Shown here: positions 1-64,000 of the stretch, piece after piece | How the letters are laid out: the number at the start of each line of letters is the position of its first letter | Numbering within the stretch: the first letter of the stretch is position 1 | Origin: Carallia brachiata | Taxonomy: Eukaryota > Streptophyta > Magnoliopsida > Malpighiales > Rhizophoraceae | Length of the DNA: 64,000 nt | Assembly: GCA_021464245.1 (NCBI GenBank) | Contig: JADCRB010000035.1 | Location: 652,762 to 716,761, forward strand | Reading direction: 5' to 3' | Notes under the pieces: generated by a model | Databases searched by the model: none | The model's input: the letters and a program-made list of their open reading frames with translations, nothing else | What the model was told of the DNA's origin: nothing | Position numbers and translations under genes: made by a program

Positions 1-2734
1 CAAAAAATGGCCGTTTTGTTTTTTTGCTAAAAAATAAACGTCGTTTTGTTTCTATATAATGTTCTGTTGTGCATGTCCATTTTTATCCTCGTGCATGTTA
101 TTTGAGAACCAAGAATGCAAAATTTTATATTTTCTGGTTTATTACCTATATCTCATTATAGAAATTAAAAAGAAAAAGAACTTATCAAACGTCAAAAACA
201 AAGTAATGTAGCGACACCCATTTTAGAAGTAATGTTAGAACGCCATATGTATGAATCATTTTGAGCACATAAAATCGCTGAATAGAATAAATAAATAATA
301 CATTGGCCTTAATTTCAAGCAAAACGAAAATTACGATTAAAATTAGGATAGAACGGGGGTTGGACAATCAACTCTCAATCGTGCGTGACAAAGTTTTCTT
401 TCTTTCCTTTTTTTTTTTTTTTTGTTTGTTTGGTCCAATTAGGTTGAGAAATAGGAAGATTTTATTTTTCCATTTTTTTGGGCACAATTTGTTAAATGAG
501 AATATAGAAGAAAATAAGATGGTTTTGTGACTCGAGTAAATCATTGTCTCTGAAACCGATTTTTCAGCCCCCCCACTATTTTTTAAAATTATTACAGGTA
601 TTTCTGGCAAAGGAAGAATTCTGTCAATTTCAACAATAGAAAACTCAAATTTTCCCTTGTAACCCCTCTCTATTTTATATTATATGCAAATTATCAATAT
701 AATATACAATGCCTTTCTTCAGCTTGTTCCTCTTGGTTTAGTCAGAATGTCTTTCAAGACCGTCACTTTCGCGGCCGCCAAGATTTTTCTAAAATGAAAG
801 AAATCATTATTTGCTGTAGTTGAACTTGAAGATGGGGTTGCAAAGCGGAGCTGAATAGCGAAAACTTCAACAATCTCTGGGCCGGATGAGTTTGGCCGTC
901 CAATTAAAAGAACAACGGCTCTAAAGGCATATTGGAGTGCTACTAATTTTTGTCTAAGTATTCCTTATAAATATTTGGAGTGCTACTAATGTTTTCACCT
1001 AAAATTTCATCGCTGCATTTGTTTCACTAAATTTTCCCAATTGCTCTCTAATTGTGAAAATTTTAAAAGTTTGGATTTGAAGCTTCAACAGTACACTACC
1101 AAAAATTTTGTTCTTGTAGCTAACTAAACTAAATTAATTTGTGCTTTTACTGTTATTTATATGAATCACGCGATTAGCATAAATAAAAAGGCATATTAGA
1201 TTAGTTGCCTGAGTTTGTTTTCTTTTTTATTTGGGCGGTAGATTCAGAAGTTAAGAGATGAATTGGGAAAAAATGCAACAGCAACTCCTTACCGCCTAAT
1301 CTATTAACTATAATTAGTATTTGGAAAATAAAATTTTCTTCCAATTTTACAAGGTGAAAGAATGTCGATTTTTAACTATAATAACAATTTTTTTTTTATT
1401 TTTTGAAACTGACAATCTAATAATAAAAAAGTTAGAGGTAGTCACTATTTTTAACTACTTCAATTATTACTAAATCCTCAGTAAAATACTTAAACCATAG
1501 CAGAATGTTGTAATGCAAACTGCTTTTTTTTTTTTTTTTTTTTTTCTCTTGGGGCTTTTTGTTTGTGGTTTTCTTTAGCGACTCCTTTGCATTTTAGGAA
1601 ATGACAGACGTGTTATATGTTACACAAGCACAATGTGACGGCTACAATATCGTCTTAGCGTCATTGCAGCAGAAATGTTGCTTTCCTATGGAGCAGCACC
1701 CTTTTTGTTTTTGTTTTTTTTTGACCAGAAGCACTCCTTTTGTTTTCTTCGTGTTTTAGACGGTACATCTAATTTTTTTTTAACTTGGATAACGTCAACA
1801 TCTCCTCGAATTAAACTCTCAAACATCTTTTATTAGTTTCATCATTCAGTTTTCCCTTTTTGTTTAGTTAGACTGGAAGAAAGGTGGGTGAAGTCTGAGT
1901 ACGTTATAGCCTGGTGGTCAGTTTCATCGTTCATGACAATTTTATTAAAGTGCTCAAGCGCTTGACTTATCAATTAATAAAGTAACAAATTGATAATTGA
2001 TAAAAAAAAGTAATAAATTGGTAAAATTGTTATAAAAAAAAAAGTCTGGCTAAATAAATTAGTAAATCTAAAATACAAAATCGATAAGAAAGATGGTTGA
2101 TCCCACAATTAACCCAAAAAAAAAAAAAAGAATAAAACATTGCACCAATTACACTTACAAATTACACTTACACAGCATCCCACCATATACAGGCTCGCTC
2201 CTAAAAGCGTCTTCACTGCACTCACTACATTGGAGCCGAAATTTAAAATTATTTTGTAAAATAGGACACTGATATCTAAATATAATGAGTTAAGATTATC
2301 ATTTAAGATAATAATTTAATAGTAATTTTTTCTTTACTTTTAACTAAGTTTAAATTTTAGTGTCAACGCTTGAAGTAACAGTAACTGTTCATGCTCATCA
2401 CAGCTTGTAGCGCGGTGCTGATTTCAAATTCATTAACCAGTAATTTGTTTGGGAGAGTCACACTCGAGTTCTACAATATTCGAATGATCAGTCTCTCCTT
2501 TTTAAAATAGTTGAATGAGGTACAATAACGATAAATATGTCGATTTTAATTCACAAGTATTGTTACTAAAATACTTACGAACAATATATATATATATATA
2601 TATATTTTAAAAGTCACGGTCAGGACGAATATCTGCGGGGCAGGAATCTGTCAAAGTGCCGCGGGCGGTGCGCAAAGCGACTCCTGAGAGGGGGCAAAAA
2701 CAATTTTAAACCTAACGAACGGCACGTCAAGGAA
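1..2734. other. Intergenic AT-rich DNA, no gene seen
   Basis: No convincing coding region on either strand. The stretch is AT-rich with long poly-T and poly-A runs and a TA dinucleotide microsatellite near 2585-2605. Part of it, about 2275-2520, resembles the SINE-like family described at 23.2, 23.6, 25.2, 27.7 and 39.5 kb. The last 100 bases become GC-richer and probably hold the promoter and 5' UTR of the metallophosphoesterase gene that follows. Confidence 0.6.
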
Positions 2735-2834
2735 CAGCCGAAATTGTGAACATTCGTCGACTAGGCTCTCGAATCGGACCGATCCGCAAAATTCTTATCA
2801 ATGAAACGACAACAATTAGTGTGACAATAAAACA

Positions 2835-5210
2835 ATGTCTGTCTCCCGAAGATCCTCGGAGTCGGAGTCCGCTCAACGACAAGACGGTCTCATCCTATCG
2901 ACGTGGAAGCCGCTTCTGCCACTCTCGATCTTCGCCTTTCTCGTGTTCTACAACGACTGGGTTTGCACTCCTTCTTGCAACATCGTACCCAACAGCAGCA
3001 GCAGCAGGAAGAGCACGGATCAATACGACGTCGGAGAATCCCAGAACCAGGACGACTTGAAAGTCATGATCGTCGCCAATCTGTTGCTATTTGGTTCAGA
3101 AGCAAGCTTCTTTAACCTCTATTTCAGAGATTATTTCATGTCCAAATTTTTTCGGGTAATTTTGCAATTTTTTTTCAGTCTTTTATGTTCTGTCTGAATC
3201 GGATAATAGTTTTTCTTCGTTGGTTCTGACCAATTTGTGGCCAATAACGAATGAAAGCAGAAATCTTTTGATAGTTTGAGGCCCGACATGCTGCTAGTGC
3301 TGGGAGATGTTTCGGCCAGAGGATCGGAGCTGACAAAAACGAAATGGGTTTCTGTGCTTGGTCAGTTCCATGGAATGTTGGGTCCGTTTCTGGGGCTTCC
3401 TTACCATGTTGTTCTTGGTGACAGGGATGTTGGGCAGTGCAGTGGGCTTGATAGAAATTCTGTTAATTGGATAGCTAGGAATTTTCCTGGGTTGGACTCA
3501 GCTGGGTGTGGTGGTTTTGAAATTAGTAATGTTAGCTTTGTTTCTCTCAATGTTGTTGCCTTGCTTTGTGGCAATAATAAGTTGCGGTTCAATGTTGAAA
3601 GGGTAATTGAGAACGAAAGCATTGATCTGCGGATGGATTTGGATGGTGCAAAGGAAGGAACGGGCGATTCTAAAGAAATGGGGGAGGATTCTGAGAAAAT
3701 TAAGATTGGGATTACAGGAACGTCTAAAAGCACTCGATGGAGAAAGAATGGAATGGCATCTGGATCTGGTCCTGTCCTGTTACTTCATTTTCCATTGCAC
3801 CGGTGGCCAACAGACAATGGGTGTCAAGAAACTGGGATTTCTAAGAAAGCTGCTAAGCCATGGCGGCAGGGCTCAGAAGCACTTGACAACTGGTGGGCTT
3901 TTATTTCTTATATTGGCATTGCATCTTTGTTCTTCATGAGGTTTCACATGCTAATGCTACATCTGTAGTGTATTTCAATGTTGGCTAGCTTGTTGCGGAT
4001 TGGTGTAAAGCATACAATCAGGTCAGATAAGGATTGTCCTCTATTGCCTAGACTAAGAGTTAAGAGTTTGACACTAAAATGCCTCAGCCCTGTAGAGGGT
4101 CAGGTCATACTAGACTGATGAATTGCTGCTCTCCTCAGTGTTTCCTGTGATGGTTATCCTAGAATGATGAATTGTTGCTCTCCTTAGTTTTTCCTGTGCT
4201 AGTTATCCTGTGCACCAGCAACTGATTGTATAGCAACCAAACTGGAAAATTGACGTTGCTTCAGACTATGGAAAAATTAGTGCTCTATGTTCTATGGTTT
4301 AAGTAATTGCAGTGTTTATGTGTTTTTTTTATGATGATTATGACCGGTGTATCTGCCTTCTTGAAGAAACAATGGAAAAATTAGTGCTCTATGGTTTGTG
4401 GTTTAAGTAGTTGCAGTGTTTATTGTTTTTCCATGATGATTATGACCAGTGCATCTGCTTTTTTTTTTTTTTTTTTTAATAATTTGCTCTCACCTATATT
4501 GCTGAAAATTTCTTCCTTATGTTTCCTTGCTTTTTTTTTTCAGGGAATTTACTGACTCTGGACCCAATGAGTTATTGCACACTGTCCCACCAAATGCTAC
4601 TGAATATATTTTTCAAGCTCTTAAGCCAAGGTAATTCAATGTCATTGAATCTTGAATATAGTGTTGCCTGTTCTTTTTTTCTTGTATAGTTGTGTGATTG
4701 TGTTCTGAATCTTATATCTTCATGATATCAAATCCTAGTTATTGAGAGAAGGAAAGCATGGTATTGATGATATATTTTGCTTGTCATATGTTTGGTGCAC
4801 ACAGAATTGGAAAACTATATGCGAAGAGATTAATTCTTTTCTTTTTATTGTGGCAGCATCACATCGATGCTTCATTATTTTGATAGCTTCCCAAATTTTC
4901 CCTTAAGATGGCTGCCATCTTTTTTTTCATTATTATTTTTATTTGCAGGATTGTCTTCAGTGCACATAACCATGTGTTTTGTGATCATACTCATTCTGAT
5001 GGGACTCGAGAGGTAACTGTACCGGCAATGACCTGGAAGGTGAGGGATGACCCTGGGTTTATTGTCGCCACTTTTCGAGGTGACAAAGATGCCATAAGCA
5101 TCAGCTACTGCTCGCTTGCTAGGGAATCTCATGTATTAATAGCACATATTTCTCTTCTAGTTTTGACACTGATTACGTGGCTTGTGACAAACACACCTCA
5201 TTTTAGATAA
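2835..5210 (+). CDS. Calcineurin-like metallophosphoesterase, membrane-anchored (Cdc1/Ted1/PGAP5-like)
   Basis: Four exons join in frame to 433 codons plus stop: 2835-3155, 3261-3892, 4544-4630, 4949-5210, all with GT-AG introns. The first ATG of the open frame gives a short Ser/Arg-rich cytosolic head, then a hydrophobic segment at about residues 27-44. A second hydrophobic segment lies near the C-terminus (HVLIAHISLLVLTLITWLVT). Between them are recognisable metallophosphoesterase motifs: GDVSARG, GDRD, LLLHFPLHR and SAHNH. The usual first motif (DxH) is replaced by ANLL, so the metal site is not canonical. Family knowledge: Cdc1/Ted1/PGAP5 relatives act on lipid-linked ethanolamine phosphate in the ER and Golgi; the plant members are poorly studied, so substrate and location are inference. 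The 3892 donor was chosen because it restores the frame into the EFTDSGPNEL exon. Confidence 0.85.
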
Positions 5211-5959
5211 TTAAGATGAGGGGAATTCTTCTCCAGCACCACTTGTTGTACATTATCTGTGTTAGAATTACCGACAGCGGCTGTCTGTCGACAGTACCAA
5301 CAGCAAGGCAGCCATTTTTTCTCTACACCGTTTATGCCATTGGAGATTTGGGTTACACTTGTTAGCTGGCAAACTTTCCTACAACGATATATTTTTCTTG
5401 AGGTGAAATTGATGAGCGGGTGAAACTTTTGACAAGTTTGTACGTTCAGTGGGCATTGCAGTTGTTGAGCATAGCGTAAACAACCATTTTCTTAAATGGC
5501 ATAGTTATTTAAGTGACACGATGACCAGTCAGTTTTTTGAAGACCAGAAGTTGTATTGAAAGGAATCTCAAAAGGTGAGAACGTGGCTCAGAATTCCTTT
5601 GTGTAGATGATTGCAAACAATTCCATCTACTGCATACTGAACTTGGTAGAGCTTGTGGATATAGTGCTTAGTTCCAATCTGGACAGATGAGTAGGCAGGG
5701 AAGCAAAAAGGTTCATTTATCTGGTTTGGTTCCATTTCCTCGTAGAGCTGAAGTATATAATAATTCTCTATTGAGCATTGACGTGTTTTCCTCCCAGTCT
5801 TCTCAAACATTTTTATTATCTTTATGTTTTATGCAACAAGTAATTGGTTGGTTGGATTGTTCAACATGGTTAACGTAGCTTAGAGCATGTTTGAATGTGC
5901 TATAGGACCACTGCACTGTTGAAAGTTGAATGTGCGCTGCCTGTTCACTTGCTTTCATG
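5211..5959. other. 3' flank of the metallophosphoesterase gene
   Basis: Transcribed-looking, GC-balanced sequence that probably contains the 3' UTR of the upstream gene. I see no further coding exon. Small open frames here have no recognisable product. Confidence 0.4.
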
Positions 5960-5969
5960 TGTGTGCAGT

Positions 5970-6885
5970 CAGTGGCGGAGCCACTTGAGGGACAGTGGGG
6001 ACAATTGCCTCCACTGGATTTTGGAAAACTTCAGTAATCAGGGTGAAAATTTTTAGGTGTTTTATTAAAATTCTACTTTGTCCCAACTGAAAAATGACCT
6101 TTACCCCTGTTGGAATCAAACTTTTGTTCCCACTAAAAAGTAATTTTATTTCTACTTATTTAAAAATTAAGGACTAAAAACGATTTATTTTATTGATAAA
6201 AAATATGATGTACAAATATTTCATAAGTATCAGTTTTAAATTTTTTTTCTCTCAATGTGTATATATACTACTTGCATCCCTTTTATATATATATGAAAGT
6301 GCAATTTTTTTTCCTGGTCTAGTTACATAGGTAAGTGACACTAAAAATTAATTTTAAAACTTGTGTTCAACTATGATAAAATTAGATAGTGAGGACTTGA
6401 AAATAATTCATTTAAAATTTATTTATAAATTCATTAACAAACTCATTTCGTATGTATAGAGTTGATTTGGTTAGCTCATTTTCAAACTATAATTATATAT
6501 TTACTGTTATATCTATATTGAAATTAAGCTAACTATATTAAATTAGAAATTATTTATTATATTAATTATATTTATAACAATAAATTTCTATCATTTTAAT
6601 TATTTATTTTTATATTATAAAAGTAAATACGTTATTAATAAAAAGTTCACAAGTTCGGTTAGACAAAAAGTTACTTCTAAATTTTTTTTTTTTAAATGAA
6701 CTTTAATTTAAATTCTTTGGACTTGATTCTTTTGATTTGTTAGTCAAATGTTCCAATATCAAATTTCAATTTTAACTAAATTTATTGAACGAATTAAAGT
6801 TAAATATGCCAAAACTCAGTTAACACTGGCTGCCTTGCAATTTATATATTGTTACCTCCACTGATCATATTTTCTGGCTCGTCAT
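5970..6885. mobile_element. Non-autonomous Mutator-like (MITE-type) element with 10-bp target duplication
   Basis: A 916-bp AT-rich insert is flanked by the identical decamer TGTGTGCAGT at 5960-5969 and 6886-6895. It starts AGTGGCGGAGCCAC and ends in a degenerate inverted copy (TGGCTCGTCAT). The inner termini also mirror each other (TTGCCTCCACTG near the left end, TTACCTCCACTGAT near the right). No transposase is encoded. The 9-10 bp duplication suggests a Mutator-type transposase acted in trans; that is inference. Confidence 0.6.
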
Positions 6886-7051
6886 TGTGTGCAGTGCACC
6901 TCAGTATAGTACAAATCCAGTATTGCAGCATTAGCTTTTATTATGTTTTGCAAAACAGTGTCATTGGGCTGAGGCATCTGAAATTGGCAATCCGTTGATG
7001 GAAGCCAACTCTGCTAGAACACTGACTCTACTTCATAGCCTGATTATCAGA

Positions 7052-10000
7052 TTATAATAATATTGGGTACTCCTTGTCACCAACAATCAAGAACTGAGAT
7101 CCTTCTTCAATCACCATTGTACCTTGTTCATCAGCTCTGCTAAGGTGCTTACAGGGGTTAAGCTCATATTCAATTATGGCTTCTTCCCCGGCTTGTAAGT
7201 ACACGGAATGGAATCCGACTAACCTTTTGATTGGCTTCCCACCCCCAAGCTTGGCCGGCCTTGCAAAAAGCATAACTGGATGCTTACCTGCCATTTCTCC
7301 ACCATTTTTAACTTTGACAGTAACTGAAAACTTACTTTTTTCACAGACTTCTGCGCCGAACTCTGAAACTGCCCGAGGAAGGGTTGAGTTCTCAACCATT
7401 TGGCTAACTGTTGATTCAAAATAATGTTTTTCTTGGGTGACAGGGATGAACTCATAAGAATAGTTTGAGTAGCTCAGACCGTAGCCGAATTCAAATACTG
7501 TTTTGCCTTTATAGAATCTGTAAGTGCGACCAGGATAGCCTGAAGATGGTTCAGGCCTCATCCTCATGTCTGTCATTGGCACCTTGGTGAAATCTTGTGG
7601 ATACCAAGTCATTGGCAATCTGCCTCCTGTATGGCACAACAATTTGCGTCACTAAAAGTGAACCAGTTAGCTGTAAAAGATAAAAACAAATTTTTTTTTC
7701 CAAGTGATTTTCTAAATACTATCCAAGAACAAGAATTGTGATTGAAGTCCACCTGGGTTGTGGTCGCCAAATATAATTTCTGCAAGTGCAAGTCCTCCAG
7801 CCTGCCCTGGATATCCAGCCCACAAAATGCTTCCAATTTTGGGATTGTATTTGGCGAAAGATATGTCTACTGGACCTCCACAAAGAAGCACCAAAACGAC
7901 AGGTTTCTTTGCTGCTCTTGCAACGCTGGTAATCAACTTCTGCTGCTTTCCCGGAAGCACCAACTCCAAGCGATCCCGCTCTTCCTTTTCTTGAGTTTGG
8001 TCTAATCCCATGACCAACACAACTTGGTCTGCCACTTCTGCTATTTTTATCGCCTCGTTGATTTGTGCTGAAGTACACGCAACTGCGGCGCAACCCGAGT
8101 GGTCCCTTGTGTCCTTAACATAACTCTGCAATCCTTGCAATGGTGTAATAGTCTTGCACGGGGGACCTGCATAGTTTCCAACAAGAGTCTGTGCAACATC
8201 GGCATTGGGGCCGATAACTGCAAGGGATGAGGTTTTTGATCTTGAAAGCGGAAGAAGCCTATCAGAGTTTTTTAGCAGCACAATGCCGTCTCGAGCTGCT
8301 TCCAAAGCTAGTTCCTGATGCTCTTTGGAGCAAACTTGGTCTGCACCAATGCTGCCATAAGGCTGTTTTGTTGGATCACCGTTGAATAGTCCTAACCTCA
8401 TCCTGACAGAAAACAGATTATGAAGAGCTCTGTCTATTTCTGATTCAGGCAGTTTTTTCTTCTCAACTGCTGATTTCGTGTGCTTCTTCAGGTAACTACC
8501 GCAATTCACATCCATCCCTGCAATTTTTTGAATCCCAAACATTAATCACAAAAAAATCAGAATATTCCCAGAATTGAATAAATAGTGCCTGTAGGCTGTA
8601 CATATAGCATTTTGAAGGCATCTATACTACTACTACATATATGTTCATAAGGTAGATAGAAATTATGGAGTCTCCTACCAGCTTTAAGGACGTCTGCAAC
8701 TGCGTCTTCCGGCGATTTAGTGTATCCTTGATCATCATAAATGATGGAGACCGCATCGCAATCCGATGTAATGTACCTGATTAATAATCATCATCATCAT
8801 CTCAGGTAAAAATGCTGTAAGGCTGTTAATTAACTTATTATTTTGGACGTTACCCGTTGAAGCCCCACTCTTGTCTGGCTGTCCTGGACAAAAGATTGTA
8901 ATCTGCGCAGTTGGGAACTCCATTAACACGATTATAAGCGCACATAATCCCACTGGCTCTTCCTTCTTGTATGCAACTCTGGAACGGAGGTTGATATGTG
9001 TCTGCCAAGTCCTGCGCTGTCACCTAAACTCAGAAAATGAGGTTGGCGTTATTAGGGGAACAATAAATCACGGAATGCTATAGTAAGTTTAATGCCTTTT
9101 TCTTTAACCAATATATCAAATTTGTTTTGAAATCCCAGCCTAATTGGAATGATTTAGGCATCTATATGTGCAAATTTTTGTCCATGCCTTTACCTCCCTC
9201 CTCTTTTAATAGCTGGACTATTAGTTTCGAATGATAGAAAAAAAAAATCAATTTATTAAGATTGAAAATGTATTAAAGAACTTGAATTTAAATTTAAATT
9301 AATTAAAAAAGATAAAACTTATTGGTAAAGTAAGTTTGACGGTGCACCATGTGTCTACTCACGTAGCCAAATCTGACACAAAATTTTTTGGACTATTTAG
9401 TGTTCTGTTTGCGAGTTTTTCTGGTAGAAAATCAGAGAATAATGGATCATTCAAAGCCGTGAGTATCAACTTTCTATATAATTTGTAGTTTACGATTCGT
9501 AATCCTTAATAATTAGAATAATCTAAAATGTCAAGGGCCAAGTAAAATTTGTGGGCAGAAATTTAATGAAAAAGCTGCTTAATTTTACAGCAATAATTCT
9601 TAAATTATTATCTTATGTCATGGCCATACGGTGTCAGTGTCGAGCAAGATTGTCATAATCGGACCGGTTATTGAACCGAAAATATTAGTGGGTCAATGTT
9701 CAACCGGTTAAACCGGTGGTTGAACCGGTATTTAATAATATATATATTTATGAATATAATTAAAAGAATAATATTTATAAATAATGATTAAATATTTATT
9801 TTTTTAGTTTTAAGGATTAAATTGAAAATTTTGATTAAGTTTTGGACTAAATTAAAATTTTAAGTTAAAGGTCAAATTATAATTTAAGTAAACAATGGGG
9901 CCAAATTATAATTTATAAATTTTTTGTTCAATTTTAAACCGGTCCGACCGGTTCGATTTTTGACTGACTTTTACTGATTTTGATCGGTTTTAGCCGGTCC

Positions 10001-10211
10001 GGTCAGCTCTCCCTTTTTATACCTAAACCGGACCTAACCTAAGACTGGTGACCAGTCCAACCAGTTGAACCGACCGATCCAGTCTGATTTTCATTACACT
10101 GGGGTCGGGGAGAGACCCATCATATTTTTTTGCTTCAATCAAGTGTAAATTTTTGACTTGGAGCAAGGATAGAGACATACATCTGAAAAAAAAGTTCAGT
10201 CAATGTACTAT

Positions 10212-10252
<41 letters not shown>

Positions 10253-11993
10253 TTTTATTTTTATTTTTTTTAAGTAAGTGTAATTTATTTATAATTTTAT
10301 ATTATATAATAAATAGATTTACTTAAATAAAAAAATTAAAAATAATATTTGAATGATATTAAATTATTAGTTAATTTTACTCACTAAAAAAATAAAATTA
10401 ATAAGTACTATATATAAAATAATTTATGTGTGTGTAATAAATTTACTTGAATGTACAACTAGATTTATAATTTTGTAATAAATATTACATAATTTTTCAT
10501 CTCTTTTATTTCATATTCAATCAATTTTATTACATACATTATTATTTTTGATAGAAAAAAATTTAAATTTAAAATAATAAATTAATTTTTAAATTTACGG
10601 GACCACTGTCGAACTCCGGAAATAGAACGGCACACAGTCAACAAAAAATTATTTGATTTGGATTTATTTATTTATTTATTTTGTCTCTTGACCTTTTTCT
10701 CTATCCTATCTGAAACTTAAAAAATGAGGAATTGTTCCATTGGCCATTCCGTGATCAGCTGCAGATTAAGAATCCAATCCCACTCCCCCACGGGGCACGG
10801 TGGCAAAGGCTGCGGCGCTGCAGCCCCCATCTCCGCCATCATCAGTGGCTGGGATTGTTCTTCAAAAGATTCCATTTTTTTTCTTAAAAAAAGGAAATTC
10901 GTGTCTATATAGCTAAAATAAATGCAGAACACAGCCTAAAATTTGCCTCCCCAGTTCCTATGACTAATTGGTCGGACGTTTTTTTTTTACCGAAACAAAC
11001 TTAGTTAAACTCGTCAAGCACTTGGATCCAATCATAAGGTCTGAGATTCTTTTTTTTTTTTTAAATTTGAGCCTACTAAACTATATTGAGATTCGAACTC
11101 GTTTCTAACATGTTTTGAGGGACGACCCTCCTCCTGATTGGTAATAAGGAATCTAGATCTACCAAAGGAAAGTTATAAACACTTACCCGAGCATCAAACA
11201 CGAAGCGATTGATGCCATTCCAACTGTCCAAGTCATAAGCAGTGAAATGCTTGCAACAAGCAGAGGCTTGAAGATGGTCCTCCCCAGTTAGCTTCCCACC
11301 TTCAAAAGAGTCTCCTTGCAGCCCTCTCACAAATGATATTGCATACTTTCCTGTCACCATTGGATCTTCTCCAGGTGTCTCTTGCCCTCTCCCCCACCTT
11401 GGATCCCTGAATATGTTAATGTTTGGCGCCCAAAACGTCATCCCCGTAGCTTGTCCCGAATTGTATATTGCTCTCGCTTCTATTCCAGTGGCCTTCATAA
11501 TATTGTAAAACAGAAGCTCAATCAATCAATTCAAGACAAGCAAACAAACAAACAAAACACTAAAACGTTAATGTTGTCTTACTTGACCAATGCGGTACCA
11601 AAGAACCGAGTCGAAGGAAGCGGCGGAAAGAATGACTTGAGGGAAGCTCGTGGCGGATCGGATGGTGCCATTGAAATGGATGCCTTGGTTCACAACGTCG
11701 ACAAATGCGACGCCGTGCAAGGCCTCCGACCACCACTCGTAGGCGGGGATGCCGAGCCTGGGAATCCCAGAGGATGCGTCAACGAGTTGGGATATTTTTT
11801 CCTCCAAGGTTAGCCTGGAGACAAGGTCCTGGACTCTTTGGTTTATGGGTAATGAGGTTTCGCAGAAAAGGTACGATCTTGTTGATGGGTCAGACGAATC
11901 ACAGGCGAATGGAGGCCGAGTTGACTCAACTACGAGATGCGCTGATGTTAAAATGTGGACGAGAGCTATAGCAAAGAGGCTTAGAGGTTTCAT
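7052..11993 (-). CDS. Probable beta-D-xylosidase, GH3, intact copy (BXL-like)
   Basis: Six exons on the minus strand in transcript order: 11993-11583, 11492-11187, 9023-8854, 8776-8679, 8517-7753, 7626-7052. They total 2325 bp and encode 774 residues, the usual length for plant BXL proteins. A signal peptide (about residues 1-24) predicts secretion to the apoplast. The GH3 N-domain holds [14 protein letters not shown] and the SDCD motif, whose first Asp (about residue 301) is the expected nucleophile. The second GH3 domain and a C-terminal fibronectin-III-like domain follow. Known family role: release of xylose, and in some members arabinose, from xylan and arabinoxylan in the cell wall. It is the downstream partner of a tandem pair. 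Intron 2 is 2163 bp, against 171 bp in the paralogue, because of repeat insertions. Every exon is open and every junction is GT-AG. Confidence 0.95.
9651..10098. mobile_element. MITE-like element with ACCGGTT-rich ends, inside the xylosidase intron 2
   Basis: An AT-rich core of about 200 bp is bounded by segments packed with ACCGGTT and AACCGG words in opposite orientation at the two ends (for example GGACCGGTTATTGAACC on the left, GGTCCGACCGGTTCGA and AGTTGAACCGACCGATCC on the right). This arrangement is that of a non-autonomous DNA element. Exact borders and target duplication were not resolved. Confidence 0.45.
10204..10246. repeat. TA microsatellite and AT-rich tract in intron 2
   Basis: A run of about 14 TA dinucleotides (about 10218-10246) is followed by several hundred bases of A and T-rich sequence. 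It adds to the expansion of the host intron. Confidence 0.7.
10717..10875 (-). other. Coding-like GC-rich island inside the xylosidase intron 2
   Basis: A GC-rich patch in otherwise AT-rich intron DNA contains a 52-codon minus-strand frame starting [17 protein letters not shown] and containing [16 protein letters not shown]. Base composition and the acidic, Met-rich start look like the beginning of a real protein, but I do not recognise a family and see no following exon. It could be a captured or duplicated gene fragment, a nested gene start, or chance. Confidence 0.25.
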
Positions 11994-13647
11994 GTCGTGA
12001 TGAGCAGACTTCCAGTATAATAACGGTGTTCATGTAAGCACTAAGCACGCAAACGTACCAATGATATAGAGGAAGAGAAAGGACCTCTGATACCTACCCA
12101 AACTTGGGTTGATAGCAACTTGATTTTTACAAAAACGATAGACAGACGAGCGTAGGGCAGACGGGGAAGGGAGAGAGAAGAGAGACAGTGGTAAAACTCT
12201 ATGTGAGTTTCGTCGGATATTTTTTTTTAAAGAAAAATATTTTGTGTATAATGATTAAGATGAGTATGTAACTAATATAAAATTAAAAAATTTTATAAAT
12301 TATGTACAATAGACTTAATTTTATGTGTAATATACATTCTGTGTATATTAACTTAATATGTAATAAATAAAAAATTAATATATTACAAATTAAAATAAAA
12401 AAAATAATGAAATGACCCGTTAGCTTCCGCGGCAACAACGTCACCACTATGCATTAAAACTCTTGGTTCTATTATTATTATATATATATATATATATATT
12501 TTTTTTTTTTTGAGAATAGATAGCTATTTAATATCTATCATTTCTCAATTCTTATTGATTTATATTTTATCACTTATTACAGCTGGACAAGTTCTTTCTC
12601 TGCGGACTAGTCGACAAAACCCTTTTCTCATGAAAATTTTGACTACAGTCTCCCATATTAATCTTTGGTATTGTGAAGTGTAAACACACGGGGGATAAGG
12701 CAATAATTTATCTTTATTGGTTTTAGAAAAGTCAAATGCCTGAATTTAAAATCATTGCTCTCCATTCCACTGGCGACCCAATAACGACAATTGAGCCTAT
12801 GCCATGTGTTTTGCTTGGTGACCTTTATTGGCAAGTTTAGACCCCTCTAGTTCTCTTTTGCCGAATTTCCAATCAACTTTAATTTTAAAAATCGGACTGA
12901 CATGATACTTCAACCAATAAACCAACAGATCGAAGTTTAAATTGGTCTAATTCTCTTACCAAATCAAACCAAAAAAAGTGATCAGAAAAAACCGTTCAAT
13001 CCTATTAACCTAGATAATCAAACTTGGTTGGTTAAATCATAAAATAGACCGAATTAGTGCTAAAAATTTTATTTCTTATTTTTTTAAAAAACGATTGTAT
13101 ATATTGTAACATTTTATCAAGAATATTTATATATTGTACTTGAAGTCTTGAACGTAATTTTAATGGCATTTTTTTATTTTTATATAATATAAAAATATTA
13201 ATTATTTTTAAAAAATATGAATTAACCTACTAGTTTAAGTGCGGAATTAATAGTCAGACCATTAAACCATAAAAATGAACGTTAAATTGGATCAAAGTCC
13301 AGTCCGGTCTGGGTTTTAAAACCATGCAATTCGTACTACCATCATGACAAAATTTGAGATCTTCAGGTTTTGTATGAAGGAAAAAGAGCGATCAAAGGTG
13401 GAAATCGAACGAGGGATAGCTTCGAATGAGTGGAGCTTAAATTCACCAATTTGGACCCATCCAAATATATTTGATGGAGCCTGTCAACCTGGGTCTTAAT
13501 AACCAGTAAACGGCAAAATAGAAATGACAAATTACATACAGTGAACAGCCATACAGCAGGGAGTAAAAGGTCACATATGAACCTGGATATGGCTCATTAA
13601 GCCAGAAACATTGGCTTTTATTCTTAAGAATTATGCAATCCTCCCAA
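11994..13647. other. Intergenic region between the two xylosidase copies
   Basis: This 1.65-kb spacer holds the promoter and 5' UTR of the intact copy (right of 11993 on the minus strand), a TA microsatellite at about 12478-12500, and an inverted-repeat element at 12884-13322. No extra gene is visible. Confidence 0.5.
12884..13322. mobile_element. MITE-like element with TTTTAAAA-GGACTG inverted ends
   Basis: The left end reads TTTTAAAAATCGGACTGAC and the right end, read on the minus strand, begins TTTTAAAACCCAGACCGGAC, so the termini are imperfect inverted repeats around an AT-rich core. It may be a diverged relative of the ACCGGTT-rich element in the nearby intron. Confidence 0.4.
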
Positions 13648-16600
13648 TTAAACTAGAATAGAAATTGCGTACTGGTCACCTCCTGCAGCCAAGAAATGTG
13701 TTCCTTCTTCTATTATCATCAGGCCATCTTCGTTGGCCCTACTAAAGTGCTCACAAGGCCTCACTTCGAATTCAATTTCAGCTCTCTCCCCTGCACTTAG
13801 TATCACACTTTGAAATCCAATCAACTGTTTCTTAGGCCTACCATTCCCATGCCTTGCCTGCCTTCCAAATAACAATACTGGATGCTTACCTGCCATCTCC
13901 CCGTGGTTCTCAACCCCAACTCTTACCACAAACTTGCTTTCCTCGCAGAATTCTGATCCCAACTCCGAGACTAATGTATAATGGATCGAATCTGATTTGT
14001 CAATTAAATGCGTTGCTGAGGACTGATTTAAGTAAAGTTTGTTTGTTTTGACATAAGTAAGTTCATAAGAATACTTGGAGTAGCTCAGACCATGACCAAA
14101 GTCAAAAACTGTTTGGGCTTTGTAGAATCTGTATGTGCGACCAGGGTACCCTGAAGGTGATTCAGGTCGCAGCCTCATGTCTGTCATTGGTATTTTGACG
14201 AATTCTTGTGGGTACCAAGTCATTGGTAATCTTCCTCCTGCATGGCATCTATGTTTCATTCATCATTCAACAACATAAATTATTTTCTTATTACATATTG
14301 TTTACCTGGATTATGGTCACCAAAGATGATTTCTGGCAAGTGCAATCCCACCAGCTTCACCAGGATAACCAGCCCACAAGATGCTTCCGATATTCTTGTC
14401 TTCCTTGGCAAAAGACACATCAATCGGACCTCCAGAAAGAAGCACCAGAACAACTGGATTCTTTGCTTCTTTTGCAACACTAGTGATGAGTTCTTCCTGC
14501 CCCTTAGGCAGCACCAAGTCCAGGCGATCAAGCTCTTCCCTCTCTAGAGTTTGGTCCAATCCCATAATCAATACTACATAATCCACCTCCTTTGCTATGT
14601 CCACTGCATTTTGAACTGAAGGCGAAATGCACTGAACTGTGTCACAGCCAGGGTGAACTTTAATATCTTTAACGTAGTTCAGCAATGCTTGCAATGGTGT
14701 TATTGATTTGCATGGAGGACCTGCATAGTTCCCAAGAAGGGTTTGTGCAGAATTAGCATTTGGACCAATTACAGCAAGGGACATGGTTTTTGATTGTTGA
14801 AGTGGGAGGAGTCTTGCAGAGTTCTTTAAGAGGACTATGCCATTACGGGCAGCTTCAAGGGCTAGTATCTGGTGCTCTGCAGAGCAGACTTGCTCAGGAC
14901 CAATTTTTCCCAAAGGCTGTTCCACTGGATTTCCATCAAAAAGGCCTAACCTCATCCTTACAGAGAAAAGGTTATGAAGGGCTCGGTCAATTTCAGCTTC
15001 TGGAAGTTTTCGCTGCTCTACAGCTGCTTTGGTGTGCTTTTGTAAGTATGTTCCGCAATTGAGATCCATGCCTGCAGATATTCACCAAAGAATGTTCACT
15101 TGCGTGGTAAAATAATGCTGCTCAGTTTCATGAACTTTTTTAGCATGCAATATCTCAAACAAAGAATTATTATGCTCGAATTCTATATGGAGTGCGAATA
15201 TGACTGAAACCATTATACTGAGCATTGTTCAAAAACCATACACCATACCGCTATGAGTCTAGATATTATGGGAAATGGTTAGATGTTTGCAACTCACTTT
15301 CGTTATTCACAAAAAAGGCTGTTTCTGCTGCAAAATGTACCTATGAGGCTATGAGTTCCAGAGTAGTGTTACCAATACACCAAGACTCGCCCTTCTACAT
15401 TAATTGGATGATAATTATATTTAATATACCAGTTGCAGAATGGAATCAGTACCATATTATAATCTTTATAGTAATGACCTTAGAGTAGACTTATTCATGA
15501 TTGATCTAGTAACCATAAGCACTCAATTGGACATAGAATTCACCGTCCTTTTAATGGAAAAATGGCGGAAAGACAACTAAAGATTCCAAACAGCTAAAAA
15601 ATATAATGAGCAATGGTCGACTTGAACGGCCACCATAATTGGAGTGATGGACCAATTTGCCTCAATTGGATGGCTGGACCCCTATACAGCTCATAGCGTC
15701 CAAAATTCAAAACATGAGAAGCAGAAAACAAGAATTAACATAAAAAAAAAAAAAAAAGCTATAGCCCTAACGATAATCACAATCACACGTCTGCTTTATG
15801 ACAAAGACAAAAAAAAAAAAGGTCAAGAAATAGGCCCCATACCAGCCTTAAGGGCATCTGCGACAGCATCTTCTGGTGACTTTGCATATCCTTGATCATC
15901 ATACATAATAGAGACCGCATCACAGTCCGATGTTATGTACCTGATTTTGTGTTACAGAATTATTATAAACCAAATTATAATTGCCGACAGTAAAAATGAT
16001 TGCACTTTTATTTAGTACCCATGGAAGCCCCAGTTGCCCCTAGCAGTTTTGGATAGGAGATTGAAATCTGCGCAGCTAGGAACTCCGTTAACTCTATTGT
16101 AGGCACACATGATCCCGCTGGCTTTACCTTGTTGAATGCAACTCTGGAATGGTGGCTGATATGTGTCTGCCAAATCCTGAGCAGTCACCTGATTTCAAAT
16201 TCAGACAATAGTTGAATGTCATTACACAAAATTGCCATAACGGACATCAAATCAAATTCACTGGGGAAAAAATAAAGACCCCAAAATCAAAAGCAAAGTA
16301 ACAAGAATTATTGAACGAAATCCGGAAGAAGGGCAACTAGCTAGGCTAAAAAAACTTACGCGAGCATCAAAAACAAAGCGGTTAACGCCCTTCCAGTTGT
16401 CCAAATCATAAGCAGTAAAATGCTTACAACAAGCTGAAGCTTGAAGATGCCCTCGAAGCTTCCCTCCTTCAAAGGAATCCCCTTGAACCCCTCTCACATA
16501 TGAAACAGCATATTTGCTGGTCACCAATGGATCCTCACCAGGTGTCTCTTGCCCTCTCCCCCATCTTGGGTCCCTAAATATGTTGATATTCGGTGCCCAG

Positions 16601-17190
16601 AACGTCATCCCTGCCGCTTGCCCTGCATTGTAAACTGCTCTAGCTTCTGTCCCAATCGCCTTCAACCAACATTCACAGTATCCAAAACAACAGTACTAAA
16701 ATAAGATTCCCTTGTAATTTGCTAACTAATAGAAAGTGTAAAGGTCTAAACTTTGGATAAGTAAAAGTACTAATCAAGTGTGCTCAGTACCTGACCAATG
16801 CGATACCATTGGTAAGCATCAAAAGAAGCGGCGGTAAGAATGACCTGAGGGAAGCTGGTGGCAGCCTGAATGGGGCCACCGAAATGAATGCCGGGGCCCA
16901 CATTGGCAACACCGTGAAGCGCCTCGGACCACCATTGGTAAGCTGGGATGCCGAGGCGCGGGATCGCCGGGGCTGAGTTAACGAGCTGGGAAACCTTCTC
17001 ATCCAATGTGAGCCTGGAGACGAGATCGCGGGCTCTCTGGGCTATGGGCAGCGTGTTTTGCAGAAAAGGTAAGTGCTTGTTGATGGGGCTGATGGGTCAC
17101 AAGAGAATGGAGGCTCGGTTGAGTCAACTCGGACCAGTAGCAGAGTGAGTACTAGGATGGTGGTAGTACGGGCAGCAAGGATCTACTCAT
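13648..17190 (-). pseudogene. Second beta-D-xylosidase (GH3), tandem paralogue disrupted by three single-base indels
   Basis: It has the same six-exon plan as the intact neighbour: 17190-16791, 16659-16360, 16188-16019, 15940-15843, 15071-14306, 14237-13648. Exons 3 and 4 match the partner's lengths exactly (170 and 98 bp), and all splice sites are GT-AG. Three places break the frame. Exon 1 loses one base between the ATG at 17190 and about 17155, giving a stop at 17152-17154. Exon 1 loses another near 17051-17056, just before the [11 protein letters not shown] segment, giving a stop at 17042-17044. Exon 5 is 766 bp instead of 765, with an extra base near 14335, giving a stop at 14317-14319. 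With these allowed for, the length would again be 774 codons. The SDCD nucleophile exon and the fibronectin-III-like end are intact. Either this is a young pseudogene or the assembly has indel errors; the clean neighbour favours the first. Confidence 0.8.
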
Positions 17191-18563
17191 TACGACTGTT
17201 TGTTTTTTGTTGATGGAACCGTCCGTGGGAGCCAGAAAGAAGTAAGTAAAGAGGTATAAACTTTTTGAGGATTGTGGCTGCCTATAGATTTTCAGCTCTC
17301 ACTGTCACAGTTCTTTTTTTTTTCTATCATTGCTCTGACAGTTTTATATATATATATATATATATATTTTTTTGGTATAATAATAAATATATAATAATAT
17401 AAATTATTAAATTATAAAAAATATATTTAATTTTAATAAAAAAAATTATATTTATTAATAAATATTATTAAATAAAATATGTATTTCTTGCATGTCTTTG
17501 TTACATTGGCGTCTAATGAACTTAACTAAGAAATGCCATTTGGAGTTGGGACTTCGGACAAAAAGTGTGTGCTGTTGTGCTAAAGTGAGAACTAGATCCA
17601 GCCATTACACTAGGTGAAATTTCAAATCACTCCTTTTTTTTTTTTTTTTTTTTGAGAAAAAAAAGTTCAAATCACTCATTATTAACGGTTTGTTTTAAAG
17701 AAAATTTTAATTTAATTTATAATTTTTAGTAAGTATAATTTATTTATAATTTTAAATTATATTATAAGTAAAATTTATTTAAAATAAAAAATAAAAAATA
17801 AATTATGTAATATTAAATTATAATTAAATTTTATTTACTAAAAAAAAAGAATAAAATTAACGAACATTTTATTACAATTGATTCCTCATTTATTGCAAAA
17901 TATGCTAATTATAAACAACAGTGAAGCATTGATGGGAAATTTTTTAAAAGAAAAAAAAAGAAATATTTTTTATTTTTTTTATTTATTTTTTATCGATTCA
18001 AACATCTACTTTTTATTTTTTTCTCTCATAAATTATCATTTTTTTTTCTCATAATTTTTTAATCATAATTTTTTTATAAATCATAATATTATTATTACTG
18101 TATTATTTTTTATTATTATTTTATTTACTTTCTAACAAAACAACAGCACCTTCAGCTTCAACAACAAATCTCCGTATTATCTAATTAGTAAAAGAAAAGG
18201 TCACAGACCCAGTCTGCTGTGTGCTGGAGTGATCATCATCCAATTGAAATTTTTTTTTTGACATTTAGCTGGGTGGGGACAAAGGTGAAGGAGGTTTGTC
18301 TTTATTACACGGAGTTATGTTAACGTTTCAAAGGGTTAACCAGGGTAAGTATTAACCATGTTTCGTTTTACTTTATCTACCAGCGTACCAGGACCCGACT
18401 GTTTGTCAATTATTTGAGTGCATTGCCCTAAATTGATGAGTGCAAAGTGAGAACCAGCTATCATATAACCGTATAATCTTCTTGTTATTTGTGTTTGTTT
18501 TATGACGAGGAAAGAGAAAGGATAAGGAGCGAGGTTTTTTTTTTTTTTTAAAAAGAAAACAGG
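17191..18563. other. Intergenic region upstream of the second xylosidase
   Basis: It probably contains the promoter of the disrupted xylosidase just right of 17190. Otherwise it is AT-rich, with a TA microsatellite near 17345-17368 and long T runs. No gene is visible. Confidence 0.4.
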
Positions 18564-18566
18564 TAA

Positions 18567-19058
18567 CACTATAATATTGTGTTTGGGAGGGGGGAAAGTG
18601 GGGGGAGGGAGAGGAAAGTGAGAGAATTAAGGTAAATTGTTGTGTTTGGAAAATGTTTGAAAAGTGGGGGAGAGGAAAGTTTCTAATTCCTCTAATCTCT
18701 CTACTCCACCAAAATCAATCCTCCCAAAAATAGAAGGAAAGTTATTAGTTCTCATATTAAATTTATTAAATGACTCAATTACCCTTTACATAATTTAAAA
18801 ATTACAATTTTACCTAAATAAAATATTTTAATAGAATTTATTATGAAGGATAAAATTATTATTTCAACATATTTTATATTCTTCTCTCCTATTTTCTACT
18901 ATTTCCTAAATAAAAGAATTTGTAATTTTCCTCCCTCCCATCACCTCTTTCCAAACATAAGAGAGGATAGAAAATATTCTTTTTCTCTAATGATCCTCTC
19001 CTCCACTTTTCTCTCCCTCACTTTCCTCTCCCTCAAAAATTTTATCCAAATACAGTGT
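18567..19058. mobile_element. Tourist-like MITE with TAA target duplication
   Basis: A 492-bp element starts CACTATAATATTGTGTTTGG and ends CCAAATACAGTGT, so its termini are inverted repeats of the CACT...GTRTTTGG type. TAA is present on both sides (18564-18566 and 19059-19061), the usual duplication of PIF/Harbinger-mobilised Tourist MITEs. The purine-rich left half and pyrimidine-rich right half would fold back on each other. Confidence 0.6.
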
Positions 19059-19061
19059 TAA

Positions 19062-21180
19062 AGTTCCATTCAAGAAAATTGCAATCATCGGAGATTTTAA
19101 GATTGGGAGAACAAATTTGTATCGTGTAGTTCCATTCCATTGCATCTTCTAAAGAATTGGAACCCACACTCTTATGCGTGTTTATTATGCTTTCTCTACC
19201 TACGTAAGAAAAAAATTATAATTATTATTTTTTTATATTTTTTTCTCAATTTTTTTAGTATTTAAATAATTTATTTTTTATTATTTTTTTTCACAAATTA
19301 TTATTTATATTTTTCTAAATTTTTTCTCATAATTTCTTTTATTTATCTAAATAATTTATTTTCTTTACTTTTTTTTTTTTTTTCTTTCCTCACTTTTCTC
19401 ACAGCGCAATAAATACAGCATTAATGCAGCACCGATTGATGCCGTAACTTGTCGGTGTTTGCTACTGAGCCACACGAGGCGGTAGTGGGCGGTGCTGTTT
19501 CCTTCTTTAAGAAAAGCTGTCTAGTGGAGCCCACACACAAATTTGTTGGAAAAGAAAAAAAAAAAAAGAAGCAAAGAAGAAAGATTTGAGAGCCCATGAC
19601 ATCGGAAAGTTCGGGAAGCCCGCAATGCTTGCGTTCAATGATGAGACGATGAAAGCCCACTTTAAAAAAGTAGTGGCCGGTTTCACGATGTACTTGAAAA
19701 ACGAAAAATCTACGTCTAAATATATAAAACTGGAACTAAGAAAAAGTTTTAATTTTTTTTTTCTGTTGTGTAGCAGTTATTTATAAATTTAAAAATAAAA
19801 AATATTAAAATATTTTATAATTATCAAAATTTCATTACAATTAGAATTAAAATTTTATTCTAAAATTTCTCAATATTCTTTTTTTTCCTCAATATTCTTT
19901 CATTTTCTCTTGGTTATATTTTTAATCACAAGTATTAATTTTTCACCCGAATTATTTTTTTTCAAGATTAGTGATTGTGGTTTAGATCTTTCAACTGTCA
20001 TTGAAAGGCTTTTCGATTACTCTTTTTTTTTTTTAATCTTTGTATGTACTGCTAACTTTTTTTTTATTACTGGTTCTTTTATCTTTTGTATGTGCTGCTG
20101 ACTTTTTTTTTTATCAATGAATAAAAAAAACACTTTTTTTTTTATCATTGGATATCTGCCTATTTTTGTTTTCTTTTTTTATTTAATTAATTTGAGTTTT
20201 AGATAGTATAATACTTAAATAAGTTAGAAAAATTTTGAGGCACAAAAATTATTAATGTATATGTGCTCCATAAAATGTATAATTAATTAACTAAAAAATA
20301 CTTTTTAATTTTACGTATCGTGTGGATTATTTATTACTAAAAAATATATCGATGACCTCATTCTTTGCATGTGGATGATTTCGGGAGTTGATATATCATT
20401 ATTATTATTATTATTTATTATTAAACCAAAGGTTAGTGAAATAGACATGCTCTGTAATTATTTGTTATTATTTTTTTTTGGGTGGTTAGGCTCCAGCGAG
20501 ATACACATTTGAGACATTATGGCTTGTAGCTAACTCTAAAACTACCACCCAGTAGGAGCCCGCTAATGAGTCAACATATTTCTCTTCATTTCTGTCAGGG
20601 TACTGATCTTTGGAGCATCGCTTCTCTCTAAAATAAATCAGGTCCATTTTTTTCTGTTACATAAAAGAAAAATTAAAGGTAACACTCCGTAATCTCATCA
20701 CATAATATTACATTGGTTACATCGTATAACAAAATTGATCTCTCTATTAAATCTACGAAGAAATAACTCGATGGTAAATAGCAAAAACAAATGGTATTCG
20801 TAAGCACGTGTGCTAGTAGTTTTCAGTTTCAATACTTTTGTAGCTGGTGTGGGGAAACTCTCTTGACTTCAACATTGTAGGGATGATGGGTGCTTTGGCT
20901 TAACTGGGGAAATAATGGATGACCTTTTTTTTTGGGCTGACATGGGTAATGGTTAACATTTCTACTATATGTATATATATGTTTTTTTTATAAAAGTAAA
21001 AAAAGAGGACTAGCATTCTTACTATAACTAATATTCCTACTATGCCGTTTTTTTATAAAAAGGAAAAAAAATAAAAAAAAAACTCTGAAACTTATCGTCT
21101 CCTGTAATTGTTGATTACAAACAAACTGGAATGCTCGATCAATACAATACAATACCTCACAAGATTATAAGAATCTCATC
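19062..21180. other. Gene-free AT-rich intergenic DNA
   Basis: Mostly poly-T, poly-A and AT tracts, with an ATT microsatellite near 20398-20425. A GC-richer patch at 19420-19700 has no recognisable coding content. I see no gene. Confidence 0.5.
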
Positions 21181-21184
21181 TCAG

Positions 21185-21335
21185 CGCTTGTGATGACAAT
21201 ATGCATAAGCGAGATACAATTATTGGGTTCGAATCCCTACCTGATAATTGGAGAGCACATTTTCCAATTATATGGATTAGTGTCCGTCTTCGAAAAGCCG
21301 TTATTCTTATTCTTATATTACAATTTTTTTTTTTG
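21185..21335 (+). mobile_element. Possible tRNA-derived SINE fragment
   Basis: A perfect RNA polymerase III B-box core (GGTTCGAATCC, 21226-21236) lies about 40 bases after a tRNA-like start (CAGCGCTTGTGATGACAA), and a TTATTCTTATTC simple tail follows. This resembles the head and tail of a plant SINE. The A box is weak and no target duplication was identified. Confidence 0.35.
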
Positions 21336-21789
21336 AGAAGAACAATGTATCTTTTTTTTTTTTAAAGTTCTAAATTCTATAAAAAAAATTTAGATACGTT
21401 CATCGGTCAGCTCTGACCCGATATTGGCTCACATTTTAGGTCCAAGCCCGACTTCTAATTTAAAGTAATGCCTTAAGGCTTCAACATCCATAATGCTTAG
21501 ATCTATCAGAAAAAATTAAAAAGCAAAGGTACATGAACATACGGTGACCATTGCAATCCCAAAAACAGAATAATTTGGTTAGGGGGACGTCTATCCCTAC
21601 AGGCATAACAGATGCGTCTACCTCCTTGAAATAGGAGTATATTATTGGAGTCTCACATCGGCCTTGTGTCTAGGCGAAAAACCTCCTTTTCTTTTTGAAA
21701 AAAGAATAAAGTTCAACTAAATGCCCTCACTTTTTACTGGTTTAATGTGCACATTGAATAAACAAATGTGAAAAACCAAAATCTCTAAG

Positions 21790-22659
21790 AGCTCTCCATC
21801 GTACACTAGCTTATGCTAACATACGCCGTTCTTGTGCTCCTTTGTGAGCTTAGTGCACCTTAGTGAGTTTTTGGGGTTGTTTTGATTGCTTGATCCTACC
21901 ACTTTGTTACTATTCTGTTTTCCACCTCTACTGCGTGTCCCCTCTAGTTCTTTGTCGTGTCCCCCGCCTCCCTCTCGTTGCTGGTTTTGGGCGGGGGGTT
22001 GCGGACATTCCTTTTTTTTGCAGGCCGTTGGCACTCTCGGTGGTCCTTAGGCGTCATCTACAGGTGGATCTTTCCAATGGAGTCTCACGCTGCCATCCTA
22101 CTCTCCGTCTGATCACCAGTTTTTTCTTTTGGCCTTTGGTCGCCTTCCTGCATTTAGGTTTGTCAGTCTTTTTGCAACGTTAGTGGATTGCACGTCTCAG
22201 TTGCGCTTTTGGCAAATATGGCTTGCAGCTAGCTATTGGCGGGTGTCGAGCTGTCATCGGCCAGTTGGGGCTCGTCCTTTCAACATCTGCCTAGTTATGT
22301 CGGGGGTTGCCGTCGTAGTGCAGTGCAGCTTTGGAACCTTCTGGGTTCTGGACTTTGTTTTGTTGGGCTTGGGGCATGTTTCTCCTCCACATAGGCTTTC
22401 TTTTTTCTAAACTATGGGCTCAGGCTTTGGATCCATTCTTGGTTTACATAGAGGCTGTGTTGGGTTGGTTTGTAGCCTGTTTGCGGTGGGTTCTGTCAAG
22501 TTTGTTTTTGGTGGCTTGTTTTGTCTCTATGTATATGTGAATTGTGTTGTGTTGTGACATGATGTGGGCTCTACCATAGATTTGCTTGTTTGTACATGTG
22601 CTTTCAGCGTTCATCTAATGGTCTTTTCTCATTGTTAAAAAAAAAAAAAAAAAAAAAAA
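21790..22659 (+). mobile_element. Retroposon 3' part ending in poly(A)
   Basis: A G/T-rich segment, compositionally unlike its AT-rich surroundings, ends in about 20 A residues at 22639-22659. Overlapping open frames rich in Leu, Phe, Val and Cys run through it without a recognisable domain. That picture fits the 3' untranslated end of a LINE or another polyadenylated retroposon. No reverse transcriptase is visible. Confidence 0.35.
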
Positions 22660-23175
22660 GTAATAAAGGGATTTACTACGAAAAATCACTTTTTACCTTT
22701 TTTTTTATAATTGTCAATTAAAAATTAATATATCAATAATTTTTAATGATAAATTTGTAATATATTTGACTTTTAATTTTTTATAATCAATTAATATATG
22801 TCACATTGTAAAAAAAAAAAAATAACTATCATTAATAAAATTTAATAATAAATTGAAAAAGACCTTCTAATTAAGTAATTAACAGTTTAGTAAGGATGTG
22901 GCAACAACAAATTGGGTTTGTCCACTTGCTAGTGCACTGTGGTCCGATATTTCAAATTGCAAGATAAACTTCAAGTGGCCAATGCTGCTCTGATCATATC
23001 CCTTTCTCCTTTTCTTTTTTATTGGAGAGAAAAAAAAAGTAGAAATAATTGTGGAACGATGACATGCAGATGAAGTAATAGGCGTAATAATTCACCTATT
23101 ATGCAGTCTTATACAAATGTATTTACATGCCTCGTGTATATCTTACTCATTAAAATGCTGTTTAAAAAAAAATCT

Positions 23176-23470
23176 TACTCATTAGATCATTTGATGCGAT
23201 AATTTAATAGTAATTTAACGTATTTTTTTTGTAGTAACTTAAGTTTGAGTTCTCGTATTGATGTCTACTTGCATAAATTGGCAATTTTTTTTGTCGAGAG
23301 CACAACAGTGAATTTTCATTAACATCGTTCATCAGGTGTGAAACAGGTCCGCTCGAGCTTATTAGTATTCTATGATGAGTCTATTCATTTGAGATGGTTC
23401 AATGAAACACTCAAAAAAGAATTTTTTTTGACCTCAACTCAAAAATTTGATGAATAATATATTAACAATG
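23176..23470 (+). repeat. SINE-like dispersed repeat, copy 1
   Basis: It shares an ordered set of words with four or five other places in this window: a start like ATTTGAGGTAATAATTTAGTAGTAA, a TTTGAGTCTC box that could serve as a B box, then GTTAACA, GGTCCGCTCGAG, and GAGTCT...GATGGTTGAATGA. Here the copy is diverged and lacks a clean tail. Confidence 0.45.
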
Positions 23471-23644
23471 ATTTTTTTTTTTTTTTTGCAAAAATATCTT
23501 ACTTGCTGGGTAGCTACCTAAAATACTACAAGTTTTCTAATTAAATTTGATGCTGCAATCATTCCATTATAACGGATATCGACTTTTTCTAATGGTAATT
23601 GGCTTTACTTAAATATGTGATTCATTGTATTTATAGGTCGAATA

Positions 23645-23972
23645 AACTGAATGATATCATTTGAGGTGATTGTTTAATAGTTATTCGATAAATTTTTTTT
23701 ATTCTGATTTAAGATCGAGTCCCGACACTGAAATTTTGCCCTCACCAATTTTTTGGGATTATGCACAAGTGTGACTGTCAATTGAAGACTCGTTAACAAT
23801 ATAGTAAAAAGTTGAGAAGACTCGTTAGGTCCAACAGTATTCAAGTGGTGAGTCTGTCTCTTGAAGATGGTTGAACTATACTCAATCAAATAGGATTTAC
23901 TCTTATTTCAGTCCATAAATCCGATTGTCACCATATCTGTGATAAATTTTTTTTGTGATAAAAAAAAACAAT
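23645..23972 (+). repeat. SINE-like dispersed repeat, copy 2
   Basis: It carries the family words in order (CATTTGAGGTGAT, GATCGAGTCCCGACACTGA, TCGTTAACAATA, GGTCCAACAGTATTC, GTGGTGAGTCTGTCTC, GATGGTTGAA) and ends TGTGATAAATTTTTTTTGTGATAAAAAAAA. The A-rich tail sets the orientation as plus. Confidence 0.5.
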
Positions 23973-24440
23973 TGAATGATACATGAAAAAATAGTTTTTT
24001 TTTCCTTTTTTTGTCTTTCTAGTTACAAAGGAGGTCATAATTTGAAAGTATAAGAACGTGATGAAAATTTGAATATAAATTTAAAAAATCTCAATAAAAT
24101 ATTTCAATTAATTGTGTTGTAAACACAATACAATACATCCAATTCTCACTAAATGTGAACTCGTTTTAGATATTCTAAACTTAGACCAATTAATTTGAAG
24201 GAAGAGGACTTGTGACATCTATTTTGCTAATATATTACTATTGTCATCTGATTTACAGGCTTGCGGCCACTAAACGTGAACTTTAACAAACTTATCTTGT
24301 TTATTTAATTATATACAACTATATTGTGCATCAATTGTTATAGTCATTAATTCTCCCAACATGTAAGCTTTTACCAAAAAAAAAAAATTATATATTGCGA
24401 ATATATTGCATGGTATTTTTTTATTGCATGATTCAATTTT

Positions 24441-24981
24441 GGGTTAATATAAAAAAAAATATCACCTTTATACTTTTTAACAAATTTAATATAACTTTTA
24501 AAAACTAATAAATCTAATACAGTTTAATTATTTTCTAATAAATCTAACACAATCTTTAAAAGTTAACAAATTTAACACAGTTCAATTATTTTCTAACAAA
24601 TCTAACACAATCTTTAAAAGTTAACAAATTTAACACAGTTCAATTATTTTCTAACAAATCTAACACGCCGTCAGTTAAAAATAACAAAATCTCTTATATG
24701 CACATATGATATTTGAGGGTTTTAAATTATACTAGATTTAGACATAAACGTGTCCTATGTGTATACTAAAGGATTCGATTACTTTTAACTAGTTATTTTT
24801 AACTGACAGTGTACTAAATTTATTAGAAAATAATTGAACTGTATTAAATTTATTAGTTGTTAAAAATTGTGTTAAATTTATTAGAAAATAATTAAATTAT
24901 ACTACATTTATTAATTTTTAAAAATTATGTTAAATTTGTTAAACAACGAAAAAAAATGGTGATTGTTTGTGATATTAACCC
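24441..24981. mobile_element. Foldback Mutator-like MITE with 9-bp target duplication
   Basis: The element begins GGGTTAATATAA and ends with its inverse (ATATTAACCC). TTCAATTTT and TTCAATTTA flank it (24432-24440 and 24982-24990), a 9-bp duplication with one mismatch. Inside, the left arm holds direct subrepeats of roughly 70 bases with the words CTAACACAATCTTTAAAAGTTAACAAA and CAATTATTTTCTAACAAA, and the right arm carries the inverted counterpart, so nearly the whole 541 bp could form one hairpin. GGGTTAAT ends and 9-bp duplications are typical of Mutator-type MITEs. Confidence 0.75.
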
Positions 24982-25194
24982 TTCAATTTATCACGACCAT
25001 AATGCATGTTGAACATGAATTTCAGCATTTCACATGACGAAATTATAAAAATTTAATGTCTTATAATAGTTATAATTCATTTATAAGCTTGTAACTTTTA
25101 GATATTACCGGGTAATGCAATCAACATTTATAAAATGTTGTTTTCATATAAAATAATTTTGACGAAAATAATCAACTTTTAGTAAACAAATATG

Positions 25195-25498
25195 TGTCAT
25201 TTGAGGTAATAATTTGGTAGTAATTTAGTGTGTTATTCTCTGTAACAATTAGGGTTTGAGTCTCTGCACTGTTACCTGTCTCAAATAAATGAGATTGTGC
25301 AGAAGCACAGTTACAAGTTTACAATTTGTTAACACCGTAATCAAAAGTGAGGAAAGCCCGTTAATCTTAATAATACGAGAGTGGTATGTCTATTCATTAG
25401 GAGTGACTGAATGAAGCGCGACAAATAGAAATTACTTTGGTATGAGCTCACAAATTCAATGACCGACATACTTATGATGATTTTTTTGTAAAAAAAAA
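25195..25498 (+). repeat. SINE-like dispersed repeat, copy 3
   Basis: Starts TCATTTGAGGTAATAATTTG, has GGGTTTGAGTCTCTGCACTG, then TTGTTAACACCGTAATC, and ends in GTAAAAAAAA. It is one of the better preserved copies of the family seen at 23.2, 23.6, 27.7 and 39.5 kb. Confidence 0.5.
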
Positions 25499-25499
25499 G

Positions 25500-26442
25500 A
25501 CAATAATAATTTCACTTCAATGCAAAAAAAAGAAGACAACTTTTTTTTTAATATTTTTCAGGAGACCACACAATTTCAATTTTTCCAAACTTTTATAATT
25601 TATTTAGATTGATAAAAAGTTATGAGAAAATAAATTTTTTTGAGTTGATAGAAAATTGTGAAAAAAGAAAATGATTAGAAAGTTGTGAGAAAGAAAATGA
25701 ATAATAATTTGTAAAAAAAATAAAAATTAGTTATTTAGATTAATAAAAAATAAATATAAAAATATAAAACAATAATACAATAATAATAATATTTTTTTAA
25801 CTTTTTATTTTTCTTTCATTTTCTATTTTTTTCTTTTCCATCAAATCAAATATACTCTTAAGGTCCGCTTATTTGCTGTAAAATAATTTACTTTTATAAA
25901 ATATTTGTAGTAAAAATAATTATTTTTCTTTATCACTTATTTAAAGTACATTTTATATTTTTTCTAAAAAATAACACCAACTTTTCAAAAGAAGAAGTTA
26001 TTTTCTCTAAAAATCTCAAAATTTTTTCTAAATTTTCTCCAAACTTTTCGTTATAAAATATTTTAAGTGAAATAAATGTTAAAAAATGAGAAAAAATTTT
26101 TTTAATAAAATATTTTATAAGAAATAAAGATACCCTTACTTGATACTTGATGGAAGTGTTCCCTTTTCTTCTTCACCTGTGCGCTCGAGCCACCAAGCCG
26201 GCCACTCTGGACATGCTCAGTCAGACGTTCACTTTTTTTATTCTAGTATCCAATCTCCATCCAATTAAGGCTGGAGCGACATTCAAGTTTTTTTTAGACA
26301 AATTAGATTTATTTTATTTTTTATAATTATTGATTATGTATATATTTTAAAAAATTATATTTTATGTCATAATTATCTAATGGCTAAGATTATGAAAATA
26401 AAGTGACTCTTGTTTATTCAGATTTCTATGGTTATAAATTAC
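25500..26442. other. Intergenic AT-rich DNA
   Basis: Long A- and T-rich tracts, some with weak inverted symmetry (TTATGAGAAAATAAAT-type words on the left, TTTTTATTTTTCTTTCATTTT-like on the right), suggest decayed MITEs. No gene is visible. Confidence 0.4.
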
Positions 26443-27031
26443 GGGGGTGTTTGGTTGGTTTTTTTTTATTTGAAATGAGAATGAAAATGAGTGATTCCCA
26501 TTCTTAATGTTTGGTAGGAAAAAATCTCATTTCTATTTCCTTATTTCGAGAATGAGATTCCCCCATCTATAGGAATCAACATTCCCACCTTTAGAGTTAA
26601 TCATTCACATTCTATCATCTTCTCTCTCACTTTGTAAATTATTTTATAATAAAATATTACAAATAAATATCATAAATAATAATAATAATAATAATAATAA
26701 TTAATGATAATGATAATGATAATAAATATTTGTATATTATAATAAAATTAAATATTTCAAAAATTAGGATAATAATTACATTATAAATGATAATAATATT
26801 ATCTATATTTTCATAATATTAATAATAACCATAAATAATAAAATTATTTGCATAAAAATTTCATAATTTAATAATAATTTATTTATTAATAATGACTTAT
26901 TTTATAATATCTACAATATCATTTTGATTATAACAATATTATTCATACTTTTTCTTTGTTATCATTATTAATAAAAATTTATGTTATTTTTTAATTTTGG
27001 ATTTTATATTTATGATTGTTATTGTGAACTA

Positions 27032-27079
<48 letters not shown>

Positions 27080-27380
27080 CGTTATTTAATTTTTTTAATT
27101 TGAAATTACGTTACAATATTTTTGTATTTTTAATTTTTATTTTGATATTCATAATTTTTTATTTTTTGTATTTGTTGGTTATTTATCTTTAGTGAAATAA
27201 AAATTTTCATATATTCGATATTGATTCCGATTATAAACTAAAACAAACGACTACAAAAGGTTTTGATTCCGATTCCTGAATAAACCAAACATGTCATAAA
27301 AAAAATCATTCCGTTTTCGATTCCACTTGATTCTGATTCCAATTCCGATTCCGATTCCAGTTTTTAAACCAAACGACTCC
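26443..27380. mobile_element. Tourist-like MITE carrying ATT/AAT microsatellites
   Basis: The left terminus GGGGGTGTTTGGTTGG and the right terminus, which reads GGAGTCGTTTGGTTT on the minus strand, are imperfect inverted repeats. TAC is repeated on each side. Both arms contain GATTCC / GGAATC words (ATTCCCATTC on the left, GATTCCGATTCCG on the right). The core contains an AAT run near 26682-26700 and an ATT run near 27034-27078. At 938 bp it is long for the class. Confidence 0.5.
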
Positions 27381-27669
27381 TACATTTTTTGCAAGAAAAT
27401 GTAAATATGGTTTTGAGATATTCATATTTTTCCTCATTGATATAAAGAGTTTTGCCACTTAATTTAACTTTAAATAAAAAATAGTCAGATAGTTAATTTA
27501 ATAATATTTAACTATTTATTTAATTTTATTTTTTTTAATTTTAATTATTTAATTATTCATATTATTTTATTTTTATTTTATTACTATTTAAATGTTATTT
27601 AAATATTATTATTTTGTATTTTCTAAACATAAGATGTCTCACTCCTCCAATTCATCTCGACAAAAAAAA

Positions 27670-27925
27670 AAATGTTTGAAATAGCAGTCTGGTTATTCGA
27701 CATATCTCTTTTTACTACGACTTAACTTTGAGTCTCAGCCCAAAAAATTTACCTTCTTCAATTACTTAAAATTTAGTATGAACTCAATTATAATTTAACA
27801 CTTGTTAAAGTTATGATCGGGATGTAAAAAAATCTGTTGGGCCTAAAGAGCCTCTGACAATGAATCTATGTCTTGGGAATGATTGAATTCAAACAAATTA
27901 AAATTATTTCCGTCTAAATCTACAA
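27670..27925 (+). repeat. SINE-like dispersed repeat, partial copy 4
   Basis: It retains ACTTTGAGTCTCAGCCC, GTTGGGCCTAAAGAG and GTCTTGGGAATGATTGAA in the family order, but the start and tail are eroded. Confidence 0.35.
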
Positions 27926-28372
27926 ATCTAGAAGGGACGGCGCTGGGAATTAAAAACAGATTGAGATGGTTTAACTAACCACAGCCACATATCATTCAGC
28001 CACATATCATTGTCATATTGGCGGTGGGAAAATCGAAGTTCTTAGATTAAAATAAAGAGTTTACATGGTTACATTTAATAAAAATATGTAAGAAATATAT
28101 AATTAATTTAATAATATTTAATAATTTATTTATTTTTTAAAATTTAATATATTTTTTTACCAGTTAATAATTAAATTCACTTCATAACCATCTTATTTCT
28201 ATGATTTCGCTGTCATTTGGAATTTTCTTAGATGGAAAGCTATTGTTGCCAACGTGTTGCAGTCCAGGACCTGCCAAATCTTCGAGAATTAAAGCGTGTG
28301 AGCCTAACACGTGGTATCTCCACATTCTAGATGCAGAAATGGTCTTGCGGAGCAGTTGTTTGGTCCCACTTA

Positions 28373-28753
28373 GGCTATGTTTGGCGTGGGAGAAAAAATT
28401 AAGAAGAAAGAAAAGTATAATTATTATTATTTATTTTTTTTTTATTTTTCTTTCTCCTCACTTTATACATCACTCCGAACAACTTTATTTTCTTTTTCTT
28501 TTTCTTTTACAAATTACTATTTACCTTTTCTTTTACCATACTTTCTTTCTTTCACATTTTTCTACCACTCCAAATAATTTTATTTTCTCTCAACTTTTTC
28601 TTTCACAAATTACTATTTACTTTTTCTTTCGCCTATTTTCTTTCTCTCAACTTTCTCTGTCACTCCAAATAATTTTATTTTCTCTCCGTTTTTCTTCGTT
28701 TTCTCCTCATTTCCCCTCATTTCCCCTCTTTTCCTCGCACTCCAAACACAATC
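28373..28753. mobile_element. Tourist-like MITE with TTA target duplication, copy A
   Basis: A 381-bp element with termini GGCTATGTTTGGCGTG and, on the minus strand, GATTGTGTTTGGAGTG. TTA lies on each side (28370-28372, 28754-28756). Its pyrimidine-rich interior repeats TTTCTTTCACA, AAATTACTATTTAC and CACTCCAAATAATTTTATTTTCTC, and matches the element at 50124-50481 in the opposite orientation. A 219-codon open frame crossing it is only low-complexity Phe/Ser/Leu. Confidence 0.7.
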
Positions 28754-28959
28754 TTAGTTTTTCTTTTTCTCTCTGTGTTTTTTTTAAAAAAATCGTATTT
28801 CAATTTTCAAACCAAATGTATTCATCGTTTACAATTTTTAATACGCTAATAAATTCATAAATGTAAAGGTCAAAATGATTGTACTAATATGCATAAACTC
28901 TAGAATGTCTAATATGTAATTTATTCTCCCTCTATGTATCTTTTTTTTAGGTGAGGTAT

Positions 28960-29815
28960 GACAAGAATTGCGCTTATAACAAAAGACAAATTTTGTATTA
29001 TAAACATAGCAAAAGTTATCATGCGCTCTTTTATGCTAAAGTGTGTCAGGAACTTTTTCGCCGTTTTTTCATCGCTCGGCCTTAGTCTAGGTGTTTGGTG
29101 TTTTGTTGGTAGGATTCCTCCCCTTAGTGGGTTCGGTAGGGGCTTCTGTCCTCCTATTTGCTCTCGATTCTTCGACTTTGTTGGTGGTTGGTGGGAGTCG
29201 ATTGTTTTCTTAGGGATTTTCTGTGCCGTGGTGCCTGGTTCGGCGTTAGGGATCTCTAGTGGTTTCTCTCGTCTTCTATAGTAGGGGAGGGGTGCTTTTT
29301 GGGCTCTGCATGTATTGTTCATCGAAGCCTCACCTACGTTTTGCTATTTATCGCCTTTTATCCAGCCTTCCTTGGTCCTACCTCTCTATGCTCTGTAGTG
29401 TTTTGTTGTTATTTGTGCTCTTTGATGGCACTCGGTGTATTCGATGTGCGATTAGCTGTGTGTTGAAACTCTGCTGCCAATGGCCCTTTGGGGCTAGCCA
29501 CTCTCCTTAGTGGTTGGGATTATTACCGCTTGTTGGCAGTGGAGGGCTGGAGACCTTCTGGTCTCTGCGATTCTGTTCTATCTCTTCCTTGTAGGATTGT
29601 GTTCTTAGACTATGGGCCTAGGTCGAGTCTTCTATTGGGCCGCGAGGTTGTTGTGAAGTATAAGAGTTGGTCTCGACTTGTAATGGACTGTGTTTTGTTT
29701 GTTATAGTGACTGAGTTAACTTTCTCTTGTATATTTATTATAAGTTATTATAAAAATAACTCTATTTGTATTTGTATTAATTTCTGAAATGAAATGATTT
29801 CTCTTAGATAAAAGA
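28960..29815 (+). mobile_element. Possible retroposon remnant, G/T-rich
   Basis: A G/T-rich island like the one at 21.8-22.7 kb, with open frames that yield no recognisable domain. It ends in an A-rich stretch (about 29800-29825). It could be the 3' end of a LINE-type element. It shows no homology I can name. Confidence 0.3.
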
Positions 29816-30477
29816 AAATAAAAAAGACATACATTTATTACTGTTGAATACTTTAATAGAAAAGTAAACTTATTCTCTTCACATAATTATTTTTTTTTAA
29901 TCTTTTCGAGTAACAAAAGACTTTGAATGTATACGATTGTTTATTGTTTACGTGTCCGTAGTCCACTTGACCCACCACCAAAAAGGGCTTAATTTACCTC
30001 TGTCGGTTTACCTAAAAAGAAAAGGTTTGCTTGCACCTATTGAATTGGAAAAAGAAAAGGTTTGCTCCCCGTTGCCCAATGCAACCGCTTAATTGAACCG
30101 GTAAAATGTAATCCTTTGGTAATAAAGCATAAAGTGAAAAACATTCTTTTTAAGAAATTTTTTTTTATTGTATTTTATATAAAATTTATATATTATATTT
30201 TAAAATAATACTTATTTAATTTTAAATTTTAAATTTATTAATATAATTATTTTCTATTAATAAACAAATACGTTTCGTTGTTGTTTGAATCAAGGTGGGC
30301 ATTCAGATTTCAGACAATGCTCTCCAACCTAAAATCACGCCCTTTACCAAAATAAAAAATTACAAAACAAGCCGTCAATTAAGAAGGTCGGCCGAGTGGA
30401 GCCCCACGGGGCCATCCTACGTGGCAACTGCTTACGTTTGTTTTTCCCTTTGAAAACAGTTTCGGAAGCCGCTCGCT

Positions 30478-30490
30478 GTGGATAAAAAGC
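30478..30490 (+). promoter_or_regulatory. Candidate TATA box of the WD40 gene
   Basis: TGTGGATAAAAAGC lies about 20-40 bases before a pyrimidine-rich leader typical of a 5' UTR (CTCTCC, TTTCTTTCTTTC). A 5' UTR intron then fits 30704-30903 (CAAG|GTAATG ... TTTGCAG|ACTAG), putting the start codon just seven bases into the next exon. The transcription start is inferred. Confidence 0.45.
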
Positions 30491-30910
30491 AGACAGTTTT
30501 GCGTTGTATGATGTTCAGCACTATCTCTCCCTCTCTTTCTCGAGACGCTTCTCGTTGCCTTTCTTTCTTTCTTTCTTTTTTTTCTTTCTTCCTTCCTTTT
30601 GGTGTTTGTTTCCCGGGAAAAGTTTCCTCACTGAACTACTACTCATACCAACCTTGACCCCGTTCCTTTTGTTTTTCTGCGCAAAATTCCACAAAATTTC
30701 AAGGTAATGTCAGATTCACTCCCTCTGTATTTATAAATGCAACTTCTTTTTTTTTTTTTTGTTTTTTTATGTCTCACTTTATAGTCCTTTTTTCATGTTG
30801 AGTTGAGTGGCCATTCATTTGGATTTGGCACTACCAAGTTAGCTAATGAATTACTACATATTGGGCAATTTCTTATTGATTGGTTTGTGATTAATATTTG
30901 CAGACTAGTA

Positions 30911-33900
30911 ATGGCTCAGTTCCAGTATCACGACGATCTTGAATATGTGGACGACGACGTCGACGAATATGACTATAATTATTTTGACTATTTTGCGGAC
31001 GACCCTTTCGACGACCTCCAACCTCCAACGAGTAGAAGTAGAAGAAGCAATCATGATTTTTCCCAGTCTCCCGGCTCCGACTTTGAAGATGACTTTGATT
31101 TGATGGTATATTCATATTATATTATTGCTTCTTTTTATTATGTTAATATTAATATTAATATTAATATTAATAATATTATTATTAATATTAATTTTTTGGC
31201 TTCTTGTTATTAGCTTTGCACAGTAGGGAATTAATTAATTAATTAATGGTTGTATCTGTGTGGTAATGGTTGTGTGGGATTTCAGAGTAAGCCGAAGACT
31301 GATACGTCGGCTACAGAGGCGAGAAATGGGAAGGATATACAGGGGATACCGTGGGAGAGGCTTAATTTCACAAGAGACGAGTACAGAGAAACCAGACTGA
31401 AGCAGTACAAGAATTATGAAAACCTCTCTTCCTCTCACCACCAGCGCCACAAGGTTCACTTCTTTAATACCCTTTTATTTATTTTATTTGTTTTTTTTTT
31501 TTTTCACTTTTTATTTTTTGGGAGGGCTTTTATAATGCGTTGTTTGGATTTGATGGGCTGGGGGATTTTGGTTCTGTTACCTAAAATGATACCGTTTCAA
31601 TTTGGGGTTGTTATTATTATTATTAGTAGTATTTTATTCAATAGATATGGTTTTTTCTCATTTGCTTCCTGATGGTTATGGGAAAAGTATTTCCTTAGCT
31701 TGAAGGAAGGGATATAAAGTGGTAAGGCAACTGATTTTCCCCAAATTGTTTCCATTGTTTTGTGAAAAGGTCAAAGCTTTAGAGATTCTGTTATTGTTGT
31801 CCATACAGTTCTTATCGTTTGTTGTTCCCTAGTTCAGGGATTGATGGCCCTCTAAGTTCCAATTATTTAATCATTTGTGTAAGTTTTTTAATTAATTTAT
31901 TTTTATTTTTTTGTCTGGGGTGTGGAGGAGTGTGATAAGGCTGCTGATATTTGAATATATACTCCTGAGGTGGGATCACATAAGATGTATTGTTATCTAA
32001 AAGGTTACATGTTAGCTAACATAGATATATTGTTATTTGTTAAGGATGTGCTTTGGTTTGAGAACCGTTGCTGAATATATTCTGCTGACAGGAGTGCTTG
32101 CAAGTTGAGAAAGGAAAGACCTTTTATGATTTTCAGTTCAACACAAGGCTTGTTAAATCCACAATCGTTCATTTTCAGGTACATGATTTTTTCCTCCACC
32201 ATGCTGTCCGATATTTTGATGGTTACATTTTTGGGAATCCACAAAAATTTAAAATTTTTCCTGTTGGTTTAGAAGGCGCATGCATCAACACGATTGGGAT
32301 TTAAAGAACCTGTCTTTATTGTTTTGAGTCATACTTCTCCACTTTCTTGGTTTGTGGTTTTGATATTTGAGATGTGGCAGTCTTAGGTTTAATGTCTATC
32401 AAGCCAAGTATCAAACTGTTTAAGACATCTATGTTTAAAGACTTGTTGATCTCCTTATAATTTATGATATTCATGGTCAATGCAACATTCTTTGGAACTG
32501 CTTATCAAGTGATTGTACTTGTCTGCCAACTATAAAGTATCTGGGTAGCTAAGTAGTATCTTTTCTGACATCTGGTTTGAGCTTTGGTTACACACATCAT
32601 TAGTCGGATAGTTTTGCGTGTCTAGTGTGACATATATGCTCTTGTGGATATCTTTGTATATGATTGTAGCTCTGTACTTGAACTTGTTGGGGGTATGGTG
32701 CTTGAAATTGATGTTCATGTTAGGTTCAAATATCTGTAGTTATACTTATGAACTACTAACCTAAATCTTCCAAATTAAATTATCTTCCAGCAAGGCCACT
32801 GTCAATTCAGCTGCACGACTCCAGTCTGGTGAACTTGTGTCTTCCCAGATGTTAGTGCAACGGTTTTGAAAGTTGACTAGATGTGCTAAATGTTTCTGCA
32901 ACCATCGACAGGCCTCTGGCTTTTGCACAATTTTTTATTTGTCTTCAGTTAATTGCAACATTTTATTATTATAATGGTGATTATTTAGTACATCCAAGTT
33001 TGATAATTTTTAATAATATTGAAATTTTATTTTTATAGGTGCACAATGAAGAATTTCTGTACTCCTAGATATTTATTCTGAAAAATGCTAAGTTGATTCT
33101 AAAAAAAGGATGTCTATAGATTCTGAATCGTTTCTCATTAACTTCATTCCTGAATCCTGACTCGGTACATCCAGCCTTCCAGGATTTCAGAGACTACAGA
33201 TAGACCATGTCACACCATATGCGTCTGCAGTCATGCACACACAGCCACGTTCAGGAAAAAATTTGTATGTAGTCACACTTGGATGAACAGACAGAGACAG
33301 TATATAATGTGCATTCTCATGTACTTCCTTCACTGTTTTTTTACACTTACTAACTCCTTGTGACGTCAATTTGGAGTGTCAACTTATTGTAACTGGGTTA
33401 CTTGGTGTAGAGCATGTATTAGGACAGCACATCTGACATCTGGTTGTATGTGGTGTGTTTCATGTGTATTCCACTTGATTATTGATTTGCTAGATGCTAC
33501 TTTTCTTTGGCTTTCAGAACGACATGCTTCTTCTAAGCCTGTGTTTGCATTATAGGTTTACTTTCTTGATATGGTTACCTTGTGATATAGCTTTACTGAA
33601 TGTTTATTTCCTAAGATTGTGGGATATATTATGGGATTTAACCCCTCTGTGGCATTTAGGGCCATTATCTCTCTGTATTTCAGCCTTTTAAGCAGGATGG
33701 AAGTTATACCTGAGCTGCAGGTGCGATTAAGGATATGCTTATATGGTATGATAGGAAATATCATAAGAATTTAAGAGGCCTCTGTACCAATCCCTGTTGT
33801 TCAAGTAATGCCGTATGTGTCATTTTTGAGGGGCCACCGACACAAAATCTGCATCTTTGCTTTGTGTTTCACTGGACCCATCAGATGTTTTGCATCTACA

Positions 33901-35731
33901 TTGCATTGTTTTATCATGTTTATATTCTTGATTGTCATCTGTTATTGCTCTAGTCTGTGGAACATCATTATCGTTGCTGTTCTTCCTTTTCATGCCTGTT
34001 AGATGTGTCCATATTAGAAAATTTTGTAATTACATTATTTGCCATTGGTGGCTCTCAATATAGTTCACAGCCATCCAAAGAAACAAAGAACTAATGCATC
34101 ACTAAGTTGATATTTAAAAGTAACCCAGTTTCTGTTCATGTTACTTAAGAACTTGCTGTTTATTGTACAATGAAAATAACATGATGGTGTAGTCACTTAG
34201 GCCTTCAACATTTCATAAAGATGTGTAATGCGAAACCTTAAGGTTCTAGTCTAATCTTTGATTCCATTTATGTTGCTTGGAAAAGTTGGTCATAACTGCA
34301 TGAATCAAGTCCTGGGAACTTTTGCTATCATGCAGTTTATAGACATTCGCTGTTCTAAGACAAGTTGATGGTTATATTTGTCAGACTGCCAATTTTTGTT
34401 TTCATGCATTATGCAGCTGAGGAATCTGCTGTGGGCAACCTCAAAACACGATGTCTACCTTGTGCAAAATTACTCTGTGAGGCATTGGTCATCATTGTTG
34501 AGAAGAGGCAAAGAAGTAGTCAATGTGGCTAAAACTATTCAACCAACCTTGGTATGTGCTTTTAGGTCCAAGCTTGCCCAAGGCATTCATAGTTGATGTT
34601 GTCAAGACACTCACTTCCTTAATTGTAACAAATTCTTTTTCCCAAAACAGAAGCGACCAGGATTGTTGTCAGAGTCACTGTCCGGGGTACAAATAAGCAC
34701 TATGGCAGTTAAAGAAAACTTATTGGTGGCAGGCGGTTTTCAAGGAGAGCTTATTTGCAAGGTACAAAAATGGTCGCACACTCACTGCCTCCTTTATAAC
34801 GCAAAGCTTTTGATTCCTTTCCTCATCTTGGGTAGCTTATTTCGTTTGGCCAGTATTTGAAGCAGCCTGGAGTTGCATTTTGTGCAAAAATTACTACAGA
34901 TGAGAATTCCATTACCAATGCAGTGGATATATACCACAACCAAAAGTAAGAAACTTGTACTTGAATTAAATTCGGGATTGCTCATTCGCTTTTGAGAAGG
35001 ACGCTGAACCATCCTCTTGCAGTGGCTTGCTGAGAATTATGACTTCCAACAATGATGCTCAAGTTAGAGTTTTTGATGCTGGAACTTTTGCTTGCTTAAA
35101 TCATTTCTCCTTTGACTGGTCTGTGAATGTGAGTGGCCTTTGGCACAATCATATTTCCTGGGAGTTGTTTATGTACTTCTTCACCAAGTTTCTGACATGC
35201 TAATGTTTCTATTTTAATCGTGCTTCTCAGAACACTTCTGTTAGCCCGGATGGTAAACTGGTAGCGGTCCTTGGCGACAGTTCTGAGTGCTTGGTCGCAG
35301 ATGCCAGTACCGGGAAAATAACTTATAGCCTCAAGGGGCATTCGGACTATTCGTTTGCATCAGCTTGGCACCCTGACGGGCAAATTTTGGCCACTGGCAA
35401 CCAGGACACCACATGCAGGCTGTGGGACATAAGGAATCTATCCAATTCCCTGGCTGTATTGAAAGGAAATATTGGCGCCATAAGGTCTCTGAAGTTCACC
35501 TCTGATGGGCGGTTTCTGGCTATGGCTGAGCCTGCAGACTTTGTTCACATCTTTGATACAGAAACTGGCTATGTCAAGTGCCAGGAGATCGATCTATTCG
35601 GGGAGATTGCTGGCATATCGTTCAGCCCCGATACGGAGGCTCTCTTTGTTGGGGTTTCTGACCGCACTTATGGTAGCCTGTTAGAGTTCAATAGGAAGCA
35701 TCACAACTCATATCTGGACTCGATATTCTGA
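30911..35731 (+). CDS. WD40-repeat protein, C2A9.03-like (transducin family)
   Basis: Eight coding exons: 30911-31105, 31286-31453, 32092-32178, 34417-34551, 34651-34761, 34854-34945, 35023-35128, 35231-35731. They sum to 1395 bp, 464 residues plus stop, and all introns are GT-AG. The N-terminus is strongly acidic (EYVDDDVDEYDYNYFDYFAD). The middle has IPWERLNFTRDEYRETRL, typical of a conserved plant and fungal WD family annotated after fission yeast C2A9.03. The C-terminal half shows WD repeats, for example the blade ending CRLWDIRNL after HPDGQILATGNQDTTC, and VHIFDTETG. The family is a scaffold without a settled biochemical role; nuclear or cytosolic location is inference. The ATG chosen is the first after a probable 5' UTR intron. 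Intron 3 is 2.2 kb. Confidence 0.9.
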
Positions 35732-36855
35732 TTATAATTGCGTATAGTAGAAAACCGGTGACTGTGAACACTGTACATTATTAAAGGTTTTGGTTTGTAA
35801 CTTGCAAGTATGTCTTGGAAATTGATGCCCTTATTTTTGAAGTTGATGTATTTGGATTGCATGGGCAGCCGGCGGTTCGTATCTTGCTTTTAGAACCTAT
35901 TTTTGTTAGGGTCATTTTTTGGGCCGGCAGAAATGTTACGTGCCATTGGTCTGAGATCATCGGTTGGCAGGCTGAAGGGAAATCTCTCTGTACTTAAATA
36001 AGTATTTAATTCAGGCCACTGTTCTCTCGCGACACCGTCAAAAAACACCCTTACTCTTTCATTCTTCTGATGAAAAAAAAAATAATTCAGACCAAGAGTT
36101 TTAATTCAGATAGTTACGGACTTTTATAATTAAGAGAGTTGCAGGGGTTCGATTTCTGTTGCTCTATTTAATCCCCTCTCCTCTATTACGAAATCAAAAA
36201 AAACATAATGGTAAACGATGGAAAAATGTTTGTTGGTTAAAATCGACATAGGCATAAAAAATTAGCCGCATTCGAACGTTAACAATTGTCCAAAATTCAA
36301 ATCGTTGAAAAGGCTTCAATTACACATGCCAAGAAAAATGAAAAGCAACCCATCATTCAATTTCAACGCATCGGGTTTCTGATCAATCCGCATGCCAAGA
36401 AAATGAAAGAAACATCGCTTCTTGTTTAATGCCTCATTTCCTTGACGTTGAACTATTATCTTTCTTCGTTTGAAAGAGAAGCATTACGCCGTTGATGTTG
36501 ACCTTCGTGGAGAGTTGAAAAAATATATTTTTTCTGTTTAAGTGGTTTCTTATTTTCGCTAGGATGAATTTAAGCTGAAGCAACGTGGAGTGCTGCACAA
36601 TAACCTCCTACGAGATATTTTTAGCAAAATAAGCAGAAAAACATTATAATTAGGGAAATTGTAATCACACATTTGAAACTGATGGCTGAGATTTTTTAAC
36701 CTGTTAATTAATCATCATAATGGCAACCAGTTGGCATAGCCCAACTAGTCTCCGAAGATTATGGTTGGTTGGGAGGCAGGAGTTCGAGTTTTTGCCCTCC
36801 AAATCTTCCAACTTCTTTGGTTGCCTATATCCCTTTTCGTAGACAACATAAAATA
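35732..36855. other. 3' flank of the WD40 gene and degenerate repeats
   Basis: The first few hundred bases look like 3' UTR. Two short stretches have tRNA-like box B words (GGGGTTCGATTTC near 36139 and GGAGTTCGAGTTT near 36779, the second 50-60 bases after TTGGCATAGCCCA), suggesting old SINE fragments. No gene is visible. Confidence 0.35.
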
Positions 36856-37218
36856 AAAGTTAATATACAAAAATATTACAAATTTTATTTAAAATAATAA
36901 ATATAGTGTCGATTTTAAAAAATAAAAAAGTTAACACCAACTTTATTTAAAATAAGAAATTTAACATGTAATGATTTTATATGAACAAAATCTATCAGTT
37001 TTGATGACAGATTTATAAAAATATGTTTGCTTCGATGATATGATAATCATTTAAATTAATACCACATCATCGAAACAAGTAAATTCTATTTAAAACACTT
37101 TACAACGTGCAACATCTGTTATTTTAGGTAAAATTAGTATTAGATTTGTTAATTTTAAAAATTAGTGTTAAATTAATTATTTTAAATAAAATTGATGATA
37201 TTTTTTTATATTAACTTT
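36856..37218. mobile_element. MITE with about 43-bp terminal inverted repeats
   Basis: The first 43 bases, starting AAAGTTAATATACAAAAAT and continuing into TTTTATTTAAAATAAT, match the inverse of the last 43 bases with only a few differences. The core is about 280 bp of AT-rich DNA. No protein is encoded. I see no unambiguous target duplication. Confidence 0.65.
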
Positions 37219-39540
37219 AAAAATAAAAATCATCATAATAGCACTTGAATGAGGTGGGCCATGAAAAATTTCATGGCCTTCTGGCATTAGAAGAATATAT
37301 AAATTAAGACCCAAAACATTCCACATACAACCAAATTGGATACCACTTGGCCCAAAAAGTGGCAAACCTGTTTGAGTTTGACCCATTGCTCCCACCGCTA
37401 CATTGTTTCCCGACTCTTAATCCCCTCAACCACGAGTGCTGCATTTTGGCTTGCTGCCTTGCTCTTCACTTCAACGACGTGTCACTTCCGTCCAACACCA
37501 TGATGTTGCCATTAATAAGTTAAAATTTGCGCAATCTCTCAGTTCTCTTCGCTTGGGGAATTGTGAATATTTCTGTAACATTGTGATGTGAGGACAAACT
37601 AGTTTACAATCGGCCTAGAATTTTTTTTTTTGAGGTCAAATCGGCCTAGAATTTTAATTCAATTTTGTAGGGTAATAAGGAAGTGCTGGCATCATCCGAA
37701 GCATTTTATAAGTTTTTGATTGTTTTGCATGGTTGACAAGAATTGAGAATGGGTCGTTCTGTTCGGGTTGGGCCCGTTACCTGTCACAGCATCCATCCTT
37801 TGAGCAAATCTGCGTTGGGAGCTCTTTTAGTTTATTTGGCACGATGTTGGGTAGATGACGAGGACAAACTATGACAAAAGGGAAGGAAAAAAAAAAAAAA
37901 ACTGGAAAGAAGAGGACAAAAATGGTAAGGGCCTTAAAATTCTAAAAAGCATATGATGTTGCTCTCTTTTCTGCAACATTCCAACCAAAGCTCCACATCA
38001 TTCAGGAAATTTGCCTTTTGTTTGGGTTGGTGGGTTCAAAAAGTAAGTTGACTGTTTGCAAATTGTAGAAACAGACATACGGGGCCTTTGATAAAGAAAA
38101 TAAATTTTATTTCTTTCATTTTTTTTTTAATACAATCTGATGTGCAACATCTTGATGTTAAAAGGGTGTTCCTACTTTCTACTGCTGCCAGAGTTGGAAG
38201 TTTGGTAATAGGTTCCGTATCACCGGTGCCTTAGCATTGAGGAGGCCATGGGATCCTTCGATGATGAGTATTTCTTATAGGAGACATTAAATCTAAATAT
38301 GAACGAATAACTATTGATTTGAGTATATCAAGACGATGACTAACATTTAATGATGATTATATATATATATATATATAAAGAGAATAAATTTATAGATAAA
38401 TAAAATAAACAATTTAATATGACCTGCCTACAATATATATATTTTTTTCTACTTAATTCAGGTCGGATAAGCAGCTTTAAAAAATTCACGTCACGTCAGA
38501 TTGTCCAATTCGTTTGCGCATCCATAAAACTTTTCTGATTAAAATAAAAGGGTGATCCTACCATTAGTAGTAGACCAATATAACTTTTCAATTTCACATA
38601 AATATCAACCAACTAGGTGATAGTAACTACTTCTTCACTCCGTAGTGTAAAGAAAACCCAAACCCCAACTTATTTTACATTAAATTGCTTGAAATACTGA
38701 AAGTCTAGTCTGTTCTACAACAAAATGCCAGAACCCTTAAAAGCGTACAAAGAAGATATTGTAGCAACGTTATCAAACGGTTATCCAACCGAGTTGTAGA
38801 TTGGGCAGCAAACCAATTTAGAGTAAGATGTTGTCTTTAGAATTGAGTCGGTAACCCTCAAACAGATCTTGATCTTTTTCTTTGTCTCGATTTCCTAATT
38901 AATGAAATCACATGATTTTATGTCAAAAAGAAAATATTGTAGCCATCATGTGATCCCCCACCATATCAATTCACATATCTGGACTACAATGACGTCAAAC
39001 TACCGAGAAAGTGACAATTCCGTCTTTCTCGTCTTTCCAATCCTCCTTAGATTTGGTTTGGGCAACACCGAAATTGAGGCCTTATATGCTGTCTTATCTG
39101 ATAATTTTTAGTAGCTGGCCCGCACCCAATACCCCCCAAAAAAACCATTTGTTTGGAGTAGCCAGCCTCAACGGAAAGGACCCCAAAAGCTCACCCGGTA
39201 ATTCAAGCAACGAAATTGGGACAAACACTTAACGGAGGATCGTACTACTTGAAAAATGTTCTGTACTTGAAAGTGATCATTTTTAACATATATATAGAGA
39301 TTAGAACGAAATTCACTACCAGTATTATCAGAGTTAATTGCTCGTTAACCTAAAGGAAAGGACAAAATACTTTGGTGTCACAGATCGAGCTTCAAAAACC
39401 TACTTATCATTAAACACTTTCATGCTGCCTTCAAAGGGTACTTACAAAGGTTCTAAAAGAAAGCCGTCTGGCACGTTAGATAACTACTCTCTCCTCATAT
39501 TGCCACCGAAACTAGCTCAGGTAGAACTTGTCAAAGATAT
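37219..39540. other. Intergenic DNA without a visible gene
   Basis: AT-rich sequence with a TA run near 38360-38378 and GC-richer islands at 37380-37830 and 38160-38280. The open frames are short and unconvincing. Confidence 0.4.
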
Positions 39541-39855
39541 TACTTAAAGTGATAATTTAGTGATAATTTGACGTGTCTTATCTTATCTTAATCCGAGTTC
39601 AAGTTTTAGCACTACCATCCATCCTAATGAAAAGCGAAGATTTATGTCAAGCGCGCAATACTGACTTTAGATTCGTCAATAATGTGGTTGGACATGAGAA
39701 AGATCCGCTCGAATTCAACAATACTCATATAAGGGGTTTGCTTCTATAGAGGTAGTCGAACGACGTATTCAAATGAGGGTTACTCTATTTTTGACTTACA
39801 GATCTAGTGACGGTTATATTTATAATAAATCTTTTTGCTGGTAAAAAAAAAAAAA
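39541..39855 (+). repeat. SINE-like dispersed repeat, copy 5
   Basis: It follows the family order (AAAGTGATAATTTAGTGATAA, CCGAGTTCAAGTTTTAGCACT, AGATCCGCTCGAATTC, then CAGATCTAGTGACGG) and ends GCTGGTAAAAAAAAAAAAAA at 39838-39855, the clearest poly(A) tail in the group. CCGAGTTCAAGTTTT is the best B-box-like match. Confidence 0.5.
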
Positions 39856-41642
39856 AACCTTACTGAAGGTTAATTAGAGAATTCACTTGTATAATTAAAT
39901 CAAGTTGAAGATAAGATACCTGCTATCTCGCATTCCTAGAGGGAATTGCGAATCCCAACCCACATTCATGGGCTTTTGCATTACTAAAATCGACAATCAT
40001 GGGCCACCCCACTATTTGGCCGTCTTTTTGACTTTTTTACAGCCAGTAAAATTTGGTTCTTGTCGGATAAAAAAAAATCATTTGTTATTTTAATTTTTTT
40101 AAAATATAATTAATTCTTAATTTTAAATCATATAAATTTATTTTTATTTTTTATTTTAAATAAATTACACTTATTACATGATATAAAATTACGTATAAAT
40201 TATATTCATAAAAAAAATTAAGTCTACATAGAAATCCTCTTAATAATTAAACGCCACTGGAATCAAGACTCAAATACAAAGCAAAGAAAAAGCCTAAAAT
40301 TCCTTCACGGAGTGGCGTCAGACCAACCCATTTTTGTTTTTTCAGTTATTCAACTTCGGGGCCTGCATGTGCTCTAGATTCCCACATAGCACATAGTTTT
40401 CATTTTCAACAATGCGCTCCGTGATCAACATTTTACGGGCACATGCATATTGCTTAATACCAAACCAAAAAATAACAAATTATTATTATTAGCATTGCTT
40501 GTTTTTGAAGTGATAGCTACAGTTACCGATTATTCATTTTTCACATGCAGAGCCAGTGTGCTGTGCGCAATCTTCAATGTTAACATGTGAGAATTGGACT
40601 GGAAAGTATTGGGTAGCATAATTTTCATTTGTTTAGGTTCCTGGCGATGAGAATGAGGATTGAGGGGAGATATTTTTACCTTTATTTGGATCTTAAGATG
40701 GACCCAAATTCCACAAAATTGAAATTTTGGGGTCCATCCAAGGCTCCAACCCATGAATTTTCGCACCCCTAATCATGTCTCCTTCCGTACCGGTTAGTAG
40801 CTCAGTAACTCAAGGGTTTCATTGAATAATTGTATTTTAAATAATATTATAATAATTATATAATTTATCTGATAATATTTGATAATTTATTTTTTTTTTT
40901 AATTATCTGATAATTTATATAACTTTAATTTTATTTTAATTTTATTTAAAAAAAATTGCAACAAATATTTTCCTTAACCGTGACTTGATCGGGAAAAAGA
41001 GAATAAGTTAATTAACAGTGGCAAGTTGCGAACACGCCCTTTGCAATTTGCCAAAAGCCGCAGCTGCAACCAATAAATTGACAAAGAGAGCCATTCCGCG
41101 TGAAATTAAAAAGAAACAAAAAAACAGAAAAAAGAAAAACAGCGGAGTTTGACTGACTGAAAACCGCGTGAAGGCAAAGGGAAATGAATTGGGTCCCGCC
41201 ACAAAATATTCTAGCCTCTAGAGGATAGCACCAGTTCGCTTCCTCTTTACGCTTGTTGTCTGTTCGTGCACCATCAATTTTTTTTCTTTTTTTCCAGTTT
41301 CTTCTCCATCGGACTTTATAATAAACAAATAAATAGGCACTAAAATGAATCAATTCCTTAATTTCAAATTCATTTATGAGCACAATTATGGTGTCAGGAA
41401 AATAATTTTCTTACTTCAAAGTAACTTCATTTATTTAAGCTTAGTTGTGATGTGATGGGTCTATTTTTTTATTATTACTACTATATTACTTCTTTATTTA
41501 TTATTATTTTTTTTTTCAACTAAGTAAAATACAATTAATTTATAGTTTTTATTATTGTTATGGTGCTCATTACATATGCTATCTAATTTTTCTCATAAAT
41601 TAAATATTTTTTAATTTAGAATCTATCTACATTTTTAAGATC
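39856..41642. other. Intergenic DNA without a visible gene
   Basis: Alternating AT-rich tracts and moderately GC-rich patches. I found no conserved coding content on either strand. Confidence 0.4.
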
Positions 41643-42290
41643 TGTTTGGCTTATTTTTTTGATATTACTGTTATTAATTACTGTTACCTATTGTTAGTTA
41701 CTCAAAAAAACTAATGGAGTATTGAGTTAATTTTATATTTACTATTACTGTTAAAAAATTAAATAATTAATTTAGAAATTTAATTTACATTAATGTATCA
41801 TATTAATAAAATTATTTTTATATTTTATAATTTTTATTTTTAGAATAAATATTTTATAAATAATATTCAAAATTTTCTCATTTAATTTGTATTTTTTTAA
41901 AAAATATTTAATGTTTACTAGATAGTAAAAAAATATAATGTTAGAAATATTTTTTAAGTGTTAATATTAATCAAAATTTGAAGCGCAAAATATTATTTAA
42001 TAATTACTAAAAAATTAAAATATTGTGTTTATATAAATATTGATGAAGTTGAGTAGCAACTGATAAATTCTATTCAAGTGGCAATTAAAAAAAAAAATAA
42101 AGTTATATAAATATTCTTTGAGAGTAATTTAATTTATATAAATTATTATTAACATTAAAAATTGATTAATGCCCCAAAAAACAGAAAAAAGTAACTTTAA
42201 ACTACTTTTTAATCAACTATTTTTAAAATGCTGAATAAGAAAATAAATATAATCAAATAACAGTATAAAAAAATTAGTCAAACACTCATC
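41643..42290. mobile_element. MITE-like inverted-repeat element
   Basis: The left end (TGTTTGGCTTATTTTTTTGATATTACTGTTATT) and the right end read on the minus strand (GTGTTTGACTAATTTTTTTATACTGTTATT) match closely over about 30 bases, enclosing a 600-bp AT-rich core. No open frame of note and no clear target duplication. Confidence 0.5.
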
Positions 42291-44600
42291 GCTCTACTTT
42301 TTAAAAATAAAATGTAAATATATTATCTTAAAAGTTAATGCAAACATCCCTTTAATCACTAAAGGTCCGTTTAGGATTTAAAAATCATGGATTTTAACAT
42401 TTTCATAGATTTAACATATATAAGATCTAGAATAAAAATAACCTTATACAAATCATAAAATTTCAAATATATCCTTCAATTCAATAAAGATAATATTTTA
42501 AATTTACATTTATGGAAGTCTTCCTGGAGAGATTTGTACCAAATCATCTCCCGAAGTGAATGAACTAAACTCAAAAAATTCAAGTAATATCTCTCGTCAA
42601 AAATTTTTAGCACCAAAAGTTCTTACATCAATATTGGTGAATTATATTCCGCCAAAAAATTAGGTTCCCCTGTTATTCCATATGAAAACGTATTTTACAT
42701 GCTTAAAATGTGTTTAAAGAGTTCTTTAGAAATACTCCAGTAATCAATAACTTATATGTATATTAGAAGTTTTGAATTTTAATTTTAATAAGAGAGACAT
42801 AAATTTATAAAAATAAAAAAATTACTTCTAAATTTATAAAAAAATTTATATTTTATTTTTTATTATAAAAAATATATATGTTATTGTAAAAAATATGTGT
42901 ATTATTACAATATAACTACATGAAATAACAAAATATGTATGTACATATAACAGTGCTCATTAATTAATTAATGGAACATATAGTTGCGAGGCTTGCGAGA
43001 CTCTTACGTATGCTTCTTTTACGGTACTTTCATGGCTTGTTTTTGTGTGGAGGATTGAAGAGTCAAATTAACAGAGTGGCGATGATGAATCATGCCACGC
43101 CTCACCATACGTCTGCTGGAATTGACCTGAAAAGTGCAACGCTCAAAACAAACTTTGCTTCATTTGGTTTGGAAAAAGAAGGCCAAAGGTCGTGAAAACG
43201 ATCAATCACGGCCGTATGTTGGTTTCGTGGCGTGCCCCCTTTACTTCTGTGTGTCAAATTTGTTCTTTATTGGCCAAGCCACAGCAAATTAGACCTTTGG
43301 TCTTTGCTGTAAGTTTCTTTTTTCCAATTTCATGCACGCCATTGATACTCTAACGCATTTCAAAGCCTTACGTCAGTTCACACAATTGTTTGAATGAATG
43401 CTTGCCCGTTTTGCACCATATAATTGTCGTTTGTTTTATGCCGAAACACTTTGTTTCGCTAATTGTATGGTTACAACATATGATTTGCAATATCAAAATC
43501 GGTTACTTTTGTCATTAATTCAATAAAATTCTACCATAAATCTCACAGGAATTTCAAAATTATCAATTTGGCCTTGATACTTTTAGTCATATGTAATTCA
43601 ACCATTAAATTGGTAAAGTATAACGGCACATAAATAATAAAAATTTAGTCATAAACTCTCTTTATCTTTATAAATAGACAAGTTGGATAGACACCGAATT
43701 TATGAATTCATATATTTAGATAATAATAGAAAAAAGCATGCGTGAGAGAGGTTTTGGTTTTTTATCATTTGTAAGAATTGAATATGATAATATGACAAAT
43801 CAAAAGAGATTAAATAAAAAATGACACCTAGAAAAAAAAAAAAAATGGGGCACAATCCGGAGCACGTATTTTCGGGTATGGGGATCCGCCGACACAACCC
43901 AAGTAAGCAGCTCTTCTTAGTCAACTAACTTAACTGTCACAGCATTCCCTGAAGCTGGGGTTGGGTTTAGTTCACGTCGGTGGTTACCGCTCCGCCAATA
44001 AACATTCCTCCTTGTCCATAGCACGTGATATACACGGACAATCTCAGACCGTCGAAACAACACTTGAGATGAGATCCTACAGTCCAAAATCTAGTCAACG
44101 ATGTTGCCACGAGTAGGTCACATTACAGCTAATGGCTGCTCTTGCATCTTGCACGTGTCGAGCACGTGGCATGTTCTTCCGTAACGGTTACGTCTTCCTT
44201 GTTCTCAAATTATTATGCGTATTCTGCTCGGTTACCGAACTACGGTCAACTGCAATTAACCGCGGTTTCTTTTTTGTTTTTTGTAACCACGGTCAAGTTA
44301 ATAGGTCGTGCGTGCTGTTTATTTTATTTTTATCCTTTTAAATAGTCTGGGAAGCGAAATGGGTTTTTTTATTTTATTTGAAAATCCCATAAAAAATATA
44401 GGGAAAAAAAATGATTACAAAAGGGGAATTATAATTAATTACATGTTCTAGTTCGCCACAATAGTTTTTATGCCAATACATGAAAACATAAATTATCATT
44501 TGAAAGTCAGCTAATTTATGCATATTAGATTAGTATTAGAATAGTGATATATCGCATGAAGACTTTCTTTTTAATATTTTATGAATTGATATTTTTATTG
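42291..44600. other. Intergenic DNA left of the LTR element
   Basis: AT-rich up to about 42.95 kb, then mixed composition. The 43.9-44.3 kb part has promoter-like words, including a palindromic CACGTG near 44027, but no gene follows before the retrotransposon. Open frames at 42971 and 44132 have no recognisable product. The LTR element may have separated a former promoter from its gene; that is speculation. Confidence 0.35.
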
Positions 44601-44605
44601 ATGTG
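44601..44605. repeat. Target-site duplication ATGTG (left)
   Basis: The five bases just outside the left LTR are identical to those just outside the right LTR (49656-49660), as expected for an integrase-mediated insertion. Confidence 0.9.
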
Positions 44606-45536
44606 TGTGAAGCTGTAAATTTCGAGCCTGTAACAGTTAGACTCAAAAAATAACAAAAATTGTAAAAATGAAAAGAAATTTATGTGGGGTCGATCTCCGT
44701 AGATCCTCCGATTAATGCTCCTGTGTAATTTAGTCAAGGGCCGTGAAGGCTTAATCTTGACCGAGAGATAGTGAATTTCCACAGCGTGAACTTGAACTGT
44801 AGGAAATGGATCCCACTGAGGGCCGAGACTTGATCTCAAGTGGATTAGTTGAACTCCGGTGAGGGCCGTAGGAGGCTTGATCCCACTCGGACTGTATGGA
44901 CTTCGGTGAGGGCCGTAGGAGGCTTGATCCCACTCGGACTGATTGGACTCCGGTGAGGGCCGTAGGAGGCTTGATCCCACTCGGATTGGATGGACTTCGA
45001 TGAGGGCCGTAGGAGGCTTGATCCCACTCGAATTGATTGGACTCCGGTGAGGGCCGTAGGAGGCTTGATCCCACTCGGATATTTAATATCTTGGGTTTTT
45101 GATCTAGCGGATCCAACTTAGTGGCAGCTAGAGAGCATACACCCAAAATATTTAGAGAGAGAAAGGAAGAGATGCAAAGCTTTAGAAGATGAATGATTTG
45201 CTTTGCTTGGGATGGATTGAAAGGCTTTGAGGGGATCCCTATTTATAGGGTTTTGGGGGAGGATGGATGCCAAAATTGTATGACTTGGATCATACATGGC
45301 AAGGGCCCTCTTTGGTGGTTGAATTTTGACATTTTGCAATCAAATGGAAATTAAAATTTCCATATGATTCATCATGAGTAGGATCCTACAAGGCAAGGAC
45401 CCTCTTTGGTGGTTGAATTTTGACATTTTGCATGGTCATCAACCAAATGGAAATCATCATTTTCATATGCATGCACTTGTTGCTTTCATGTAGGGCATGC
45501 ATTGATTTTTTTTTTTTTTTTTTTTTGGTGTTTACA
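44606..45536 (-). repeat. Left LTR (transcriptional 3' LTR), 931 bp
   Basis: Nearly identical to the right LTR; outside the internal tandem repeats and the poly-T run I noticed one substitution (AATAAC against AATAAT near 44651/48731). It holds five tandem units of about 47 bp with the core GAGGGCCGTAGGAGGCTTGAT (about 44860-45080). A TATA box, TATAAATA, reads on the minus strand at 45240-45247. Confidence 0.9.
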
Positions 45537-45539
45537 AAT

Positions 45540-45550
45540 GCCCCCACTTC
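45540..45550 (-). promoter_or_regulatory. Polypurine tract of the LTR element
   Basis: GAAGTGGGGGC on the minus strand, followed by ATT and then the TGTAAACA start of the LTR. Position and composition fit the plus-strand primer of a gypsy-type element, and it fixes the orientation as minus. Confidence 0.65.
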
Positions 45551-46379
45551 AAGGGTCGGTAAGGAAGAATTTTACCGTAATGATCCGAACCGAGTCTTGA
45601 AGTCCAGTTTGAAACTTGAGATGTCTTAATGAACGTTGAATGTTGGAGTCTTCTATCTTTGACCATGCCTGCTGTTGTTGGATCACAATAGGAATCCGAT
45701 ACGATCTTGAGAAGGTTAGCAGCCCAGCCAATATAAAAATTGAAGTCTTGGCTCCAGGTGCGTTCGAGCTTCCATAGCCCGCAAAGGATTTTTTATATCT
45801 CTTAAAGTTCCAGAGCTCTGGTGAGGATGATCCAGTAGGCAAAGAACTTGAACCTCCCCAAGAGGAAGGCCCAGGACCTTGGAACTTCAAGACCGGCTCA
45901 CAGAGAGACTGACTGTAGTGATGATTTCCAAGTCTGCTTCGACGTAAGGAGAGTAGTTGGAACTTCCCTGTACGTCGCTGCATCCAAAGAAAGATTAGGA
46001 TAATTGCAGCTTCTCATCCCTCTGTGGTAGATGTGAACTAAGGAGAGTAGTTGGAACTCCATGACACCGATGGCGTTGGAGACTGAGTTTCGAGGATCCC
46101 TCGAAGAAGACTACTCCCTCTTTTCTTAGCTCGTGCGCCTCCAACTTCTTGATCGAAGAACTTCCTGAGACAAGTGCAGAGACTAGCCATTTTTTTTTTT
46201 GAGAAAGAAGAGCTGAGGGGTGAATATTACTCGGGCATGCAGGATATATATACAAATAATAAAGAGTTTTTTTTTTTTTTTTTTTTGAAAAGTCAAAAAA
46301 AAGGTATGCAGAATCGGGTAGGGCCATCCACGTCCCTTTCCTGCATAAGAGACAAAAGAGGCAGCGGCTGACGCGTGTC
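45551..46379 (-). other. Element interior between WOX 3' end and PPT, function unknown
   Basis: About 830 bases without a recognisable domain. Minus-strand frames of 132 and 144 codons exist, but their composition is not convincing. The phrase GGAGAGTAGTTGGAACT occurs twice (near 45948 and 46037), pointing to an internal duplication. It could be 3' UTR of the captured gene or of the element. Confidence 0.35.
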
Positions 46380-46490
46380 ACGAAAGTCGTCACCGTGTGT
46401 GGCAGAAGTCGTTGCCGTGTGCTGCGGAAGTCGTTGCCGCGTGCTGCAGAAGTCGTTGCAGAAGTCGTTGCAGAAGTCGTTGCACCTTAT
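46380..46490. repeat. Short tandem repeat GAAGTCGTTGC after the WOX stop
   Basis: Units of 12 bp and related 18-24 bp units (GTCGTTGCAGAA, GTCGTTGCCGTGTGCTGCGGAA) lie directly downstream of the WOX stop codon on the minus strand. They would be in the 3' UTR of any WOX transcript. Confidence 0.7.
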
Positions 46491-46503
46491 CTTGTCGGCC
46501 GTC

Positions 46504-47127
46504 CTAGCGGGGCCCGAGGCGCAGCTCCAAGTCAAGCTCGACCTCGTCTGGTGGGCCGATGATGTTGACGTCGACGTCGACGTCGCTTTCCAGCTGGTTG
46601 ATGCTGTCGGAATATTCTGGAAAGAGAGGCAAAGTTTCACCGGAATAACTCCTTTCTGCTAGAAAAATTCCTCCTAGACTTAAGTATCTAGGAGGGATGA
46701 ACCCTTGGCTGACTCCGTAAGACCACCAGGACCAGCGTGCATGCTCCCATGGGCTACGGCTTTGATGAACATACCGTGGAGAGACTATTACGGTGGAAGA
46801 ACTCGGACCTGCTTCATTTGACGGCGAAGTTGTACTGGTGGGATCTACCATCGGAACAGCAGACTGTTCTTTGGAAAAATCAGCTCTCAGTGCTGGTTTC
46901 TTCCTGCTTCTCCGATTCTGGAACCAATAAAACACATTTTTTCCTTCGATTGCCCCGAGTGGGCGCAATCGTGAGACAAGTTGGTAAATCTGAGATGCAT
47001 TAGGTATAATATCTCCATTGTTGTGGAAGACTTCCTCTAGAATTTGCAGTTGCGCCATAGTTGGTTGCCACCTTGTGCGGGGTGACCTTTCTTCTTCCTT
47101 GTCTTGAGGTTCTGCAACTGGTTCCAT
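46504..47127 (-). CDS. WUSCHEL-related homeobox (WOX) protein captured in an LTR retrotransposon
   Basis: A single uninterrupted 207-codon ORF. Residues about 17-80 form a WOX-type homeodomain (RTRWQPTMAQLQILEEVF, then LGAIEGKNVFYWFQNRRSR). The helix-3 residues W68, F69, Q70, N71 and R75 are kept. A canonical WUS box, TLPLFP, lies at 165-170, an acidic run at 180-187, and a C-terminal EAR repressor motif (Leu at 198, 200, 202 and 204). WUS-clade proteins use these parts to control stem cells and recruit TOPLESS corepressors in the nucleus. Odd features: NRRSR in helix 3 resembles the WOX9/11 clade rather than the NHKAR of the WUS clade; there is no intron, while WUS-clade genes normally have one inside the homeodomain, suggesting capture through mRNA. 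It lies in the element's transcriptional sense. Clade assignment is uncertain; homology to WOX is not. Confidence 0.9.
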   Translation of the reverse strand: MEPVAEPQDKEEERSPRTRWQPTMAQLQILEEVFHNNGDIIPNASQIYQLVSRLRPLGAIEGKNVFYWFQNRRSRKKPALRADFSKEQSAVPMVDPTSTTSPSNEAGPSSSTVIVSPRYVHQSRSPWEHARWSWWSYGVSQGFIPPRYLSLGGIFLAERSYSGETLPLFPEYSDSINQLESDVDVDVNIIGPPDEVELDLELRLGPR

Positions 47128-47212
47128 CTTTCTTGTGGCAGAGGAGCAAAGATCTTGGTATGTGGTGAAGATCGGTTGAGACTGATACTGAGTTTCAAAC
47201 TCAAACCCTCCG

Positions 47213-47455
47213 TCGCTTTTATATTTTTGGGCCGTTCACAGTTTATACTCATGCGGGCCAGGAGTTTGGTGAACTGTAGTGTCGCCTTTTATACTCGTAC
47301 GAGGCAGGAGTGTGTTGCTGAACTGTTCGCCTTTTATACTCGTGCGAGGCATGAGTGTTGAACTGTGATGTCGCCTTTTATACTCGTGCGAGGCAGGAGT
47401 GTTGAACTGTGATGTCGCCTTTTATACTCGTGCGAGGCAGGAGTGTTGAACTGTT
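47213..47455 (-). promoter_or_regulatory. Tandem array of TATA-containing 44-45 bp units upstream of the WOX ORF
   Basis: On the minus strand, GAGTATAAAAGGCGA recurs with TATAAAAGG cores at about 47285-47294, 47330-47339, 47374-47383 and 47418-47427, spaced 44-45 bp. Each unit also carries CCTGCCTCGCACGAG (with small changes). A degenerate unit lies at about 47236, and a further TATAAAAG at 47216-47226 is only about 90 bases before the ATG. The layout looks like a duplicated core promoter, though activity is unproven. Confidence 0.5.
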
Positions 47456-47775
47456 GAGCTGTTGAGCTGGCGAGCTGGTGAGCTGTTAAGCTGATGAGTT
47501 GTTAAGCTGATGAGTTGTTAAGCTGCTTGGCTACTGAGCTGTTGAGCTGTTGAGCTGCTGAGCTGTTGAGCTGTTTGGCTGTTGAGCTGCTTGGCTGCTG
47601 AGCTGCTGAGCTGGTGAGCTGCTGAGCTGTTGAGCTGCTTGGCTGTTGAGCTGTTGAGCTGCTGAGCTGTTGAGCTGCTGAGCTGTTGAGTTGGTGAGCT
47701 GCTGAGCTGTTGAGTTGGTGAGCTGCTGAGCTGTTGAGCTGGTGAGCTGTTTGGTGAGCTGTTGAGCTGTTGACT
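47454..47775. repeat. Minisatellite of GAGCTGTT/GAGCTGCT units
   Basis: About 320 bases made of short units such as GAGCTGTTGAGCTGCT, with occasional GAGCTGGT, GAGTTGGT and TTGGCT variants. It lies in the leader of the LTR element, beyond the TATA array. It has no stable open frame and is probably noncoding. Confidence 0.8.
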
Positions 47776-48250
47776 TGAGTTTTGATTCAGGGTCTAAGCT
47801 TTGCCCCCGAATCTGGATTTAGGCTATGAGTTGGAACTTGGATTTGGGTTTTGAGCCCGAGTTTAGATTTGGTGAATTTGGGCTTTGGGCTAGGGTTTGA
47901 GTTTAGGCTTTTTGGGCCTGGATTTGAATTTGGGCTTTAGGCCCGAGTTTGAATTTGGATTTGGATTTTGAACTAGAATTTGGGTTCGGACTTGGATTTT
48001 GCCCCCGAATTTGGATTTGTTGGGTTTTGAATCGGGGTTTGAGATCTACCCCCGAATCTAGATTTGGATTTTGTGGAAGGGTTCTGAACTTGCACATAAG
48101 TTTCAGACATTTTTTTCTTTTCTTCTTTTTTTTGGCTTTTTTTTTTTGCTTTTTTTTTTTGCACTTTTTTTTTGCTTTTTTTTGTTTTTTTTTTTATTTC
48201 TTTATTTATTTCTCTTTTTTTGTCTTTTTTTGTTTTTTTTTTTTTACACA
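47776..48250. repeat. Imperfect TTTGGATTTGG repeats and poly-T tract in the element leader
   Basis: 47790-48085 is built of drifting GATTTGGGTTTGAGCCCGAG-like words. 48108-48246 is almost pure T with scattered C and G. Predicted proteins here are low-complexity Phe or Lys/Gln runs and are not believable. Confidence 0.7.
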
Positions 48251-48662
48251 GTAAATTTTAGAAGTTTACCATTTGACCGAACCAGGTCGGGATGCGTTGA
48301 CAGCATGCAAGCGTAATTGACGTAGGCTTCTGAACCAGGTATAGCCCGCCACAGTTGGAAGTGAGCTTGTCGTAGAGTCGGTGCTTGTGTCCCTCTATTG
48401 GTCCAGTTGGATGAGAACTGTGTCCATGCACGAGTTTGCGAACCTACGTACTCAAGTAGGATGATTAATGCAGGCGATTGAGCTGTCGTCCTTTTATTGG
48501 TGGCGATAGTCTTGTTCATCTTTAGTGCCACCGATGCGCCGGATTCCTGCCCTCTAGAGTTGTGTTGGTGTTGGCCATTTCACGGCCCATAGGCCATGAA
48601 ATGGCCGTTGTGCCACCAACTTTTTTTTTTTTTCTAAGGAGCAAAAGATGGGAGGTAGAGAT
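48251..48662 (-). other. Element leader next to the PBS
   Basis: A GC-balanced stretch after the primer binding site, with a 95-codon minus-strand frame (48244-48531) that I do not recognise. It may contain packaging or dimerisation signals, as leaders of non-autonomous LTR elements do; this is inference. CCATTTCATGGCC and GGCCGTGAAATGGCC form a GC-rich hairpin near 48576-48606. Confidence 0.35.
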
Positions 48663-48680
48663 GTCCCACCGAGCGTGCCA
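48663..48680 (-). promoter_or_regulatory. Primer binding site of the LTR element
   Basis: TGGCACGCTCGGTGGGAC on the minus strand, five bases after the LTR end. It starts with the TGG that pairs with the CCA of a tRNA. I cannot name the primer tRNA with confidence. Confidence 0.6.
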
Positions 48681-48685
48681 AAAAT

Positions 48686-49655
48686 TGTGAAGCTGTAAAT
48701 TTCGAGCCTGTAACAGTTAGACTCAAAAAATAATAAAAATTGTAAAAATGAAAAGAAATTTATGTGGGGTCGATCTCCGTAGATCCTCCGATTAATGCTC
48801 CTGTGTAATTTAGTCAAGGGCCGTGAAGGCTTAATCTTGACCGAGAGATAGTGAATTTCCACAGCGTGAACTTGAACTGTAGGAAATGGATCCCACTGAG
48901 GGCCGAGACTTGATCTCAAGTGGATTAGTTGAACTCCGGTGAGGGCCGTAGGAGGCTTGATCCCACTCGGACTGTATGGACTTCGGTGAGGGCCGTAGGA
49001 GGCTTGATCCCACTCGGACTATGGACTTCGGTGAGGGCCGTAGGAGCTTGATCCCACTCGGACTGGATGGACTTCGGTGAGGGCCGTAGGAGGCTTGATC
49101 CCACTCGACTGGATGGACTTCGGTGAGGGCCGTAGGAGGCTTGATCCCACTCGAATTGATTGGACTCCGGTGAGGGCCGTAGGAGGCTTGATCCCACTCG
49201 GATATTTAATATCTTGGGTTTTTGATCTAGCGGATCCAACTTAGTGGCAGCTAGAGAGCATACACCCAAAATATTTAGAGAGAGAAAGGAAGAGATGCAA
49301 AGCTTTAGAAGATGAATGATTTGCTTTGCTTGGGATGGATTGAAAGGCTTTGAGGGGATCCCTATTTATAGGGTTTTGGGGGAGGATGGATGCCAAAATT
49401 GTATGACTTGGATCATACATGGCAAGGGCCCTCTTTGGTGGTTGAATTTTGACATTTTGCAATCAAATGGAAATTAAAATTTCCATATGATTCATCATGA
49501 GTAGGATCCTACAAGGCAAGGACCCTCTTTGGTGGTTGAATTTTGACATTTTGCATGGTCATCAACCAAATGGAAATCATCATTTTCATATGCATGCACT
49601 TGTTGCTTTCATGTAGGGCATGCATTGATTTTTTTTTTTTTTTTTGGTGTTTACA
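48686..49655 (-). repeat. Right LTR (transcriptional 5' LTR), 970 bp
   Basis: Same sequence as the left LTR but with six, not five, of the roughly 47-bp GAGGGCCGTAGGAGG units (about 48940-49200) and a shorter poly-T run. Two units carry small deletions. Open frames predicted across it are shadows of these repeats. Confidence 0.9.
49363..49370 (-). promoter_or_regulatory. TATA box in the 5' LTR of the WOX-carrying element
   Basis: CCCTATAAATAGGG on the minus strand is a strong plant TATA box. Transcription would begin about 30 bases further (near 49330) and run through the repeat units, the primer binding site and the leader toward the WOX ORF. The same motif lies at 45240-45247 in the other LTR. 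Confidence 0.6.
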
Positions 49656-49660
49656 ATGTG
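49656..49660. repeat. Target-site duplication ATGTG (right)
   Basis: Perfect match to 44601-44605, on the other side of the LTR element. Confidence 0.9.
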
Positions 49661-50123
49661 GTGATAAATTTTTAATATTTTTATTTTAATTTTTTAAAAT
49701 TAAATTTAATGTTATCCTCAATTTTAAGCCATTAATTATTATTTATAAAATTTTGTAAATAAACTTTCAAAAAGTTTATCATTTAGTATTATAACCATAA
49801 GTCACAAAAAAAAAAAACAGGAGATTCGAAACAACAATTTTAATCACCAAACTCTAATGAGTGGGGAGAGAGAGGCAGACTTAAAATATAATATTTGGTT
49901 TATTTGTTTAGAAATACTTTGTGGAAGTTGGTTAAGTGTTATCAAAATAATATAAATTATTAAATAATTAAATTTTAAATTATTAAAATATAAATAAATT
50001 ATTAAATATAATCAAATAAATTACATAACTATTTGTATCTTCTTAGTTCATACTCAAATAATAGTAGTCTTATTTATTGGGGATGAGAAAAGAGATTAAA
50101 GAATGATTTAGGCCAGACTTTAA

Positions 50124-50481
50124 GAGTGTATTTGGAATGCGAAGAAATGAGAGGAAATGAAGGAAAAATAGGAGAAATAGAAAGAAAGTGAAGAGAAAAT
50201 AAAGTAATTTAGAGTGTTAGAGAAAGTTGAGAGAAAGAAAGTAGGTGAAAAAAAAAGTAAATAGTAATTTATGACAAAAAAAGTGAAAAAAATAAAATTG
50301 TTTGGAGTGGTAGAAAAATGTGAGAGAAAGAAACTATGATAAAAGAAAATGTGAATAGTAATTTACGAGAGAAAAAATTAAGAGAAAATAAAATTATTTG
50401 AAATATTGTAGAAAGTGAAAAAAAAAATAATAATTATATTTTTCTTTCCCTCATCATTTTTTTTTCATACTAAACACAACA
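50124..50481. mobile_element. Tourist-like MITE with TAA target duplication, copy B
   Basis: A 358-bp element with ends GAGTGTATTTGGAATGCG and, on the minus strand, TGTTGTGTTTAGTATG, and TAA on both sides (50121-50123, 50482-50484). Its purine-rich interior (GAGAAAGAAAGTAGGTG, AGTAATTTATGACA, AAAATTGTTTGGAGTGGTAG) is the inverse of the element at 28373-28753, so the two belong to one family. Confidence 0.7.
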
Positions 50482-50489
50482 TAAAGTAT

Positions 50490-51399
50490 TTCTTTAGTGA
50501 CGTGACTTTGTCTCTCTTTATTTTTACTTTGAAATTAATTTATTTTATTGTTGTTGCCAGGTAACGCTTTCACGTCGGTTATTATTATCTCTAATTAAAC
50601 AAATAATTTTCACAGGTAAAGGGCAACGACGACAAGAGAGACAAGAAATCTTTAATTAGATGCCTCAATCAATCACAATTACACCCCATTATGGTCTACT
50701 ATTAATAGTCCTCGATATTTATACTTTAACACAATCCATACTATTTTGAGCAATAACCTAATCCATACTAAAATCATCCGATTGGTTAAAATCCAAACCG
50801 TTTCATCAGCTGCCTTCTTGCAATAATTTAAATGAAACTGCCCCTCACCTTCTCCACAACCTCATCTTACTAAAGTTAAAAATTAATGAAATCATTAGAT
50901 TAACTTGTACTCAATCCTTGACATTGGTTAACCCCTTTTCACACTACTCCAATATTATATGACTTTTGTGGCCTTTGGAAGAGTTAACCCTTGTTCGGGA
51001 GGAGGAAATGTGGGCTGAATCCATACAAGTGGATTAAAATTGAGATAGAAAGGGATAGCGTTGGTTGTTCGAGAAGAAGAAAAGAATGAATAAAAAATTG
51101 TGGGGCTTATGTGGGCCCCACACATAAGCAATTTCCTTAACTATGGGAAATTGCATGGAATTGGGTGGCTAACTTTTTTTTTTATTTTATGTTAAATGTA
51201 TTTTTTTTATTTTATAATTTTTAATTAAATTTTTTAAAGATAAAATAGGTATTACAACACATGCACATTTTATTTCCTTATTTTTCACTTATTTTTAAAT
51301 ATAATATTTTTAATTTTTTTAATCAAATTACACTCTTCTAAATATAAAAAGAATAAAATATATTTTTCTCTTCTAATATTTATTTCTGTTATTTTCATT
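50490..51399. other. Intergenic DNA without a visible gene
   Basis: Mixed composition with no coding signal that I can support on either strand. Confidence 0.4.
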
Positions 51400-51413
51400 C
51401 ATCTCGTATTCTT

Positions 51414-51491
51414 CTGCTTCTTTGCCAACCCTCGAACACTTGACTTGATCAAGTGCACACATCTAGCCACCTGAGCAACTAGATGGGTGGC
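51414..51491 (-). mobile_element. tRNA-derived retroposon, 78 bp, with 14-bp target duplication
   Basis: The insert is flanked by perfect 14-bp repeats, CATCTCGTATTCTT (51400-51413 and 51492-51505). On the minus strand it reads like a tRNA: GCCACCC at the 5' end can pair with GGGTTGGC near the 3' end (one bulge), TAGTTGCTCAGGTGG resembles the D arm and A box, and GTGTTCGAGGGTT the T arm and B box. The anticodon region is not clear. It ends AAAGAAGCAG. Either a tRNA retropseudogene or a minimal SINE. Confidence 0.6.
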
Positions 51492-51505
51492 CATCTCGTA
51501 TTCTT

Positions 51506-54228
51506 TTCTCCCTCATTTTTTGGCCAAAAAAACAGTTAGGGTTCAAACTTAACTTCTTTAAAAATTTTCACATTAAATAAAAATTATATGGAGAATTTTC
51601 TTTCTACGGTATTTTTGAATTTATCATTAATTTAAACATGGAAATGCTTACATTGGTGATACTTCCTACTTAAGCCTTACAATTTTACAAGTACATTGGA
51701 GCGGGCGAAGACAACTAAACCTTTAATCAAGAATAACTATTAATGTCTATGAATCCGTGACCCTTTCCTTTCCTTGTTAACTAGCGACTAACAAACTAAC
51801 AACTAGTAATTATTTAAGTGTTTTAAAAAATCAATATTAATACATTAAATATCCCAAAAATTAATATTAAAATTTATTCATTTAAAATAATATGAAGATG
51901 AAATATTTATTTTTTAAAATAAAATAAAAAATTACGCACATTCACCATTTTAATATTTAATATTAGTTAAAGCTGATAGTAGAGAATGTAAGTTTTATCA
52001 AGAACACACACGATATACTGTAGATCGATAAGACTGATATTGTTGCAGAGCAGCCTCCAAAAAGAAAATGTGAACGCGTATAACAAAGTCAACAAATGTT
52101 GAATGATAATTTTACCCAGAAAAATTCCAGCTTGAACCTATCATTGACACCTGGCGATTGGTGACGGACAGGCGAGAGTAAAATACACGTGTCACGCATC
52201 AACCGGCCCGACAAACAGTTTTGAACGAAACTGACGCAATGAATATTTTTTTAAATATATATACACAAAATTTAGACTAAAAATTATTATATAAATTTAT
52301 TATTCAAGTTTTAATTATTAATTAAATAATAAATTTAATATAATTAATATTTTAAATTTAAATAATAATTATATATTATTATTTTATGTCTAATTTTTAT
52401 ATTTTATCCCGTAAAACTCTTTTTTTTTTTTGACAGAGGCCCAGCAAATGATTAATTAAGGCTGATTTGAATTTTTTTTATTTCTAGTTTTCGAATCAGA
52501 TAATAAAAAATTTATTTGGAGTTTTTAAGTTTTTATTTTCTTCCAACAGAAAATAAGAAATATTTGTCACATACTTTTTTTAAAACTTTTTTATTTAAAA
52601 CAAGAATATTTTTTAAAAAATAAATAAAGTATAAAAAAATAAATTTTTTTAATTGTTTTTTCATGTATAATTTCTCTCAACCCATTGCACTTTATCTATG
52701 CAAGTTTTCTCTTACTTACCTGGCTAAGTCCAGTTGTTTTCCTTTCTTATCCTCTTTACCCTTTTTCCACACCTTTTTACTGTTGTTATACATGTAACTT
52801 TGACAATATAATGATTTAAATTGTTTAATTATAGAAGATTATTAAATTTAAAAAATAAAAAATAAATAAATTATTAAATATTATTAAATTAATTATATAT
52901 TTATTTTATATATTTTATTAAATATATTTACGTAATTTTATTTTTTTAATTTTTTTTTATCTATTTTTCTTTAAAAACTTTTTTTCAAAAAAAATTATTA
53001 TTGTCCTAACTATCTTTCCAGACTTCTATCTCCACAAGTTCTGTCTCCCTATGCGACACTTTCTTTCCATCTACACTTTCTTCGCACTTTTTTATTAGCC
53101 GTGGAATCTTTACAGCCTTCCCTCTTTCTTTGAACTTTCTGTCCGTCTCTCTTCTCATTTAAACTTTTTTTTTTTTTATATATTCTTCGTTTCCTCCCCA
53201 ACTATTTTTTTTACTTTCTCTCTCTCTCTTTTACGCTCCATCTTTCTATATGTTTTTCATTCATTATTATTATTATTATTATTATTATTTACAAAAAGAG
53301 CCTAAATAATGGTAGAGCGAGATTTAACCTCTCCCTGTTACACTGATCAGCTGCTTTACCCTTTGTTTGGCTTTGTGGTTAGAAAAAACAGTGAAAGAAA
53401 AGTTACAAAACCAATGCAAATCGTTTGGTTTGGATTACTGTACAAAAACGTTGGAAAAGAAAAAGAACTGGAAAAATTAAGTGTCAAATCATGCATTAAA
53501 ATTATTTAAAAAAATAAAAAAATACACACATATAAATATAATAATTAAAATAATCTTAATATTATCTTTTTAAGTTTAATCTATTATTTAATTATTTATA
53601 AGATTATTTTTATAATTTTATTCATATACTTTCTTTTTCACTATTTTTTTTCATACGATTCAAATATAAAATTTTATTTTTTAATTATATTTTTATAATT
53701 TTTATTTTATAATTTTTTTCTCACAACTTTTTTATTTCTCGAAATCTCATAATCTAAACGCACTATTAAGCAGCCTGGCTTCTATCGTTTCTCTGTACAC
53801 ATCATCTTATCTCACTTTATTTTCTTATTCTATCTCACTTTTCTATACGTAGTAGTGTTAAATTTATTACAAAAGGTCGTTATTGAACAAAAATCACTGC
53901 CATTGCCAAACATATTGCGAGCGAACAAAATGTATTCTTTACGATTTAAATAAAATTTTTTAACATAAAAAATGCATAATAAATTTATTAATTATTATAT
54001 TTATGTATTAAAAATAATTATTAATATTTTTATTCAATCTTTTTTATAAAAAAATTTATTATGTAAGTAATTTGAATTCAAATAAGCTTCTCACGTCCGG
54101 ATTGAGTATTAATAATTTTAAAATTTAATACGATAATTTTAATATAAATTTTTGTTTATCGTTCCAAGACAATAATTAAAAAAGACTCAGTCCAATACAA
54201 ACCCAACCGATAGCCAGGTTACCGCGTC
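51506..54228. other. Intergenic region upstream of the ERF gene
   Basis: AT-rich, with an ATT microsatellite at about 53264-53290 and long T runs. A G-box CACGTG at 52186-52191, within ACACGTGTCACGC, sits about 2.1 kb before the TATA box and might be distal regulatory DNA. No gene is visible. Confidence 0.4.
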
Positions 54229-54247
54229 TGACGATTGACGAATGACG
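54229..54247 (+). promoter_or_regulatory. Three TGACG boxes at exact 7-bp spacing
   Basis: TGACGATTGACGAATGACG holds TGACG at 54229, 54236 and 54243. It sits about 50 bases upstream of the TATA box of the ERF gene. TGACG pairs form as-1-type elements bound by TGA bZIP factors in salicylate and oxidative stress responses; the middle box is also a TTGAC W-box core. Binding here is inferred. Confidence 0.5.
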
Positions 54248-54295
54248 AAACGGGATTTTGGAGTGATAATACTGAGCCTCACCCGGTGGCCTCCC

Positions 54296-54303
54296 TATAT
54301 AAA
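54296..54303 (+). promoter_or_regulatory. TATA box of the ERF gene
   Basis: TATATAAA within CCCTATATAAAGG, a strong plant TATA box. The transcription start is expected near 54328-54335, giving a leader of about 620 bases unless a leader intron is removed. Confidence 0.7.
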
Positions 54304-54538
54304 GGACAAGGCGGCTGCTTGCCATAAGCAAGAGTGTCTGAGAGTTGTTCACACCAGAAAAATTGAGGTAAAAAAAGAGATAGATTCTTGAGAGTTCGTT
54401 CGCGTTGATTTTTGATTTCTAAATCTAAATTCTCCCCTTTCCCCCTTCTGCTACACCCCGCTTCTCTGAATCCCTTTCTGTTAATCATCTGTCTTTCAAG
54501 TTTTCTGCTATTTTTAGGTTTGTTTTTTTGAGCAAACT

Positions 54539-54559
54539 ATGAGTAAAAAGCAAACTTAA
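54539..54559 (+). CDS. Short upstream ORF in the ERF leader
   Basis: ATG to TAA frame of six codons (MSKKQT) in the long leader of the ERF gene. If the leader is not spliced, it would precede the main start by about 400 bases and could lower translation. The context (ACTATGA) is weak. Confidence 0.35.
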   Translation: MSKKQT

Positions 54560-54954
54560 GAAGCATTTCTTAGAAAGCAAGGTGTTTTCAGAATCGAGAT
54601 CCAGGTTTTTTCTTTTTTTTTTTTTTCCGAAAATTTTCTTGTTATTTGTAGCTTGTTTTCATTTTCTTCTTCTCTTTTAGTTTTTTCTCTATTTTCTAAG
54701 CTGAATCAGCTTGGAGGGTTGTTTTTCGGTCCCTCAAGTTTGGTTCCCAGACCCTTGATTCAAGAGGGGTTGTCTATTTCTAAACCTCTTTTGATCCTTT
54801 TTTTTTTCTTCTTATTAGTAAAGCTTGAATCTTTTATTTTTGGTCTTTTGAACAAAAAAAAAACCTGTTCTTTGATTTAGGACAAGAACACGGTTTGTTT
54901 TTATATTTATATTTATTTTTAAATTTGGTATAATTCTTAATTTTATTTGAAGAC

Positions 54955-56061
54955 ATGGCAGCTGCAATGGATTTCTACAATAGCAGACCACCTCCTTCTG
55001 AGTCAGAATCTTTTGGAGGTTGTGAGTTAATGGAAGCACTTGAACCTTTTATGAAAAGTGCTTCCTCATCATCATCATTATCATTATCATCTCCTTCTGA
55101 ATGCTCTTCTGCTCTTTCTTATTCTTCATTTTCTGCTTCTTGCAATTACCTTCCCACCCTTCCCCTACAGCTGCATCAGCAGCAGCCGTCCTTTCTTTGC
55201 CCAGATGGTTGCTCCACCTCGACGACCCACCCGTTTTCAACCGGGTTTTCGGTCAACGACTTGTCGGGTCTTCAGCAGCCGAGTCCGATCGGGCTTAACA
55301 ACCTTAACAATGTCCAGATCCACGAGATCCAGACCCAGATGCAGATGCAAAGCCAAAATAATTTTGCTTCGATCAACCACTACTATCTTCCTCCTCCCAC
55401 TTACCAACTGGGTCCGAACCCTGTCCCCGTGAAGCAAGCGGGTCAGCCGCCTAAGCCTATGAAGCTATACAGAGGAGTAAGGCAGCGGCATTGGGGCAAG
55501 TGGGTGGCCGAGATCCGGCTCCCCAGGAACCGGACAAGGCTTTGGCTTGGCACTTTTGACACGGCGGAGGAGGCGGCCTTGGCCTACGACCAGGCTGCTT
55601 ACAAGCTCCGAGGAGACTTTGCTAGGCTCAACTTCCCTAATCTCCGGCACCAGGGGTCCCACGTTGAGGGCCAGTTCGGCGAGTACAAGCCTCTCCATTC
55701 CTCCGTGGACGCCAAGCTGCAAGCCATTTGTCAAAGCTTAGCGGATTCACAGCAAGGAGGGAAAGCCGAGAAGCGATCGAACTCGTCGGGCAGAAAGAAA
55801 AAAGCCCAGACGATGGAGGCCCCCGCGCCGGAGCAGCCGCAGCAGCAGCAGCAGGAGGTCGTCACGGACAAGTGTTGTAAGGTGGAGACGCCGTCTCCGG
55901 CTCTCACCGAGAGCGAGGAATCAGCGAGATCGTCGTCGCCGCCTCTGTCGGAACTGACGTTCCCGGATTACGAGGAGGCGCCACTGGACATCGATTCGGA
56001 GAATTTCTCGTTGCACAAGTATCCCTCTTATGAGATCGATTGGGCTTCTATTTTGTCTTAA
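54955..56061 (+). CDS. AP2/ERF transcription factor, DREB A-6 type (RAP2.4/WIND1-like)
   Basis: A single-exon ORF of 368 codons. The N-terminus ([24 protein letters not shown]) is a hallmark of the RAP2.4 group. A Ser-rich and Gln-rich region follows. One AP2 domain spans residues 171-228, with [19 protein letters not shown] and [16 protein letters not shown]; the Val and Leu at the DREB-diagnostic positions 14 and 19 fit subgroup A-6. After it comes the conserved [18 protein letters not shown] motif, a basic patch, poly-Gln, and an acidic tail ending EIDWASIL that probably activates transcription. Known relatives respond to drought, light, ethylene and wounding; WIND1 promotes dedifferentiation after wounding. 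The protein is nuclear by inference. The start ATG is the first in frame, close to the leader end. A strong TATA box and stress-type boxes lie upstream. GC-rich codon use contrasts with its flanks. Confidence 0.93.
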
Positions 56062-58799
56062 TTGTTACATCATATTACTCAGGCGCATGTTTATGTACGT
56101 AGGCCTGCCTCGTGTCTTTTTTTTTTTTTTTTCCTTGTTAGAGCAGGCTGGTTTAGGTAATTTGGCTACTGCAATGAAGTTTTTAGCAGTTGCAGTGGCA
56201 AGTTGTTAGTTAGATGTTAGCTGTTGATGTTGATGATTATCTTGTAATAATGTAATGTATTGTAATGTAATGATGTAAATCTGCCGTCTCCCCAATGGTC
56301 GGCTGGTTTTTTGTTTTGCCGGACCGTCGGAGAATTTGTATTGCTTGTCGGTGTCCATGGTTGTAATGTTACCGATTTTCTATTTCCAGTAGGAACTGTT
56401 CACTGCCTATGTTTTGTGAGTAATCTCGGTTCCTTGTTAGTTATTTTCGCGTTATTGACATGTTGTCCCGTCGATGTTAAGCGAAATTAATACGGGATTC
56501 GGTGACGGAAAGCTTGGATCTCGTCCTGGTTAAAAGCAAAGATCGGAATGAAACTTCAAGAGCCCATCAAAAATTATTTGGTAAGATTTACAAAATAGAA
56601 CTTTGTGAAAGGATCCGAAAGCCTGGGTAGCAATTCTCTACACCACAAACGAACTTGGTAATCTCATGTACGATAATTGGGATTCATGCTTTGTTTGTTT
56701 TGACAAAAAGTAGTAAGAAAATAAAAAAAATAAAAAATAAAATTGTAATAATAATGTTATAATTGATAAAAAATAATGATTTAAAAATTATGAGAAAAAA
56801 ATAAATAATAATTTGTGAGAAAAAAATAAAAATTAATTATTTAAATTAATAAAAAATAAATAAAAAGATAAATTGAAGATATTTTTCTTTTCATTTTTTT
56901 CTTTCTCTTCCTATACTTTGTTTAGGAGTGTTCCCGAGTCAGATTAGACAGTTTAGAAAAAAAATTACAACCAAATTGTCATAGTGACAGTTTGAAAATT
57001 TTAAACCGTAATCAGTCTGTTAACTATCCAAACTATCTAAATCAATCTACTAAATAACGGATTGGTTTGGATAGTTTTGTTGATTATACAACTAAATTTT
57101 TAATTTTTTTTATTTAAGATGAAATTTGAATGCATTAATTAAATATTTGATCAAAAAATTGAAAAATTAGTTAGATATTCATTCAAATTTTAAAGTTACA
57201 ATAATATGAGAAGTTTATACATAAGTAAGAAATAAATAAACAACTAATATTTCTCTAGTTTTTTTTTACCATTGAAAAATTTTATTATTATTATTACAAC
57301 TAAAGCATGAGATTGTATGACTTCTTTACTTCTTTTTTTTTAAATCTTCTCGTCAAAGTTAGCTACCTAGTAGAGAAATATCGGATATCACTATAAACCC
57401 GATACAAAGAATAAGAAAATATAGTTAAAAATATAGTCAATTCATATCAGTAATCTGATAGGAATAAATTCGTTAGATCAAAGTAACAACTTCTTTAAAT
57501 ACCCAATTGCATATAAAATTTAAAATTTATTCTTACAAAAAATAATAAAAACAGTGAAAGTGAGATAACATGTATAATGAAAACAAATAGATCTTCAACA
57601 CAGTAAAAATATAATTAAGTTAGACTATATATATATATATATATATAGGAGCGGATTGGATCGGTTAACTATAGTTTTTAAAATTTCGAAACCGCTATTA
57701 ATCTGCCCTTGACAATTTTAAAAAAATAAAAATCATAATTAATTTTTTCCTTAACTATTTTGGTGGATATAAATAGAGACAATACAAATTAGACAATTTA
57801 TAACATATTAGACGATTTATAAACAGCCTTAACTTTGCCAAATAAATCAGCCATTCAGAATAGCAGGACAAACTGTGGGCAACGCTGATCGAGGAATTGG
57901 GTCATATGGGTGCGAGGAGGAGTAGATTTTATAATGTTTAAAATATTGCAAAGTATTAATTGGTTTAAATATTGTAAAATTCAGTCATCCTTAAATAATA
58001 TATCGTATTTGAGTTTTAAGTCTTATGTATAAAAAAATAAGTAAATATTAGAAGAATTTTACTTATTTTATAAATTTTTTTTAACTTGATTCTAAATTAG
58101 TAAGAATTTAATATAATTTTAAAGTACCAAAATCTCACACTAAAACAAGGAATATTACAAAGTAAAAATTTACTTTAATAAGAATAGTTAAAAATGGACA
58201 CCTAAGAGTTATTATATTTGTATATTAAGCCTTTTTTCCGCAGTACTGCTTGTTCAGTAATAAGTTACTGTCTCCTCTGTTAAAAAAAAAGGGGATAACA
58301 AGCCTTTTTATTACGTCCATCTCTGTCTCCCTCTTTGTCAAAGCCACGTTCACACACCGAAGACAAGTGGGAAAGCGTAGAGTTTTGAAAAGTCTCAGTC
58401 TCTCAGCCCTCGGCCGAGAATCCTACTTTGCCCTTTTTCTTTTTGGCTTAATATATTAAAAAAAAACCTGTGCTTTTTTTGGCTTAATATATTAAAAACA
58501 ACAAAAAAAAAAGAACCCGTGGTTACTTGACCCGTGATTACTCGTAAGTTAACCGAAGGGAATAAATCGCCTCTTTAAGCGTTACGGATATGGAGGGGCA
58601 TCTGCTTACAGTAGACTCCACTTCCTTGTCGTAATGCCCTTACTTTGTTTCTACTTTCTACTCTCTGCGGAGAAACAAATAAATAAAACAAAATCCCAGA
58701 GAAGCTTTCCGCGAAATTCCACGCACCCGAACCTTATGCACTTCAGGATTAAAAGATCATGGCCGAATTATCGGTGGGATATAAATCGGTTTCCATTTT
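56062..58799. other. Intergenic region after the ERF gene, with decayed MITEs
   Basis: The first 400 bases are the likely 3' UTR (TAATAATGTAATG words near 56246-56276). 56690-56935 is an AT-rich element whose ends (GCTTTGTTTGTTTTGAC and CTATACTTTGTTTAGGAGT) suggest a MITE. 56935-57715 has scattered inverted words (TTTAAACCG on the left, CGGTTAACTATAGTTTTTAAAA on the right) and a TA run at about 57626-57648. A small frame at 58250 is not convincing. No gene is visible. Confidence 0.4.
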
Positions 58800-59280
58800 T
58801 TCATTGGTTTTAAATTTTTTTGAGTTTTTAAATTAATTCTAAATCTTTAATTTTTATGTTATATGAGTTTTTTTAAACAGAAGTTAATGGATCCAATAGA
58901 TAAGTAGTTTGACCAAATTAAAATAATATAAAAATATTCAAATATATTTTTAAAATACGAAAATACGTCCATGTGCTTATCTTACTAATTTTTCCTTTTC
59001 CCTCACATATAGAAGGAAAAAAAAATTATAAATTCTCATAAGAAAATTTTAAAATTTTGGCCTTATGCATGTATAATAAAGAAAAAAACTTTAGTAAAAT
59101 ACACACATAGATATGAATATGTTTTTGTAGGATATATTTGAATATTTTTTTTTTATATTATCACCTAAGTTAAGCAAGGCATATATCTATTTGACCAATT
59201 TCCATTAAAAAAACTCATATGAAATGAAATTAAATATTTATAAAAATTTGAAACTTCAAAAAAAAAAAATGAAACGTAAT
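58800..59280. mobile_element. Foldback element with long imperfect arms
   Basis: The left arm (ATATGAGTTTTTTTAAACAG at 58861, then TAGTTTGACCAAATT) is matched by the inverse of the right arm (TTGACCAATTTCCATT then AAAAAAACTCATAT ending 59220). The symmetry extends outward through TTAATTTTTATGTTATATGAG-like words. The whole unit of about 480 bp could fold on itself. No coding content. Confidence 0.55.
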
Positions 59281-59874
59281 TACAGTAATTTAAGACTTTC
59301 AACTTATCCCAATTATTAGCACATTTGGTGACAAATCAGGGATCTTGGGATTATATTCTTTGTACCAGAGAGATTCGTTCCGACCCAAAGCAGTTAATGA
59401 GAAATTTTCCATGTGACGAGTTGCTCATCACCACTCCGTATATTAAATTATTTAATTGGGTCTCCCAAAACGCAGAGGGAAATAAAAAGCCATATACATT
59501 GATTTTTTTCAAATTAAGATAGATATATTCCACATTTTTTCCAAACAATATTCGTAAACATCCTTGATTTTCGGCAACAGAATCATGTAAATTCTCTGCC
59601 AAAAGACCCAAAAAAACGAATAAAGAAAATTCCTGAAGCTAAAGTGCTACTGCATATATAAATGAATCTAAAAAGGGTAAAAAGCTAGTTAAGGGCACAT
59701 TGCGGCATTTCACTTCAACTACAATTTGAACCAAGGGGAATGGTTGAAAAGCATTATGTTCCATTCAGAGGCTGGCCAGCTCAAAAGGGAGTCATCAACC
59801 TATCCTCTTCGAGAAGCCCATTACTGGCAAAACCGCCGACCGGCAATTTGTTAAACAGTAGGATACATTATCAA
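59281..59874. other. Region downstream of the ERV46-like pseudogene
   Basis: No recognisable coding exon. The last 170 bases may be former 3' UTR of the pseudogene on the minus strand. Confidence 0.35.
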
Positions 59875-62151
59875 TTAACTAAATTTGCCAGGTTCCATCT
59901 TCTTCTTAATCGCCCTTTGACCATAATGTACAAATGAATCCAATATTTTTGACACTGCCAAAACACCTGATCAACACACACACACGCCAGTAAAGATGCT
60001 TGCGAAACACTTCGGTAAATGCTGCAAAAGGATACATTAAAACATAAATGTAATTGTAGCAAAGCTGAATGAAACATCCATTATAACTTTACAAAATTTT
60101 CATTTTACCGATTGACGTGGGACACGTTTATCTCACAACAATAACAAAGCCTTGATCAAAAATTTAATTGAGGTCAGTTGCATCAATCTTCTCTTGTCAC
60201 TCAATTCTATCATGAATTGAGTTTGATGATGTTTCTGAAAGCTTGCTAACCAATTCTCAAGTCAACTTAAGCTGCCCTCTTCTCTCCTCTCACCACCCAC
60301 CTAGATAAGCCCCCTCAATTACATCATTTCTAGATCTACGTTCAATGTGTCCAAACTAACACACTCTTTCAGGTTGTCTCCAGTTGAACCTATATCCACT
60401 ATGCTACAAATATCAACATTTCTTATTTGGTCTTTCTAAGATACGTTTGTCTCACAAAGCATACAATCTCCTATAAGTATTAATGAGGCAAAAAATATGC
60501 AAAACTACAACAACTAAGGAAATTGATATACATAGAAGCAGCAGACTACTAATAACTCAGGCAACACTTCTCACGGGCATGCCAATTTGTATGGCCCATA
60601 AAAACTTGTAGTCTAGCACAAAAGCAGATTCTTGGTTAGAAAAGCAAAGACATATCAACCAATGATATTGCCTATAAGGCATCATGTGGTCCATATAGGA
60701 ATGACAAATTGACTGACAAATGAAAGTAATTACGGAAAAATTTGGACGATAGAGGATTTTATAACCCAACAAGTATATAAAAAGTAACAAATATTAAATT
60801 TTTAGTAATAACCTTCACATTTTTAGTAATAAAATTTTATTACTGAACTTTTTTTTTTTACTTAAAATATGTGTGTTGTTACTAAAAATTACTAGGTTGT
60901 TACTTCCGGGACAATCTCTTGGGCTTCAACTAATGGGCAGCCAAACCAAGCTCAATTAATTAAAACAAATGGAACAGTAGCAATGAAAGAAAGTTTTACT
61001 CATTAACCAGTCTAGGTGATGCGTGGGATTAATATGAGTGAAAAACACTACTGACCACGTTTCCCTTCTGTTTGGGTTGAAATGAAAAAGTAAGTTCTTT
61101 ACCACCAACAACAACACAATCATTTGTTTAAAAGTGCAAGAACAGGACATGTTCCTGCCTAAAACTCACCTACAAAGTGCAAATGAGATATAAAAGTGGA
61201 AATTAGAAAATGGTCAGCAGAATTAAGCGGAAAATCGCAGAAACCACAGGCATCATCAGCGTAACAAATCTTGTACTTGCTCCGTTTGAGCAAAAAAACC
61301 CACCTTAATTGGAGAAAGGTCATGAAAGAAGAAAACTCCTGGAAGGTACTGAAAGCGACTAGCTTCAGCACTCCTAAAATGCTCAGTCACAGAGAACTGG
61401 GAGTAAAAATGCCAATGTCTTGTCACCTTCAAAGTATGATCGAACATCACATTGAAAATTCTACAAATTACAACCGTGAAATGTTACCTGATTTGACTGG
61501 ATTGTGTGACCACCAACATCGGTGCATACAGTAGGTACAACCTGCATATACAAGGAGCCACATTATGGTTGAGTACTTTTCAATATCCGTGCTCGAACTT
61601 GAATTGATGGAATAGAAGTGCAAAGACATTAGTCCAGAAAATGACCTCGATAAAGTACTGGTACATGTCGTTTGGCGCTTCTTGTACCCATTTCACGCTG
61701 AAAGGTCAATAAATGAGATGTATGTCAACGATACAATGCGATAAATTTTATCTGTAACAATCTGAGCTCCAAGAGTAGTAAAATACGTAATGAAACGCAG
61801 TACACAGGAGAAATAATTACCCATCAAGTGGATTCACAACATACTTATCTGCAAAATAGTTTATTCAGACGGCTTGCCAATGGATTATAAAGAATTCAAT
61901 AGTCTCCTTTTCTTCATAGACATCAATTCCAAACACATGCTAGTCTTCAAAGAGAAGCAGTATGGAACAGATTCATGTTGCTTACGTTAAAACTATCCTT
62001 TTGAAATGCCAACAAATCGTGGACATGAACATTTGATTGTTGAAAACTCTTCCCTGATGCAAAGTGGAAATTAATTTCCTGCCAACCTTATTTTGTTGCA
62101 TCATTCACCTTCTTCTTCTTTGATTCCTTCTAGAAAACCTTCTCTTTTACA
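59875..62151 (-). pseudogene. ERV46/ERGIC3-like vesicle cargo receptor, decayed partial copy
   Basis: Minus-strand fragments appear in the right order with their splice sites. 62151-61986: KREGFLEGIKEEEGE, then SGKSFQQSNVHVHDLL. 61848-61821: KYVVNPLDG. 61697-61646: VKWVQEAPNDMYQYFIE. 61541-61488: VVPTVCTDVGGHTIQSNQ. 61396-61304: FSVTEHFRS, LPGVFFFHDLSPIK. 61169-61101: EHVLFLHF. 59966-59875: SKILDSFVHYGQRAIKKKM. This is the lumenal and C-terminal part of the ER-Golgi cargo receptor family. Damage is clear: the first fragment has an in-frame TGA, lost residues and a frameshift; the 61169-61101 exon has TAA where Leu is expected; the last exon is frameshifted; and no N-terminal exons are found up to 64 kb. 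Retained introns show it came from DNA duplication, not retroposition. Confidence 0.8.
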
Positions 62152-63380
62152 CTGAACAATTCACCAAAGATACACCCAAAACGTGGCATAAGACACACAG
62201 ATGTTGTAGTTTGCAAAGTAGACTGCTTTATTATCGTGTGATTAGTTTGCATTGCAATACTACGAGGAAGAAACCCAGCTCATGTTTTTTTGACAACCTA
62301 GAAATGTACCCAGCAAAGCACCAATACTAAATATCACATATAGAGCTCTCCACAAACATGTGTTCATCAAGAACCCTAGTTTTTTGCACAATCGGCAAAA
62401 ATTTTTTTTCCCCAAACATTTTGTCTCTTTTTATTTTCCCTATATTAATTTCTTATTATTTTTTTCTCCAGTTTTTATTTTGTTAAAAGAAAAAATAACG
62501 GTCTCTACCTCTTCTACCTTGGCAATTGCGAGCTCCCTACATATCTCCTCTTGCACGTTCTCCATTTCTTTATTTCTTTTTCCTGCACGGGTAATTACAG
62601 CAATTAGTTTGCTTCTTATAATTTTAAGGCGTAACCATGTAACAACGCATTAAAGATACATGTATAGTTCATCCAACAACTCATATATATATATATATAT
62701 ATATAGATTATTCTGCATCATTATGCCTCACAGCAATACTCTACGCTGCATTACCACCAAATTTCTTTCTTTTATGATCATTTGACAATGGCATTGGCAT
62801 CAGAGCTAATTTACAGTCACATGCACAGTTCAACTTAAATATGTATAGATGAATACACCCAAAACCGGAAAAAAAAAATATGGATAGAGGAATAAAGATA
62901 TTCTTTTGAGTGAATGCCACAATTATACTGTCCAATAAATATTAGTAAATATAAAGAGATAAATATTGAAAATATATTTAATAAAAGAGATAAATTTAAT
63001 AATCCATATTATTTTTTTACTTCACCTATTTAATAATTTCCCGTAATTGCAGCTTAAGACCTTTCGTTTTCAACGAGGGGTTTTAACTCCTAGTATTTTG
63101 TATTAAGAAATTGCCCCATATTGTATACCCTCAGAAAAAAAGTACTTTTATCGATGATTATGTCATGGTCGGACCTATAAGCAAAGCTGGGAAATAAAGA
63201 GGACTGTAGACATGTACCAAAAAAAAAAAAAAAAGGAAATAATAAAGAGAACTGTAGATATAAAATCATTTTTTCTGTTTGTTATTGTTAGACTTCAGTA
63301 TTTGTAAATTATGTTGGACCCCTATTAATCTAATTTAAGCCGAAAAAGACCTACTAAAAAAGTAAAATTCTTCTAATACC
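62152..63380. other. Intergenic region right of the pseudogene
   Basis: AT-rich with a TA microsatellite at 62682-62704. A minus-strand patch near 62505-62590 has a coding-like look (MENVQEEICRELAIAK) after a good AG acceptor, but I cannot tie it to the ERV46 family or to another gene. Confidence 0.35.
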
Positions 63381-63394
63381 TACTGTCTTTATAA

Positions 63395-64000
63395 ATAGGC
63401 ATAAAGGTCAATTTTGTCCAAAACTTACGGCTGTTTGTTGATTTTATCCATAACGTTTTTTTTTTATGAAAATCGATAAAAAAAGTTTTCTCCGTCGCAT
63501 AATTATACCTACCGTTAATTTTTTCGTTAATTATACTGACGTGACAGTTGACAGAGTGCCATATCAGTAAAGTTGATGATGTGACAGCTGCCACGTTAGC
63601 GAAATTAATGGTGTGGTCCATGCCACGTCAGCACACGTCATCACTGTTGATGACGTGGCCTGTGCCACGTTATCTCAATTGATAATATGATATTTTTTTA
63701 TTTTTTAAAAATCTAAAGAGAGATTTTTAAAATATATTAATATTTAATTAAAAATGAACTCAATTTAATCTTTCAAAAAAAAATTTTAGTTTATTAAAAA
63801 GTTAAAAAAGAAAATCAATCTAAAATCAATTTTATCTAATAAGATCAAAATCCTTTAAATCGAAATTCTTCTAAAATTAATTTTATTTAATAAAATTAAA
63901 ATCTTTCAAATCCAAAACCCTTCAGACGGCAACTATTTTTATTTTAAATTTTTTATTAAATTAAGTAATTTTTTTGCTAGAAAATTAAATTGAGTTAATT
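63395..64000. repeat. Repeat with CCACGTCA words, truncated by the window end
   Basis: GCCACGTCAGC-like words recur in both orientations (GTGCCACGTT, GCCACGTTAGC, GACGTGGCC) between 63535 and 63675, next to GTTAATTTTTTCGTTAATTAT. Such terminal sequences are common in plant non-autonomous DNA elements. The right part runs off the window, so class and borders stay open. Confidence 0.35.

What the first reader, a model, noticed from the sequence alone, without database searches (positions are those of the whole stretch)
44606..49655. A WOX (WUSCHEL-type) homeobox gene riding inside a young, non-autonomous LTR retrotransposon
Seen directly: two almost identical LTRs, a perfect ATGTG target duplication, PBS and PPT on the minus strand, no gag/pol, and an intact 207-codon ORF with homeodomain, WUS box and EAR motif in the element's sense orientation. 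Known: retroelements such as maize Bs1 can carry host gene pieces, and WUS-clade factors control stem cells. Inference: the element moves a full-length morphogenetic repressor around the genome; copies inserted near meristem or ovule genes could alter development. I do not know of this combination being described, but cannot search.
Basis: partly seen in the sequence, partly recalled or inferred. Interest (0 to 1): 0.95.

Follow-up and report, generated by a model that had tools for sequence, protein, structure and literature searches.

The report
Jumping gene carrying a stem-cell regulator
A recently inserted plant retrotransposon without recognisable replication genes of its own carries an intact but strongly diverged relative of WUSCHEL, the master switch of plant stem cells; if other copies do the same, a mobile element would be making a stem-cell-type regulator.

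Summary
Observation confirmed. Window 44606-49655 (minus) is a young LTR element: perfect ATGTG target duplication, LTRs of 931 and 970 bp with one substitution outside a tandem array, PBS-like and PPT-like sequences, no gag/pol domain found. Inside, in sense, is an uninterrupted 207-codon ORF with a WUSCHEL-type homeodomain, an exact TLPLFP WUS box and a C-terminal LxLxL EAR-like motif.

New here: (1) It is no fresh copy of an ordinary WUS: its homeodomain matches the WUS consensus at 33 of 65 sites, against 55-64 for 16 Malpighiales (host order) WUS proteins. (2) It diverged under coding constraint: 27 of 37 invariant homeodomain columns and the base-contact residues are kept; 1 of 400 neutral simulations stayed stop-free. 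(3) Five TATAAAA boxes, four in a 44-bp tandem array, lie 96-299 bp before the ATG: probably an own promoter. (4) WUS-site enrichment in the LTR was tested and not found.

Best reading: an accessory (or captured) WUS-clade gene of a non-autonomous LTR element. My searches found no earlier description. Copy number, expression and parent gene are untested because the host genome could not be searched.

The parts
44601..44605 (.). Target-site duplication ATGTG, left copy
44606..45536 (-). 3' LTR in element sense (931 bp), with a 47-bp tandem array at 44853-45079
45537..45550 (-). PPT-like GAAGTGGGGGCATT next to the 3' LTR
46384..46483 (-). 22-bp tandem repeat just beyond the ORF's stop
46504..47127 (-). 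Intact 207-codon WUS-clade homeobox ORF (stop included); strong start context AAGATGG
46885..47079 (-). Homeodomain, residues 17-81
46618..46635 (-). WUS box TLPLFP, residues 165-170
46516..46536 (-). EAR-like motif LDLELRL, residues 198-204
47217..47223 (-). TATAAAA box 96 bp before the ATG
47242..47454 (-). 44-bp tandem array (4.8 copies) holding four TATAAAA boxes (47426, 47382, 47338, 47293) and one TATAAAC; candidate own promoter of the ORF
47444..47773 (-). 8-bp tandem array, about 42 copies
48663..48680 (-). PBS-like TGGCACGCTCGGTGGGAC, tRNA not identified
   Evidence: and the sequence
48686..49655 (-). 5' LTR in element sense (970 bp); TATAAAT at 49364-49370
49656..49660 (.). Target-site duplication ATGTG, right copy

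Best explanation
A young, probably non-autonomous LTR retrotransposon of a Malpighiales plant carries a WUSCHEL-clade homeobox gene as an accessory (additional) gene. Shown: the unit, ORF included, was inserted as one piece recently; the ORF is open, lacks introns, and keeps a WUS-type homeodomain with the base-contact residues plus both co-repressor motifs. Inferred: the gene entered the element as cDNA long before this insertion and stayed under coding constraint there; it is transcribed in sense from its own tandem TATA promoter, while the LTR promoter makes the genomic RNA that Gag and Pol of a partner element mobilise in trans. Most likely action (inferred): a small nuclear protein that binds TGAA/TAAT-type homeodomain sites, recruits TOPLESS through WUS box and EAR motif, and represses host genes, so biasing cells towards a meristem or germline-precursor state in which the element is expressed and inherited.
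For: TSD, LTRs, PBS-like and PPT-like sequences frame the ORF in one orientation. [quoted passage not shown] Homeodomain 33/65 to the WUS consensus against 55-64 in 16 Malpighiales WUS proteins; 27 of 37 invariant columns kept, hypergeometric 4e-5, WUS box 6 of 6; 1 of 400 neutral runs stop-free. Residues matching WUS R38, Q89, N90, R94 all kept. Homeodomain modelled with high confidence and matched best by WUS-HD/TGAA. Five TATAAAA boxes 96-299 bp upstream, 0 of 1000 shuffles. No introns, against two in poplar and Medicago WUS.
Against: One locus only; no second copy in the window, and the host genome was unreachable. 10 of 37 invariant homeodomain residues are lost and 29 of 32 changed residues occur at that site in none of 120 WUS proteins, so function may be altered or lost. 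The constraint test weakens to 0.012 at looser thresholds, and it cannot tell constraint in the element from constraint in a host paralogue before capture. WUS sites are not enriched in LTR or interior. No AATAAA-like signal within 700 nt of the stop. CpG level shows no long decay. Four of the five TATA boxes are copies of one amplified site.
Confidence: 0.55

Rival explanations
1. One-off transduction: shortly before this insertion the element captured the cDNA of an already diverged host WUS-like paralogue. The ORF is intact only because it is young, and it has no role in the element.
For: Review: transduced genes usually sit in one or few copies and in sense (PMC7264820), as here. One copy seen. 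The constraint shown could have acted in the host before capture. CpG level not depleted.
Against: It needs a host WUS paralogue with a homeodomain at 33/65; the 120 listed relatives (of 420) hold nothing near it and the 16 Malpighiales WUS proteins compared lie at 55-64. The tandem TATA array directly before the ORF suggests a longer history in this setting (inference).
Confidence: 0.28
2. Decaying passenger: the ORF is an old captured WUS fragment that happens to be open still, makes no working protein, and rides along.
For: 10 of 37 invariant homeodomain residues lost, 29 of 32 changes unseen in 120 WUS proteins; no enrichment of WUS sites; no evidence of expression available.
Against: 1 of 400 neutral runs stayed stop-free at this divergence even without indels; changes avoid invariant columns; WUS box 6 of 6 and base contacts kept.
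Confidence: 0.12
3. Not a mobile unit: a host WUS-like gene framed by chance by two LTRs, or an assembly artefact.
For: Only one assembly locus could be read.
Against: Perfect TSD at the outer ends, PBS-like and PPT-like sequences at the proper inner ends in the ORF's orientation, and LTRs that differ slightly in array length and substitutions.
Confidence: 0.04

Closest known systems
Phalaenopsis Ty3/gypsy elements with an AlkB-type 2-ODD ORF (PMC9289625; passages read)
   Same: A plant LTR element that acquired and kept an additional ORF with a complete host-type functional domain
   Different: Those are about 25 kb and carry gag-pol; the domain is an RNA demethylase, retention over several copies is documented and activity was shown in vitro. 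Here: 5 kb, no gag/pol found, a homeodomain repressor-type protein, one copy, no assay
Accessory-ORF elements such as maize Grande gene23 and Retand (PMC7264820 parts 1-2 of 3 read; PMC11963269 passages)
   Same: Additional ORF for a nuclear or DNA-binding type of protein, tandem arrays in the element, own promoter reported for gene23
   Different: Those ORFs are antisense with TRP28 or other domains next to gag-pol; here the ORF is sense, of clear WUS origin, with no TRP28 and no pol found
Maize Bs1 and LTR-captured genes of rice and sorghum (review; PMC3726574 passages)
   Same: Host gene sequence inside an LTR element, in sense
   Different: Bs1 has pieces of several genes; the rice/sorghum paper's main text names no homeobox, WUSCHEL or WOX gene (its supplements were not seen)
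WUSCHEL and its orthologues
   Same: Homeodomain with the WUS loop length, base-contact residues, WUS box, EAR-like end
   Different: 207 aa, homeodomain 33/65 to consensus, arginine at the S36 site, no introns, borne by a mobile element
Human DUX4 (PMC3836709; start of abstract in the listing only)
   Same: Intronless homeodomain gene tied to retroelements (analogy of action only)
   Different: DUX4 is a host retrogene that binds retroelements; here the element carries the gene, and its LTR is not enriched in WUS sites

Membership tests
LTR retrotransposon | Direct LTRs with TG..CA ends and a target-site duplication | tested here: met
LTR retrotransposon | PBS complementary to a tRNA 3' end, and PPT | tested here: inconclusive
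   PPT-like tract and a TGG-starting PBS-like sequence at the right places; no tRNA was matched
Non-autonomous (LARD-like) LTR element | No gag/pol coding capacity | tested here: met
   No such Pfam domain in 13 of the 38 other ORFs of 50 aa or more overlapping the interior; the 25 not scanned are mostly short
Non-autonomous (LARD-like) LTR element | A partner element that supplies Gag and Pol | not tested
   The genome search unanswered in 15 tries
Accessory-ORF (aORF) LTR retrotransposon | Additional ORF in the interior | tested here: met
Accessory-ORF (aORF) LTR retrotransposon | ORF kept in all or most copies of the family | not tested
   Host genome unreachable (same 15 calls); no other copy in the window
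WUS-clade WOX protein | WOX-type homeodomain | tested here: met
WUS-clade WOX protein | WUS box TLPLFP | tested here: met
WUS orthologue rather than another WUS-clade WOX | WUS-type loop length, EAR-like end, nearest to WUS in a tree with WOX1-7 | tested here: inconclusive
   Loop residue as in WUS and one more than STENOFOLIA, EAR-like end, listed best hits are WUS-type; no tree with other WOX groups was made and the WUS-only tree leaves it unplaced
Retand lineage (Ty3/gypsy) | Antisense TRP28 (PF04195) ORF between pol and 3' LTR | tested here: not met
   No TRP28 match in the ORFs scanned; no RT found to place the element

The most novel reading that the evidence does not exclude
A retrotransposon family has long owned a WUSCHEL-derived homeodomain repressor as a regular, selected gene. 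Made from the element's own tandem-TATA promoter, the protein reads a shifted set of sites (more TAAT-type, through the arginine at the WUS S36 position) and pushes plant cells towards stem-cell fate, so that the element multiplies in the lineage that makes the next generation: a plant counterpart of a captured oncogene turned accessory gene.
Probability: 0.2. Interest if true: 0.95.

Novelty: new variant of a known kind. Interest (0 to 1): 0.74.

Why it matters
Plant LTR elements with captured or additional genes are known, but in the searches made here none carries a developmental master regulator. Confirmed in several copies, this would be a mobile element that encodes a stem-cell-type transcription factor with its co-repressor motifs and perhaps its own promoter. 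It would make an open question, what accessory genes of plant retrotransposons do, directly testable with established WUS assays (DNA binding, TOPLESS binding, wus complementation). It would also warn that surveys of WOX genes may miss or miscount element-borne ones.

Tried and rejected
Self-regulation through WUS sites: TGAATGAA, TTAATGG, TTAAT[CG][CG], TCACGTGA, TAAT and TGAA are not enriched in LTR or interior against 500 dinucleotide shuffles; one TGAATGAT lies about 50 nt beyond the LTR TATA box (P 0.19). Not evidence.

Captured poly(A) tail: an A20 run lies about 217 nt beyond the stop, but the element has nine sense A-runs of 10 or more, so it proves nothing.

Methylation decay: CpG o/e of the ORF 0.78, LTRs 0.57 and 0.59, rest of the interior 0.82 and 0.62, ERF coding region 0.81, four other host exons 0.40-0.58: uninformative.

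Tree: terminal branch 7.47, position unsupported.

Other copies: none for the ORF or the LTR unit in viral contigs, none for alignment A1 in viral contigs or prokaryote genomes. A plant element is not expected there, so this is weak. Rfam at gathering scores: no match at 44500-49800.

Retand lineage: tandem arrays fit, TRP28 not found, no RT to place it.

Literature: ten searches in all. Seven bear on a WUS, WOX or homeobox gene in an LTR element and three served other points (31, 33, 62). None of the listings or passages seen describes one. Listings were capped (for example 25 of 58, 25 of 32, 15 of 166). Papers on WOX genes and transposons opened for passages (PMC5501002, PMC6482515, PMC7109043, PMC12085086) tell of elements near WOX genes or of other matters, not of a WOX gene inside one, in what I saw.
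Full report
What is there. The finding's coordinates are right. On the minus strand, window 44606-49655 is a 5,050-bp LTR element: ATGTG at 44601-44605 and 49656-49660, ends TG..CA, a 5' LTR of 970 bp (48686-49655) and a 3' LTR of 931 bp (44606-45536). The LTR alignment has 920 identical and 6 different sites. Five of the six, a 44-bp gap and a 1-bp gap fall in a 47-bp tandem array (4.8 against 5.8 copies); outside it there is one substitution in about 721 sites and a 4-bp homopolymer gap. With 7e-9 to 1.3e-8 substitutions per site and year (rates recalled, from no call) that is about 50-100 thousand years, upper 95% bound about 0.3-0.55 million. A PBS-like sequence beginning TGG lies 5 nt inside the 5' LTR and a PPT-like tract abuts the 3' LTR; I could not name the tRNA. 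Thirty-nine stop-to-stop ORFs of 50 aa or more overlap the interior. I gave 14 to Pfam, including the homeodomain ORF; the 13 others gave one subthreshold match (PRMT5, E 0.018, plus strand) and no gag, protease, RT, RNase H or integrase. No second copy lies in the window.

The ORF. At 46504-47127(-) 207 codons stand open from ATG to stop, within an open frame of 243 codons. Pfam gives a homeodomain (1.7e-12). Among solved structures the WUSCHEL homeodomain is best (3.2e-18), ahead of STENOFOLIA (5e-16), against which the ORF has one extra residue, as WUS has. Of 420 protein relatives the best 120 were listed; their names, where informative, are mostly WUSCHEL or WUSCHEL-like, one is misnamed as an oxygenase, and the best hit has 85 bits and 32% identity over 85% of the ORF. 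So none of the listed relatives is close. In an alignment of 26 proteins the ORF starts MEP like many WUS proteins and keeps homeodomain, TLPLFP and a C-terminal LDLELRL in WUS order. AlphaFold with that alignment gives pLDDT 90-94 over residues 21-70, 76 over 71-80 and mostly below 60 outside. The best Foldseek match is the WUS homeodomain on TGAA DNA (E 6.8e-5, TM 0.93 over the target).

Old as a sequence, young as an insertion. Over 65 homeodomain sites the ORF matches the WUS consensus at 33. Sixteen WUS proteins of Malpighiales that I picked by hand from the hits match at 55-64, 24 others at 55-65 (their orders are recalled). The host is most likely a Malpighiales plant: its RAP2.4-like protein (54958-56061) is closest to Rhizophora mucronata (73%) and next to Vernicia fordii (66%) among named species, both Malpighiales (best 120 of 956 listed). 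So the ORF is not a fresh copy of an ordinary WUS gene. Yet it did not drift freely. Of 37 homeodomain columns invariant in the 120 listed WUS-type proteins it keeps 27 (hypergeometric 4e-5; 6e-4, 0.010 and 0.012 with looser thresholds), and the WUS box 6 of 6. A model ORF left to drift to the same homeodomain divergence stayed free of stops in 1 of 400 runs; indels were not simulated. Against this, 10 of 37 invariant residues are lost, and 29 of the 32 changed residues occur at that site in none of the 120. The test does not say whether the constraint acted inside the element or in a host paralogue before capture.

Binding residues. In the WUS structure paper (PMC7203112, passages read) bases are read by R38, Q89, N90 and R94. 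With an ungapped alignment (offset 19) these are R19, Q70, N71 and R75 of the ORF, all kept, as are the matches of K82, N83 and Y86. At the S36 site the ORF has arginine. In that paper S36R raised affinity for the TAAT probe six-fold and left the TGAA band shift much as it was. A range shifted towards TAAT is a fair prediction (inference; other changes in helix 3 could alter it). In the Medicago WUS protein HDL, loss of the WUS box or of the EAR-like motif alone hardly reduced TOPLESS binding and loss of both abolished it (PMC6305195, passages), so a repressor is the likely biochemical role (inference).

Expression. Poplar and Medicago WUS have three exons and two introns (PMC4637887, one legend); the ORF has none, which suits entry as cDNA (inference). 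Just upstream lies a 44-bp tandem array (47242-47454) in which four units hold TATAAAA, and a fifth TATAAAA lies 96 bp before the ATG. Five are seen in 420 bp against 0.03 expected, 0 of 1000 shuffles, though four are copies of one amplified site. The LTR has TATAAAT at position 286, but 12 ATGs stand between its presumed start and the ORF. I therefore favour an own promoter, as told for gene23 of maize Grande in the review PMC7264820 (parts 1 and 2 of 3 read). No AATAAA-like signal lies within 700 nt of the stop.

What did not support the story. LTR and interior are not enriched in WUS sites. CpG level gives no sign of long decay. The tree cannot place the ORF (branch 7.47). The host genome could not be searched, so copy number, LTR family, partner element and parent gene are unknown. 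Viral and prokaryote collections gave no relative, as expected for a plant element.

What is known. Reviews describe additional ORFs in plant LTR elements either as transduced genes in one or few copies or as conserved accessory genes, mostly of unknown origin. An AlkB-type demethylase in orchid Gypsy elements is the nearest case of a whole host-type domain kept by an element (passages). [quoted passage not shown] Searches for WUSCHEL, WOX or homeobox genes in LTR elements showed none in the capped listings. The library holds open-licence papers only, so a report elsewhere is possible. I class this as a new variant of a known kind.

Verdict. Most likely it is an accessory WUS-clade gene of a non-autonomous LTR element (0.55); a one-off capture of a diverged paralogue is the main rival (0.28), then a decaying passenger (0.12) and a chance or artefactual frame (0.04). 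The host genome decides.

Noticed in passing
7052-12029 (-) and 13648-16695 (-): Two similar sets of exons in the same orientation that look like tandem GH3 beta-xylosidase-type genes (Fn3-like E 7.6e-11 in 7052-7648; the similarity of the second set was judged by eye).
   Followed up: no
44853-45079 and 48933-49202: The 47-bp tandem array inside the LTRs differs by about one unit between the two LTRs (4.8 against 5.8 copies) and holds five of the six LTR substitutions, a possible trace of unit turnover or template slippage.
   Followed up: partly
47444-47773: 8-bp tandem array of about 42 copies (TGTTGAGC on plus) directly upstream of the TATA array; function unknown.
   Followed up: no
54958-56061 (+): Uninterrupted RAP2.4-like AP2/ERF reading frame about 5.3 kb from the element, used to place the host in Malpighiales.
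   Followed up: partly
35204-35731 (+): WD40-repeat exon, best Pfam match by E-value the THOC3 beta-propeller model, below its cut-off.
   Followed up: no
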